Origin: Mytilus galloprovincialis
Taxonomy: Eukaryota; Mollusca; Bivalvia; Mytilida; Mytilidae
Direction: 5' to 3'
Assembly: GCF_965363235.1 (NCBI RefSeq)
Contig: NC_134851.1
Coordinates: 29,132,847-29,196,846 of the forward strand
Length of the DNA: 64,000 nt
The notes under the pieces are model-generated. The model did not search any database, was not told the DNA's origin, and worked only from the letters and a program-made list of their open reading frames with translations. The position numbers and the translations under genes are program-made. Positions within the stretch are counted from its first letter, which is position 1; each line of letters opens with the position of its first letter. Below, in pieces: positions 1-64,000 of the stretch.

Positions 1-3000
1 GATTCCAATACAGAGGAAAGTTATCTGAATGAAAGTTTAAGAAGCATTCAGTTAGATACATGTTTACAACCAGCAGATATTGGCCAAGAGGTTTTAGATT
101 GTTACTTTGATGAAGAATTTGACGTTGCACCAGCGGAAGGAAACAACCCCATACGTGTATTAAAAGAGGAAGGCATTGAATCAAAGACTTTTCCCTGTCA
201 TTATCCATCCGGTAAAAATACATTGACTGATGAAAGAGATATGAAGTTATCTGCTTCCAGATATTTCAACTTGAGATTATTGAGTGTTGAAAATCGTTTT
301 GCAAGAGATACGTCGTATATATTTTTTTGTCAGTATCTATCAGAATTGGAGAAGGTTATGTCTAATGTACAGATATCTTTAAGGAAAGATTTTTCTAAAA
401 CAGGAACAGGAAAAAAGGTTACATCCGATATGATTTGTAGAGGTGAGGGTTTGAAAAAACTATTTAAAAGTGATGAAGGTATAAAATTTTTAAAGCCTAT
501 AAGAGGGACCCCTCCTTTCTGGCAAAAGACTCAGAAGGATGTTTTGGCAATGATAAGACAAATAGGAATACCAGCTTTTTTCTGTTCATTTTCTTCAGCT
601 GATTTAAGATGGTCAGAAATAGTTGAATCGATAATGATGCAGCAAGGAATTGCTGTCAATGCAGACGAATTAAGTTGGGATGAGAAATGTAAGATACTCC
701 GAAGTAATCCTGTAACAGCTGCCAGAATGTTCGATCATAGATTTCATCTCTTTTTAAAAACAGTTATTATGTCAGATGCCCATCCTATTGGAAAAGTAAA
801 AGACTATTTCTACAGGGTTGAGTTTCAGCAAAGGGGTTCTCCTCATACACACTGTTTATTTTGGATTGAAGATGCACCTATTTTTGAAGAAGATGAAGAT
901 CAAAAAGTTATCGATTTTGTAGATAAATATATAACATGCTCTATTCCGTCTGTAGATGTAGATCCCGAACTTCATAAAATTGTGAATGCTGTACAACAGC
1001 ATAGTAAACACCATTCGAAAAGTTGTAAGAAGAAAGGTACGAATTGTAGATTCAATTTTCCAAGACCTCCTTCTGTGCATTCGTTCATATCCCGACCTAC
1101 CACTGAAAAAGACTTGATCGAGTCAGACATCAAACTTTACAAAGACAAATTGGAAACTGTGTGGAAAGAAATAAAAGATTCAGAACTAGATGATATATCC
1201 ACAGAGAAACTATTTGAAAAGGCAGGGATGTCCCAAAAGGAATTTGAAAAATGCTTTCAATATGTAACTTCCAGGAACACGATTGTATTAAAAAGAAAGA
1301 AAACGGAATGTTTTACAAATCAATATAATGCACATTTACTGAGAGCATGGGATGCCAATATGGATATTCAGTTTGTTTTAGATGTATTTTCATGCGTTGT
1401 ATACATTATAAGTTACATAAGCAAATCTGAAAGGGAATTAGGAATGTTACTCCAACAAACAAAATGTGAAGCAGCTGACGGAAATTTAAGTGCACAACAA
1501 ACCATGAAAAAAGTTGGATCTGCCTATCTTCACCATAGAGAGATCAGTGCACAAGAAGCAGTGTTTCGTGTAACTGGATTGAGAATGAAAGAATGTTCTC
1601 GAAAAGTTGAATTTATCCCCGTGGGTGACAATCCTTGTAGATTATCGATTCCTCTTCAACAACTGAAAAAGAAAGTGGAATCAAAAAGCAAACAACAACA
1701 GCATGACGGGGATGAGATTGAAAATCATTCTGTTGAAGAAACTTTATGGATGAGAAATAAAAATGACATTTATAAAGCCAAGCCAGACATCGACTTATTT
1801 AATGAAATGTGTTTGGCAGATTTCTGTTCAAAGTTTAATGTTTTAACCGAATCTCAAGTGCCTAAAAAGATAAATAAAGACACAACTTTCAAATTGAAAA
1901 ATGATTTGGGTTATATCAGGAAATTGACAAGAACATCTTCAGGTATTATCAGATATCCTCGATTTACGGTCGACAAGGTGCCAGAAAAATACTATCAAAG
2001 TATTCTGCAATTATTTTTACCCTTTAGAAGTGATGACCAATTGAAGCCGTCCATGTTTGAAACTTATGAAGACTTTTACAAGCGTGGGCATGTTAAATTC
2101 TTCAATAGTGATATTTTGTCAGCGGTGAAAGATACTGTAGATCATAATATGTCTTCATATGTAAAGACATCAAGTTATATAGATGAAGCTATTAAAAAGT
2201 TAGAGGAAAACGGATCACATGAAGATGCATGGGCTCTATTATGTTCAGAATCAGAAAGCGAAAGGGTTATGTTTGGTATTGAAGGATCTGAAAACGGAAA
2301 TGTCAATGATGATGATGAAATCATTGAAAACAATGTTCCAGATTTAAACCGTGAAGCTGAGAAAGAGTTTAGCTTACCGATTAGGTGTACGGTGTTTTCT
2401 AATCAGGAAATTATACCGATGTTAAGAAATATGAATGAAAATCAAAAACACATTTTCTTTGATATTAGACATTGTAGTCTTGAAAAGGCAAATGGAAAAC
2501 ATGTTGATCCTTTTTACGTTTTCATTACTGGTGGCGCTGGAACAGGCAAGAGTCGCTTAATTAAGTGTCTGTATTTTGAGATATCCAGAATTCTTGCTCC
2601 AACCTTGTGTAATCCAGATGACGTGAGTGTACTTCTGACAGCACCTACAGGCACCGCCGCATTTAATATTAATGGAATGACTATTCATAGTTGTCTGTCA
2701 ATATTCAAGTCATTATCAAAGGATCATGCTACATTGAGTGAAGATAAATTAAACACATTAAGATCTAAATTGGACAACTTACAAGTACTTATCATTGATG
2801 AGATATCTATGGTTAATAAACGTCTTTTGTATTTTGTTCATGAAAGATTAAGGCAAATCAAGAAAAAACCTGAAAGTTGTTTATTTGGAGGTATTTCTAT
2901 TATAGCAGTTGGTGATTTCTATCAGTTACCGCCTGTGAAATCGAAAAAAAGTGATAAACTGTATGTTAACGATCCTTCTAATCCGTTGAATTACCTGTGG

Positions 3001-4545
3001 AATGAATTGTTCAAGGTAGCTGAACTTCATGAAATAATGCGACAAAAAGACGATAAAACGTTTGCAGAAATGTTGAATAGATTAAGAATTAAGAAGAAAA
3101 ATGAGATAATTGAACTTGATGATTTTACATTACTAAAACATTGCATGAAAGAAGCACCAGATCGCATTTTACACATTTTCGCAACAAACGCTGAAGTTCA
3201 ACAGTTTAATAATAGTATGATAATGAAATATTTTTCTGACCCTGTATTACTTGAAGCGGAAGATTACGAAAAGGATAAGACTACTGGAACATTGAAAAGA
3301 AAGTCTTCTTTTTTCAATAGTAGTGATATACAACTACCATCGTCGATTCTATTAGCGGTGGGTGCCCGTATAATGTTAATAAGAAATCAAGATATTAAAG
3401 ATGGATTAGTGAATGGAGTGATGGGAACAGTACAGAATATCATTACTGCTTGCAATCATCTTCCAGAAATAATATATATTCAGTTTGATGATGACAATGT
3501 CGGTAAAAGTGCAAAAGAGCAAAAAATTATAAGTGGCAAACGATGTGTAGGTTTAGTTTGGTGCTCAGAAGATTTGTCATTTGCGAGTGGTGTAAGAAAA
3601 CAATATCCGTTAAAGTTAGCATTTGCATGTACAGCTCATAAAGTCCAAGGATTAACTGTGTCTGAAGTAGCAGTTGATTTGAGTAAATGTTTTACATTTG
3701 GACAAAGCTATGTAGCTCTTAGTAGAGTAACATCAAATAAAGGTTTATTTATTTCTGAAATGAACAATGAATCTTTAAGTGCGAAAATATATGCAGACCC
3801 TGACATTGAAGCTGGTTTAGCATCAATGAAATTATTTTCTATGAGAACTGCATCTGCGCCTGTTGTTAATATCTTGAAGAAACATCAAATGACAATTGCA
3901 TACCATAATATCCAAGGGTTGGTGCCGCATATTAGTGATTTGAAGGTAAACAGTGATATGATACGAGCTGACTTTATATGCTTGACTGAAACATGGTTAA
4001 CATCAAATGATCAAAATGTTAAACTGGATAATTATGGCTTTTGTCATGTGTGTAGAAATGATGCCTTCAATGACGACAATGAAATGTTTCGAACAATAAA
4101 ACAGATGAAAAATGGAGGAGTAGGCTATTTTTCTAAAAATGGTATAAATTTTGAACATATACATTTTGACGTAAGAAACATTGAATGTATTGGTTTTAGA
4201 ATAATAGAAACAGATACGGTTGTTGTTACAGTTTATAGAACGCAAAAGTATGATGTTAAGTCATTTGTTAAACAGTTTGGATTAGTTTTAAATAAAGTAA
4301 ATAGTATTTCAGATAAATCTGTGATTGTTGGTGATTTCAACCAGGATATCTTAAAAGAAGAAAGATCTATTGAAAAATTCATGAACGCAAATGGGTATGT
4401 CCAGGTTATTACGGAACCAACAACAGAAAAGGGTACATTGATTGATCATGTATATGTGAAAGGTGTTAATTCATGTTGTGTAAGGATTGTACCAACTTTT
4501 TACAGTTATCATGAAGCTGTTGAAATAAACACTGGAAATGCGTAA
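1..4545 (+). CDS. Helentron replicase: Rep (HUH) - Pif1-like helicase - endonuclease, 5' end outside window
   Basis: The frame is open from base 1 to the TAA at 4543-4545 (1,514 residues). The start lies upstream, so numbering is from the first codon of the window. The N-terminal part fits the Helitron-like N domain. It is followed by the HUH motif (H282-T-H284, in SPHTHCLFW) and the paired tyrosines Y468 and Y472 (YIISYISK) of a rolling-circle Rep. A superfamily 1 Pif1-type helicase follows: Walker A GGAGTGKS 844-851, Walker B DE at 933-934, then AVGDFYQLPPV, and the late motifs TAHKVQGLT and YVALSR. From about 1300 to the end lies an endonuclease/exonuclease/phosphatase fold: HNIQGL, E1330 in LTETW, GDFNQD at 1444-1449, D1482-H1483. 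The Rep-Hel-endonuclease order is diagnostic of Helentrons rather than canonical Helitrons. No break is visible, so the copy may be recent. The protein would nick DNA and drive rolling-circle transposition in the nucleus. Confidence 0.93.
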   Translation, partial: DSNTEESYLNESLRSIQLDTCLQPADIGQEVLDCYFDEEFDVAPAEGNNPIRVLKEEGIESKTFPCHYPSGKNTLTDERDMKLSASRYFNLRLLSVENRFARDTSYIFFCQYLSELEKVMSNVQISLRKDFSKTGTGKKVTSDMICRGEGLKKLFKSDEGIKFLKPIRGTPPFWQKTQKDVLAMIRQIGIPAFFCSFSSADLRWSEIVESIMMQQGIAVNADELSWDEKCKILRSNPVTAARMFDHRFHLFLKTVIMSDAHPIGKVKDYFYRVEFQQRGSPHTHCLFWIEDAPIFEEDEDQKVIDFVDKYITCSIPSVDVDPELHKIVNAVQQHSKHHSKSCKKKGTNCRFNFPRPPSVHSFISRPTTEKDLIESDIKLYKDKLETVWKEIKDSELDDISTEKLFEKAGMSQKEFEKCFQYVTSRNTIVLKRKKTECFTNQYNAHLLRAWDANMDIQFVLDVFSCVVYIISYISKSERELGMLLQQTKCEAADGNLSAQQTMKKVGSAYLHHREISAQEAVFRVTGLRMKECSRKVEFIPVGDNPCRLSIPLQQLKKKVESKSKQQQHDGDEIENHSVEETLWMRNKNDIYKAKPDIDLFNEMCLADFCSKFNVLTESQVPKKINKDTTFKLKNDLGYIRKLTRTSSGIIRYPRFTVDKVPEKYYQSILQLFLPFRSDDQLKPSMFETYEDFYKRGHVKFFNSDILSAVKDTVDHNMSSYVKTSSYIDEAIKKLEENGSHEDAWALLCSESESERVMFGIEGSENGNVNDDDEIIENNVPDLNREAEKEFSLPIRCTVFSNQEIIPMLRNMNENQKHIFFDIRHCSLEKANGKHVDPFYVFITGGAGTGKSRLIKCLYFEISRILAPTLCNPDDVSVLLTAPTGTAAFNINGMTIHSCLSIFKSLSKDHATLSEDKLNTLRSKLDNLQVLIIDEISMVNKRLLYFVHERLRQIKKKPESCLFGGISIIAVGDFYQLPPVKSKKSDKLYVNDPSNPLNYLWNELFKVAELHEIMRQKDDKTFAEMLNRLRIKKKNEIIELDDFTLLKHCMKEAPDRILHIFATNAEVQQFNNSMIMKYFSDPVLLEAEDYEKDKTTGTLKRKSSFFNSSDIQLPSSILLAVGARIMLIRNQDIKDGLVNGVMGTVQNIITACNHLPEIIYIQFDDDNVGKSAKEQKIISGKRCVGLVWCSEDLSFASGVRKQYPLKLAFACTAHKVQGLTVSEVAVDLSKCFTFGQSYVALSRVTSNKGLFISEMNNESLSAKIYADPDIEAGLASMKLFSMRTASAPVVNILKKHQMTIAYHNIQGLVPHISDLKVNSDMIRADFICLTETWLTSNDQNVKLDNYGFCHVCRNDAFNDDNEMFRTIKQMKNGGVGYFSKNGINFEHIHFDVRNIECIGFRIIETDTVVVTVYRTQKYDVKSFVKQFGLVLNKVNSISDKSVIVGDFNQDILKEERSIEKFMNANGYVQVITEPTTEKGTLIDHVYVKGVNSCCVRIVPTFYSYHEAVEINTGNA

Positions 4546-4708
4546 TTAATGGTGATCTGACTCAGTGCTAATAGTTATAATATGGGATTTCAATGAAATA
4601 TAACATAACAGTTTAATAATTAGTGTTATTATGATGGATTTTGTATGATATTAAAACTGATAATTACTTTTTGTGGAATGACAGTTGCGTACAAGATGTG
4701 TATCAATG
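4546..4708. other. Helentron 3' flank, end not resolved
   Basis: This is AT-rich sequence directly after the replicase stop codon. I see no hairpin plus CTRR end here, and Helentrons usually lack that end anyway, so the element's 3' boundary cannot be placed. Confidence 0.3.
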
Positions 4709-4990
4709 TACAATTTTGCGCCTGTCTTAAGTCAGGAGCCTCTGGCCTTTGTTAGTCTTGTATGATTTTTAATTTTAATTTCTTGTGTATAATTCGGAGT
4801 TTAGTATGACGTCCATTATCACTGAACTATTATACATGTTTTTAAGGGGCCAGCTGAAGGACGCCTCCGGGTGCGGGAGTTTCTCGCTACATTGAAGACC
4901 CATTGGTGGCCTTTGGCTGTTTCTGCTCTATGGTCGGGTTGTTGTCGCTTTGACACATTCACCATTTCCTTTCTCAATTTTACAATTGTG
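4709..4990 (+). repeat. Dispersed mussel repeat containing 'ggccagctgaaggacgcc'
   Basis: The block starts near 'cctgtcttaagtcaggagcc' and runs through 'ggccagctgaaggacgcc' and 'gggttgttgtcgctttgac'. Its right part recurs in reverse complement at 29,872-29,985 and in the matching intron of the second large element copy, so the window itself shows it is dispersed. I recognise it as abundant in mussel genomes from memory only. It carries no ORF. Confidence 0.7.
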
Positions 4991-5978
4991 ATCATTCAAT
5001 GAATATTAGTTATAAAAATGTGTTATTGTGACAAATTTTTAAATTGTCAAAATGCTAAGGGACAAGGCAATCATTTTCCTAGAGGTGCGAATGAAACAGG
5101 GTTATCGATACTATCTTATTTGTATACATTATAAATTCATATAAATATATCATTTATAATCAATTCATTTATACCACCCACTATGTCATTTTGTTGTATA
5201 AGATTTATTTTAGTTTGTTTGCACTTAATTTTTTGATATCAAAAATATTAATTTCTAATGGTTGAGTATCATCCTCAGCATGCAGAGAAACTCAGCAAGG
5301 TTAGGTTATAACATTTTATGGAAAGTATTTTTGTAGAGATTATTTGGATTATCTTACATGTTAAATTCAACTTACCCAATTCCAAATTTCTACGTACTGC
5401 ATAACAAAAATTTAAACAGGTGTATGAATTATCTATTCGTTCATGTTTATGCCATGTATGTTGCTAAATGCAGTAACTCAGTTATTATCATTATCAAGTT
5501 AAACGGTCAATATATTATATGTCTTTCACCAGCGTTATAATAAAAGCAAGTTCAAAATCTTGATCAATATTTTTAAAATTATTTCCTTCTGATAATTAAT
5601 ATCAACAAATTAAATTTTAATTGAATTAGAAGACAGATCAAAATGTGTTTTGCAAATATGAAATTATGTAGTGTTCTACTTTTTGTTTAAGGTAAACTAT
5701 ATTTATGTAAGATACACTTGGTAGTTCATATAGGTTGCATGTATTATTGCATAAATTAAAACGCACATAGCTTAAAAGTAATATTTCAATCGTTTAATTA
5801 GCAAATCTTTTGTTTGTTTACTTTTTATAGAGATAATTTCTGGGGTTTGTTTCTATTTCTAAACCCAAGTTCCGAATAGGACATTGATTGGTAACTGTCA
5901 ATAAAATTTCCATTTCTCAATGGTTTTTGTGTTTTCTCCGATGTTAACTAAGATAGCATCATGTTTAAAACCTATTAC
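4991..5978. other. AT-rich DNA without recognisable gene
   Basis: No ORF with family features, RNA gene or clear repeat was found here. The only open frames are short and low in complexity. Confidence 0.6.
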
Positions 5979-5987
5979 AAATACAAT

Positions 5988-6216
5988 AGTGGGGCCCTTA
6001 CTACTGAAACAACTAGCCAGTCAACACTGAGGTTGTGAGTTCCAACTTCGCTCGTGCGGGTGCACTAGACTCCAATCTTAATTGACTAGGATTGTCAGTT
6101 TCTTATCGAAGGTCGGTGGTTTTCTCTTGGCATTATGGTTTCCGCCACTAAAAAACCTGGCCGACACGAAAAAGCCATAAGGTGGCCTTTAATCACCAAC
6201 AATCAATCAATCAATC
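5988..6216 (+). mobile_element. tRNA-derived SINE with (aatc)n tail
   Basis: The 5' part has a tRNA-like A box (ctagccagtcaa) and a B-box-like stretch (gagttccaact). A conserved body follows with 'aaggtcggtggttttctc' and 'ggcctttaatcacc'. The 3' end is a (caat)n tail. The 9-bp direct repeat aaatacaat flanks it at 5979-5987 and 6217-6225, as expected for LINE-mediated insertion. The body resembles deeply conserved invertebrate SINE domains (Nin/Meta-SINE type) from memory, and the exact family is uncertain. Confidence 0.8.
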
Positions 6217-6230
6217 AAATACAATCGATC

Positions 6231-6430
6231 TAAAATGGCAGTGTCATTAGACAAAAACAGTTATTTATTTTCCAACTTCGAGTTATTTCCCTTAAAATAT
6301 TGTATACCATTTTTAAACCGGAAGTTTAAAGATAGAATTCCTATACCAAAAATCTTTATTTTAAGTGACCTTTCATTTGCAAATAAGGTTACTGGTCATA
6401 GATTGCAAAACGTTTTCACGCTTAAATTTC
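6231..6430 (+). repeat. Diverged copy of the 'accggaag' segment of the neighbouring array
   Basis: The order of short blocks (accggaag, accaaaaatcttta, gtgacctt, caaggt/aaggtt, tgcaaaa) matches the segments beginning at 8,160 and 10,154. It is more diverged than those two. Confidence 0.5.
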
Positions 6431-6641
6431 AATATAAAAATAAGAAAATGTGAAATGCTTGCCAATGATACAACTCTCCATAAGAGATCAAATGACACAG
6501 AATTTAACATCTATATATCAAAATACGGCATTCATTAATGAGCAAAGCCAATACCGCATAGTCAGTTGTAAAAGGCTATGCAATGCCAATTGTAATAAAA
6601 TTCAAACGAGAGAACTATTAAACGCCTTAATTTATGTAAAG
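6431..6641 (-). repeat. Abundant mussel interspersed repeat ('gatgtggtatgattgcc' family)
   Basis: This is a reverse-oriented, diverged copy of the window's commonest dispersed repeat: 'gaaatgcttgccaatgatac', then 'ctctccataagagatcaaatgacac', then 'gagcaaagccaataccgcatag'. Related copies lie near 16.8, 18.1, 24.8, 26.3, 28.0, 29.7, 32.1, 57.3 and 61.1 kb. No coding capacity is evident, so it is probably a non-autonomous element. Confidence 0.75.
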
Positions 6642-8159
6642 ATCAAATTCCACTCCTCCAAAAATGAGTTAAATTTGGTTATCAAGTGTAAAAATAAAAC
6701 ATTTAAGAACATGGTGTTGTTGCATAACGAAAGGTCGTACAAAGTACATTACGAGAACATCAAGTTTGGTATTGCATCATATATTTGGTGATTCATTGTG
6801 ACATTGATGAACTTTGAAATTGTCCCATTATTTTTTCTATACTGTTGTCCTTCAACTGTAGATCATTTATCATTGAACAGATTTGAGATATCTATTGTCG
6901 TTTTAGAGATAATGCAGTTTGAAATTTTGCGAGCGGAGGCATGTATTTCTGAATCAACAACAGCTTACCACTTAAAATGTTTAAAAAATTGAAGAAGTTT
7001 ACATAGTTATATGTTTGACCAAATACTAAAACCATTCCATTGAAAAAAAACAATAATTTTGAAATTTTCATGTTTTGCATTGACTTTGTAAGTTTCATAA
7101 CTTCTATTTATATCTTTGATATTGCATCATTTTTGGCACTTTGTCAAATGTGGTCATCTGATATATCAAATTGAAGATCTCAATAAACTATACTTAAAAA
7201 CTTGTAACCTCTTTTTCATCCCAGGTGGAAGGGTGGGGTCATTTAGTGCAAAATTTCAAATTTCTCAGATGGTAAGGTTGTCGCATATCAAATGAAAGAA
7301 CATAAAGCGTACATTTCAAATTTCAAATTGACGTCCCCCAAAAATTGGTTGGATGTGGTCATTGAGTGCAAAAAATAAATATTCTTTTACGATAGGGTTG
7401 TTGTATATCAAATGAAAGGTCGTGATGTGTACATTTGAAATATCAAATTCCCGACCTCAAAAAATTAAGTGTTACATATATCATACTTCCGATCTCAAAA
7501 ATGTAGGCTGATGAGGTCATTAAGTGTAAAAAATGAAAAGTTTCAGAAGGTATGCTTGTCGTATATCAAACGAAAGGTCGTACAAAGTACATTACAAAAA
7601 CATCACTTTTACAGGAAAGACCTTTCAATTGTTTTACAAACAATTGAGATACTAGTTTCTTTTTCTTTTTTTTCTTTTTTTTCTTCCAACATTTTTTTGA
7701 CATGCCCGCCTCTTGTTTTTGTTGAAGTTATTAAGACCAAATATGGACCATCGCTAGACCTCACCAAGATGTATTGTCAAATGACCCTGTGAAGGATTTC
7801 ATCATCCCCTTTAGGAGTTAACTCCCTTTTATTGATTTTTTTCAACATGGCCCCCCCTTGTTGGTTTTAAAGATATCATGACCTTAATTGGACATAATGT
7901 AGATCTCATCATGATGTATGACCATGTGAGGCTGAATAGGATTTCATCGTCGCCTATGAGAGTTATATCCCCTTGAAACAATTTCTTTCCTTTGCATTTT
8001 TTTTCAAAAAGTATAAGAGATAGAATCGATTTGAAATTAGCAACATGTACAGGAACAGATGGCAATGTTAATTAACATATACAATCATTTTGTTATTAAC
8101 CCTTATAAGGAGTTATTCCCCTTGAAAAATTGCACACAATTTTAGAAAAAATCTAATTC

Positions 8160-8654
8160 GAGAACCGGAAGTCGTAGAGACTTGGGACCTTCACCAATAA
8201 TCTTTAATGCATGTGACCTTCAATATGCATCCAAGGTCAAAGTTCACAGAGTGCAAAAAAAAAATTACGCTGCAATTTCAATCTTACATATTAGGAAAAC
8301 TATAAGACTTTGCTGCATACATACAGCGTATAAAATGTTCCTCTCTACGAGCTCTACATTTTATATGATAAGCCCAAAAATATCCGACCGTCTGTTCAAA
8401 AGTTACGACGGGATGATTCTTAAAAGTATAGTATTGTGTGTATATCTTTTTAAAGGTAACAGATATCAACCTGCTATAAACTGCAAAGATGATCAGTAGT
8501 TCAAGACCTTCAATTTTAGGTCAATGTCAGGTCATGATGAAATTTCACCTTGACCTTCACATTATACTATGACCTTGACCTTGTGATATTTGAAAGGTTA
8601 AGTGGTCTTGAGTTGAATGGTGATAGTCCCATGTCTCTACGACTTCCGGTTCTC
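8160..8654. repeat. 495-bp segment bounded by 29-bp inverted repeats (array unit 1)
   Basis: The left end 'gagaaccggaagtcgtagag' (8,160-8,188) is repeated in reverse complement at 8,626-8,654 with one mismatch over 29 bp. It may be a foldback or MITE-like element that was inserted before the array was amplified. I see no target duplication. Confidence 0.65.
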
Positions 8655-9138
8655 AAGTTTGGTATTGCATCATATATTTGATGATTAATTGTGACCTTGG
8701 TGAACTTTGAAATTGTCCTAATTCTTTTTCTATAATGTTGTCCTTCAACTGTAGATCATTTATTATTTAACAGATTTGAGATATCTATTGTCGTTTTAGA
8801 GATAATGCAGTTTGAAGTTTTGCGAGCGGAGGCATGTATTTCTGAATCTTCAAGAGCTTACCACTTAAAATGTTTTAGAAATTGAAGAGGTTGACATAGT
8901 TATATGTTTGACCAAATACCAAAAACATTCCAATGAAAATAACACCAAAAAATTAATTTGAAATTTTCAAGTTTTGCATTGACTTTGTAAGTTTCATAAC
9001 TTCTATTTATATAGTTGATATTGCATCATTATTTGCACTTTGTCAAATGGGGTCATCTGATATATCAAATTGAAGGTCTTAATAAACTCTACTTAAAAAT
9101 GAAAATTTTAAACCCCCTTTTCATCCCAGGGGGACGGG

Positions 9139-9620
9139 TGGGGTCATTTAGTGCAAACATTCAAATTTCTCAGATGGTAAGGTTGTCGCATATCAAATGA
9201 AAGAACATAAAGCGTACATTTCAAATTTCAAATTGACGTCTCCCAAAAATGGGTTGGATGGGGTTATCGAGTGCAAAAAATAAATTTTCTTTTAAGATAG
9301 GGTTATTATATATCAAATGAAAGGTCATGATGTGTACATTTGAAATATCAAATTCCTGACCTCCAAAAATTAGTTGGATAGGGTTATTAAGTGCAAAAAT
9401 CAAATTTTCTAGAACATGGCATTGTCGCATATCAAATGAAAGCTCATCTACTCTATGTTACATATATCATACTTCCGATCTCAAAAATGTAGCCAGATGA
9501 GGTCATTAAGTGTTAAAAGCGAAAAGTTTGAGAAGGTATGCCTGTCATATATAAAACGAAAGGTTTTACAAAGTACATTACAAAAACATCAATTTTACAG
9601 GAAAGACCTTTCAATTGTTT
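9139..9620 (+). repeat. Four 120-bp monomers inside unit 2
   Basis: Monomer starts (the ggtcatt or ggttatt block) lie at about 9,141, 9,261, 9,381 and 9,500, a spacing of 120, 120 and 119 bp. Each has the conserved core 'tatcaaatgaaag' and ends in a 'cc(a)aaaaat' block. The fourth is the most diverged. Matching blocks occur at about 7,220-7,600 and 11,130-11,590. Confidence 0.8.
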
Positions 9621-9639
9621 TACAAACAATTGAGATACT

Positions 9640-9640
<1 letters not shown>

Positions 9641-9677
<37 letters not shown>
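9641..9677 (+). repeat. Poly(T) tract of ~35 nt
   Basis: An uninterrupted T run. The matching place in unit 1 (about 7,660-7,685) is a T-rich stretch interrupted by C, so the tract differs in length and purity between units. Confidence 0.9.
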
Positions 9678-10153
9678 CATCCAGCATTTGTTTGACATGG
9701 CCTCCCCTCGTTTCTATTCGAGTTATCAAGACCAAATATGGACCATCGTTAGACCTCATCATGAAGTATTACCAGATGAGGCTGTGTAGGATTTCATCAT
9801 CCCTTTTAGAAGTTATCTCCCTTTTATTGGGTTTTTTCGACATGATCCCCCCTCGTTGTTTTTGCAGATATCATGACCTTATTTGGACAATAGTTAGATC
9901 TCATCATAATGTGTTACCATATGAGGCTGCTAAAAATTTCATCATTTCCTATGAGAGTTACGTCCCCTTGAAGCAATTTCTTTCTTTTACATTTTTCTCA
10001 AAAAGTATTCAAGATAGAATCTATTTGAAAACGGCAACATGTACAAGACCAGATGGCAATGTTAATTAACATATACAATCATTTTGTTGTTAACCCTTAT
10101 AAGGAGTTATTTCCCTTGAAAAAATATTCACAATTTTTGAAAATTTGTATCTC

Positions 10154-10647
10154 GAGAACCGGAAGTCGTAAAGACTTGGGACCTACACCAATAATCTTAA
10201 GTTCATGTGACCTTTAATTTGCACCCAAGGTCAAAGGTCACTGAGTGCAAAAAAAAATTACGCTGCAATTTCAAGCTTACATATTAGGAAAACTATAAGA
10301 CTTTGCTGCATACATACAGCGTATAATTTGTTCCTCTCGACGAGCTCTACATTTTACATACTAAGCCCAAAAATGTCCGACCGTCTGTTCAAAAGTTACA
10401 ACGGGATGATTCTTAAAATTATAGTATTTTGTGTATATCTTTTTAAAGGTAACAGATATCAATCTACTATAAACTGCAAAGATGATCAGTAATTCCAGAC
10501 CTTCAATTTGAGCTCAATGTCAGGCCATGATGAAAATTCACCTTGACTTTCACATTATACTATGACCTTGACCTTGTGATATTTGAAAGGTCAAGTGGTC
10601 CTGAGTTGAATGTTGGTAATCCCATGTCTCTACGACTTCCGGTTCTC
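10154..10647. repeat. Second copy of the inverted-repeat-bounded segment (array unit 2)
   Basis: This has the same structure and nearly the same length as the copy at 8,160-8,654. Its right end again coincides with the start of the next array unit. Confidence 0.65.
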
Positions 10648-11601
10648 AAGTTTGGTATTGCATCATATATTTGATGATTAATTGTGACCTTGGTGAACTT
10701 TGAAATTGTCCCAATTCTTTTTCTATAATGTTGCCCTTTATCTGTAGATCAGTTACCATTTAACAGATTTGAGATATCTATTGTCGTTTTAGAGATAATG
10801 CAGTTTGCAATTTTGCGAGCGGCGGCATGTATTTCTGAATCAACAACAGCTTACCACTTAAAATGTTTAAGAAATTGAAGAGGTTAGCATAGTTATATGT
10901 TTGACCAAATACCAAAAACATTCCTTTTAAAAAAAAACACCAAAAAATCAATTTGAAATTTTCAAGTTTTGCATTGACTTTGTAAGTTTCATAACTTCTA
11001 TTTATATAGTTGATATTGCATCATTATTTGCACTTTGTCAAATGGAGTCATCTGATATATCAAATTGAAGGTCTTAATAAACTCTACTTAAAAATGAAAA
11101 TTTTAAACCTTTTTTTCATCCCAGGGGGACGGGTTGGGTCATTTAGTGTAAAACATTCAAATTTCTCAGATGGTAAGGTTGTCGCATATCAAATGAAAGA
11201 ACATAAAGCGTACATTTCAAATTTCAAATTGACGTCTCCCAAAAATGGGTTGGATGGGGTCATTAAGTGCAAAAAATAAATGTTCTTTTAAGGTAGGGTT
11301 GTTGTATATCAAATGAAAGGTCATGATGTGTACATTTGAAATATCAAATTCCCGACCTCCAAAAATTAGTTGGATAGGGTAATTAAGTGCAAAAATCAAA
11401 CTTTCTAGAACATGGTGTTGTCGCATATCAAATGAAAGCTCATCTACTCTGTTCCATATATTATAATTTCGATCTTAAAAATGTAGGCGGATGAGGTCAT
11501 TAAGTGTAAAAAGCGAAAAGTTTCAGAAGGTCTACTTGTCGTTTATCAAACGAAAGGTCGTACAAAGTACAATAAGAAAACATCACTTTTACAGGAAAGA
11601 C

Positions 11602-11875
11602 TAGTTGCAATCAATTTTTCTGTTATCATCTTTATGTCAACATCATGTACATATGCATTTCTATTACTCGCATGTTTTGTGATTATTGTCGTTTTACGAT
11701 CACATTGTTAATTAGGGTAACGCACATCCACATGACACTCACTTTTTTAATTGTTGATGACAGCATCTTATTAACAAATCGTGAGCTCTAAGCATAATTC
11801 ATGAGAAATAAAACGCACCCACAGCTTTTGTTCTAAAAGCCGATTCAACTGAATAGTAGTTTATATGGAACCCGC
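11602..11875. other. AT-rich spacer between array and GPCR remnant
   Basis: No gene or repeat was recognised. It begins exactly where array unit 3 breaks off. Confidence 0.5.
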
Positions 11876-11885
11876 TATATATAAA
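11876..11885 (+). promoter_or_regulatory. Possible TATA box upstream of the GPCR exon
   Basis: The string tatatataaa lies 36-45 bp before the ATG at 11,921. In DNA this AT-rich it could be chance. Confidence 0.3.
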
Positions 11886-12732
11886 TGATCGTAACGCTTT
11901 ATTTTTGAGAGGAGAACAAAATGACAGAAGCAGGGAAGAACTCCTTGCGTCTTGTTTATTTTATAATAAAGGATTTTTTTGTGGTTTATAAATATGTCAC
12001 ATTTCCGTGTGCTATTTTAGCATTAATGTCGATTATTGTATTCCTCGTAATCCGATGTAAAGTTGAACGTTCTGTTCGTACTGGAGATACACTTAAGTAC
12101 GCTTTATGTGTTCTAGATTTGATTGTGTCGATCTGTTCCGTACCAACTTTAATCAAATAGTTCTTCGTAGATGATGATATTGAATATTTGGACCATGTTT
12201 CCTGTATTATGTTGGTAGGTTATTCTGTCGTCCACGATTTCGCGTTTTCGTTAAAGACACTTGAATTAACCCTTATGGCATTTAAACGGTTCATCCTTGT
12301 ATCATTTCCATTAGCTGCGAAGAAATTGCTTCAAAAGAGAGTATGCACGGTGGGTATGGTTGTCCTGCTGCGAGAGAACGTACTGTGCTGGTGATTCGGT
12401 CCTGACGGGTGCTGGTGATCAATGAAAAAATGTAAATAAAGACGAAAATGATGATTTTTGACGTTTTCACTCATAAAAAATGGAAGAAAACAGTTGAGAT
12501 TTTTCAATTTCGTTTCTTATGGGTTCATATATAAACCATTAAAAAATTGACCCTCTAAACTGTTTCAGTAAGCGTAACACAAAAATGCTCATTTTCAGAA
12601 AATCTCGAACTGAAAAGATAAAACAAAAATGCTCATAGAGTCCGCTTTCTATACCGCAATCCACACGACAAAACAATTTTGTGAAAAAACATTGCAATTT
12701 CTTAAAATTTAGCATTTTCTCAATTTATGCAT

Positions 12733-12796
12733 GTCCTGATACTGTGCTGGTGGGTCCTGTCATTGTGCTGGTGGGTCCTGATACGGTGCTGGTGAT
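12733..12796 (+). repeat. Subterminal 'gtgctggtgggtcctg' array, left arm
   Basis: Three consecutive variants of gtgctggtgggtcctgat lie here, and two more lie inside the terminal inverted repeat. The right arm carries the same motif inverted at 15,409-15,475 and 15,610-15,670. Clustered subterminal motifs of this kind are often transposase binding sites in foldback elements. Confidence 0.75.
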
Positions 12797-14164
12797 TTTG
12801 GATAAGAAGTTGGTCATATTTGAAACAAATGTTACACAATCAATAAAATTGGGCAGATAATTGTTGCCAACAGGATCTATGACTCCTATTTTAGCTCTTG
12901 TGCATCCATTTGGCTGTTTAATATGTGTTTTCAAATGATCTTAACTTGTATTACATAATAACATAAAAGGGCAACATCTTTCGTCCAATATCAGATAACA
13001 ATATATAGTATCTAAAATAAGTTAAAAATTCCACAATACTATATAATTCATTTTATGTGTCAATTTGTTCGAAAAAAGTCGAAAAGAAGAGAGTTTAAGT
13101 TAATGTCATGATTATCTGTCGCTTTCTAGATTCATGCTTAGCATTTATTTCAGATGACATGGACTCCTCACCCTGATGACCCTGCTGCCTTTCATAACTT
13201 CATCCGTATACATATATTAATAGATAAACGAAAGGCTGCAACTGGTATTTTTGTATTTAAAATGATTCGTTGTAACGAGAATATTTGTGGTGAATGGAAA
13301 CTGTAAGGGTCAAAATCTTAAATTGCTTATAAATGTTGCTGGACCTAGTTTCGTTATCTGATCCGAATTTTCTGAAATATGCAAGGTAGATAGACATTTT
13401 GATTTGTTTACTCGGTAATGAACCCTTGTGTTGATCCCATGGTAAACATAACAAAAATCTCTGTACAAAGGTCTGTGAATTTTCTACAAAAATAGTGATT
13501 TTATTTTCACTAAATTCTCTTTTTTCTACTAAATACAATAATGAACTATAATAAATAATAATGCTTTGCAAGAAGTTTCCCCTTGATATATGCACATTTC
13601 GTAATTGACATTGTCATAAACCGTACACGAAAAGATAAAATATTGATATAAGTACTTAATTTGCATCTTTGAACCCCCACCCCGGCTTGTTTTTTAGGAG
13701 CCTGGGGTGTCTAAAAATGGTCGATTACAGACAGCTGAGTACGCATTTTACTTTCCAGGCGTGTTTATGTTTTTTAAATATAAATTAAGGCTACATTTTA
13801 ATATAATAACTCTATGAATTCACAATATAAAAAAATGCAGAAAAAAAATGAATGAAGTGAAATATCTTAGTAAGGAGTCATAACTACAGAGATGGTGTGT
13901 TTGACACACAAAACTTAAAAGCTTAGTGATATTACCAATATTAAAATAAAAGTGTATTTTAGTTGGGTATTTTTTCCATTTACTCATTTTCAATTATAAT
14001 CAAGGCACATTTGATTTTTATTCATGAAAAATATTTAAATATAGAAAAGTAGGACACATTGTTCACTTCCTCCCCCGTAATTCTTTATCAAAAATATTTA
14101 TTTTGAAATGAAAAAGCTAAGAAATCTTAGGTTTTTTAGTGTTTTCTAGGTTATCTCGTCTTCA

Positions 14165-14722
14165 TTCGGGCAGAATGGACGTCGAACGTACATCCAACGG
14201 ACGAGTACCGGATAAAACAGACACGGCTATGGAAGCGTAACGGATAAAACGGATGAACAAAATAATCTGAAAATTAAAGGCAATAAACCATGAGAAATTT
14301 CAATTGGCATTTGTCTATTTTACATCCGGTAGTCATCCGTTTTATCCGTTATCCTTCCGTTAATATCCGTTTTACATCCGTTTTATCCGTTAGGCGTCCG
14401 GTAGACATCCGTTGGTGAATTGGTCTACCGGATCTCCAACGGATGCATAACGGATACGTAACGGGTACAAAACGGACGAGTACCGTACAAAACGGATGCC
14501 TAACGGACGTTCAACGGACATTTTATCCGTTGGACGTCCGTTCAAAGTTTGAACATGTTCAAAATTTTCCACCGGACAGAACGGACGTCAACGGATAAAA
14601 CGGACGCTTAACGGACATGCAACGGATATGGACGGACGCCTAACGGATAAGAACGGACGTCCAACGGACATGAACGGATTGAGAAAAAGTTATCCGTTAG
14701 GCGTCCGTTCGAGCTATCCGGT
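14165..14722. repeat. Bidirectional ~10-bp minisatellite of 'aacggataaa/aacggacgtc'
   Basis: The hexamer AACGGA or its complement TCCGTT occurs about 29 times by eye in 560 bp, spaced by roughly 10 bp. Blocks alternate in orientation: plus, minus (about 14,325-14,410), plus, minus, plus, minus. The whole can fold on itself extensively. It may be a nested foldback element or an expanded internal array of the host element. No ORF. Confidence 0.8.
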
Positions 14723-14827
14723 AAGGTGTGACCAAGGCTAATATAAGATACATTTTTCTTTTACAATCCACCTTTAAAATTTTACGGGAAACTATTCCAA
14801 GCTTTCACTGTAACCTCGCTCTAACTT

Positions 14828-14870
14828 ATCCCCCTCCCTCCCCCACCCTCCCCCCCCCAAAAAAAAAAAC
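14828..14870 (+). repeat. C-rich/A-rich low-complexity tract
   Basis: A cc(t/c)-rich stretch runs directly into a poly(A) run. Confidence 0.8.
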
Positions 14871-15408
14871 ACCAAACAAACAAGCCCGCAATACTATTGT
14901 CATTCTTATAGTCAACACTCAATTATTCACAAACAAATGTGTTTTAAGCTGCTAAAGACATGATTCAAACGCTCAGAAAGTCCTTTGTTCTATATTTATG
15001 CAAAACCTTTCACATTTTTATTTTATGGGTTATTGTTGAAGGTCGTACGATGACGTATGGTTGTTAACACATACTTCCTTTGGTTTCTTATGGAAATTTG
15101 TCCATTGACAACAAACATACCACATCATCTACATTATATTAAGTATTGTATAAATTACAACGTATTTTGGTGATCTTGCAAAATGATCGTAATCCCGAAT
15201 CGTAAACATTAACAGGCCAATAAATAAGATTACAGTTAATTTCATTTTTTTTTTTTAAATAGGGGTATTTTTTCTCTCATAATAACAGTAAACAGATTCA
15301 CAACAATGTCAATTTTTAAGAAAGCAGACAACAGCTAATTAGTCAACAACAGTACAGCATCAATGCTCTTGAATATATGCCACTTTTAACTAAAATATAA
15401 AAGCACAG

Positions 15409-15670
15409 AACCAGGACATAGGAGCACAGAACCAGGACCGTTTTTCTTATCACCAGCACAGCGTCAGGACAATTCCATTTAACGAACTTGCACGACTTTT
15501 GCAATATAATATTGTTGTAATATACTTTGCACGGTACTTATGACACATCAGAGAAAAATTAAGCAACAAAACAGTCGTTTTATTGCCGTTCTGATACAAT
15601 GTAAACAAACCCACCAGCACAGAATCAGGACCCACCAGCACCCGTCAGGACCAAATCACCAGCACAGTAC
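15409..15670 (-). repeat. Subterminal motif array, right arm (inverted)
   Basis: Variants of 'caccagcacagaatcagga' and 'agcacagaaccagga' occur in two clusters. They are the reverse complement of the left-arm motif, which confirms the symmetric build of the element. Confidence 0.75.
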
Positions 15671-15803
15671 GTTCTCTCGCAGGACAACCATACCCACCGT
15701 GGTATGGATGCCTTTCATAGTATTACTGTTTTTAGTGCTCGTGGGTGCAATGACAATTAATTTACTTTCTTTTAAGATAAATTTCATATATTTCCATTCG
15801 TAA

Positions 15804-16364
15804 ACAGATCACAGCAAACATGTACAAACATGTGTGTTACAGGAATGGATAGATTTACCTATTTCTAGAGAATTGCTGTCCATTGTTGGGAGACCAGTGA
15901 TGCATTTAATTACAAATGTATGTATTGTGCAATGGTGGTCGTTGACGTATGCTTGGTCGTGAAAATGCGACATGATTCGTTGGAAAAGAGAAAATAGTTC
16001 GGACACCGCATGCGCAGACATCACTAAGAATAATTTTTTTTTTTATACATTTCCTACGTTCTGTTTCTATTATGACTATATCATACACAATATTAGTATT
16101 GCCTGGTGCATGCATTGATATATATACTTCGTGAGTATTAACAGACCAGGCTTAAACAGTAATGAATTAAAACGATTTGACTTTTTTAAATCGCTTGATA
16201 TCTGTTTACAACAATCAATAAACTTTTTATATTCATCATTATTTTTGATATACAACTTTAGTCTAAACTCATTCAGAAAATCAACAAAACAGATAGTTTA
16301 TTGTAAATGAGATCAGTAAAGAATTCTTTTAGATGTCTGTTTAGTTCATGCATCAATGTAAATA
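15804..16364. other. No recognisable gene
   Basis: No further receptor exon could be identified downstream of the GPCR fragment. Confidence 0.45.
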
Positions 16365-16535
16365 TAACGGACTTTGATGAGACTGTCGAACAAAATACCT
16401 GTACCAAGTCAGGAATATGACAGTTGTTGTCCATTTGTTTTTTATGTGTTTTGTCATTTGATTTTCAAATGTGATTAGGGACTTTCTAATTTGATTTTCC
16501 TCTGAGTTCAGTATTTTTGTGATTTTACTTTTTAG
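16365..16535 (+). repeat. Mussel dispersed repeat ('ctgtaccaagtcaggaat' family), copy 1
   Basis: It shares 'tacctgtaccaagtcaggaat', 'gacagttgttgtcc' and the following '(t)gatgtgttttgtcatttg' blocks with 19,745-19,930. It is non-coding. Confidence 0.7.
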
Positions 16536-16639
16536 AAGAGGTTCACGTTTTCAAATGTCATGAAGACCTTGCACATTCTTAAATACGTAGTGTATTGGAT
16601 ATGTTTGTCGTTGTATGTAACGTTTGAATATATAGAAAG

Positions 16640-16800
16640 ACAGATATCTGTATTCCTTCATTATTATTATGTTAGTAAATATGTCGTAAATTAAGGTAAC
16701 TAACTTATAAAGATATACCTGTATTCCATCATTATTATTATGTTAGTAGTACAAATGTATTTGTCGTTAATTAAAGTAATAGACTTACAAAGATATATCT
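16640..16800 (+). repeat. Short tandem duplication, ~85-bp unit
   Basis: 'tctgtattccttcattatta' with the following 'tgttagta...gtcgt(t)aattaa...taac' is repeated about 87 bp later with small indels. Confidence 0.75.
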
Positions 16801-16827
16801 TGCTCAATCTGCATGGAAAATACACCA

Positions 16828-16905
16828 AATATAAAAAGAAGATGTGGTATGATTGCCAATGAAACATAAGTAGACAGCTCTCTCACAAGCAAAAAAACCC
16901 TTACT
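16828..16905 (-). repeat. Fragment of the 'gatgtggtatgattgcc' mussel repeat
   Basis: It begins aaaaagaagatgtggtatg and continues with gattgccaatgaaac. A second fragment with the same start lies at 16,988-17,060. Confidence 0.75.
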
Positions 16906-16987
16906 ATAAAAATATAAATACATACGCTGCAGGCACGGGGACACATTCTACCGAATCCACACAGCACGAGAAACAAACCCTACATTA

Positions 16988-17060
16988 AATATAAAAAAGA
17001 AGATGTGGTATGATTGCTAATGAGACAAAGACTATATAAAATACCAGATAAACATCCGCC
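16988..17060 (-). repeat. Second fragment of the same mussel repeat
   Basis: It begins aaaaaagaagatgtggtatg and continues gattgctaatgagac, then diverges. Confidence 0.7.
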
Positions 17061-17103
17061 CGTTCTTCATTCATCGCATTATAGATCTAGTAAAATAATA
17101 CTA

Positions 17104-17277
17104 CAGTGAAACCAGGCTATATCGAATCCAGCATAAACCGAAAACCTGTATAAACCAAACATTTTCTTAAGCACCGTCATACCAAATTGTATGTGTGAAT
17201 CTGATAAAACCGAACATCGTACAAAACCGAACATAATTTAAAATCCCGAACAGGTTCGGTTTAAACAGGTTTAACTG
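17104..17277. mobile_element. 174-bp MITE of Tc1/mariner-pogo type
   Basis: The ends are inverted (cagtgaaacc and ggtttaactg, 9 of 10 matching), with TA on both sides (17,102-17,103 and 17,278-17,279). The inside has repeated 'aaaccgaa' blocks. The TA duplication and the CAGT...AAACC start fit pogo/Tigger-like elements. The assignment rests on ends only. Confidence 0.7.
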
Positions 17278-17863
17278 TATTTGCCATTGGAAATTAAGGG
17301 TTTGATGGTATTTTTTAGTACTAGGTGCTTGGCTCTGTTTTGACCAGAATTGCATTTACATGTAGTTGAAATCAAAAAGATAAATGCAGGTATCTTTATT
17401 CGTTAAGCTATACCAATGTTTAAAGTACAATTAGTAAAACATTCCCATATTAAAATTGTACAATCCTTCATTTGTAACCAGTATTGCATTAAATCATGTA
17501 TTGTTCAATGTTGCTATACAATTCAAGTTTTGTCTAACTTGTACACAATTCCGACATTTCCAATTAGATTGTCCATGTGTGAGTTCAAAGGATATATACG
17601 TGTAAAACAGCTCTTAAGAAGATAGAATACCCTAATTACCTTATATAATTACATGGTATAATAACTTTAAATTTGAACCCGGTATGTTTTTTCTTTCGAA
17701 CATTTTGAGTATAAGACTTACCTGCCACAATTGGAATGTACAAATGTATTTAAACGAAGCAAAATAAGCGTACATACGACCTACTAAACCTCGAACGCAA
17801 TCTAAATATATGTATAGCATCCAGAAATTAGACGTAGTTACTCTATCCGAATAGATTAATACT

Positions 17864-18049
17864 GTGAGATCGTTGAGACAAATCAGAATTAAGAAACTGA
17901 ATGGGTCTATCAATACCTATGCTAAGTCAATCTTTAAAGACCCAAATGCTTCAAAACACTTGTCCTACCTCCATGACAAATATGGTGTTGTCCCCACATA
18001 CATGTATAAAGCCCCAGCCAACATCGTCTTTGTGTGTAAAACTCATTAG
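17864..18049 (+). pseudogene. Reverse-transcriptase-like fragment (possibly Penelope-like)
   Basis: A short frame includes KHLSYLHDKYGVVPTYMYKA and NIVFVCKTH. In retroelement proteins that I recall from bivalves, the block reads close to 'HDKYVVVPADKAPNNIVFVCK'. Only about 45 matching residues are present and no catalytic motif is included, so the family is uncertain. Confidence 0.4.
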
Positions 18050-18111
18050 CTGGTGAATATTAAATCATTGATAATTTATTCTTAGATGTATGATTAGGTT
18101 TTTTAAGTAAT

Positions 18112-18275
18112 AAAAAAACGATGTGGTTGTTGTATGATTGCCAAGGCGACTACTCTTCAAGTGAACACATGTCACAAGAACTTTCAGCTGTAAGTCACTG
18201 TGCAGCTGTCTTCATCAATGCGTAAAGCCCATACCTCATATTAGGCTTTAAAGGCCCGGAATAACAAATGGGAGT
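18112..18275 (-). repeat. Diverged copy of the 'gatgtggtatgattgcc' mussel repeat
   Basis: It starts gatgtggttgttgtatgattgcc and continues with 'gcgtaaagcccatacctcat' and 'aaaggcccggaataacaaat', in the family order. Confidence 0.65.
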
Positions 18276-18713
18276 AATTCAATCGCGAACAAGGATACTC
18301 GAAGTTTGATTTCCTCTACTTCAGTATTGTGTACATGTCTCTGGTTCCTAAAACTGGCCATTAAAAATACCTCTGTAGTCAATAGCATCTTTATTTTACA
18401 GTGTTTACAATGTACAAATCTGAGTTGACTTTTGGTTTTTTAACAAAGTTGATTTCAATCACAAAAATACGCAAAAACAATACAAATTGAGCGTATGATT
18501 TTTTATATACTCCAATCACTAAAATACTATGAGTAACGTATCTGTTGTTTTGAAATTGCAAGATAAAGATCATTAAACAAATATCTATTTCGTAAATTAT
18601 GATCGACAGACATGTTTAGTTGAAGTTGAAATTTTGATATTTTAAATGTCAAAATTTATACATAGAAAGAAAAGTTCGTTGGTAGTTATATTCCCGTTAC
18701 TATATGTTTCTTA

Positions 18714-19050
18714 TACTCTCTTGTATGTTATGTTTTTGTACATGTCAGTAATCATTTGACCTACTTCTTCTTTTGAAGATACATTTCTATACGAGTTGAT
18801 TTGAGAGCCATCAACTTCAAGGAAGTTACATAGCAAATGGTAACACTTGGTTTTGGTGATTCTGATATCACCTTTTTCCATGATATATGTTTGTAAAAAT
18901 GGTGCCGAGTTGACGAAAGCTTTTGTATGAATCACTTGCCAACCCAAATAGTTGTTGAAACTGCGTTATAGGAAAATGGTCATTTGTTATCTTCCGAGAT
19001 GCAGTACAACGCTTATTAAAGTATGGTGTCCGCCGCCATGACCATGGCTG
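18714..19050 (-). pseudogene. Unrecognised coding-like remnant
   Basis: On the minus strand a frame runs through KAFVNSAPFLQTYIMEKGDI and NFLEVDGSQINSYRNVSSKE, ending ITYKRV. Just upstream, open sequence in another frame follows an acceptor-like ctctttcag. The composition looks protein-coding, but the pieces are in different frames and I do not recognise the product. It may be a decayed exon or chance. Confidence 0.25.
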
Positions 19051-19258
19051 AAAGAGAAAATAACAAACAAAAGTATGGACAACACAGTATAGAAAACTAA
19101 AAATGAGTAACACGAACCCCACAGATAGCTTGGGATGCTCTCAAGATCCTAAAGATTTATATGATAATCAAATAAAGCTGAAAGTCTCGCCTTCTTTGCT
19201 TACCATTGATTTATGTTAAAAGTCTACCAGGTGCTACTAAATATATTACATAATCTAA

Positions 19259-19345
19259 CATTATTATAGATTTATAAATGAGGTCAAGGCCAAATAAATC
19301 ATGTCAGACATACATATACAAAATTACCAAATATAGTTGACATGT
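19259..19345 (+). repeat. Fragment of the 'gaggtcaaggtca' family (see 55 kb)
   Basis: 'aaatgaggtcaaggccaaat' followed by 'accaaatatagttgacatgt' matches the order of blocks at 55,180-55,265. Confidence 0.6.
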
Positions 19346-19744
19346 TGCTTATGGTCATTAAAAACAGACGTAAACACAAAAAAAAACTATTATTGAACAA
19401 TCAATCATGAAAAATACTAAACTACGCAGGAAATTTAAAAAGGAAAGTTCCTAATCAAATGATAAAATCAAAAGCTCAAACAAAAAAATAACAAATGTCA
19501 TATTCCTATTAGAACAGGCATTTTCTTACGGTTAAGTTCAAGTGATATCTGCAGACATGTTCACCATACAATTATTCCAAATACCAAATATCTTTTTTGT
19601 AAGCAATGAACGTGGTTGTTGAATTTGATACACGCTATTTTGTGCTGTTTTTTTAATATTTTTTTTCTGATTAAGATTGTGACACGGCGATTACAGTACT
19701 GCTGTACCCCTATTTTGACAATTTTACCTATTAGGTCTGTTATG

Positions 19745-19930
19745 CTCACGCATCGTTGTAAATATGATTGAATTTGAGGCGACTGTCATACAAGTGAGAG
19801 GTTTAGCGCTATAAAACCAGGTTCAATCCATCATTTTCTACATTTAAAAATACCTGTACCAAGTCAGGAATAGGACAATTGTTGTCCGTTCGTTTGATGT
19901 GTTTTATCATTTGATTTTGTCATTTAATTA
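19745..19930 (+). repeat. Mussel dispersed repeat ('ctgtaccaagtcaggaat' family), copy 2
   Basis: It is longer than the 16.4-kb copy, with a leading block 'gaggcgactgtcatacaagt' and 'aaaaccaggttcaatcc'. Confidence 0.7.
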
Positions 19931-19984
19931 CTTTGCAAAACCATGAACAATGGTCTTATGAATGATGGAAACTTCTTAAAATAA

Positions 19985-20090
19985 GGTATTTGCATACAGG
20001 TTATAAAGCATCTAGATCTTTTACATTCTGAAATATGATGCTTTATATAAACAGTATACCCCACCGCAGCCGCCGTCGTATAGTAATACC
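19985..20090 (+). repeat. End fragment of the 'gaggtcaaggtca' family
   Basis: 'aaagcatctagatcttttac' followed by a 'gccgccgtcg' block parallels 'aaagcatccaggtcttccac' and 'aacgccgct' at 55,408-55,470. Confidence 0.5.
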
Positions 20091-22132
20091 AAAGTCTTGC
20101 TTACTGCATTTTTAGTTACAGGTTAATTTCCTATTTTTTACAACTTCTAACAAGGGTACCAAATTTTTAATTAACGATAGTTTTTTCATGCATGTTCATG
20201 GTATAAATATGGCATTAAGGTATATTTGTTGCATTGGAAATTTAATATGAAAAGTTTAAAATACGGGATAGACTAAACTGATCAAAAACATTATTTTACT
20301 CCATTGGAGCATAACTTTTGCAAAATCAAGGGGCGACTCTGGCTTTAAATATAATAAAATCGCAGATTTTAGTTTTATACGAGTATATGATTTTATAGTT
20401 TTTCTTTTGCATGTTTTTTATGTCAAGATATGTGGACCATATCTATTATTTGTGTCTCTCTCACAAGGTAAAAATCTAAAAATCGCATAATTTACTGGAA
20501 ATGTATGTGATTTTTTTTTTTAAACTTGTATGTAAAAGGATTTTTTTTCTTTCAACATTAACAAACACTTGTGTGTAAAATTCTACAAATATATAAACTT
20601 TGTATCAAAAACTAAATTTAAGGTTGAATGGACTATCGTTTTTTGACATAAGACATGAGATTTTGTAGGTGTGACTATTTTACAGTTTCATCCAATCAAT
20701 TCTTTTAGATATTGAGTTGTTCTGTCTTGTTAGGCAACGTGGCGGAAGGGATAAATAACTCTAGTAAGGCTCTTAACTTTTGAACTAAATGTTGAAAATA
20801 GAAGGAATAGACAACCTCAAATAGTGTCTATCAAATAAAAAAAGGATAAAACAAAGAAAAAAAAAACAGAATTTTTCGAAGTTAGATATATAAATAAATT
20901 AAATATAAAAGAAAAAATTAAAAAAAATACATTGATAAATAAATAAATTAATTAATTAAAACAATAAAAAAAATATAATGTAAGTCGTCAAAACTATTCT
21001 AGCGATTTTTTCTAAATATTTTTTAACACATGGCAAATTGTACGAGAATTTTTATCTAATTCAAACTATGTATCCGTCTTTGAAAGCGTATATGACTTAA
21101 AGAGATCAATACATGTTAGTTTTTTTTACTGTATAGTTTTTTACGGTAATTTGTGTATTTTTAGGATGTGAAACTGAATTCTGACACATGTAAGTACATT
21201 CATTGATAATGATTGTTTTTAGTGGCACTTAAAATGTAATGCAGTATAATTATCTTTGATTTCTTTACAAAAAGTATTTCACGCAAAATAGATCATAGAC
21301 ATTTTACATTTGTTGTCATAACAACGAGAAATTGAATTACATTACAATCAATACATTAACTGTTGATACACTTGAGACAAATATATGTATATGAAATGCC
21401 TAGAAAGAAAATTCGTATGCAATTCCATACGTTGCACTGACCGTTAAACCAGTTATAGATAAAAACCAAACCATAGTATTGTAACGTGTAACCGGCGGAT
21501 GTATTTTAATATGTTTACCCCGCGTGTTCGGACCAGTTTCCTTGGAGTTGAAGAGCAATCCAAAACTTCAAAAGTCAAAAAGTTTACGCTATACTACAAA
21601 ATATAAAACAATTGCGCACTAGAAACAAATGCAACAGCCTTGTCATGATAGCACTAAGGCATGGTACATCAGTGTACACTCACTGCAATAGTGAGAGATT
21701 TAATGATCCTGTCAGCAGGTTTCAAATACTTCACTTAGTTTGAGTTTGACTAACCCTGCAGCTTGCTTTTAGACTATTCAATTTCGTTACTTTCTGATCT
21801 GTTCTAAATATCAATTATCTTAGTCACAAATGACAACTTTTGTTTACGCTACCCACTATTTATACTAGGAAGGCGGACCTCGAAGAGAGCACCTAACAAC
21901 ATATAGGAACCAGGGATACAGTTAATGATATTTTCTACGATAAGAAGATAAAATGAGTAAATTCCGAGAAAAATCAGAGAAGGTATAACTGTAAAACAAC
22001 ATTATAATATTCATTACCCTTAAGTTCGTAACAGTATGACATGTGGTTATATAAGAGCCTTCACCACGCTTTACATCTAGTTCATAATGCCATACAATAT
22101 TTATAACATACTATTTTATTACATAGTGTATA
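20091..22132. other. AT-rich DNA without recognisable gene
   Basis: Long A/T runs lie around 20.5-21.0 kb. I found no coding or RNA feature I could defend. Confidence 0.5.
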
Positions 22133-22499
22133 TAATAAAATTAACGGTACCAATTTTCTTGCACCAGATGCGCATTTCGACAACACATGTCTCTTCAGTG
22201 ATGCTCGTGGCCAAAATATTTAAAATTCAAAGCTTATATAAAAGATGAAGAGCTTTAATCCAAAAGGTCCAAAAAGTATAGCCAAATTCGTGAAAGGAAT
22301 CAGAGCTTTGCATGAGGGAGATACATTCCTTAATTTATAATAATTTCTCCTATTTTGTAACAGCAAATTTTAATAACACAAAAATCCGTATGTTCATGCC
22401 AGTACCGAAGTACTGGCTACTGGGCTGGTGATACCCTCGGGGACTAATAGTCCACCAGCAGAGGCATCGACCCAGTGGTAGTAATAAAATTAACGGTAC
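22133..22499 (+). repeat. Dispersed mussel element flanked by 18-bp direct repeats
   Basis: taataaaattaacggtac occurs at 22,133-22,150 and again at 22,482-22,499. Between them are 'gcaccagatgcgcatttcg', 'tctcttcagtgatgctcgtg' and the hairpin-like 'ccagtaccgaagtactgg'. I recognise the body as a common mussel sequence from memory. The end repeats could be target duplications or short terminal repeats. A minus-strand frame across it is not a gene. Confidence 0.65.
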
Positions 22500-22728
22500 T
22501 GTATGAGTCCGGATAAAAGGTTTACTGCTTTTAGTATAACTGTTATAGCTTTTATTTGTCATGATTTACTGTGTCTCATAAGCCTTTATAGGCTGGGTAT
22601 TGATCCTTTTTTTATGATGTTGTTTTTTAATTTTATTGTAAATCAATATGTGACACTTAAGTTAACTATTAATTATCTTATCAATGTAAAGTTAATAGCG
22701 AATTAGTATCCAGTCGTCCTGACAGTAG

Positions 22729-22851
22729 GCCTTTTCACAAACATTCTTAAGTGTAAAATGTATCGTAAGTCTTAAATATTCCTTAACAATTCAACTAAAT
22801 ATTTATCGTAAGATTAATTTTACACTTAACATTTTTTGTGAAAAGGGCTAA
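22729..22851. mobile_element. ~123-bp foldback MITE
   Basis: gccttttcacaaacattctt at the left and 'aacattttttgtgaaaaggg' at the right are imperfect inverted repeats. They are followed inward by 'aagtgtaaaat' and 'attttacactt', so nearly the whole sequence can form a hairpin. Confidence 0.7.
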
Positions 22852-23130
22852 TGTATTAGAGTATACATCGTGGCTTCGTATACTTAAATTTTATAAAGTA
22901 TATTGAATTATATTCCCTGTATAGACACTGGCATTTTATTTATTGTTTTAACTTAAAGTGCCATAGCAGTCTAAATGTCGAAATATTTTTTTATGGTTTT
23001 ATCTCTTTCAAATAAATTAAGAATTCGATCGCAAAAAACCCGATTTCAAAATTCCGCGTATTAAAAAAGATATCCACACAGGTGAGTTTTGCATTAGTAA
23101 TCACACCTAAGGCGATTTTATCAATCGGCA

Positions 23131-23172
23131 ATTTCCGGAGAAAAACCGAAGTCTGACGTCACATTGTGAACA
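23131..23172 (+). promoter_or_regulatory. Promoter module of the transposase gene (ETS-like core plus CRE)
   Basis: TTCCGG at 23,133-23,138 and the palindrome TGACGTCA at 23,154-23,161, continuing cattgtgaaca, lie about 80-110 bp before the ATG at 23,242. The same combination, inverted, precedes the P2X7-domain gene. Copies 2 and 3 keep it. TGACGTCA is the known CREB/ATF site and CCGGAA the ETS core. Function is inferred. Confidence 0.55.
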
Positions 23173-23241
23173 CATGTACTTCCGATATTGCAAAATACCA
23201 TAAACAAACGAGAATATATACGAACGATTTCATCTACGACA

Positions 23242-26200
23242 ATGCCGAGAGGAGATCGCGGAGGTTCAAGTAGAGGCAGTGGGACGAGATGTGTAGCAGC
23301 TAATTGTAGGAACACAAATGCGGATGGATTTTCTTTGCATTCCTTCCCAAAAGACCCTAATCTTCGTAGAAAATGGACAGGGTTTGTGAAACTTAAGAGA
23401 GCCAACTGGGATGGACCAACGGAGTTTTCAGCCCTATGTTCCGTTCATTTTATCATTGATGACTTCCCATTCAGGCATAGGTTCGAGATTGAACATATGG
23501 GTAGAGCCCCGAAGAAGGCGAAGCTGAATGTTGGTGCTGTACCTACTGTACATAGTCCAAGTATTGCAAAGCAAGTTAGCATGGTTAAGGAGAAGCCTCT
23601 TGAAACAGAGCAACCTATACCGACGACCCCGAAACACACACTTCCACGTCTGGAGATGTTATCACCCTCAGAGACATCAACATGTCAAAGTTCTCCTCCA
23701 AAGAAGATCAGAAGAGGCTATATAAAAAGAGAAGCTGCAAGGGTAAACAACACTTTAAATTTCCATCATTTGTCCTGACTCCATGTCAAATTAGAAATTT
23801 TTGAATGCTTCAATTATTGTTAAACAGATATTAATATAATCCAATATTAATTCATAGAATGGATAAGCCTAGTCCAAATAATTATGACGTCTGGCAAGGC
23901 TATTTTCATTTTTTTTCTGGGATGCCTTCCTACGACTGCAAGGCTATTTTAAATTTTTTCTCCGACGTAGGAAGGCGTCCCAGAAAAAAATTAAAATAGC
24001 CTTGCCAGACGTCATAATTATTTGGACTAGGATAAGCCTTGTATTCATCAGTGACGGATCCAGATTTTTATTTATATGGGTGGTGATGATAGTCCGAATA
24101 ATTATGACGTCTAGCAAGGCTATTTTTTTTCTTTCTGGGACGCCTTCGTAGTGTCGTAGGAAGGCGTCCCAGAAAAAATTTAAAATAGCCTTGCCAGACT
24201 TCATAATTATTTGGACTAGGGTGGTGGAGACTTCATTTTTGGGTTCTATTAGCAGTTTGAAAAGGGGGATCAGGCTTAGTTTAAACCACAAATCCCTGTA
24301 AATTAAAAAAATAAAACAGATAAATTGGGGCCTGGCCCCCCTCTGATCATTGCTAATAAATGTACTAACTTGACCTTGATACACATACATAACAATTCAA
24401 CAATTAAGTTATTGGGAATAGCACAACTAATAAAGTACAAATGTAGAAATAACTGCACAAATTAAACAAATCAGATAAGGAAGTTCTCAGACTTCCCAAA
24501 TTATACACTTCTTGTATTTGAACTCTTTACTATATATGTTAAAATATTTCATTAACAGTTAGTTGCTGATCACTATCAGAATATTAGTACTGTCAGTGAA
24601 CCAGCTGAGGAGGACAAGCAGGAGACTTCTGTCAGTGAACCAGCTGAGGATATAGATCAACCAGACAACCATGTAATGGATTTTGAAGAGGTATGTTTAT
24701 TTGCAATATAAAAATGGCAAAAAAGCAAACGCAAAAGTTATTGAATATTCAAAAGATGTGGTATGATTACCAATGAAAAAACTCTCCACAAGAGACCAAA
24801 TGACACACATGAAATGAATAGCTATATGTCTTCTTCCAGCCTTCAACAATGAACCCATACCACATAAATATTTATGAAGGTGTTATGTATTTTTTTATAT
24901 TGAAATAAAATATCTTGTGTTGATATCCATCAAGCATTAGCAATATCTAATTCTTTTTACTTTGATACCATATAAGTATCTCAGTGACTGTAAATATTTT
25001 TTATCCTAAGATAAGACGAGGTTTTGGTTATAAGCTTTATAGTCATGACTTACACTACTTACATTGTGTACATGTATGTATGTAGGGTTACCAGATTATT
25101 GATTGAGAACATATTTTCTAAGTTCATGTAATAATTAAATTTTAATATGTTTAGTTGGATTTTCATTCTTTATCTCCTTTCTGTTCTATATGGGATACTT
25201 GGAAAAAATCAAAATGAATGGATTTTTGTATTAATGAAATGTCTAGGACCTCTAAACAAAACCATGATCTTAAAATGACTTATGCATCTGATTTATTGTA
25301 CAATTAGTTATATAAAGTATGATATTTATAAAATTTAAAAATTGTAGGTAGTAGAATATGAAGTTGATGATCCAAAACCAACTACAGCTTCATTTAGTTG
25401 CCAGGTCAACAAAAGACCAAAAAAGAGATCAAAGTATTGCCAGACTAATTCAAAGACCACAAAGTATCAGAAACCTGCAGTGAAAATGAGGACAATTGGT
25501 AATTTTCTTTTCTCTTTGAAACCTGTAATAAAAGTTCCTTACTTAAATGGTAGTTAAGTTAAAACATATTTATTTATAGCAACTTATTAATCCCTTTCGG
25601 ATTCCACTTTGCGGTTGCGAGTGCTGCCTAACATTGTATAGAGGATTAACCTACTCTTACAAAATCTACAGGGGTGTTATATTTGTGTTAGAGATATGAC
25701 TCTCTCTTAACAATGGTCAGCAATTTTGGGCCCCTCCCGATGGACTATCATTGTTTCTCAAGAACATACTTGCAAGTAGTGTCGAGGGAGATTCAAAAAT
25801 TTTAAATTGTAGAAATTTCAGCATGTACACTGCGGTTATACTATTAATTTATTTTATGTAATTTTATTAATTCATTTGTGTTACATGTATGTGCATATAA
25901 AGCAAACAAACAGTGTTGAATCTCATGAATTTATTACCAGTGATTATTATTCTTTAACAATTTTTCACTAAACATTGGCTTATAGTCTGAGGAGTAGTAC
26001 TTTGTAGCAAATTTCATTATAGAAACCTCAGTTTATTGAATGTCTTTATTCTGGTTTATTATTCAGGAACACAAACAGATGGTACAAATGAAATTCAGCC
26101 ACCAAAGCCCTTGATGAGCGATGCATTTCAGCTGGTCCGACCAGATAATTTGAAACCTTTGACAATGCCAAGAAAGTCCAAAGAACATGCTCGATCATCA

Positions 26201-29200
26201 ACCACCACCATTGATGAACCATTTTCCTCTCCAATGAAAGATGATCAAGAATCAGATCCTAGCTACCAACCTCTTTCACCTTCTTCAGATGATAATGATG
26301 AGCAGGAAATGAGGTACAATACTAAATGGGCTTTGCTCATTATTGAAGGCTGTATGACCTATAGTTGTCAAGTTCTGTGTCAGTTGGTCTCTTGTGTAGA
26401 GTTGTCTCAAAGGCAATAATACCACATCTTCTTTTTTATAAATATTGCAACAAATCCACTTTTTCAGATTCTAAAGTATATTGAAAGAAACCAGAGGGAC
26501 AATATACAGTACTCACTGATCAACAACATTGTCAAGTTTAAAAAAGAAACATGTACTGAGTAAATGAAATTTTGTCTTAATGATAATGATTTTTAGGCAG
26601 GTTTCACTGTCCTTCTGTTTGACTTTTGAGTTTCAATTTAATTTCACAGTATTAAAGGGGCACTAGCTGTCAAATTCATGTTCACCGATTCTAATCAAAT
26701 TCTTATATTTGATTTATAACAATGTAAAACATTTACCCAAACTATTAAAAGTCTAAATACATTGTAAAACAATAAGAAAGGCACAGACATGAAAATACGT
26801 AGCTCCGTTTCGTGTGTATTTTAGTGTAGACGCCATCTAATTATTTATCGAGTTGACCTCTATAGTCATCCGATGACCATATAAGCGATGTAAACATAAA
26901 TATAGATATAAATAGATTAAGCAATCACGTGCTGTAGAATTATTCTAGGTCTATTTAATTTTATATGACAGATAAAAAATAAATGTTTATCATTGTTTTC
27001 ACCTGTAATAGATTGTTTATTTGTGGATCGAACCAGTCAATCAAATCATTTACTTTGGTTTCACTTTCAATGTTTACATTCTCTTCCTTTAAATAACTTT
27101 ACACATACAATTCACGTATTATCCATCTCAAGCTAAGGGGTTAAATTAAAGTTCACATGAATACGTATTAAATGAGGTCGAAGTATTCACTTGCAAGTGA
27201 ATAACTCGTAATCAATGTTTTTTTGCTTATTTTGACAAAATTGAACATTATTGGCTACTAAAAAGGAATTATTATTTCACTATATGTATTTCATTACTGA
27301 TTTAGCGAAAAAAAAAAATATATTAGGTTTTTGATATATCTCATAGCTAGTGCCCCTTTAAGAGTATTTCATAAATCAATCTGTTGACAAAGATTTTTTT
27401 AACATTCATTATTGTAAAATTTTATATTTCCAGAAACATACATGTACCTGTAGAAGAAGACAGCAATTTCGTTGTGTTCCAATCACATTTAATGGAACTA
27501 TTTACCACTTGCACAAAATGTATGGCTGATACTGTTGGAGAAATAATGTACACTCGTGGGTCTATGGTGAAAATCAAACAAGAGTGTAAAATATGTTTAT
27601 ATGTTCGTTTCTGGTTTAGTCAGCCTTTTGTTGGAAACAAACCAGCGGGAAATTTGTCAATATCAGCAGGAATTTTGTTCTCTGGATCAGTACCAAGTAA
27701 GGCATTGAGGATGTTGAAATTTATGAATATTTGTGGAATCAGCATGTCCTCTTATATGAACCACCAGAAGTTTTACTTGTACCCTGCAATAGGACACGTA
27801 TGGCACAATTACCAGAACGATTATGCCAACGATATTCAGCAGCAACAAAGATCTGTGACACTTGGAGGAGATGGTAGAGCTGACACTCCTGGACATTCAG
27901 CCAAGTTTGGCAGTTATACCATGCTTGATCTAGATGAGGGAGTTGTTGTTGACATTCAACTTGTACAGGTTAGAATTTGAATATAAAAAAAAGATGTGGA
28001 ATGATTGCAAATGATACAACTCTCCACAAGAGATTAAACTGACACAGAAATTAACAACTATAGGTCACTGTATGGCCTTCAACAATGAGCAAAGCCCATA
28101 CCACAGATTCAGCCAAAAAAAGTCCCCAAAATGACAATTCAAACAAGAAAAAAATTGGCCTTATTTATGTTAAAAAATTGAACAAAAACATATATTAAAC
28201 ACATAAACAAACAACAACCACTGAATAACATGTCTTGTACATGTATTAACTATAAAAAAAAAAAGTAGATTAACACATTTTTATTAGTTTTATTTTTAGG
28301 TATTATTTTTTTTTATTGGAAATTTATCTATATTTGTATTGGTTTATCCTTTCAGAGTAACGAAGTCAAAAGCAGTTGCCATATGGAGAAGGAGGGGCTT
28401 CAGAGGAGTGTGGAATTTTTTAAGCACCATAACATCAACATAAAAACACTGGTGACTGATAGACATGTCCAAATTAAAAAATGGGTCAGAGAGAATATGG
28501 AAGATACCACTCATGCATTTGATGTATGGCATGTAGCTAAAGGTAAAGACAGTTGATCTTTCATGTTTTCATTGACACATTCAAATAAAAAAAATCATTA
28601 ACAGATGAATTCCTTGAATGATAATTTGACATTGACAATGATTGAAACATCAATGGTTAAACAAAATGACATGGGTCTTGCTCATTGTTGAAGTTTAACA
28701 AGTAGTGGCAGTTGCCAACTTCTTTGGTTTCTGGTTGAATGTTGTCTCACTATTATGAAAACCAAATGTGACCTTTTGATAAAATAATGAGAATTAATTA
28801 TCATGCATTAACAGTGTTATAAAATCTTCAATTTTTGAATTGTAGGAATGAAGAAAAAACTATTTGCTTTATCGAAGGAAAAGGATTGTTCAGATGTGTC
28901 TCCATGGATCAAGAGCATGGTGAATCATATGTACTGGACCGCTGCTTCATCTGCAAACCTGAATGAAGACTTGATATTAGCAAAGTGGCAATCTATTTCC
29001 AATCATATAATTAACATTCATGATGGACATAGCACACTGTTCCCCTCTTGTCAACATGATGATCTGGAGGGAAGGGAAAGACACAAAAAGTGGTTAAAAC
29101 CAGGTAAATGTACAGTCAAACCTTAATTACTCAAAGATTATTTTTCATTTAACATGCTGGAGGTTGGTCTTGTATGTAAAAATTTACATCTATTTTCATT

Positions 29201-31052
29201 TCAACATGTTCAAATTTGTAACTTGGATTGTTTTTTGTGATGGTCGTAATATTTAATTTAATAATCAATATAACCTATATAAGTAACAAATGTAATTAAA
29301 TATATTTTATAAGAAAAGGAATATATTTTACAGAAAAACTTTGGAAATTAGTTGCAGCTGTATTTTTTCCCCTTTATATTATTCTTCTTTTACATAAATT
29401 TTCTTCCAAAAATTTTTAATTACTTTAAAGAATTGAAAACTAAATCTTAGTATCATTAATTTTCAGGTTCCAAAGTTTATGAAAAGCTGCAAGACATTGT
29501 CAACAGCAGGCAGATGAAGAAGGACATTCCTATGCTGTCATCTGGACAACAGACTTCAGAACTTGAGGGATTTCATTCAGTGGTGAATCATTTTGCACCT
29601 AAAATGATTGGTTTTTCATTCCATGGAATGCTTTCTAGGTAAATGTTTAATTGATAATGGATAATTTTAGAATATAGATACATGTATATGAAGATGTGGT
29701 ATAGTGCCAATGAGACATCTCTCCATCCAAATAACAATTTATAAAAGTAAACCATTATAGGTCAAGGTACAAAAATGTATATGTATTAATATTTATTGAT
29801 ATTTTTGGTATTATTATTTATTTTTCTTTGCTTTCCATACCTCTATTTTCCATGGCACTTTAACTATATATAATAAAATTGAGAATAAAAATGGGAAATA
29901 TGTCCAAGAGACAACAACCCAACCATAGAACAGACAACAGTAGAAGGTCGCCAATAGGTATTCAATGCAGCGAGAAATTCCCACACCAAGATATATATAT
30001 ATATATATATCGACTATAGCTAACATTCATATAAATGAAATGGTAAAATTGTGAAAATATCTAATAAAACTGAATACTACACAGTGCAATTTAATTCAAA
30101 ACAATTTTTCCTTTTTTCCATCAAGGCAATGGCTTGCAGCAATGCATTTTAACGAGAACAGCAATCGGGACCATGCTTTCACACAGGATGGTAAAGCAAG
30201 ATACAGGATAGTGTATCCTAAATACAAAAAAGGAGAGCACACTGTGAGAAAAATTCCAGTCGATCCCACATTTGGTAAGCATTACTACTTGTATCAAACT
30301 GATTATTAGCAACTTGCCCCCTGAAGAAATTGCCCTCCCATTGAAAAAAATAAGTCATCCTAGCTATTGTAGTCTTACAATAGTTATTTAAGACCCCTTA
30401 TCATAATTTTAACAAGTTTTCATGTTGAAAAAGATTTTTGTAAGAGTTAAGGGACAAATGATGATGGATGCCAAGTGATGAAAAAAGCTTAATTGACCCT
30501 TAGGGTCAGGTGAAAAAATGTGTTTTCATATTAAAGTTACTATGTACAGTGTCTCTAAAATTTTAATACGTGTAATAGGTCTAAATCATTTGTATTTACT
30601 ATATATACCTTTGTAAATTCCTATAATTAGGACACTAATTATAATACACAATTTAACTACATTCTATAAAACAAGAGAATAAAATTGTTATATTTAGTTT
30701 ATATATGTACATCTGTAACAGTAGTTCATTGTTTGTTAGTGATTTTGGTCTTTCAGCAAAACCTTAATCATGTTAATTCAAAATTCAGCAAGGTCACTTC
30801 TTTCTAAATCTTTTTTTTTTAGAATATGTAGAGAGTCTGATGAAAACAGTTTTCAACATTGCAAAAGTCTCGCACATGAACAAGGAAGGTATTCAACTAC
30901 TGGTAGATGTTCCACCTCCACTTTGTAGCCAGTACGAGAGACCAGACAAAGAAGAAGCCATACAAAGCCTTCTTGCTAGATTTAATCGCTGTCAGCCTCA
31001 TGAAAACCAGTGTAGTTCTGGTGCAGATCAGGGAAGACAGTCCGGATCTTAA
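23242..31052 (+). CDS. THAP-domain Kolobok transposase, 10 exons, copy 1
   Basis: Exons: 23,242-23,742; 24,559-24,690; 25,348-25,498; 26,067-26,313; 27,434-27,968; 28,356-28,542; 28,846-29,103; 29,467-29,638; 30,126-30,274; 30,823-31,052. All have GT...AG borders and phases that fit, giving 853 aa. Residues 17-69 are a THAP zinc finger (C17, C22, C66, H69; W45, P36), with an AVPT box near 100. Residues 168-211 hold a doubled SVSEPAE motif. A zinc ribbon (C370-x2-C373, C395-x2-C398) precedes the RNase H-like core: GDGRADTPGH (D490), VTDRH (D557), VWHVAK, and LEGFHS (E704), the likely DDE triad. This layout is that of Kolobok transposases (DNA binding, then cut-and-paste at TTAA). The start is the ATG before the THAP finger. 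Splicing is predicted, not observed. Confidence 0.85.
23870..24029. mobile_element. 160-bp foldback MITE, Mutator-like, with 9-bp duplication
   Basis: The ends tagtccaaataattatgacg and its complement pair over about 37 bp, and inner blocks (gccttcctacg, cgtaggaaggc) pair as well. The direct repeat ggataagcc flanks it (23,861-23,869 and 24,030-24,038). Nine-bp duplications are typical of Mutator-like elements. It lies in transposase intron 1. Orthologous copies are at 34,265-34,424 and 44,670-44,829. Confidence 0.8.
24090..24218. mobile_element. Second foldback MITE of the same family
   Basis: It has the same termini (tagtccgaataattatgac at the left) but is shorter, 129 bp, and sits about 60 bp after the first. 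The imperfect duplication gggtggtga / gggtggtgg lies nearby. Orthologous copies are at 34,485-34,613 and 44,890-45,018. A long minus-strand frame across both MITEs is not a gene. Confidence 0.75.
24745..24875 (-). repeat. Mussel repeat fragment in transposase intron 2
   Basis: 'aaaagatgtggtatgattacc' followed by 'ctctccacaagagaccaaatg'. The same insertion is present at about 35,140 and 45,545 in the other copies, so it predates the tandem amplification. Confidence 0.75.
26318..26450 (+). repeat. Mussel repeat abutting the donor of transposase exon 4
   Basis: In plus orientation: 'aaatgggctttgctcattat', 'gttgtctcaaaggcaataat', 'ccacatcttcttttttat'. It starts within about ten bases of the exon 4 donor (GT at 26,314-26,315), so the first intron bases may derive from it. 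Confidence 0.7.
26656..27357. mobile_element. 702-bp TTAA-flanked MITE in transposase intron 4
   Basis: The inverted ends aggggcactagct / agctagtgcccct are flanked by TTAA (26,652-26,655 and 27,358-27,361). It has no ORF. The first 20 bases align with the left end of the large element (agtgccatagcagtctaaat) with small gaps, which suggests the same transposase family recognises both. Copies: 37,050-37,751 and 47,457-48,158. Confidence 0.82.
27980..28235 (-). repeat. Longest copy of the mussel repeat, in transposase intron 5
   Basis: 'aaaagatgtggaatgattgc', 'ctctccacaagagattaaac', 'ggccttcaacaatgagcaaa', 'cataaacaaacaacaaccac'. It follows the exon 5 donor after about 10 bp. Orthologous copies start at about 38,385 and 48,785. 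Confidence 0.8.
28665..28765 (+). repeat. Diverged mussel repeat fragment in intron 6
   Basis: 'catgggtcttgctcattgtt' ... 'gttgtctcactattatgaaa' keeps the family order but is diverged. Confidence 0.5.
29690..29780 (-). repeat. Mussel repeat fragment in intron 8 (site of the copy 3 break)
   Basis: 'gaagatgtggtatagtgcc', 'aatgagacatctctccatcc', 'taaaccattataggtcaagg'. In copy 3 the colinear sequence ends within this block at about 50,578. Confidence 0.7.
29872..29985 (-). repeat. Reverse copy of the 4.8-kb dispersed repeat, intron 8
   Basis: It matches the complement of 4,850-4,985: 'gacaacaacccaaccataga', 'gcagcgagaaattcccacac'. An (at)n run follows. Copy 2 equivalent at about 40,280-40,393. 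Confidence 0.75.
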
Positions 31053-33106
31053 GTACCACACAAGATGGAATAACCACACGGACCTCTTTCCCTAGGAAAT
31101 GCCAACACCACCGTACAAATTGTCTATATGCTGTGTAACGATTTCTCCTGAAATTATAAAAGATGTTCTTTTAATAAACTACAGCAGTAAATAATTCAAG
31201 CATATTCAGGATAAGATTAGATGCAAAATTTTATATTTTTATATATATTCACTTTTGAATAATAAATGGGGAATATTACCATGCACAAAGATAATGTCCT
31301 GCTTGAATATATTAATATATAAAGTTTTGTGATAATAAGTATTGTGTACAAGTTTCATACCATTTGATTGAGGCGAAATAAAGTTTGAGAATAAAAATCA
31401 ATTTTGGTACATATGGACAGACGTACAATTAGACAAGGGTGAAATAAAGTTACTATGTATACAAAAAGAGCAAGTGTTGCATTTTTCAATGAGACGACAT
31501 AGAATGCTTGTCATCCAAATCACACTAGCCAAGACTTCACATACTAAATATAAGCAATTATAAATTATATTTGATGCACAGCCTTCAACATAGTGCATTG
31601 ATTCACGATTTAAAAAACATATTATTTTTATAAAATAGATTTTAAAAATAAACCAATATAAATGTTGATGTTGATATACAGGACTGAATTTCTTACTCAT
31701 TTCCATGATCAGGATGCTCTCCATATTGCTGCCTATACTGGTAATAGGCAACTTTTAATACATGTATATCAAGGCACACTGGATGAAATCCCGGATGGTC
31801 TGTTATACAAGCTGTGTCAGGGTGTTCATTTTTCACGTCAACAATTTTTGTAACTTCACAACAGCAGACACACTCTCTTGCTGACGGCATAACTGCACAT
31901 TGTCCACAATTACACCTTGAAGAAAGCAACAGATTTATTTTAGGGAAAAATAATAATATCCAAGATACAAAGGCATAAACTATATATCTTCTGTATGATT
32001 GATTTGAACATTCAAAGAAAGATTCATTTCTTATGAATAAAGTTGAAGTTTTCTTGTTTGAATTGTTTGACATTGTCATTACGGGGCCTTTTAGGAATGA
32101 CTATGCAGTATGGGCTTTGCGCATTGTTGAAGGCCGTACGTTAACCTATACTTGTTAACTTTTTGTGTCTTTTGTTGAGAGTTGTCTCATTGGCAATCAT
32201 ACCGCATCTTATTTTTTATATTGTAGATACATTTAGGTCCCCCATAATAATGCAATGAGTTCTATTTATATCTTTGAAAGAAGAAACCGCAATAATATAT
32301 TGAATATAAGCTATTGCTTCTCTTCATGTTATAATGCTGTATGTTTGTCCTTGATCCATGTTTTGCACCAGTATTAAAGATGTGTATATACGTATACTGA
32401 GGAGAGGTTGAATGGAAGTAGTTACATTGAATTTCTGTAAACAGAAACTTGTGTTGAATGTAGAGTTATGTATCAGGAAAAGATTCAAACAGTAAAGCAT
32501 GCACATGCATGTATGAAGCTTGTCTGCTAGATTTTAATTTTCTGGTAGCCCTAGAAAGAACAGCCCCCCCCCCCCCCCCACACACACACTATAAAAGTAA
32601 CGTATATATTTTTGATGTACACCTCTCCCATTGAGAATCGGTTCTAGTAATAAAATACGTTCTCTTTAATAGTTTTGGAGTTGTTAAATGCTAGGCGGCC
32701 GTCATAGGTACAGAAATGGTAGGTATCTCGATCACTTCTTTCTCTTTCAATATTTTAGTAATTTATTTATCCCTTTTACTTTGTAAGGGTATGCGTGAAT
32801 ATAGAAATTATCATTTATAAATTACCAAGAATTGTCTGCCAATCTGTCTTCATCTTCGCCGTCTTCTGGTTCTGACTCGTCAGAATTTGAGTTGTACGGC
32901 TCAAACTGGTATGGGATAATCCCAGGGTTGATCTGAGCCCCTGCCATGGCACCAGTAGCTTCTTCTAACTCCTCGTCCGAACCTGAGCTCCCGTTTTCTC
33001 CCATTTCAAATTCCGATGAACCACAGGACAGAGACAATTCATCAGAATCACTCTCAGAACTGTCGTGGTTATCGTCTTGATGTTTCGAAGTTGATGCAGA
33101 TGCCAT
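30982..33106 (-). CDS. P2X7 ballast-domain protein, 3 exons, copy 1
   Basis: Exons on the minus strand: 33,106-32,826; 31,915-31,697; 31,147-30,982. GT/AG borders and phases fit, giving 221 aa. Residues 1-90 are acidic and Ser-rich (SESDSDELSLS, DESEPEDGEDEDRL), with IIPYQFEPY before the domain. From residue 94 comes the cysteine cluster WCNCGQC...MPS...CVCCCE (C95, C97, C100, C109, C111-C113). Then come CITDHPGF, VCLD and YQYRQQYG, and after the last intron RYTAYRQFVRWCW, VVIPSCVV and a YTGF end. This order matches the cytoplasmic zinc-binding domain of the P2X7 receptor, which also occurs alone in many invertebrate proteins. No transmembrane or channel part exists here. As the second gene of a transposon, it may be an accessory factor with an acidic arm. 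The role is unknown. Confidence 0.85.
31173..31178 (+). terminator. Poly(A) signal of the transposase gene
   Basis: AATAAA lies 121 bp after the stop codon at 31,052, inside intron 2 of the antisense gene. Copy 2 has the same at about 41,582. Confidence 0.5.
32090..32215 (+). repeat. Mussel repeat in intron 1 of the P2X7-domain gene
   Basis: 'gggctttgcgcattgttgaa', 'gagagttgtctcattggcaa', 'cataccgcatc'. Copy 2 equivalent at about 42,500-42,625. Confidence 0.75.
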
Positions 33107-33120
33107 TGTTTATATTCTTT

Positions 33121-33164
33121 GTTCATAATGTGACGTCACGCATTCCTTTCTTGGAAAACCGGAA
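33121..33164 (-). promoter_or_regulatory. Promoter module of the P2X7-domain gene
   Basis: On the minus strand TTCCGG (33,159-33,164) is followed by TGACGTCA (33,131-33,138) and cattatgaaca, just upstream of the ATG at 33,106. About 18 of 19 bases around the CRE match the module at the other end of the element. Copy 2 has it at about 43,532-43,575. Confidence 0.55.
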
Positions 33165-33332
33165 GTTATTCAGACTGGCACTCGGGACTTGTCGCAGACA
33201 GGTGCGATGGGAATGTTTAATGGGATGTAACATGCTTATTTCTTAATATTTTTTGTCGGGTTTTTTTCTATCGGTTTTAAATAATAAGTTCTTTTAAAAT
33301 TTAATTTAAAAAAAAATAAAAAAAATACGTTC

Positions 33333-33354
33333 ATATGGCACTTAAGTGCCATAT
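33333..33354. repeat. 22-bp perfect palindrome, junction of copies 1 and 2
   Basis: The sequence atatggcac-TTAA-gtgccatat joins the right end of copy 1 to the left end of copy 2 through a single TTAA. The identical palindrome is at 43,744-43,765. Confidence 0.95.
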
Positions 33355-33636
33355 CAGTCTAAATGTCGAAATATTTTTTTTATGGTTTTATCTCTTTCAA
33401 ATAAATTAAGAATTCGATCGCAAAAAACCCGATTTCAAAATTCCGCGTATTAAAAAAGATATCCACACAGGTGAGTTTTGCATTAGTAATCACACCTACA
33501 TGTAAGGCGATTTTATCAATCGGCAATTTCCGGAGAAAAACCGAAGTCTGACGTCACATTGTGAACACATGTACTTCCGATATTGCAAAAAACCATAAAC
33601 AAACGAGAATATATACGAACGATTTCATCTACGACA

Positions 33637-36600
33637 ATGCCGAGAGGAGATCGCGGAGGTTCAAGTAGAGGCAGTGGGACGAGATGTGTAGCAGCTAATT
33701 GTGGGAACACAAATGCGGATGGATTTTCTTTGCATTCCTTCCCAAAAGACCCTAATCTTCGTAGAAAATGGACAGGGTTTGTGAAACTTAAGAGAGCCAA
33801 CTGGGATGGACCAACGGAGTTTTCAGCCCTATGTTCCGTTCATTTTATCATTGATGACTTCCCATTCAGGCATAGGTTCGAGATTGAACATATGGGTAGA
33901 GCCCCGAAGAAGGCGAAGCTGAATGTTGGTGCTGTACCTACTGTACATAGTCCAAGTATTGCAAAGCAAGTTAGCATGGTTAAGGAGAAGCCTCTTGAAA
34001 CAGAGCAACCTATACCGACGACCCCGAAACACACACTTCCACGTCTGGAGATGTTATCACCCTCAGAGACATCAACATGTCAAAGTTCTCCTCCAAAGAA
34101 GATCAGAAGAGGCTATATAAAAAGAGAAGCTGCAAGGGTAAACAACACTTTAAATTTCCATCATTTGTCCTGACTCCATGTCAAATTAGAAATTTTTGAA
34201 TGCTTCAATTATTGTTAAACAGATATTAATATAATCCAATATTAATTCATAGAATGGATAAGCCTAGTCCAAATAATTATGACGTCTGGCAAGGCTATTT
34301 TCATTTTTTTTCTGGGATGCCTTCCTACGACTGCAAGGCTATTTTAAATTTTTTCTCCGACGTAGGAAGGCGTCCCAGAAAAAAATTAAAATAGCCTTGC
34401 CAGACGTCATAATTATTTGGACTAGGATAAGCCTTGTATTCATCAGTGACGGATCCAGATTTTTATTTATATGGGTGGTGATGATAGTCCGAATAATTAT
34501 GACGTCTAGCAAGGCTATTTTTTTTCTTTCTGGGACGCCTTCGTAGTGTCGTAGGAAGGCGTCCCAGAAAAAATTTAAAATAGCCTTGCCAGACTTCATA
34601 ATTATTTGGACTAGGGTGGTGGACACTTCATTTTTGGGTTCTATTAGCAGTTTGAAAAGGGGGATCAGGCTAAGTTTAAACCACAAATCCCTGTAAATTA
34701 AAAAAATAAAACAGATAAATTGGGGCCTGGCCCCCCTCTGATCATTGCTAATAAATGTACTAACTTGACCTTGATACACATACATAACAATTCAACAATT
34801 AAGTTATTGGGAATAGCACAACTAATAAAGTACAAATGTAGAAATAACTGCACAAATTAAACAAATCAGATAAGGAAGTTCTCAGACTTCCAAAATTATA
34901 CACTTCTTGTATTTGAACTCTTTACTATATATGTTAAAATATTTCATTAACAGTTAGTTGCTGATCACTATCAGAATATTAGTACTGTCAGTGAACCAGC
35001 TGAGGAGGACAAGCAGGAGACTTCTGTCAGTGAACCAGCTGAGGATATAGATCAACCAGACAACCATGTAATGGATTTTGAAGAGGTATGTTTATTTGCA
35101 ATATAAAAATGGCAAAAAAGCAAACGCAAAAGTTATTGAATATTCAAAAGATGTGGTATGATTACCAATGAAAAAACTCTCCACAAGAGACCAAATGACA
35201 CACATGAAATGAATAGCTATATGTCTTCTTCCAGCCTTCAACAATGAACCCATACCACATAAATATTTATGAAGGTGTTATGTATTTTTTTATATTGAAA
35301 TAAAATATCTTGTGTTGATATCCATCAAGCATTAGCAATATCTAATTCTTTTTACTTTGATACCATATAAGTATCTCAGTGACTGTAAATATTTTTTATC
35401 CTAAGATAAGACGAGGTTTTGGTTATAAGCTTTATAGTCATGACTTACACTACTTACATTGTGTACATGTATGTATGTAGGGTTACCAGATTATTGATTG
35501 AGAACATATTTTCTAAGTTCATGTAATAATTAAATTTTAATATGTTTAGTTGGATTTTCATTCTTTATCTCCTTTCTGTTCTATATGGGATACTTGGAAA
35601 AAATCAAAATGAATGGATTTTTGTATTAATGAAATGTCTAGGACCTCTAAACAAAACCATGATCTTAAAATGACTTATGCATCTGATTTAATGTACAATT
35701 AGTTATATAAAGTATGATATTTATAAAATTTAAAAATTGTAGGTAGTAGAATATGAAGTTGATGATCCAAAACCAACTACAGCTTCATTTAGTTGCCAGG
35801 TCAACAAAAGACCAAAAAAGAGATCAAAGTATTGCCAGACTAATTCAAAGAACACAAAGTATCAGAAACCTGCAGTGAAAATGAGGACAATTGGTTATTT
35901 TCTTTTCTCTTTGAAACCTGTAATAAAAGTTCCTTACTTAAATGGTAGTTAAGTTAAAACATATTTATTTATAGCAACTTATTAATCCCTTTCGGATTCC
36001 ACTTTGCGGTTGCGAGTGCTGCCTAACATTGTATAGAGGATTAACCTACTCTTACAAAATCTACAGGGGTGTTATATTTGTGTTAGAGATATGACTCTCT
36101 CTTAACAATGGTCAGCAATTTGGGCCCCTCCCGATGGACTATCATTGTTTCTCAAGAACATACTTGCAAGTAGTGTCGAGGGAGATTCAAAAATTTTAAA
36201 TTGTAGAAATTTCAGCATGTACACTGCGGTTATACTATTAATTTATTTTATGTAATTTTATTAATTCATTTGTGTTACATGTATGTGCATATAAAGCAAA
36301 CAAACAGTGTTGAATCTCATGAATTTATTACCAGTGATTATTATTCTTTAACAATTTTTCACTAAACATTGGCTTATAGTCTGAGGAGTAGTACTTTGTA
36401 GCAAATTTCATTATAGAAACCTCAGTTTATTGAATGTCTTTATTCTGGTTTATTATTCAGGAACACAAACAGATGGTACAAATGAAATTCAGCCACCAAA
36501 GCCCTTGATGAGCGATGCATTTCAGCTGGTCCGACCAGATAATTTGAAACCTTTGACAATGCCAAGAAAGTCCAAAGAACATGCTCGATCATCAACCACC

Positions 36601-39600
36601 ACCATTGATGAACCATTTTCCTCTCCAATGAAAGATGATCAAGAATCAGATCCTAGCTACCAACCTCTTTCACCTTCTTCAGATGATAATGATGAGCAGG
36701 AAATGAGGTACAATACTAAATGGGCTTTGCTCATTATTGAAGGCTGTATGACCTATAGTTGTCAAGTTCTGTGTCAGTTCGTCTCTTGTGTAGTGTTGTC
36801 TCAAAGGCAATAATACCACATCTTCTTTTTTATAAATATTGCAACAAATCCACTTTTTCAGATTCTAAAGTATATTGAAAGAAACCAGAGGGACAATATA
36901 CAGTACTCACTGATCAACAACATTGTCAAGTTTAAAAAAGAAACATGTACTGAGTAAATGAAATTTTGTCTTAATGATAATGATTTTTAGGCAGGTTTCA
37001 CTGTCCTTCTGTTTGACTTTTGAGTTTCAATTTAATTTCACAGTATTAAAGGGGCACTAGCTGTCAAATTCATGTTCACCGATTCTAATCAAATTCTTAT
37101 ATTTGATTTATAACAATGTAAAACATTTACCCAAACTATTAAAAGTCTAAATACATTGTAAAACAATAAGAAAGGCACAGACATGAAAATACGTAGCTCC
37201 GTTTCGTTTGTATTTTAGTGTAGACGCCATCTAATTATTTATCGAGTTGACCTCTATAGTCATCCGATGACCATATAAGCGATGTAAACATAAATATAGA
37301 TATAAATAGATTAAGCAATCACGTGCTGTAGAATTATTCTAGGTCTATTTAATTTTATATGACAGATAAAAAATAAATGTTTATCATTGTTTTCACCTGT
37401 AATAGATTGTTTATTTGTGGATCGAACCAGTCAATCAAATCATTTACTTTGGTTTCACTTTCAATGTTTACATTCTCTTCCTTTAAATAACTTTACACAT
37501 ACAATTCACGTATTATCCATCTCAAGCTAAGGGGTTAAATTAAAGTTCACATGAATACGTATTAAATGAGGTCGAAGTATTCACTTGCAAGTGAATAACT
37601 CGTAATCAATGTTTTTTTGCTTATTTTGACAAAATTGAACATTATTGGCTACTAAAAAGGAATTATTATTTCACTATATGTATTTCATTACTGATTTAGC
37701 CAAAAAAAATAATATATTAGGTTTTTGATATATCTCATAGCTAGTGCCCCTTTAAGAGTATTTCATAAATCAATCTGTTGACAAAGATTTTATTAACATT
37801 CATTATTGTAAAATTTTATATTTCCAGAAACATACATGTACCTGTAGAAGAAGACAGCAAATTCATTGTGTTCCAATCACATTTAATGGAACTATTTACT
37901 ACTTGCACAAAATGTATGGCTGATACTGTTGGAGAAATAATGTACACTCGTGGGTCTATGGTGAAAATCAAACAAGAGTGTAAAATATGTTTATATGTTC
38001 GTTTCTGGTTTAGTCAGCCTTTTGTTGGAAACAAACCAGCGGGAAATTTGTCAATATCAGCAGGAATTTTGTTCTCTGGATCAGTACCAAGTAAGGCATT
38101 GAGGATGTTGAAATTTATGAATATTTGTGGAATCAGCATGTCCTCTTATATGAACCACCAGAAGTTTTACTTGTACCCTGCAATAGGACACGTATGGCAC
38201 AATTACCAGAACGATTATGCCAACGATATTCAGCAGCAACAAATTAAAGATCTGTGACACTTGGAGGAGATGGTAGAGCTGACACTCCTGGACATTCAGC
38301 CAAGTTTGGCAGTTATACCATGCTTGATCTAGATGAGGGAGTTGTTGTTGACATTCAACTTGTACAGGATAGAATTTGAATATAAAAAAAAGATGTGGAA
38401 TGATTGCAAATGATACAACTCTCCACAAGAGATTAAACTGACACAGAAATTAACAACTATAGGTCACTGTATGGCCTTCAACAATGAGCAAAGCCCATAC
38501 CACAGATTCAGCCAAAAAAAAGTCCCCAAAATGACAATTCAAACAAGAAAACAAATTGGCCTTATTTATGTTAAAAAATTGAACAAAAACATATATTAAA
38601 CACATAAACAAACAACAACCACTGAATAACATGTCTTGTACATGTATTAACTATAAAAAAAAAAAAGTAGATTAACACATTTTTATTAGTTTTATTTTTA
38701 GGTATTATTTTTTTTTTATTGGAAATTTATCTATATTTGTATTGGTTTATCCTTTCAGAGTAACGAAGTCAAAAGCAGTTGCCATATGGAGAAGGAGGGG
38801 CTTCAGAGGAGTGTGGAATTTTTTAAGCACCATAACATCAACATAAAAACACTGGTGACTGATAGACATGTCCAAATTAAAAAATGGGTCAGAGAGAATA
38901 TGGAAGATACCACTCATGCATTTGATGTATGGCATGTAGCTAAAGGTAAAGACAGTTGATCTTTCATGTTTTCATTGACACATTCAAATAAAAAAAATCA
39001 TTAACAGATGAATTCCTTGAATGATAATTTGACATTGACAATGATTGAAACATCAATGGTTAAACAAAATGACATGGGTCTTGCTCATTGTTGAAGTTTA
39101 ACAACTAGTGGCAGTTGCCAACTTCTTTGGTTTCTGGTTGAATGTTGTCTCACTATTATGAAAACCAAATGTGACCTTTTGATAAAATAATGAGAATTAA
39201 TTATCATGCATTAACAGTGTTATAAAATCTTCAATTTTTGAATTGTAGGAATGAAGAAAAAACTATTTGCTTTATCGAAGGAAAAGGATTGTTCAGATGT
39301 GTCTCCATGGATCAAGAGCATGGTGAATCATATGTACTGGACCGCTGCTTCATCTGCAAACCTGAATGAAGACTTGATATTAGCAAAGTGGCAATCTATT
39401 TCCAATCATATAATTAGCATTCATGATGGACATAGCACACTGTTCCCCTCTTGTCAACATGATGATCTGGAGGGAAGGGAAAGACACAAAAAGTGGTTAA
39501 AACCAGGTAAATGTACAGTCAAACCTTAATTACTCAAAGATTATTTTTCATTTAACATGCTGGAGGTTGGTCTTGTATGTAAAAATTTACATCTATTTTC

Positions 39601-41461
39601 ATTTCAACATGTTCAAATTTGTAACTTGGATTGTTTTTTGTGATGGTCGTAATATTTAATTTAATAATCAATATAACCTATATAAGTAACAAATGTAATT
39701 AAATATATTTTATAAGAAAAGGAATATATTTTACAGAAAAACTTTGGAAATTAGTTGCAGCTGTATTTTTTCCCCTTTATATTATTCTTCTTTTACATAA
39801 ATTTTCTTCCAAAAATTTAAAAAAAAATTACTTTAAAGAATTGAAAACTAAATCTTAGTATCATTAATTTTCAGGTTCCAAAGTTTATGAAAAGCTGCAA
39901 GACATTGTCAACAGCAGGCAGATGAAGAAGGACATTCCTATGCTGTCATCTGGACAACAGACTTCAGAACTTGAGGGATTTCATTCAGTGGTGAATCATT
40001 TTGCACCTAAAATGATTGGTTTTTCATTCCATGGAATGCTTTCTAGGTAAATGTTTAATTGATAATGGATAATTTTAGAATATAGATACATGTATATGAA
40101 GATGTGGTATAGTGCCAATGAGACATCTCTCCATCCAAATAACAATTTATAAAAGTAAACCATTATAGGTCAAGGTACAAAAATGTATATGTATTAATAT
40201 TTATTGATATTTTTGGTATTATTATTTATTTTTCTTTGCTTTCCATACCTCTATTTTCCATGGCACTTTAACTATATATAATAAAATTGAGAATAAAAAT
40301 GGGAAATATGTCCAAGAGACAACAACCCAACCATAGAACAGACAACAGTAGAAGGTCGCCAATAGGTATTCAATGCAGCGAGAAATTCCCACACCAAGAT
40401 ATATATATATATATATATCGACTATAGCTAACATTCATATAAATGAAATGGTAAAATTGTGAAAATATCTAATAAAACTGAATACTACACAGTGCAATTT
40501 AATTCAAAACAATTTTTCCTTTTTTCCATCAAGGCAATGGCTTGCAGCAATGCATTTTAACGAGAACAGCAATCGGGACCATGCTTTCACACAGGATGGT
40601 AAAGCAAGATACAAGATAGTGTATCCTAAATACAAAAAAGGAGAGCACACTGTGAGAAAAATTCCAGTCGATCCCACATTTGGTAAGCATTACTACTTGT
40701 ATCAAACTGATTATTAGCAACTTGCCCCCTGAAGAAATTGCCCTCCCATTGAAAAAAATAAGTCATCCTAGCTATTGTAGTCTTACAATAGTTATTTAAG
40801 ACCCCTTATCATAATTTTAACAAGTTTTCATGTTGAAAAAGATTTTTGTAAGAGTTAAGGGACAAATGATGATGGATGCCAAGTGATGAAAAAAGCTTAA
40901 TTGACCCTTAGGGTCAGGTGAAAAAATGTGTTTTCATATTAAAGTTACTATGTACAGTGTCTCTAAAATTTTAATACGTGTAATAGGTCTAAATCATTTG
41001 TATTTACTATATATACCTTTGTAAATTCCTATAATTAGGACACTAATTATAATACACAATTTAACTACATTCTATAAAACAAGAGAATAAAATTGTTATA
41101 TTTAGTTTATATATGTACATCTGTAACAGTAGTTCATTGTTTGTTAGTGATTTTGGTCTTTCAGCAAAACCTTAATCATGTTAATTCAAAATTCAGCAAG
41201 GTCACTTCTTTCTAAATCTTTTTTTTTTTAGAATATGTAGAGAGTCTGATGAAAACAGTTTTCAACATTGCAAAAGTCTCGCACATGAACAAGGAAGGTA
41301 TTCAACTACTGGTAGATGTTCCACCTCCACTTTGTAGCCAGTACGAGAGACCAGACAAAGAAGAAGCCATACAAAGCCTTCTTGCTAGATTTAATCGCTG
41401 TCAGCCTCATGAAAACCAGTGTAGTTCTGGTGCAGATCAGGGAAGACAGTCCGGATCTTAA
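33637..41461 (+). pseudogene. THAP-Kolobok transposase, copy 2 (damaged)
   Basis: The ten exons match copy 1: 33,637-34,137; 34,954-35,085; 35,743-35,893; 36,461-36,707; 37,828-38,367; 38,759-38,945; 39,249-39,506; 39,875-40,046; 40,534-40,682; 41,232-41,461. In exon 5 a 5-nt insertion near 38,241 shifts the frame shortly before the first catalytic aspartate. The donor after 38,367 reads GA instead of GT. THAP residue 23 is G (R in copy 1). The predicted product would be a THAP plus zinc-ribbon protein without a catalytic core, which could still bind element ends and act as a repressor. That role is speculative. Confidence 0.75.
37050..37751. mobile_element. TTAA MITE, copy in element 2
   Basis: Same ends, flanking TTAA and length as at 26,656-27,357. 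It was inherited with the unit. Confidence 0.82.
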
Positions 41462-43517
41462 GTACCACACAAGATGGAATAACCACACGGACCTCTTTCC
41501 CTAGGAAATGCCAACACCACCGTACAAATTGTCTATATGCTGTGTAACGATTTCTCCTGAAATTATAAAAGATGTTCTTTTAATAAACTACAGCAGTAAA
41601 TAATTCAAGCATATTCAGGATAAGATTAGATGCAAAATTTTATATTTTTATATATATTCACTTTTGAATAATAAATGGGGAATATTACCATGCACAAAGA
41701 TAATGTCCTGCTTGAATATATTAATATATAAAGTTTTGTGATAATAAGTATTGTGTACAAGTTTCATACCATTTGATTGAGGCGAAATAAAGTTTGAGAA
41801 TAAAAATCAATTTTGGTACATATGGACAGACGTACAATTAGACAAGGGTGAAATAAAGTTACTATGTATACAAAAAGAGCAAGTGTTGCATTTTTCAATG
41901 AGACGACATAGAATACTTGTCATCCAAATCACACTAGCCAAGACTTCACATACTAAATATAAGCAATTATAAATTATATTTGATGCACAGCCTTCAACAC
42001 AGTGCATTGATTCACGATTTAAAAAACATATTATTTTTATAAAATAGATTTTAAAAATAAACCAATATAAATGTTGATGTTGATATACAGGACTGAATTT
42101 CTTACTCATTTCCATGATCAGGATGCTCTCCATATTGCTGCCTATACTGGTAATAGGCAACTTTTAATACATGTATATCAAGGCACACTGGATGAAATCC
42201 CGGATGGTCTGTTATACAAGCTGTGTCAGGGTGTTCATTTTTCACGTCAACAATTTTTGTAACTTCACAACAGCAGACACACTCTCTTGCTGACGGCATA
42301 ACTGCACATTGTCCACAATTACACCTTGAAGAAAGCAACAGATTTATTTTAGGGAAAAATAATAATATCCAAGATACAAAGGCATAAACTATATATCTTC
42401 TGTATGATTGATTTGAACATTCAAAGAAAGATTCATTTCTTATGAATAAAGTTGAAGTTTTCTTGTTTGAATTGTTTGACATTGTCATTACGGGGCCTTT
42501 TAGGAATGACTATGCAGTATGGGCTTTGCTCATTGTTGAAGGCCGTACGTTAACCTATACTTGTTAACTTTTTGTGTCTTTTGTTGAGAGTTGTCTCATT
42601 GGCAATCATACCGCATCTTATTTTTTATATTGTAGATACATTTAGGTCCCCCATAATAATGCAATGAGTTCTATTTATATCTTTGAAAGAAGAAACCGCA
42701 ATAATATATTGAATATAAGCTATTGCTTCTCTTCATGTTATAATGCTGTATGTTTGTCCTTGATTCATGTTTTGCACCAGTATTAAAGATGTGTATATAC
42801 GTATACTGAGGAGAGGTTGAATGGAAGTAGTTACATTGAATTTCTGTAAACAGAAACTTGTGTTGAATGTAGAGTTATGTATCAGGAAAAGATTCAAACA
42901 GTAAAGCATGCACATGCATGTATGAAGCTTGTCTGCTAGATTTTAATTTTCTGGTAGCCCTAGAAAGAACAGCCCCCCCCCCCCCCCCACACACACACAC
43001 TATAAAAGTAACGTATATATTTTTTATGTACACCTCTCCCATTGAGAATCGGTTCTAGTAATAAAATACGTTCTCTTTAATAGTTTTGGAGTTGTTAAAT
43101 GCTAGGCGGCCGTCATAGGTACAGAAATGGTAGGTATCTCGATCACTTCTTTCTCTTTCAATATTTTAGTAATTTATTTATCCCTTTTACTTTGTAAGGG
43201 TATGCGTGAATATAGAAATTATCATTTATAAATTACCAAGAATTGTCTGCCAATCTGTCTTCATCTTCGCCGTCTTCTGGTTCTGACTCGTCAGAATTTG
43301 AGTTGTACGGCTCAAACTGGTATGGGATAATCCCAGGGTTGATCTGAGCCCCTGCCATGGCACCAGTAGCTTCTTCTAACTCCTCGTCCGAACCTGAGCT
43401 CCCGTTTTCTCCCATTTCAAATTCCGATGAACCACAGGACAGAGACAATTCATCAGAATCACTCTCAGAACTGTCGTGGTTATCGTCTTGATGTTTCGAA
43501 GTTGATGCAGATGCCAT
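41391..43517 (-). CDS. P2X7 ballast-domain protein, 3 exons, copy 2
   Basis: Exons: 43,517-43,237; 42,324-42,106; 41,556-41,391. Splice sites and the cysteine cluster are the same as in copy 1 and the frame is intact. Its last exon again overlaps the last transposase exon (41,232-41,461) on the other strand. Confidence 0.83.
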
Positions 43518-43743
43518 TGTTTATATTCTTTGTTCATAATGTGACGTCACGCATTCCTTTCTTGGAAAACCGGAAGTTATTCAGACTGGCACTCGGGACT
43601 TGTCGCAGACAGGTGCGATGGGAATGTTTAATGGGATGTAACATGCTTATTTCTTAATATTTTTTGTCGGGTTTTTTTCTATCGGTTTTAAATAATAAGT
43701 TCTTTTAAAATTTAATTTAAAAAAAAATAAAAAAAATACGTTC

Positions 43744-43765
43744 ATATGGCACTTAAGTGCCATAT
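43744..43765. repeat. 22-bp perfect palindrome, junction of copies 2 and 3
   Basis: Identical to the palindrome at 33,333-33,354, again centred on one TTAA. Confidence 0.95.
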
Positions 43766-44041
43766 CAGTCTAAATGTCGAAATATTTTTTTTATGGTTTT
43801 ATCTCTTTCAAATAAATTAAGAATTCGATCGCAAAAAACCCGATTTCAAAATTCCGCGTATTAAAAAAGATATCCACACAGGTGAGTTTTGCATTAGTAA
43901 TCACACCTAAGGCGATTTTATCAATCGGCAATTTCCGGAGAAAAACCGAAGTCTGACGTCACATTGTGAACACATGTACTTCCGATATTGCAAAAAACCA
44001 TAAACAAACGAGAATATATACGAACGATTTCATCTACGACA

Positions 44042-47000
44042 ATGCCGAGAGGAGATCGCGGAGGTTCAAGTAGAGGCAGTGGGACGAGATGTGTAGCAGC
44101 TAATTGTGGGAACACAAATGCGGATGGATTTTCTTTGCATTCCTTCCCAAAAGACCCTAATCTTCGTAGAAAATGGACAGGGTTTGTGAAACTTAAGAGA
44201 GCCAACTGGGATGGACCAACGGAGTTTTCAGCCCTATGTTCCGTTCATTTTATCATTGATGACTTCCCATTCAGGCATAGGTTCGAGATTGAACATATGG
44301 GTAGAGCCCCGAAGAAGGCGAAGCTGAATGTTGGTGCTGTACCTACTGTACATAGTCCAAGTATTGCAAAGCAAGTTAGCATGGTTAAGGAGAAGCCTCT
44401 TGAAACAGAGCAACCTATACCGACGACCCCGAAACACACACTTCCACGTCTGGAGATGTTATCACCCTCAGAGACATCAACATGTCAAAGTTCTCCTCCA
44501 AAGAAGATCAGAAGAGGCTATATAAAAAGAGAAGCTGCAAGGGTAAACAACACTTTAAATTTCCATCATTTGTCCTGACTCCATGTCAAATTAGAAATTT
44601 TTGAATGCTTCAATTATTGTTAAACAGATATTAATATAATCCAATATTAATTCATAGAATGGATAAGCCTAGTCAAAATAATTATGACGTCTGGCAAGGC
44701 TATTTTCATTTTTTTTCTGGGATGCCTTCCTACGACTGCAAGGCTATTTTAAATTTTTTCTCCGACGTAGGAAGGCGTCCCAGAAAAAAATTAAAATAGC
44801 CTTGCCAGACGTCATAATTATTTGGACTAGGATAAGCCTTGTATTCATCAGTGACGGATCCAGATTTTTATTTATATGGGTGGTGATGATAGTCCGAATA
44901 ATTATGACGTCTAGCAAGGCTATTTTTTTTCTTTCTGGGACGCCTTCGTAGTGTCGTAGGAAGGCGTCCCAGAAAAAATTTAAAATAGCCTTGCCAGACT
45001 TCATAATTATTTGGACTAGGGTGGTGGACACTTCATTTTTGGGTTCTATTAGCAGTTTGAAAAGGGGGATCAGGCTAAGTTTAAACCACAAATCCCTGTA
45101 AATTAAAAAAATAAAACAGATAAATTGGGGCCTGGCCCCCCTCTGATCATTGCTAATAAATGTACTAACTTGACCTTGATACACATACATAACAATTCAA
45201 CAATTAAGTTATTGGGAATAGCACAACTAATAAAGTACAAATGTAGAAATAACTGCACAAATTAAACAAATCAGATAAGGAAGTTCTCAGACTTCCAAAA
45301 TTATACACTTCTTGTATTTGAACTCTTTACTATATATGTTAAAATATTTCATTAACAGTTAGTTGCTGATCACTATCAGAATATTAGTACTGTCAGTGAA
45401 CCAGCTGAGGAGGACAAGCAGGAGACTTCTGTCAGTGAACCAGCTGAGGATATAGATCAACCAGACAACCATGTAATGGATTTTGAAGAGGTATGTTTAT
45501 TTGCAATATAAAAATGGCAAAAAAGCAAACGCAAAAGTTATTGAATATTCAAAAGATGTGGTATGATTACCAATGAAAAAACTCTCCACAAGAGACCAAA
45601 TGACACACATGAAATGAATAGCTATATGTCTTCTTCCAGCCTTCAACAATGAACCCATACCACATAAATATTTATGAAGGTGTTATGTATTTTTTTATAT
45701 TGAAATAAAATATCTTGTATTGATATCCATCAAGCATTAGCAATATCTAATTCTTTTTACTTTGATACCATATAAGTATCTCAGTGACTGTAAATATTTT
45801 TTATCCTAAGATAAGACGAGGTTTTGGTTATAAGCTTTATAGTCATGACTTACACTACTTACATTGTGTACATGTATGTATGTAGGGTTACCAGATTATT
45901 GATTGAGAACATATTTTCTAAGTTCATGTAATAATTAAATTTTAATATGTTTAGTTGGATTTTCATTCTTTATCTCCTTTCTGTTCTATATGGGATACTT
46001 GGAAAAAAATCAAAATGAATGGATTTTTGTATTAATGAAATGTCTAGGACCTCTAAACAAAACCATGATCTTAAAATGACTTATGCATCTGATTTATTGT
46101 ACAATTAGTTATATAAAGTATGATATTTATAAAATTTAAAAATTGTAGGTAGTAGAATATGAAGTTGATGATCCAAAACCAACTACAGCTTCATTTAGTT
46201 GCCAGGTCAACAAAAGACCAAAAAAGAGATCAAAGTATTGCCAGACTAATTCAAAGACCACAAAGTATCAGAAACCTGCAGTGAAAATGAGGACAATTGG
46301 TTATTTTCTTTTCTCTTTGAAACCTGTAATAAAAGTTCCTTACTTAAATGGTAGTTAAGTTAAAACATATTTATTTATAGCAACTTATTAATCCCTTTCG
46401 GATTCCACTTTGCGGTTGCGAGTGCTGCCTAACATTGTATAGAGGATTAACCTACTCTTACAAAATCTACAGGGGTGTTATATTTGTGTTAGAGATATGA
46501 CTCTCTCTTAACAATGGTCAGCAATTTTGGGCCCCTCCCGATGGACTATCATTGTTTCTCAAGAACATACTTGCAAGTAGTGTCGAGGGAGATTCAAAAA
46601 TTTTAAATTGTAGAAATTTCAGCATGTGCACTGCGGTTATACTATTAATTTATTTTATGTAATTTTATTAATTCATTTGTGTTACATGTATGTGCATATA
46701 AAGCAAACAAACAGTGTTGAATCTCATGAATTTATTACCAGTGATTATTATTCTTTAACAATTTTTCACTAAACATTGGCTTATAGTCTGAGGAGTAGTA
46801 CTTTGTAGCAAATTTCATTATAGAAACCTCAGTTTATTGAATGTCTTTATTCTGGTTTATTATTCAGGAACACAAACAGATGGTACAAATGAAATTCAGC
46901 CACCAAAGCCCTTGATGAGCGATGCATTTCAGCTGGTCCGACCAGATAATTTGAAACCTTTGACAATGCCAAGAAAGTCCAAAGAACATGCTCGATCATC

Positions 47001-50000
47001 AACCACCACCATTGATGAACCATTTTCCTCTCCAATGAAAGATGATCAAGAATCAGATCCTAGCTACCAACCTCTTTCACCTTCTTCAGATGATAATGAT
47101 GAGCAGGAAATGAGGTACAATACTAAATGGGCTTTGCTCATTATTGAAGGCTGTATGACCTATAGTTGTCAAGTTCTGTGTCAGTTGGTCTCTTGTGTAG
47201 AGTTGTCTCAAAGGCAATAATACCACATCTTCTTTTTTATAAATATTGCAACAAATCCACTTTTTCAGATTCTAAAGTATATTGAAAGAAACCAGAGGGA
47301 CAATATACAGTACTCACTGATCAACAACATTGTCAAGTTTAAAAAAGAAACATGTACTGAGTAAATGAAATTTTGTCTTAATGATAATGATTTTTAGGCA
47401 GGTTTCACTGTCCTTCTGTTTGACTTTTGAGTTTCAATTTAATTTCACAGTATTAAAGGGGCACTAGCTGTCAAATTCATGTTCACCGATTCTAATCAAA
47501 TTCTTATATTTGATTTATAACAATGTAAAACATTTACCCAAACTATTAAAAGTCTAAATACATTGTAAAACAATAAGAAAGGCACAGACATGAAAATACG
47601 TAGCTCCGTTTCGTGTGTATTTTAGTGTAGACGCCATCTAATTATTTATCGAGTTGACCTCTATAGTCATCCGATGACCATATAAGCGATGTAAACATAA
47701 ATATAGATATAAATAGATTAAGCAATCACGTGCTGTAGAATTATTCTAGGTCTATTTAATTTTATATGACAGATAAACAATAAATGTTTATCATTGTTTT
47801 CACCTGTAATAGATTGTTTATTTGTGGATCGAACCAGTCAATCAAATCATTTACTTTGGTTTCACTTTCAATGTTTACATTCTCTTCCTTTAAATAACTT
47901 TACACATACAATTCACGTATTATCCATCTCAAGCTAAGGGGTTAAATTAAAGTTCACATGAATACGTATTAAATGAGGTCGAAGTATTCACTTGCAAGTG
48001 AATAACTCGTAATCAATGTTTTTTTGCTTATTTTGACAAAATTGAACATTATTGGCTACTAAAAAGGAATTATTATTTCACTATATGTATTTCATTACTG
48101 ATTTAGCCAAAAAAAATAATATATTAGGTTTTTGATATATCTCATAGCTAGTGCCCCTTTAAGAGTATTTCATAAATCAATCTGTTGACAAAGATTTTAT
48201 TAACATTCATTATTGTAAAATTTTATATTTCCAGAAACATACATGTACCTGTAGAAGAAGACAGCAAATTCATTGTGTTCCAATCACATTTAATGGAACT
48301 ATTTACTACTTGCACAAAATGTATGGCTGATACTGTTGGAGAAATAATGTACACTCGTGGGTCTATGGTGAAAATCAAACAAGAGTGTAAAATATGTTTA
48401 TATGTTCGTTTCTGGTTTAGTCAGCCTTTTGTTGGAAACAAACCAGCGGGAAATTTGTCAATATCAGCAGGAATTTTGTTCTCTGGATCAGTACCAAGTA
48501 AGGCATTGAGGATGTTGAAATTTATGAATATTTGTGGAATCAGCATGTCCTCTTATATGAACCACCAGAAGTTTTACTTGTACCCTGCAATAGGACACGT
48601 ATGGCACAATTACCAGAACGATTATGCCAACGATATTCAGCAGCAACAAAGATCTGTGACACTTGGAGGAGATGGTAGAGCTGACACTCCTGGACATTCA
48701 GCCAAGTTTGGCAGTTATACCATGCTTGATCTAGATGAGGGAGTTGTTGTTGACATTCAACTTGTACAGGATAGAATTTGAATATAAAAAAAAGATGTGG
48801 AATGATTGCAAATGATACAACTCTCCACAAGAGATTAAACTGACACAGAAATTAACAACTATAGGTCACTGTATGGCCTTCAACAATGAGCAAAGCCCAT
48901 ACCACAGATTCAGCCAAAAAAAGTCCCCAAAATGACAATTCAAACAAGAAAACAAATTGGCCTTATTTATGTTAAAAAATTGAACAAAAACATATATTAA
49001 ACACATAAACAAACAACAACCACTGAATAACATGTCTTGTACATGTATTAACTATAAAAAAAAAAAAGTAGATTAACACATTTTTATTAGTTTTATTTTT
49101 AGGTATTATTTTTTTTATTGGAAATTTATCTATATTTGTATTGGTTTATCCTTTCAGAGTAACGAAGTCAAAAGCAGTTGCCATATGGAGAAGGAGGGGC
49201 TTCAGAGGAGTGTGGAATTTTTTAAGCACCATAACATCAACATAAAAACACTGGTGACTGATAGACATGTCCAAATTAAAAAATGGGTCAGAGAGAATAT
49301 GGAAGATACCACTCATGCATTTGATGTATGGCATGTAGCTAAAGGTAAAGACAGTTGATCTTTCATGTTTTCATTGACACATTCAAATAAAAAAAATCAT
49401 TAACAGATGAATTCCTTGAATGATAATTTGACATTGACAATGATTGAAACATCAATGGTTAAACAAAATGACATGGGTCTTGCTCATTGTTGAAGTTTAA
49501 CAATTAGTGGCAGTTGCCAACTTCTTTGGTTTCTGGTTGAATGTTGTCTCACTATTATGAAAACCAAATGTGACCTTTTGATAAAATAATGAGAATTAAT
49601 TATCATGCATTAACAGTGTTATAAAATCTTCAATTTTTGAATTGTAGGAATGAAGAAAAAACTATTTGCTTTATCGAAGGAAAAGGATTGTTCAGATGTG
49701 TCTCCATGGATCAAGAGCATGGTGAATCATATGTACTGGACCGCTGCTTCATCTGCAAACCTGAATGAAGACTTGATATTAGCAAAGTGGCAATCTATTT
49801 CCAATCATATAATTAACATTCATGATGGACATAGCACACTGTTCCCCTCTTGTCAACATGATGATCTGGAGGGAAGGGAAAGACACAAAAAGTGGTTAAA
49901 ACCAGGTAAATGTACAGTCAAACCTTAATTACTCAAAGATTATTTTTCATTTAACATGCTGGAGGTTGGTCTTGTATGTAAAAATTTACATCTATTTTCA

Positions 50001-50440
50001 TTTCAACATGTTCAAATTTGTAACTTGGATTGTTTTTTGTGATGGTCGTAATATTTAATTTAATAATCAATATAACCTATATAAGTAACAAATGTAATTA
50101 AATATATTTTATAAGAAAAGGAATATATTTTACAGAAAAACTTTGGAAATTAGTTGCAGCTGTATTTTTTCCCCTTTATATTATTCTTCTTTTACATAAA
50201 TTTTCTTCCAAAATTTTTTAATTACTTTAAAGAATTGAAAACTAAATCTTAGTATCATTAATTTTCAGGTTCCAAAGTTTATGAAAAGCTGCAAGACATT
50301 GTCAACAGCAGGCAGATGAAGAAGGACATTCCTATGCTGTCATCTGGACAACAGACTTCAGAACTTGAGGGATTTCATTCAGTGGTGAATCATTTTGCAC
50401 CTAAAATGATTGGTTTTTCATTCCATGGAATGCTTTCTAG
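44042..50440 (+). pseudogene. THAP-Kolobok transposase, copy 3 (3' truncated)
   Basis: Eight exons remain: 44,042-44,542; 45,359-45,490; 46,149-46,299; 46,868-47,114; 48,235-48,769; 49,158-49,344; 49,648-49,905; 50,269-50,440. The reading frame of exon 5 is intact here, but its donor carries the same GT to GA change as copy 2. Reading through it adds three residues (DRI) and stops, before the second aspartate. Exons 9 and 10 are lost with the right part of the element. Confidence 0.75.
47457..48158. mobile_element. TTAA MITE, copy in element 3
   Basis: Same ends and flanking TTAA as at 26,656-27,357. Confidence 0.82.
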
Positions 50441-50578
50441 GTAAATGTTTAATTGATAATGGATAATTTTAGAATATAGATACATGTATATGAAGATGTG
50501 GTATAGTGCCAATGAGACATCTCTCCATCCAAATAACAATTTATAAAAGTAAACCATTATAGGTCAAGGTATAAAAAT

Positions 50579-50640
50579 GACTATGTGCTATGCGCTTTAC
50601 TCACTGTTGAAGGCCCGAAATATATTACTCAAACGGGTCA
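50579..50640 (+). repeat. Repeat sequence on the far side of the copy 3 break
   Basis: 'tgactatgtgctatgcgctttac' continues 'tcactgttgaaggcc', which is the plus-oriented form of the related mussel repeat. The sequence therefore passes from a minus-oriented repeat copy into a plus-oriented one at the break. Confidence 0.6.
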
Positions 50641-50869
50641 TATATGAACTTAGTGTGTTGCATGTAGTAAAAATGCATTATCTTATTGGTTTCGTTTTGT
50701 CCAGTTATACATTTCTTAAAATGTCTTCATATATGAAAATAAATTTTGAACAGTGCACCATAAGAAACAAACTAAAGTGTTCCAGCTCCAAACCAGTCTA
50801 TTGTTCAAACGCATGTCCGTCGTCGCCTGTCACCACATTAAAGCACGCTTGCAAGAAAAAATAAACAGA

Positions 50870-50970
50870 ATAGAGATACGGGTACAAAACACATTATAGA
50901 TAATGTGTCCGACCACCTGAAAAATAAAATTGGTTCAAGAGACAAAGAACGCTACGAAATATTAGATTAA
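50870..50970 (+). other. Isolated exon-like frame, unrecognised
   Basis: After an acceptor-like aaaaaataaacag, a frame reads NRDTGTKHIIDNVSDHLKNK then IGSRDKERYEILD and stops. It could be the last exon of an unknown gene, but nothing else supports it. Confidence 0.2.
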
Positions 50971-51399
50971 TTTTTCGGTACTACCGGGCTTATCACAGCC
51001 CAATAACAAGATGAATTTAATGAAAACGCAACAAGCATCTGCCGGTTATCCAAACGTCAACACGTACTTTAAAAAAAATATATATAAATGTGAATTAAAT
51101 ATCTATAAAAATTTGTATTTCAGTCACTTATTAATATGAACATCAAATAAAAATCCGACATTAGATATATTTCTCTGGTGACAAATTTATTATTTACAAG
51201 AAATATACACTTGAGAAAATACTTCTTCATTCAGATTTTTTTGTTAATAAACAACAAATGGAAGTTTTTAACGACCTTGACTGGCTATACAGCCCTTGCA
51301 CGGTCGGCCCTGGCTTGCGCCTTTTTGGGCATTAAATAATTTATATTTTCACCATGTGGTAATTGATAATGATAAGAAAGTTTGATAAAAACAAAAATT

Positions 51400-51560
51400 T
51401 AAAAAGCAAAAATTTGGATAAATAAATGAATAAAAAAGTAAAAAAATTAAGATTAAGTAGATAATAAAATAATAAAATATAATAAAAGAATATAAAAATA
51501 AATATAATAAAGTAATATAGAAATAATTTTGTAAAAAAATAAAAATAAAATAAAACAAAA
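51400..51560. repeat. (aat)n/(aaaat)n low-complexity DNA
   Basis: Almost only A and T on this strand. Minus-strand frames through it give Phe/Tyr/Leu-rich artefacts. Confidence 0.9.
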
Positions 51561-51580
51561 TAAATAAATAATTATTAAAC

Positions 51581-51676
51581 ATGGAGCCACCGAAAGTAGG
51601 AACAGGAGGAAAGCTTGGCCAAGCAAACAGCAGTGAACGGCAGCAACGTTGTCCTGGTACACCAGCAGCCAAGTAA
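51581..51676 (+). CDS. Possible 31-aa small ORF, unrecognised
   Basis: ATG in good context (aaacATGG) opens MEPPKVGTGGKLGQANSSER, ending PGTPAAK and TAA. The stretch is clearly more GC-rich than its surroundings. There is no family match in memory. It could be a micropeptide, a first exon, or a repeat fragment. Confidence 0.2.
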   Translation: MEPPKVGTGGKLGQANSSERQQRCPGTPAAK

Positions 51677-53139
51677 AGAGCGGATAATTTTGATATGCCA
51701 AATTGTGTATGTGAATTTATATGCCAAATATCATGTATAAACCACAATAAGCCTAAATTTGTGTATGTGAGTTTTGCAAAAATAATTAGTGGGATGTTTT
51801 GTATGTACTAGAAAAAAAGAAAAGTGAAATAAAATAAAATAAAATAAATAAAAAACCAAAGGGTGTATGTAAATTTTGACTGCTTTGTGCTAGCCTACCG
51901 TAGTTGCAGGACTTTAGAGTGCTAGTACACTGGAACACTTATCCGCAGGAAGACAGCGCCCCACGCTAATTAAAACTGGATTAGCGCAAACCAGATCTTG
52001 CGAAGTACCATTTTTTAAGTCTTAGATTTATATAATCAATATAATCCACGGTCATGCCTGACATATTTCCCAAAACGGCACGTGCCGATGAAATCTTCAA
52101 TAACTCCTTAAATGTTAAAATAATTTAATAAAAACAAAAATTATTAAATGGAGAATTAAATTATCTATCGAATGCATACCTCCACCACTCACTAAAACAT
52201 ATAGTTCATGTCCTGAGTGCACTCAGGAGGTCCTGAGCGGTGTTTAGACGTACCGGTGTGTACAAACAGTTTGACTATGAATAATATGTTTTTTTCGGCG
52301 ACTGTTTTTTCGTCATGTGTTTGGTATTTCAATTGGTTTATAAAACAAATTATGGATATCAATAGGTCAATCGGGAAAAAAAATTCCATTTATCATAAAA
52401 AGCTTCACAAGTTCCAAGAAATGGTTTGACACGAAATAAAGATATGTATCTGCTTTTAAGCTATTCTACAAAATATATATATTATAACGTTACTTAAAAC
52501 TGCGAAAAAAACAAAACTGAACCATTTGTCGATAAAAAACGGACGAACGAAATTGTAAAAAATATATATTATCTTTAAAATTTTTTAGTATATTTATTCT
52601 AGTTTATAAATCAAAGGTTGATCAACAGCAGTATGTGTGCCTTACTAGTTTATAATGTCGTGGACTGTGATGTATGCTGCCACCTTCGAGACGTATTTGC
52701 TAACGGTTCATTAAAAAAGAGGGTCAGGATGGGGTCGATGAATAGTGAATAATGGGTTAAAAGTTCCGAATAAAGGAAAATAAATAATGACTATAGAAAC
52801 ATAGAGAAAAAGATAAGGAATAGAGAATGACGAAGTGCTTATAACGGACTGCAATAAATTTTGATACTCTGCAATTTTCATTCTCAAAATGGATTGTTTT
52901 GAATCTTTGCAAATTGGCTAAATTTCTATGTTTTTTGCCTGAAATCTAGGAGTTTTAACAACTATATCAAGTTGCATCATAACGGAAAATGAATTTCTTT
53001 TTGTTTAGAGAAATTGCATCAAACTTTTTTAAAATACTACAGCTTAATTCAATTTTTCTTCGAAAAAAAAGACAATTCTCAGCTACCTTCAAATTCTTCC
53101 TGCAATAACAAAAGAAAATAAATAATATACATACTAATA
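51677..53139. other. No recognisable gene
   Basis: AT-rich with a few short direct and inverted repeats (for example tcctgagtgcactcagga at 52,211). No supported feature. Confidence 0.5.
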
Positions 53140-53460
53140 TTTTAGCATTCCTTTTTCTAAGTCATATTGTACTTTTAAATTTATACAATAAACTAAATTT
53201 TTAGCCTTCTGAAATCTTACATTCAAAACTCAGGGCTAAATTTTTAGCTTTCAAAGATTCTCAATTAAATGTAATCGGCTCGAGTTTTAACTATAAATTT
53301 GATCAATTTGAACAAGAACAGTTAATACATGAAAAAAAATGCTAAAGTTTTAGTAAAAAGTAAATTTTGGGTTCAATTTTTTCTGCTAAAATTTTAGCCA
53401 TTAAAACAATTTTAACAAGTACATTAATTTTGTTTTTTCATGATTTAAAATGCTAAAGTT
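53140..53460. repeat. Cluster of palindromic 'ctaaaNtttag' motifs
   Basis: ctaaatttttag, ctaaagttttag and ctaaaattttag occur at least five times in about 270 bp (near 53,193, 53,237, 53,341, 53,388 and 53,452), plus a half motif near 53,142. Spacing is irregular. Confidence 0.5.
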
Positions 53461-53469
53461 TTAGTTTTT

Positions 53470-53501
53470 ACAAGGATTTGTATAGTATTATACAAATCCT
53501 T
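53470..53501. other. Perfect 14-bp stem hairpin
   Basis: caaggatttgtata, loop gtat, then tatacaaatccttg. It may be a cruciform or a decayed MITE core. Confidence 0.85.
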
Positions 53502-54016
53502 GGTTTTTACAACAACATTTTAATTGAAAGTGAATATTCATCTATTAAAATCAAATTTAACGGATTTCGCAGATGAGATTTATTGTTTGATCTAGACAAA
53601 TCACGTGTACGTGTATACATGTAATTGCATGAACAAGAACTGCATTTTCCACATTCATTGATTAATATGCTGAACATGCTGATTGGTATCCTCAAATTAT
53701 ACTAATCAACTTTTGGTAGATTGCTATTGCTTAATCTATAATTGTTTATGTGGTTTCAGAAGACTTATTTGTTAGTCCTTTTGTTATTCTACGCTTTTCG
53801 ACACGGTATTGTCAGTTATTTTTAGCCAAATGAATTTTGATGATGCTTCTGGTATTAATCACCTCTTGTATACTATAAAGCCATATACTGAACTAGGCAG
53901 TATTGTATATGGTATGTCCATATAACACTTTATATTATATGAAGTTTACTCTACGGACCCTATTTCAAGTCAAAAGTCATGAAAAATTATTTTTGGAAAT
54001 ATGAAAGAATGTATAC

Positions 54017-54150
54017 CTGCAAATGGACAACAACAAACTATTGGACGACCTGCTTGTACATATTCAACAGCTAATAGAACTCGTGCATGGCCATCTGACA
54101 TCCAGAGATATTTTGTTGACATATTTTCATTCAAATCATAAGTAGTAAAA
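54017..54150 (-). other. Exon-like segment, unrecognised
   Basis: On the minus strand an acceptor-like tttgactag precedes an open segment (YDLNENMSTKYLWMSDGHAR, then VLLAVEYVQAGRPIVCCCPF) that ends at a good donor (gcag|gtatac). Composition and borders look like a genuine internal exon, but no partner exon or family was identified. Confidence 0.35.
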
Positions 54151-54536
54151 CTAGTCAAATATATAGAAATACTTATCTTAAAGTTTAAGAGTTTCTCCTC
54201 CTCTTCTGGTATTTCTCTATCTTTAAAATAATATTACCATTTCTATTTAGAAAACACAAACAAGAGATGTTTTGTGATACAGCCATATATTCACATAAAT
54301 TTGCGCCATTTTGTAATGAATATAATTCTTTGTCGTTCAAACGCTTTAAATATACAATAAATCTATACATTTTCAAACATTTTGGTGATTTATATTATTA
54401 AAGCGCTTTTATGATAAAGATTTTGTCTCTAAAATGCTTGGATTACATTTAGATTGTTTTGTTTGTAAATATATTAATATTGTTACTACAATGATGGCAA
54501 TTCATTAACGTGATTTTTTATGTGAAATAATATAGG

Positions 54537-54673
54537 AATAACACAGAGCTTAGAGGGTGATAGAACAGATTGCTACCCCAAGAAAACATTGTCAAACGCG
54601 GTGAAGCCAAGCTTGACAATGCTTTTTCGAGGGGTACCAGTATGCTCTATTACCCTTTCAGCTATGTGTTATT
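54537..54673. mobile_element. 137-bp foldback MITE
   Basis: The ends aataacacagagcttagagg and its imperfect complement pair. Inner blocks 'attgtcaa' and 'ttgacaat' and 'taccccaag' / 'cgaggggta' also pair, so almost the entire element folds back. Confidence 0.75.
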
Positions 54674-55059
54674 TGCTATGACGTCACGTACATAACAACG
54701 TTACGTGTATCAGAAAAATCAACAGAAGTGAAGTAAGATGTTTTATTTTTCAATTGACAGTTAAATAATAAAATCTGAGCCAAAACGTAGAACTTAAGCA
54801 TTGTCTTTAATAACTTGATGTAAATTCAATTCATTGTACTTTAAATTACCGATTTTTGATTGGTCTAGCCGGGTGGATGACATTAAAAAAAATTACCCGC
54901 TAAGCCATTTGATAGAGTAAATTAACACCCTCGTATGATATTTTAACGTAAAGTATAATAAACTCGATTATTTCACTTCTCTGTTGTCGAGCAACATGGT
55001 TGTCGATAACGATGTCTCAAGACAAGTTTTGTGTTGTGTAGTATTTGCGAAAATCGTAT

Positions 55060-55480
55060 TGTAGGTGAAAGCTTTAAAAACGGGTACAGTCCTTCCATAC
55101 ACCGAATATACAAGACCTATTGCTTATAGTATCTGAGATATGGACTTGACCACCAAAACTTAACCTTGTTCACTGATCCATGAAATGAGGTCGAGGTCAA
55201 GTGAAAACTGTCTGACGGCCATGAGGACCTTACAAGGTACGAACATACCAAATATAGTTATCATATTTCTTATAGCAAGAGAGAAGTTAACATTACAAAA
55301 AATCTTAACCTTTTTTTCAAGTAGTCATTGAACCATGAAAATAAGGTCAAGGACATTGGACACGTGACTGACGGAAACTTCGTAGATTGAGGCATCCACA
55401 AACAAAGTAGAAAGCATCCAGGTCTTCCACCTTCTAAAATATAAAGCTTTCAAGAAGTTAGCTAACGCCGCTGCAATTTA
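55060..55480 (+). repeat. Bivalve dispersed repeat, '(t)gaggtcaaggtca' family
   Basis: Repeated half-units 'ccatgaaatgaggtcgaggt' and 'ccatgaaaataaggtcaagg', each followed by 'accaaatatag' or similar, end in 'ttctaaaatataaagctttc' and 'taacgccgct'. I recognise it as widespread in bivalves from memory. Fragments also lie at 19.3 and 20.0 kb. Confidence 0.7.
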
Positions 55481-57249
55481 AGGTGGTAAGAAAATGACAA
55501 ATTTTCTTACACACAATCACTCCTTGACTGTACAAATATAAGTAAATACAAATCATCTCAGAACTGGGCAACATTTGCAAAAGAGACCGACTCTAGCAAT
55601 CCGTGAGAATAGAAGGAATATAGTATGAATAGACACTAACAGAAACACACATATATATCTACCAAGTTAAAAAGGAAAAGAGCTTTCTAGTGGTGATCTC
55701 TGTGGCTTGGTAAACAACTTTGTAAAACCTTTGTATTTCGGATTATTGAAAAGCATGTCATGTTATTTTTTGTATGTTGATTCTTTGCGATTTCTTTTTG
55801 TGACAGTTAAACCTGCCCTATGCTGGCACAGCCGTTTTATATACAGTTCTAGGAACTGAAATATGAGCCATTGCCCTTCTGTAGGAAGTTGAAAAGTAAC
55901 TTAGGCAACTAACTGAACACCACAGATCTAACAATGCTAAAAAAAAACCACCTTCACCTCAACATAACACGTTCCAGACAAAATATAAAATTATTCCCTT
56001 TTAGAATTCAAGAAAATATTTTTTCTTGTACAATCTTCAGGTTTATTTTCTATTTTACTATTGGCAAACAAGAGGTGGCTGCATGGAAGACCTTATATAC
56101 TGCTTAAATCTCACAAACTACCATTCATAAGCTTAACTCCAAATATAATATACTCCTTTAATAGAAGCCAAGAAAACTTTGAAAAAAGTGAAATACATAA
56201 GTCGATTAGACAGACGGAGCGGAACCTTTACACTTCATCTTTGTGAAGCAGGTAAAGTATGCTGCATAATTTAATACTACTTCTAAAGAAAAGTCTTTGA
56301 TAGATATATATATCTTTATTTTCACAGACATGCTTGATACAAAGTTACATTGAAACTCTAAGTAGTACAATACAATATGTGATGTTAGAACAATTGGTAA
56401 CTTTTATATATAATAATAATTTTGGATGAGTAGGATATTATTTATACTGTTGGCTATGTATTATACTATTATGCAAATTAGAGTTTCTGGGATATCATTA
56501 TTTATCATTTTTTTCCAGGATAGACGAAACCAATTTCATTTTTCGTTTAGCCTAAAAAATATTTGCATTCTTTGTTTAACTGAATATAACATAACTTTTT
56601 AATTAATATGAATTTTCGAATAATGATTTTTTAAACTACTTCCCTACAAAAACTCAGAACAAGAAAAAAACTGGGTCTTCCTTTTTGAAATTGGGATTTG
56701 TTGAAAAAGATTAAAAGGAAACAAAATAAACAATGAAGGTGTCAGAAGACATATTTCCATACACTGATTAAAAGATATGCGGTTTCTATATTTTTACTTG
56801 AAAAGGGGTGACAATTGGCTACATCTATTTTGGAAAAAGTTACATCCAGATAATTCTCTAACAAGATACAGTAGAAGTGATACAAAATATATATGATGAA
56901 AAAATTGGAACATTTTGGTACATTTTGTCCAAAGTCATAAATATAAGTAAACTCATAATAGATCCCAGCCTAGATAAGACCATGGATTTCAAATTGAAAG
57001 ACCCTATGTATCTATGTCTTACAGTTATAATGTTACACCTATATGTCCTTTATGTCATATACAGAAGAGGAAATAACTCATATGGAGTTTCTAAATGGTT
57101 AGCAACAATATGTGTATTTATTGTAGTAACAAATTAAAAGACAGATCAAACCCTTCATATATTAACATGATTAATACCACATACAAATCTAATAACCAAT
57201 ATAATAACGAATTTAATACAAATATCAATTTTGCTGAATAACCTGTCAA
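55481..57249. other. AT-rich DNA without recognisable gene
   Basis: Short frames only, none with domain features or good splice borders. Confidence 0.5.
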
Positions 57250-57425
57250 TAGAAATAAGATGTGGTACACGTGCTAATGAGACAAATCACAATTCAAATC
57301 ACAATGTGTAAATAGTAAACAATTATATGTCTAAGTACGGCCTTCAACACCGAGCTTTGGCTCACACTGAACAGCAAGCTATTGAGTGCCCCTATATTAC
57401 TAGTGTTAAACAATTCAAACATGAA
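57250..57425 (-). repeat. Mussel interspersed repeat copy
   Basis: 'aataagatgtggtacacgtg' ... 'acggccttcaacaccgagct' ... 'ggctcacactgaacagcaag'. It matches the complement of the 61.0-61.3 kb copy. Confidence 0.7.
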
Positions 57426-58044
57426 AGCATATTAAAGTCTTTTGTGTACACTTTAAACAACAGCTAGTAGATATATGTAAAAATTATATCTTCAATCTAT
57501 TTTGATTAGAAAAAATGTCTGATTGGACAATTCTTGTTTTTCAAACTATAAAAACTGACATTTGTCTGCTATGACTAGACAAAATGGCGGAAAATTCATA
57601 TATGTTGCTGATATTGCATCTTTTAAAACCTGCAAATGTAATTACCATTTTTGGCTGACCATCATATAATTAACATTTGTAAATACATAATCTTTATAAC
57701 CTAATTACAAAAAGTAAACAACAATACTTCTAGAATTAATACAGTTTAATATACTAATGCTTATGACTTCTGCTTACATTAACATGTGTATATCAATAGT
57801 GGTTAAATGTACATTATATAGACAAATAATTCATTGTTATATTAATATGACAGAGCAGAGCATGTAATGATTATATAGTGAAGGCAGACACCTTGCAGGT
57901 AAAAAACAAACAGGAAGACATTTTTTATAAACAAAAAAGATAGTACCTCTTAGATTCTAGAAATATTGTTGAGGAATTTTAACTTTATTTTATTCATTTA
58001 TACCTCTTAATTGCTACCAATATGAAGATTATATCATGCCTGTA
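57426..58044. other. No recognisable gene
   Basis: AT-rich and nothing supported. Confidence 0.5.
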
Positions 58045-58350
58045 TTCATTTCTTGCAAATGAAGAGTGCAATTGTTTCATACTGGATGAACGCAAACAAT
58101 ATGAATAAAATTACAAGCTTTATATTTATATTCTATTTGATCCAATAATAACTTTATTTTTTCTTAATGGCATAAAGCCAACAATGATAGTAATATCATT
58201 TATTTCTTGCAAATGAAGAGTATAATTGCTTCATACTAGCTGAACGCTAACAGTATGCATATCATTACAAGCCTTATATTTATATTCTATTCGATCCAAT
58301 ATTAACCTTATTTCTTCTTAATGGCCAAAAGCCAACAATAATAATAATAG
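58045..58350 (+). repeat. Tandem duplication, ~154-bp unit, two copies
   Basis: 'tcttgcaaatgaagagt' at 58,051 recurs at 58,205. The following 'catact(a/g)g', 'ttatatttatattctatt' and 'ttcttaatgg' blocks repeat in order. Confidence 0.85.
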
Positions 58351-60052
58351 CATGTTGACACAATTCAATAGTTACATAATTCAAAAGATAATTTCTTAAA
58401 TCTAAATGCCTTCATTTGTTCTTTGATCTGGTATACTGCAGTTCCTCTTTTCTTAAGTATCAAAGGATTTATTATGCATTTCTATTAGCTCTATTGATTC
58501 AAAAAAAAAAATATAAAAGCTGTTAAACATCTTGCATCCTGATTTCCGTGAAAAATCCTGCTGAAGTCACGTTAGGCATCTCACTGTAAACCAGCAATAC
58601 TGCATACTTGTTAAAGATGAATATAGAATTAGTCCTTTCTCTTTCTTTTTTTTTCTTTGTCTTAATCTTAAAATAGAATATCCAGAAAATTAATATCTCA
58701 CAAAATAAATGGTAAACCAATAAAATCTCAATCGTTAAAGGAACATAATTTTCATAAATATCACTGAGAAATGAAGGTTTAAGATAAAATGCAATGCATT
58801 TTGGGAAAAAATTTGAAAATGCCTTAAACTCTTTTGAAAATATTTCATCCGCAATGATTTTTCAAATTGATCTATACATTGCTCATATGAAACTATGATA
58901 TAAGTTTTATAAAAACTCTGGCAAGAGAGCACAAAAGATATAATTTTCCATCTATACTACTGAAGGACGAGACCTATTCCGTTGAGCCACAACTCCTCTG
59001 ACACCATACAAGGTCTGAAATATTTGCAATATAACGAGTGAATGTATAATGTTTGTACTTTCTAAATATGTTTTTGAAACAATCTGTTTAACAGAAAACG
59101 CCAATTTTAAAGAAAATATTCAAATTTAGAGACCATTATTGATTGGTTTCTAAAACGCTTTCGTGCATGCTCAGTCGACATACTGTACACATAATTTAAA
59201 AACTGTTTTGGTTCAACACTTGCCCAATATTGTACCACGATTTTGAAGGCATCTTCTAGTATATTTAATGTTTCCAAGAGGCATTACTCAATAACATTAT
59301 TAATCCTCGGCACTGATTTTTGAACTTATCCAAGACATTGCTAATCCTAACTTTGATATGAGTTTTATTATAATCAGGCAAGAATTGTACACTAAAGAGT
59401 TCCTTATACACCTTTTTCCAGTTCTAGTGGAAAGATATTCTTGATAAGGCTGATATTTGGTTTATGATGAGACTATTCTTTCAATATTTTTAAACAATGA
59501 ATTGAGATGTGATAATTTTTTGTGACTTCACTTTTTGGTATATTCTGAGTTCTGGCATTTTGAACAACCTTATCTAGAAACAGAAATATAGATTTCACCA
59601 GCGCAACGAGTGTGATTTGATATTTCTGCACTTAATACAGTCACAGTTTTTAAAATATTTAAAAAAAAATGAGGCTTGAAGAGATTTTTAAATAATCACA
59701 ATTCAACTGTTGAGAGTGAACAAATATCATCATACACGATTTAAAGTGATGAAATCTGTTTCTCTTATGATTTTTATCCTTCCATTTCAAAGATTTGTAG
59801 AAAATTGTGTTCTTTATATACAACGTCATCAGACATGGTCATCTTTTAACATGACGTCACAAATACGAAATATCAGAAGAAACCAAGAAAATTTTACATC
59901 ATAATAAAATGTCGACCAGTCATTTAACTTGCTAAGATATTTCACTAGTGAGGAAAAATATTTTTTTTCACACCAATCAAGAAATGTGAAAATATCACAA
60001 AAAATAGAGAAACTAAGATTTGTGTACTTTTAAGAAGTGAATGCAAAGGAAA
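58351..60052. other. AT-rich DNA without recognisable gene
   Basis: Only short frames without family features. Confidence 0.5.
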
Positions 60053-60265
60053 TCATACTTCTCTTATTAAGCCTTCACTTTCTAACATTTCAGTAATGCA
60101 TGAAGGTCCAGGATCCTCTGTTTGCACCAGCTGTATTGGTATATCTATAATCTTGTGCGTTTCCAGTAAATTCGTCAATGGCAATCTGGTTATTTTGGGA
60201 GTGGATTTAGTTGGATTGTTAAGAAATTCCCTCCCCCATGTATATTCTTGGAAATTCAAAAACAT
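60053..60265 (-). other. Coding-like minus-strand frame, unrecognised
   Basis: The 70-codon frame reads FLNFQEYTWGREFLNNPTKS ... QLVQTEDPGPSCITEMLESE. A possible donor (gaa|gtatga) lies at its end. It could be a 3' exon of the gene at 61.5-62.6 kb, but no acceptor in the right frame was found upstream. Confidence 0.25.
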
Positions 60266-61024
60266 CTCATTTTCATGACGGCGTTTTTGACCATTTCAAT
60301 CCTGCTATCATCGTAGTGCTGTTGGCATATTATAGGTATACCTATTCAAGGAAATTATATCATTAGTGTTATTGCCTTCTAATGCTTTTAGTTTTAAGTT
60401 TTGTATGGCTTGATTGCTTTGTTTATATAATTGTTTTTGGAGGCATTGTTATTATAGATTGACATAAATAGGCAGAACTTCTCCAGTTTGTATACTTGAT
60501 ACTTAAATATTATTGTATGTTAGGTATAACGCAGATTATAATGTGTACGAGCTGAAGCTGTCAGGGGGGTGTTCACCATTCAATCATACTTTACATTAGT
60601 ACAGCTATTATTTTATAACATCTAAGAGTCCAACATATTTCTTGATATTCCTAACCTGAAGATTATATCGACAAAAGAAGAAGTATACTTAACAACAACA
60701 TTATTTTCACTTACCTGTGTATTATATGACGTATTTTTTTCTTCCAATTTAATGTTTTTCTATAAAAAAAAAAAAACAACATTTCACAGCAGTTTTATAC
60801 TTTTACTTTGATACTTCATCCCTTATTTTTATTAACTTTGTATTTACATTGTATCACATATCAAATTTATTCGTTCATTGTGTGCTTATTTGTGTCACTC
60901 CGATTTTTGATTGAGTTAAGTCATTCCAATTGATATTTTATAGTGTGTCTTTCTATGTTGTGACGTTATACTACTGTTTCAGAAAAGGGAAAAGGTTTGA
61001 AACCATTAAAACGTTTAATCCAGC

Positions 61025-61322
61025 TGCAATTTTTTGCACATGTCCTAAGTCAGGAATCTGATGTTCAGTGGTTGTCGTTTGTTTATGTGGTTCATAAGTG
61101 TTTCTCGTTTCTCGCATTATATATAGATAAGACCGTTGGTTTTCCCGCTTGAATGGTTTTACACAAGTAATTTTTGGGGACCTTTATAGCTTGTTGTTTG
61201 GTGTGAGCCTAGGTACCGTGTTTAAGACCGTACCGTGACTTACAATGGTTTACTTTTTTAAATTGTGACTTGGATAGAGAGTTGTCTCATTGGCACTCAT
61301 ACCATCTCTTCCTATATATATA
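61025..61322 (+). repeat. Full-length mussel interspersed repeat
   Basis: It starts 'gtcctaagtcaggaatctga', passes 'accgttggttttcccgcttg' and 'gtttggtgtgagcc', and ends 'gagagttgtctcattggcac' and 'cataccatctcttcc'. The end matches the complement of the many 'gatgtggtatgattgcc' copies, while the body is the related subfamily also seen at 57.3 kb. It sits between exon b and the 60-kb frame. Confidence 0.8.
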
Positions 61323-61475
61323 CGTCTGTGTGCTGTTTGGTCTATTTTAACTATCTGTTTGGTTCAAATCAAGGTTATATACATGAATGCATTCATGCTT
61401 TAAAATCGGAATACAAAGCAATGGTAGTAAAAAAATAGACATCCTTTTTTTTAAACTACATAGGTTGAAACTTAC

Positions 61476-62611
61476 CCGAGGAATAGTGTTATCTCCTGTT
61501 ATATTTAAATCAAACAACTCTATTTGGTTTTGACCAGCCTCAGGCAACCAAGAATCAGTTGAGAATTTCCTATATTTCCAAGTAACATGGTTAGGACGGT
61601 CACAAAAGAGCCTAAAGTAAAAACAAAATATCACATGAGTAAAACAAACTAAAAAAACGTTGCTCGTTTCTGGATCCTGTTTGCTTCTATTATATTAGGT
61701 TGATTTTCTAGGCATTTCACTAAGTATGAAATTATAGTCAGGGTCATGTCACATGTGACAGATGGAAACTTTTTACATGGCATCTTTATATAAAGTATTG
61801 AGCTATGAACCATCACTTTCAGCAGATTAACGTTATTATCTTGCAATCTGAGACTCTTTGTCAAGGCATACAATAATTTCTGGGAAGTATTTTATTCATC
61901 AGACTTGGAAAAGGTATCAATAAGTGAGAACCTTAATTAATAATGAAGATACTCTGATAAAACTGCAGGTGTTACCGCAGTTACAAGTATAGATATGGGA
62001 TATTCTAATATGATCTTCTCCAACATAACGGTTCCTTTCAATATTTTTTTTATCTGATATTGTCGGTTGTTTCCCTTATTCTTGCGGCTAATTTGAAAAA
62101 AATCTGATCAAAAATGCTCTATTAGTATTAGAAATCAGTTTTTGAAATTTCAAAAACCCCTTTCCAAAAAATTGATGGTTCAGTTCAGATTTTTCTGATT
62201 ATTCCTAATTTTTATTAAAACTTCATTATCCAAGTGATAAGTGTGAGAAAAGTGCAATCATTTCTAAATAGTGTGTACTTTTGCTAAGTATTTCTTGCTA
62301 TGAACTGTTACATTTTAAATATGATTAATTTATTTATAAAAGAGACTCTAAGCTGTATAAAATACATACCAAAACTGATGTTGGAAGGTATGGAATGACA
62401 TCTAACGAAGAGAAGTGTCTAACCATGATTTGACATCTCGTACACAGGCTAACACTTTCTGGTGTGGTTTATCATGAAAACTTGATTCTATTTCCTTTCG
62501 TAGCTGAGGAAGAGTTAAGGCATAAACCCGTCGTAATCTGTGTGAAATTACTGAAAATCGTTGATCAATGTCCTCATGTGTATGTCCCTTCAAAAGGAAG
62601 GACAAATAAGC
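61476..62611 (-). pseudogene. Partial DUF7869-like (GHTHEDIDQ) gene, two exons, one in-frame TAG
   Basis: Exon a is 62,611-62,370 (AYLSFLLKGHTHEDIDQRFS, LPQLRKEIE, VRDVKSWLDTSLR, then TAG 62,404-62,402, then MSFHTFQHQF). Exon b is 61,611-61,476 (LFCDRPNHVTWKYRKFSTDS, WLPEAG ... IPR). Borders are tag|gct, ttttg|gtatgt, tag|gct and cgg|gtaag, and the phases fit. In proteins I recall from fish and invertebrates, GHTHEDIDQxFS is followed by a short helix, 'VxDVKxWL', an HxFQF block and 'YRKWS..W'. The family has an RNase H-like, transposon-related core. Upstream exons are not found within 1.4 kb and probably lie outside the window. The TAG suggests decay. Confidence 0.6.
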
Positions 62612-62985
62612 CTAAACAACAACAAACTTATCAATAACTAACACATATTCTACATATATATAGAAGAAGGGAATATTTGTCTATGGACAGCAACCCAGCA
62701 ACAAGTAATCAAATCACAAACAAGCTACTTTCCCTAGTGACTCAAAAAACCTAACAGCGCATTATATACATGTTTTTGAATTCAAGGATCAAGAGTACAA
62801 AACTATAGGTTAAATTAAACAGAAATTTTTACATTTATATTGTACTGCTACATGCTTATCCTATTTGACCTTCCGATTTTTTGGGACTGTGCATAGATAA
62901 ACTTACAAGCATGTTATGTGCAATAAGTTTAGTATGGTCATATTATTTTGCTATTATACAATGCACTAATAGCAATTACTGGTAT
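62612..62985. other. No recognisable gene
   Basis: AT-rich intron or intergenic DNA upstream of exon a. Confidence 0.4.
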
Positions 62986-62989
62986 ATAT

Positions 62990-63450
62990 AACAAGAGGCT
63001 CACAAGAGCATACATCACTCACCACTAATATTTTGTGTTAATCAGTATTATTTAAATTATTTTTGAATGTATGAATGTGTACTTAAACATGCCATTTTAA
63101 AGTTATTGCAATTACAGTGTCTGCAAACTAGATCTAACAGGAAATCATTGAACATATCTTTTTTTCTAAATGGGCCAACAAATATTTAATCTTTTTGTAT
63201 CAGACTATCAAAAATATTTGCGTGGGTTTATCTGACATTTGTCTGAACACACAGTGTTAAAATGCATTACAAGTAGAAAGATAATATCATAAGGAACATG
63301 TGTATTACGTATCAAGTTGGTGGGACTTCAACTTCATCAAAAACTACATTAACCAAAAAATTTAACCTGAAGCGGAACAGACGGACGAACGAACGCACAG
63401 AAACACAGACCAGAAAACATAATACCCATAAATGGAACATAAAACAACTC
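62990..63450 (+). repeat. Bivalve dispersed repeat ('acaagaggctcacaagagc' ... 'cagaaaacataat')
   Basis: The left end 'acaagaggctcacaagagca' and right end 'gacggacgaacgaacgcac' / 'gaccagaaaacataatac' are blocks that I recall as the two ends of a widespread bivalve repeat. The interior is diverged. Confidence 0.5.
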
Positions 63451-63551
63451 TTAAGCCAGATCCCTTTGTAGAACAAGAGTCTTAATCACTACTGTTGAAG
63501 ACAAAGTGTAAAGGTTTCAACCATATATCTGGATATATATAAATATATATA

Positions 63552-63845
63552 TATAACTCGTCTAAACATCAGCCAAACAATGTTAGATCTGTAAATTGTT
63601 TGTTGTTCTCTCGTCGGGATTAGAACCCACGCTATTGAGATATCGTGACACCAAATCGCCTGCACTGTAACCGGTGCGCTACACCACACGACCACCTGGG
63701 CTTCATTAAAATGAAGCTTTCAGTAGCCGGGTGTTACCTTTTCACGTCAGTTTTAATCTAGCGTACTACAGTACATGATATATAAGGCATGAAGATGTTA
63801 TTTACAGATCTAACATTGTTGGGTTGATGTTTAGACAAGTTGTAT
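63552..63845 (-). mobile_element. tRNA-derived SINE head between inverted copies of its tail
   Basis: Minus-strand 63,698-63,611 is tRNA-like: A box 'tggtgtagcgcacc', B box 'gggttctaatccc'. On its left, 63,552-63,595 is the complement of the tail ('acagatctaacattgtttgg'). On its right, 63,800-63,845 carries the tail in plus orientation ('acagatctaacattgttggg'). The two tails pair over about 45 bp. It is not a functional tRNA gene. Confidence 0.65.
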
Positions 63846-64000
63846 ATACAATATGTACACAGCCATGTATCACCATCACTGCTGGTGATCCGATGGATAA
63901 ATATGTTGTAGAGTTGTAACTGGTTCAGACGTACTTATAAATATATATTTAGAATATTGCATCAATACTGATTTTTTCCAGATTGTAACATAAACAATAA

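Follow-up and report, generated by a model that had tools for sequence, protein, structure and literature searches.

A two-gene element with TTAA at its border

A complete element of 10,386 bp, which we assign to the Kol0 lineage of the Kolobok transposons, occupies positions 22957-33342 (plus strand) of the window, a 64,000-nt stretch of the Mytilus galloprovincialis genome (GCF_965363235.1, NC_134851.1:29,132,847-29,196,846, forward strand) in whose coordinates all features at the locus are given. The element terminates in 9-bp inverted ends, AGTGCCATA on the left and TATGGCACT on the right, and a TTAA target-site duplication lies directly to its left (22953-22956). Kolobok elements are recognized by 5'-RR and YY-3' termini and by a TTAA target site (PMC9587614), and the termini found here are AG...CT with TTAA immediately outside. 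Dispersed relatives with TTAA outside fix the ends of the element as AGTGCCATA...TATGGCACT, the right end being GGCACT followed by TTAA in all three examined (C8a, C8b and C2a) and the left end being TTAA followed by AGTG in four of six (C11a, C7, C2b and C4); the left ends of C11b and C11c have the same first base, preceded by TGAC, and one flank is common to both.

The transposase gene lies on the plus strand (23242-31052) and consists of ten exons (23242-23742, 24559-24690, 25348-25498, 26067-26313, 27434-27968, 28356-28542, 28846-29103, 29467-29638, 30126-30274 and 30823-31052) with GT/AG borders and a stop-free joined frame of 853 aa. The encoded protein has a THAP zinc finger at residues 17-104 (PF05485, 5.1e-13, above the curated Pfam cut-off), a CxxC..CxxC motif and a DDE core. 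Residues D490, D557, D578-x-x-H581, H638, H643, C653, H655 and E738 are invariant in 18 aligned transposases. Moreover, the Kolobok signature of C/DxxH between the second D and the E, followed by zinc-finger residues, is present, and the choice of the catalytic D and E among these residues is a prediction. The second gene, KolX, is arranged tail to tail with the transposase gene inside the element and is read from the minus strand (30982-33106) in three exons (33106-32826, 31915-31697 and 31147-30982) encoding 221 aa. A 19-bp subterminal repeat containing TGACGTCA is present at 23154-23172 on the plus strand, 70-88 bp before the transposase ATG, and its inverted partner (18/19) is present at 33120-33138 on the minus strand, 14-32 bp before the KolX ATG. 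This palindrome-containing repeat ahead of both start codons is a candidate for a common promoter element or a transposase-binding site. Scanning the window for Rfam families and for tRNA genes gave no match.

The last exons of the two genes overlap in antisense over 71 bp of coding sequence (30982-31052). For comparison, nine KolX relatives with a frame that continues beyond the domain (a run-on) were picked by eye from 60 matches, and in eight of these nine the run-on, when back-translated antisense, fits the transposase tail in the same single frame, with scores of 158-217 against best scores of 78-108 in 20 shuffles each. The run-on of the ninth, P0059, does not fit the transposase tail (71, against 85 in shuffles). 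This shows that the predicted antisense-overlap layout recurs among relatives, in a sample that was chosen for run-on frames and gives no frequency. In most other linked loci of the mussel genome the gap between the two genes is larger.

KolX and the P2X7 ballast domain

KolX of this element matches Pfam P2RX7_C at 7.1e-17 (62.4 bits, curated cut-off 23.5), which is its single Pfam match up to an E-value of 1. Four distinct PDB sequences are matched at E <= 1; all are P2X7, the best at 8.5e-8. All seven ballast cysteines are present, and in an alignment of 36 rows C95, C97, C100, C111 and C112 are invariant and C130 and C196 are kept in at least 90%. By its sequence, KolX is a P2RX7_C-type domain protein with seven predicted zinc-binding cysteines. 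An AlphaFold2 model of a KolX homologue (P0004, from a 35-row alignment) had a pLDDT of 76.3 and a pTM of 0.66, with the ballast part mostly above 90, and when this model was compared with the PDB, P2X7 chains took ranks 1-14 of 21 matches, and 13 of these chains had E <= 0.001. The model of this homologue thus supports a P2X7-like fold for KolX. The likeness to the cytoplasmic ballast of P2X7 (PDB 9e3m and 6u9v) extends over sequence, the seven cysteines and the modelled fold of a close homologue; unlike the receptor, mussel KolX has no channel, and it has a long acidic N-terminus (26 D/E against 2 K/R in 92 residues) with a PYQFEP-like motif shared by 33 of 36 aligned KolX-type proteins. Such an N-terminus and motif would be more in keeping with an adaptor that binds proteins than with a protein that binds DNA, and because of these adaptor-like features we favour a role for KolX as adaptor or partner of the transposase, which is the weakest step of our interpretation. 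In a tree of the domain with 40 rows, from which the truncated P0002 and P0005 were omitted, 7 of 37 inner branches were starred and P2X7 stood on a long branch. Searches of viral contigs gave ten pattern matches for relatives of KolX and five for relatives of the transposase, and none of either was confirmed.

A head-to-tail array with TA junctions

The element opens an array of three head-to-tail copies, ~99.5% alike, with only TA between neighbouring ends (33343-33344 and 43754-43755), where a normal insertion leaves TTAA. Copy 2 (33345-43753, plus strand) has both ends complete and an intact KolX gene (41391-43517, minus strand; exons 43517-43237, 42324-42106 and 41556-41391), and its transposase gene is thrown out of frame by an insertion of 5 bp in exon 5. 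Copy 3 (43756-50586, plus strand) is truncated on its right side, at about 50586; it retains transposase exons 1-8 and lacks exons 9-10, the KolX gene and the right end, and the right-side target-site duplication of the array is gone together with the rest of this copy. Differences amount to 32 in 10,393 aligned bases between copies 1 and 2, 29 in 6,846 between copies 1 and 3 and 20 in 6,848 between copies 2 and 3, a few flank columns being included in these counts. The KolX coding DNA of copies 1 and 2 has no difference in 666 bases, where about 2 would be expected from the rate over the whole element, too small a shortfall to build on. The sequence-only reading had described a single unit of ~10.4 kb with TTAA-adjacent ends, holding a ten-exon gene with THAP, zinc ribbon and DDE parts and, starting from the opposite end, a gene of three exons with a P2X7-type domain. 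Both genes and the complete unit were recovered as described, with the right boundary at 33342 and not 33341, and two further tandem copies had been overlooked; the reading had also let the unit stand or fall with the match between its ends and those of other copies, and they match on the right in three of three and on the left in four of six dispersed copies, which are few and degraded.

We consider it very probable that the locus holds an autonomous Kolobok (Kol0) cut-and-paste transposon with KolX as an accessory gene, which was then amplified in place into a head-to-tail array. Counted against this explanation is that no other near-complete or near-identical copy was found in the 1,384,861,812 bases (1.38 Gb, 331 contigs) of the genome searched, where its relatives at other sites are present as fragments, most with 77-94% identity, and one left end of 122 bp, on C7, reaches 98%. 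The array might instead have arisen by ordinary repeated insertion at the TTAA flanking the first copy, since the element targets TTAA and a copy that inserted next to an earlier one would be its head-to-tail neighbour. This would leave GGCACT-TTAA-AGTGCC between copies, whereas the sequence at both junctions is GGCACT-TA-AGTGCC, which is shorter by two bases; the full junction, TATGGCACT-TA-AGTGCCATA, is a 20-bp palindrome whose only two sites in the 1.38 Gb are those in the array. Repeated insertion also lacks a near-identical donor elsewhere in the genome, and we regard it as unlikely. That the array is an assembly artefact, in which alleles or repeat copies have been set in a row, is quite unlikely: the repeated unit is bounded exactly by the transposon ends, and both substitutions and 5-6-bp insertions distinguish the copies. 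Mussel genomes are very heterozygous, which speaks for an artefact of this kind, but duplicated alleles would include flanking sequence, and haplotype duplication was ruled out because the repeated unit contains none. Under the preferred explanation of amplification in place, one insertion at the locus would have been amplified to the array from an end-fused junction; its TA would consist of one base of the target-site duplication from either end, like the junction of a fused-end intermediate that was made once and then amplified.

Copy 3 ends (50560-50610) at a dispersed repeat that also sits in several introns of the element, which suggests repeat-mediated loss of the right part of the array. 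The first transposase intron has fold-back (inverted-repeat) insertions at 23868-24031 and 24090-24218 in all three copies. A tandem repeat of ~2 kb, about 91% alike and with internal 120-bp units, occupies 6760-11601 of the window and has no relation to the element.

Linkage of ballast loci and transposases in the mussel genome

A profile search of the genome with P2RX7_C, in which 150 of 199 candidates were scored, gave 102 exon matches that were merged into 93 loci, and a search with the transposase core (99 of 196 candidates scored) gave 107 matches in 55 loci. Among the matches listed, at least 17 of the 93 ballast loci have a Kol0-type transposase no more than 10 kb away, where 0.07 pairs are expected by uniform chance. 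All 17 pairs are tail to tail with gaps of 14-5,099 bp, and copies 1 and 2 of the array are two of them. Seen from the transposase side, again among the matches listed, 17 of 55 loci have a ballast locus and 38 do not, copy 3 being one of the 38. As a control, none of 114 matches to the PF20700 transposase (114 of 1,115 candidates scored; many are array members, hence not independent) came within 10 kb of a ballast locus; the shortest distance was 10,143 bp.

We also checked the 30 best ballast loci with 1.5-kb flanks, and found transposase exons in the flanks of 9 with the first queries and of 13 after divergent transposase tails from L036 and L051 had been added. The L036 tail matches A2 transposases at 5e-7, and the L051 tail matches the L036 tail at 4e-21 (40% over 88 aa); since the L051 tail is recognized only through that of L036, the partners of L050 and L051 rest on this chain of queries. 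Nine additional loci were detected by their flanks, all nine tail to tail, which brings the total to at least 26 of 93 with 26 of 26 in this orientation; this is a lower bound, taken among the matches listed and with queries that miss distant transposase lineages. Seven ballast loci (L036, L038-L042 and L046, on C1, C5, C9, C11 and C12) are 93-99% alike over about 3.2 kb and have a transposase on the 3' side. L037 on C4 is an intronless KolX with an open transposase frame of 611 aa located 1.3 kb away, tail to tail. Within two spliced KolX families, our queries detected no transposase in the 6.0 and 5.4 kb downstream of one member each (L065 and L066), and L050 and L051, other members of the first of these families, do have one.

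In other species, consecutive gene numbers in Branchiostoma floridae (LOC118415275, transposase, P0149, and LOC118415276, KolX, P0034) and KolX/transposase pairs on contigs of equal size in Ylistrum balloti (P0015/P0077) and Mya arenaria (P0014/P0101) are suggestive only of the same linkage. Two KolX exon loci of the mussel genome, L059 and L060 (C9:17038811 and 17043095), are 99.9% alike and inverted, about 4 kb apart.

The sequence-only reading had proposed that the ballast domain may spread as a transposon accessory gene and had suggested a test of whether most stand-alone ballast genes have a Kolobok transposase within 10 kb. The proposal is supported by the position of the gene inside the element, by the linkage of at least 17 of 93 loci against 0.07 pairs expected and by right-end fragments of the same family elsewhere, which the reading had said should not consistently lack the second gene and which carry KolX exon 1 in three of three, although such copies are few and degraded. 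In the test, linkage was found at 26 or more of 93 loci among the matches listed, which falls short of showing 'most'. Rump et al. (2020; PMC7016195) described the stand-alone domain without transposons, with no occurrence of 'transpos' in the available text of the article, where it is also stated that the GDP-contacting residues are not all kept outside mammals. That the ballast gene is a host gene beside a single transposon, or captured once by it, is highly improbable, since it lies within the element ends, is carried by three fragments of the same family elsewhere, has one orientation in 17 of 17 linked pairs among the matches listed and forms dispersed repeat families such as that of the seven loci above, even though 67 of the 93 ballast loci have no nearby transposase among the matches listed and the available text of PMC7016195 regards the stand-alone proteins as products of host genes whose synteny is conserved.

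Proposed mechanism and relation to known Kolobok elements

From these features we infer an active transposon with the following mechanism. The THAP-DDE transposase would bind the ends through its THAP finger, excise the element and insert it at TTAA. KolX, a putative zinc-binding protein of ballast fold with a long acidic N-terminus, would act as a transposition accessory factor, either as a partner of the transposase or as an adaptor to a host factor; we take it to have this accessory role because the second proteins of other DNA transposons with two genes offer an analogy.

Kojima and Bao (2022; PMC9587614) named KolX and showed its likeness to the P2X7 tail, and their conclusion in the available text is that P2X7 arose when a P2X4-like gene was fused to a KolX. 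The interpretation of the ballast domain as a transposon protein, which present results support, was hence already published in 2022, and the same holds for the route to the P2X fusion that the earlier reading of this DNA had offered, which is not novel. We found no other paper on the link in a literature search combining KolX, P2X7 or the ballast domain with Kolobok or transposon; PMC9319628 mentions P2X7 and Kolobok once each in its available text. The mussel element resembles the Kol0 lineage (Kolobok-1_XT type), as described there in PMC9587614, in its TTAA target, RR...YY ends, DDE core with D-x-x-H and zinc-finger residues, and second gene for a ballast-fold KolX, and its assignment to Kol0 rests on this second gene as identified by the P2RX7_C match. 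It differs in its ten-exon transposase and three-exon KolX within 10.4 kb, in the head-to-tail array with TA junctions and in the antisense overlap of the genes, the word 'overlap' being absent from the available main text of that paper. New here are the three-copy array joined by TA, the genome-wide linkage counts with a control and the 71-bp antisense overlap.

The results independently confirm in a mussel genome that stand-alone P2X7 ballast genes include many transposon genes. Many such genes are labelled 'P2X purinoceptor 7-like' in databases, and to interpret them as purinergic receptors or immune-gene expansions, one should first have checked their 3' side for a transposase. Moreover, an intact two-gene element is material for testing the role of KolX, hence the ancestral function of the P2X7 tail.

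KolobokP likewise combines a Kolobok transposase with a second gene on the opposite strand and forms tandem multimers (PMC9587614, available text). However, long terminal direct repeats (about 450 or 660 bp) are a feature of KolobokP that the mussel element does not have, its second protein is KolX and not the His-Me finger nuclease of KolobokP, and its copies abut end to end where those of KolobokP share a repeat. No direct match longer than 20 bp was found between the first and last 800 bp of the element, and KolobokP identity was ruled out by the absence of terminal direct repeats and by a second protein that matches P2RX7_C only (Pfam to E 1). More tentatively, and with considerable doubt, a Kolobok element without long terminal repeats might multiply in place, an excised circle with fused ends (TA), or unequal exchange starting from such a junction, building the array, with KolX participating in or regulating the process. 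If this were true, multimers would belong to Kolobok transposition in general and would not be a side effect of the repeats and nuclease of KolobokP.

Another Kolobok-like transposase occurs in long head-to-tail arrays elsewhere in the genome (C12:64934696-64990401, C61, C219, C11:77878388-77911131, C2:54270267-54294758 and C6:73165216-73175613), with unit steps of 4,060 and 3,591 bp (difference 469) or 4,653 and 4,193 bp (difference 460). These differences are as expected for KolobokP multimers in which the ~460-bp terminal repeat is missing in places, and this transposase is a candidate KolobokP.
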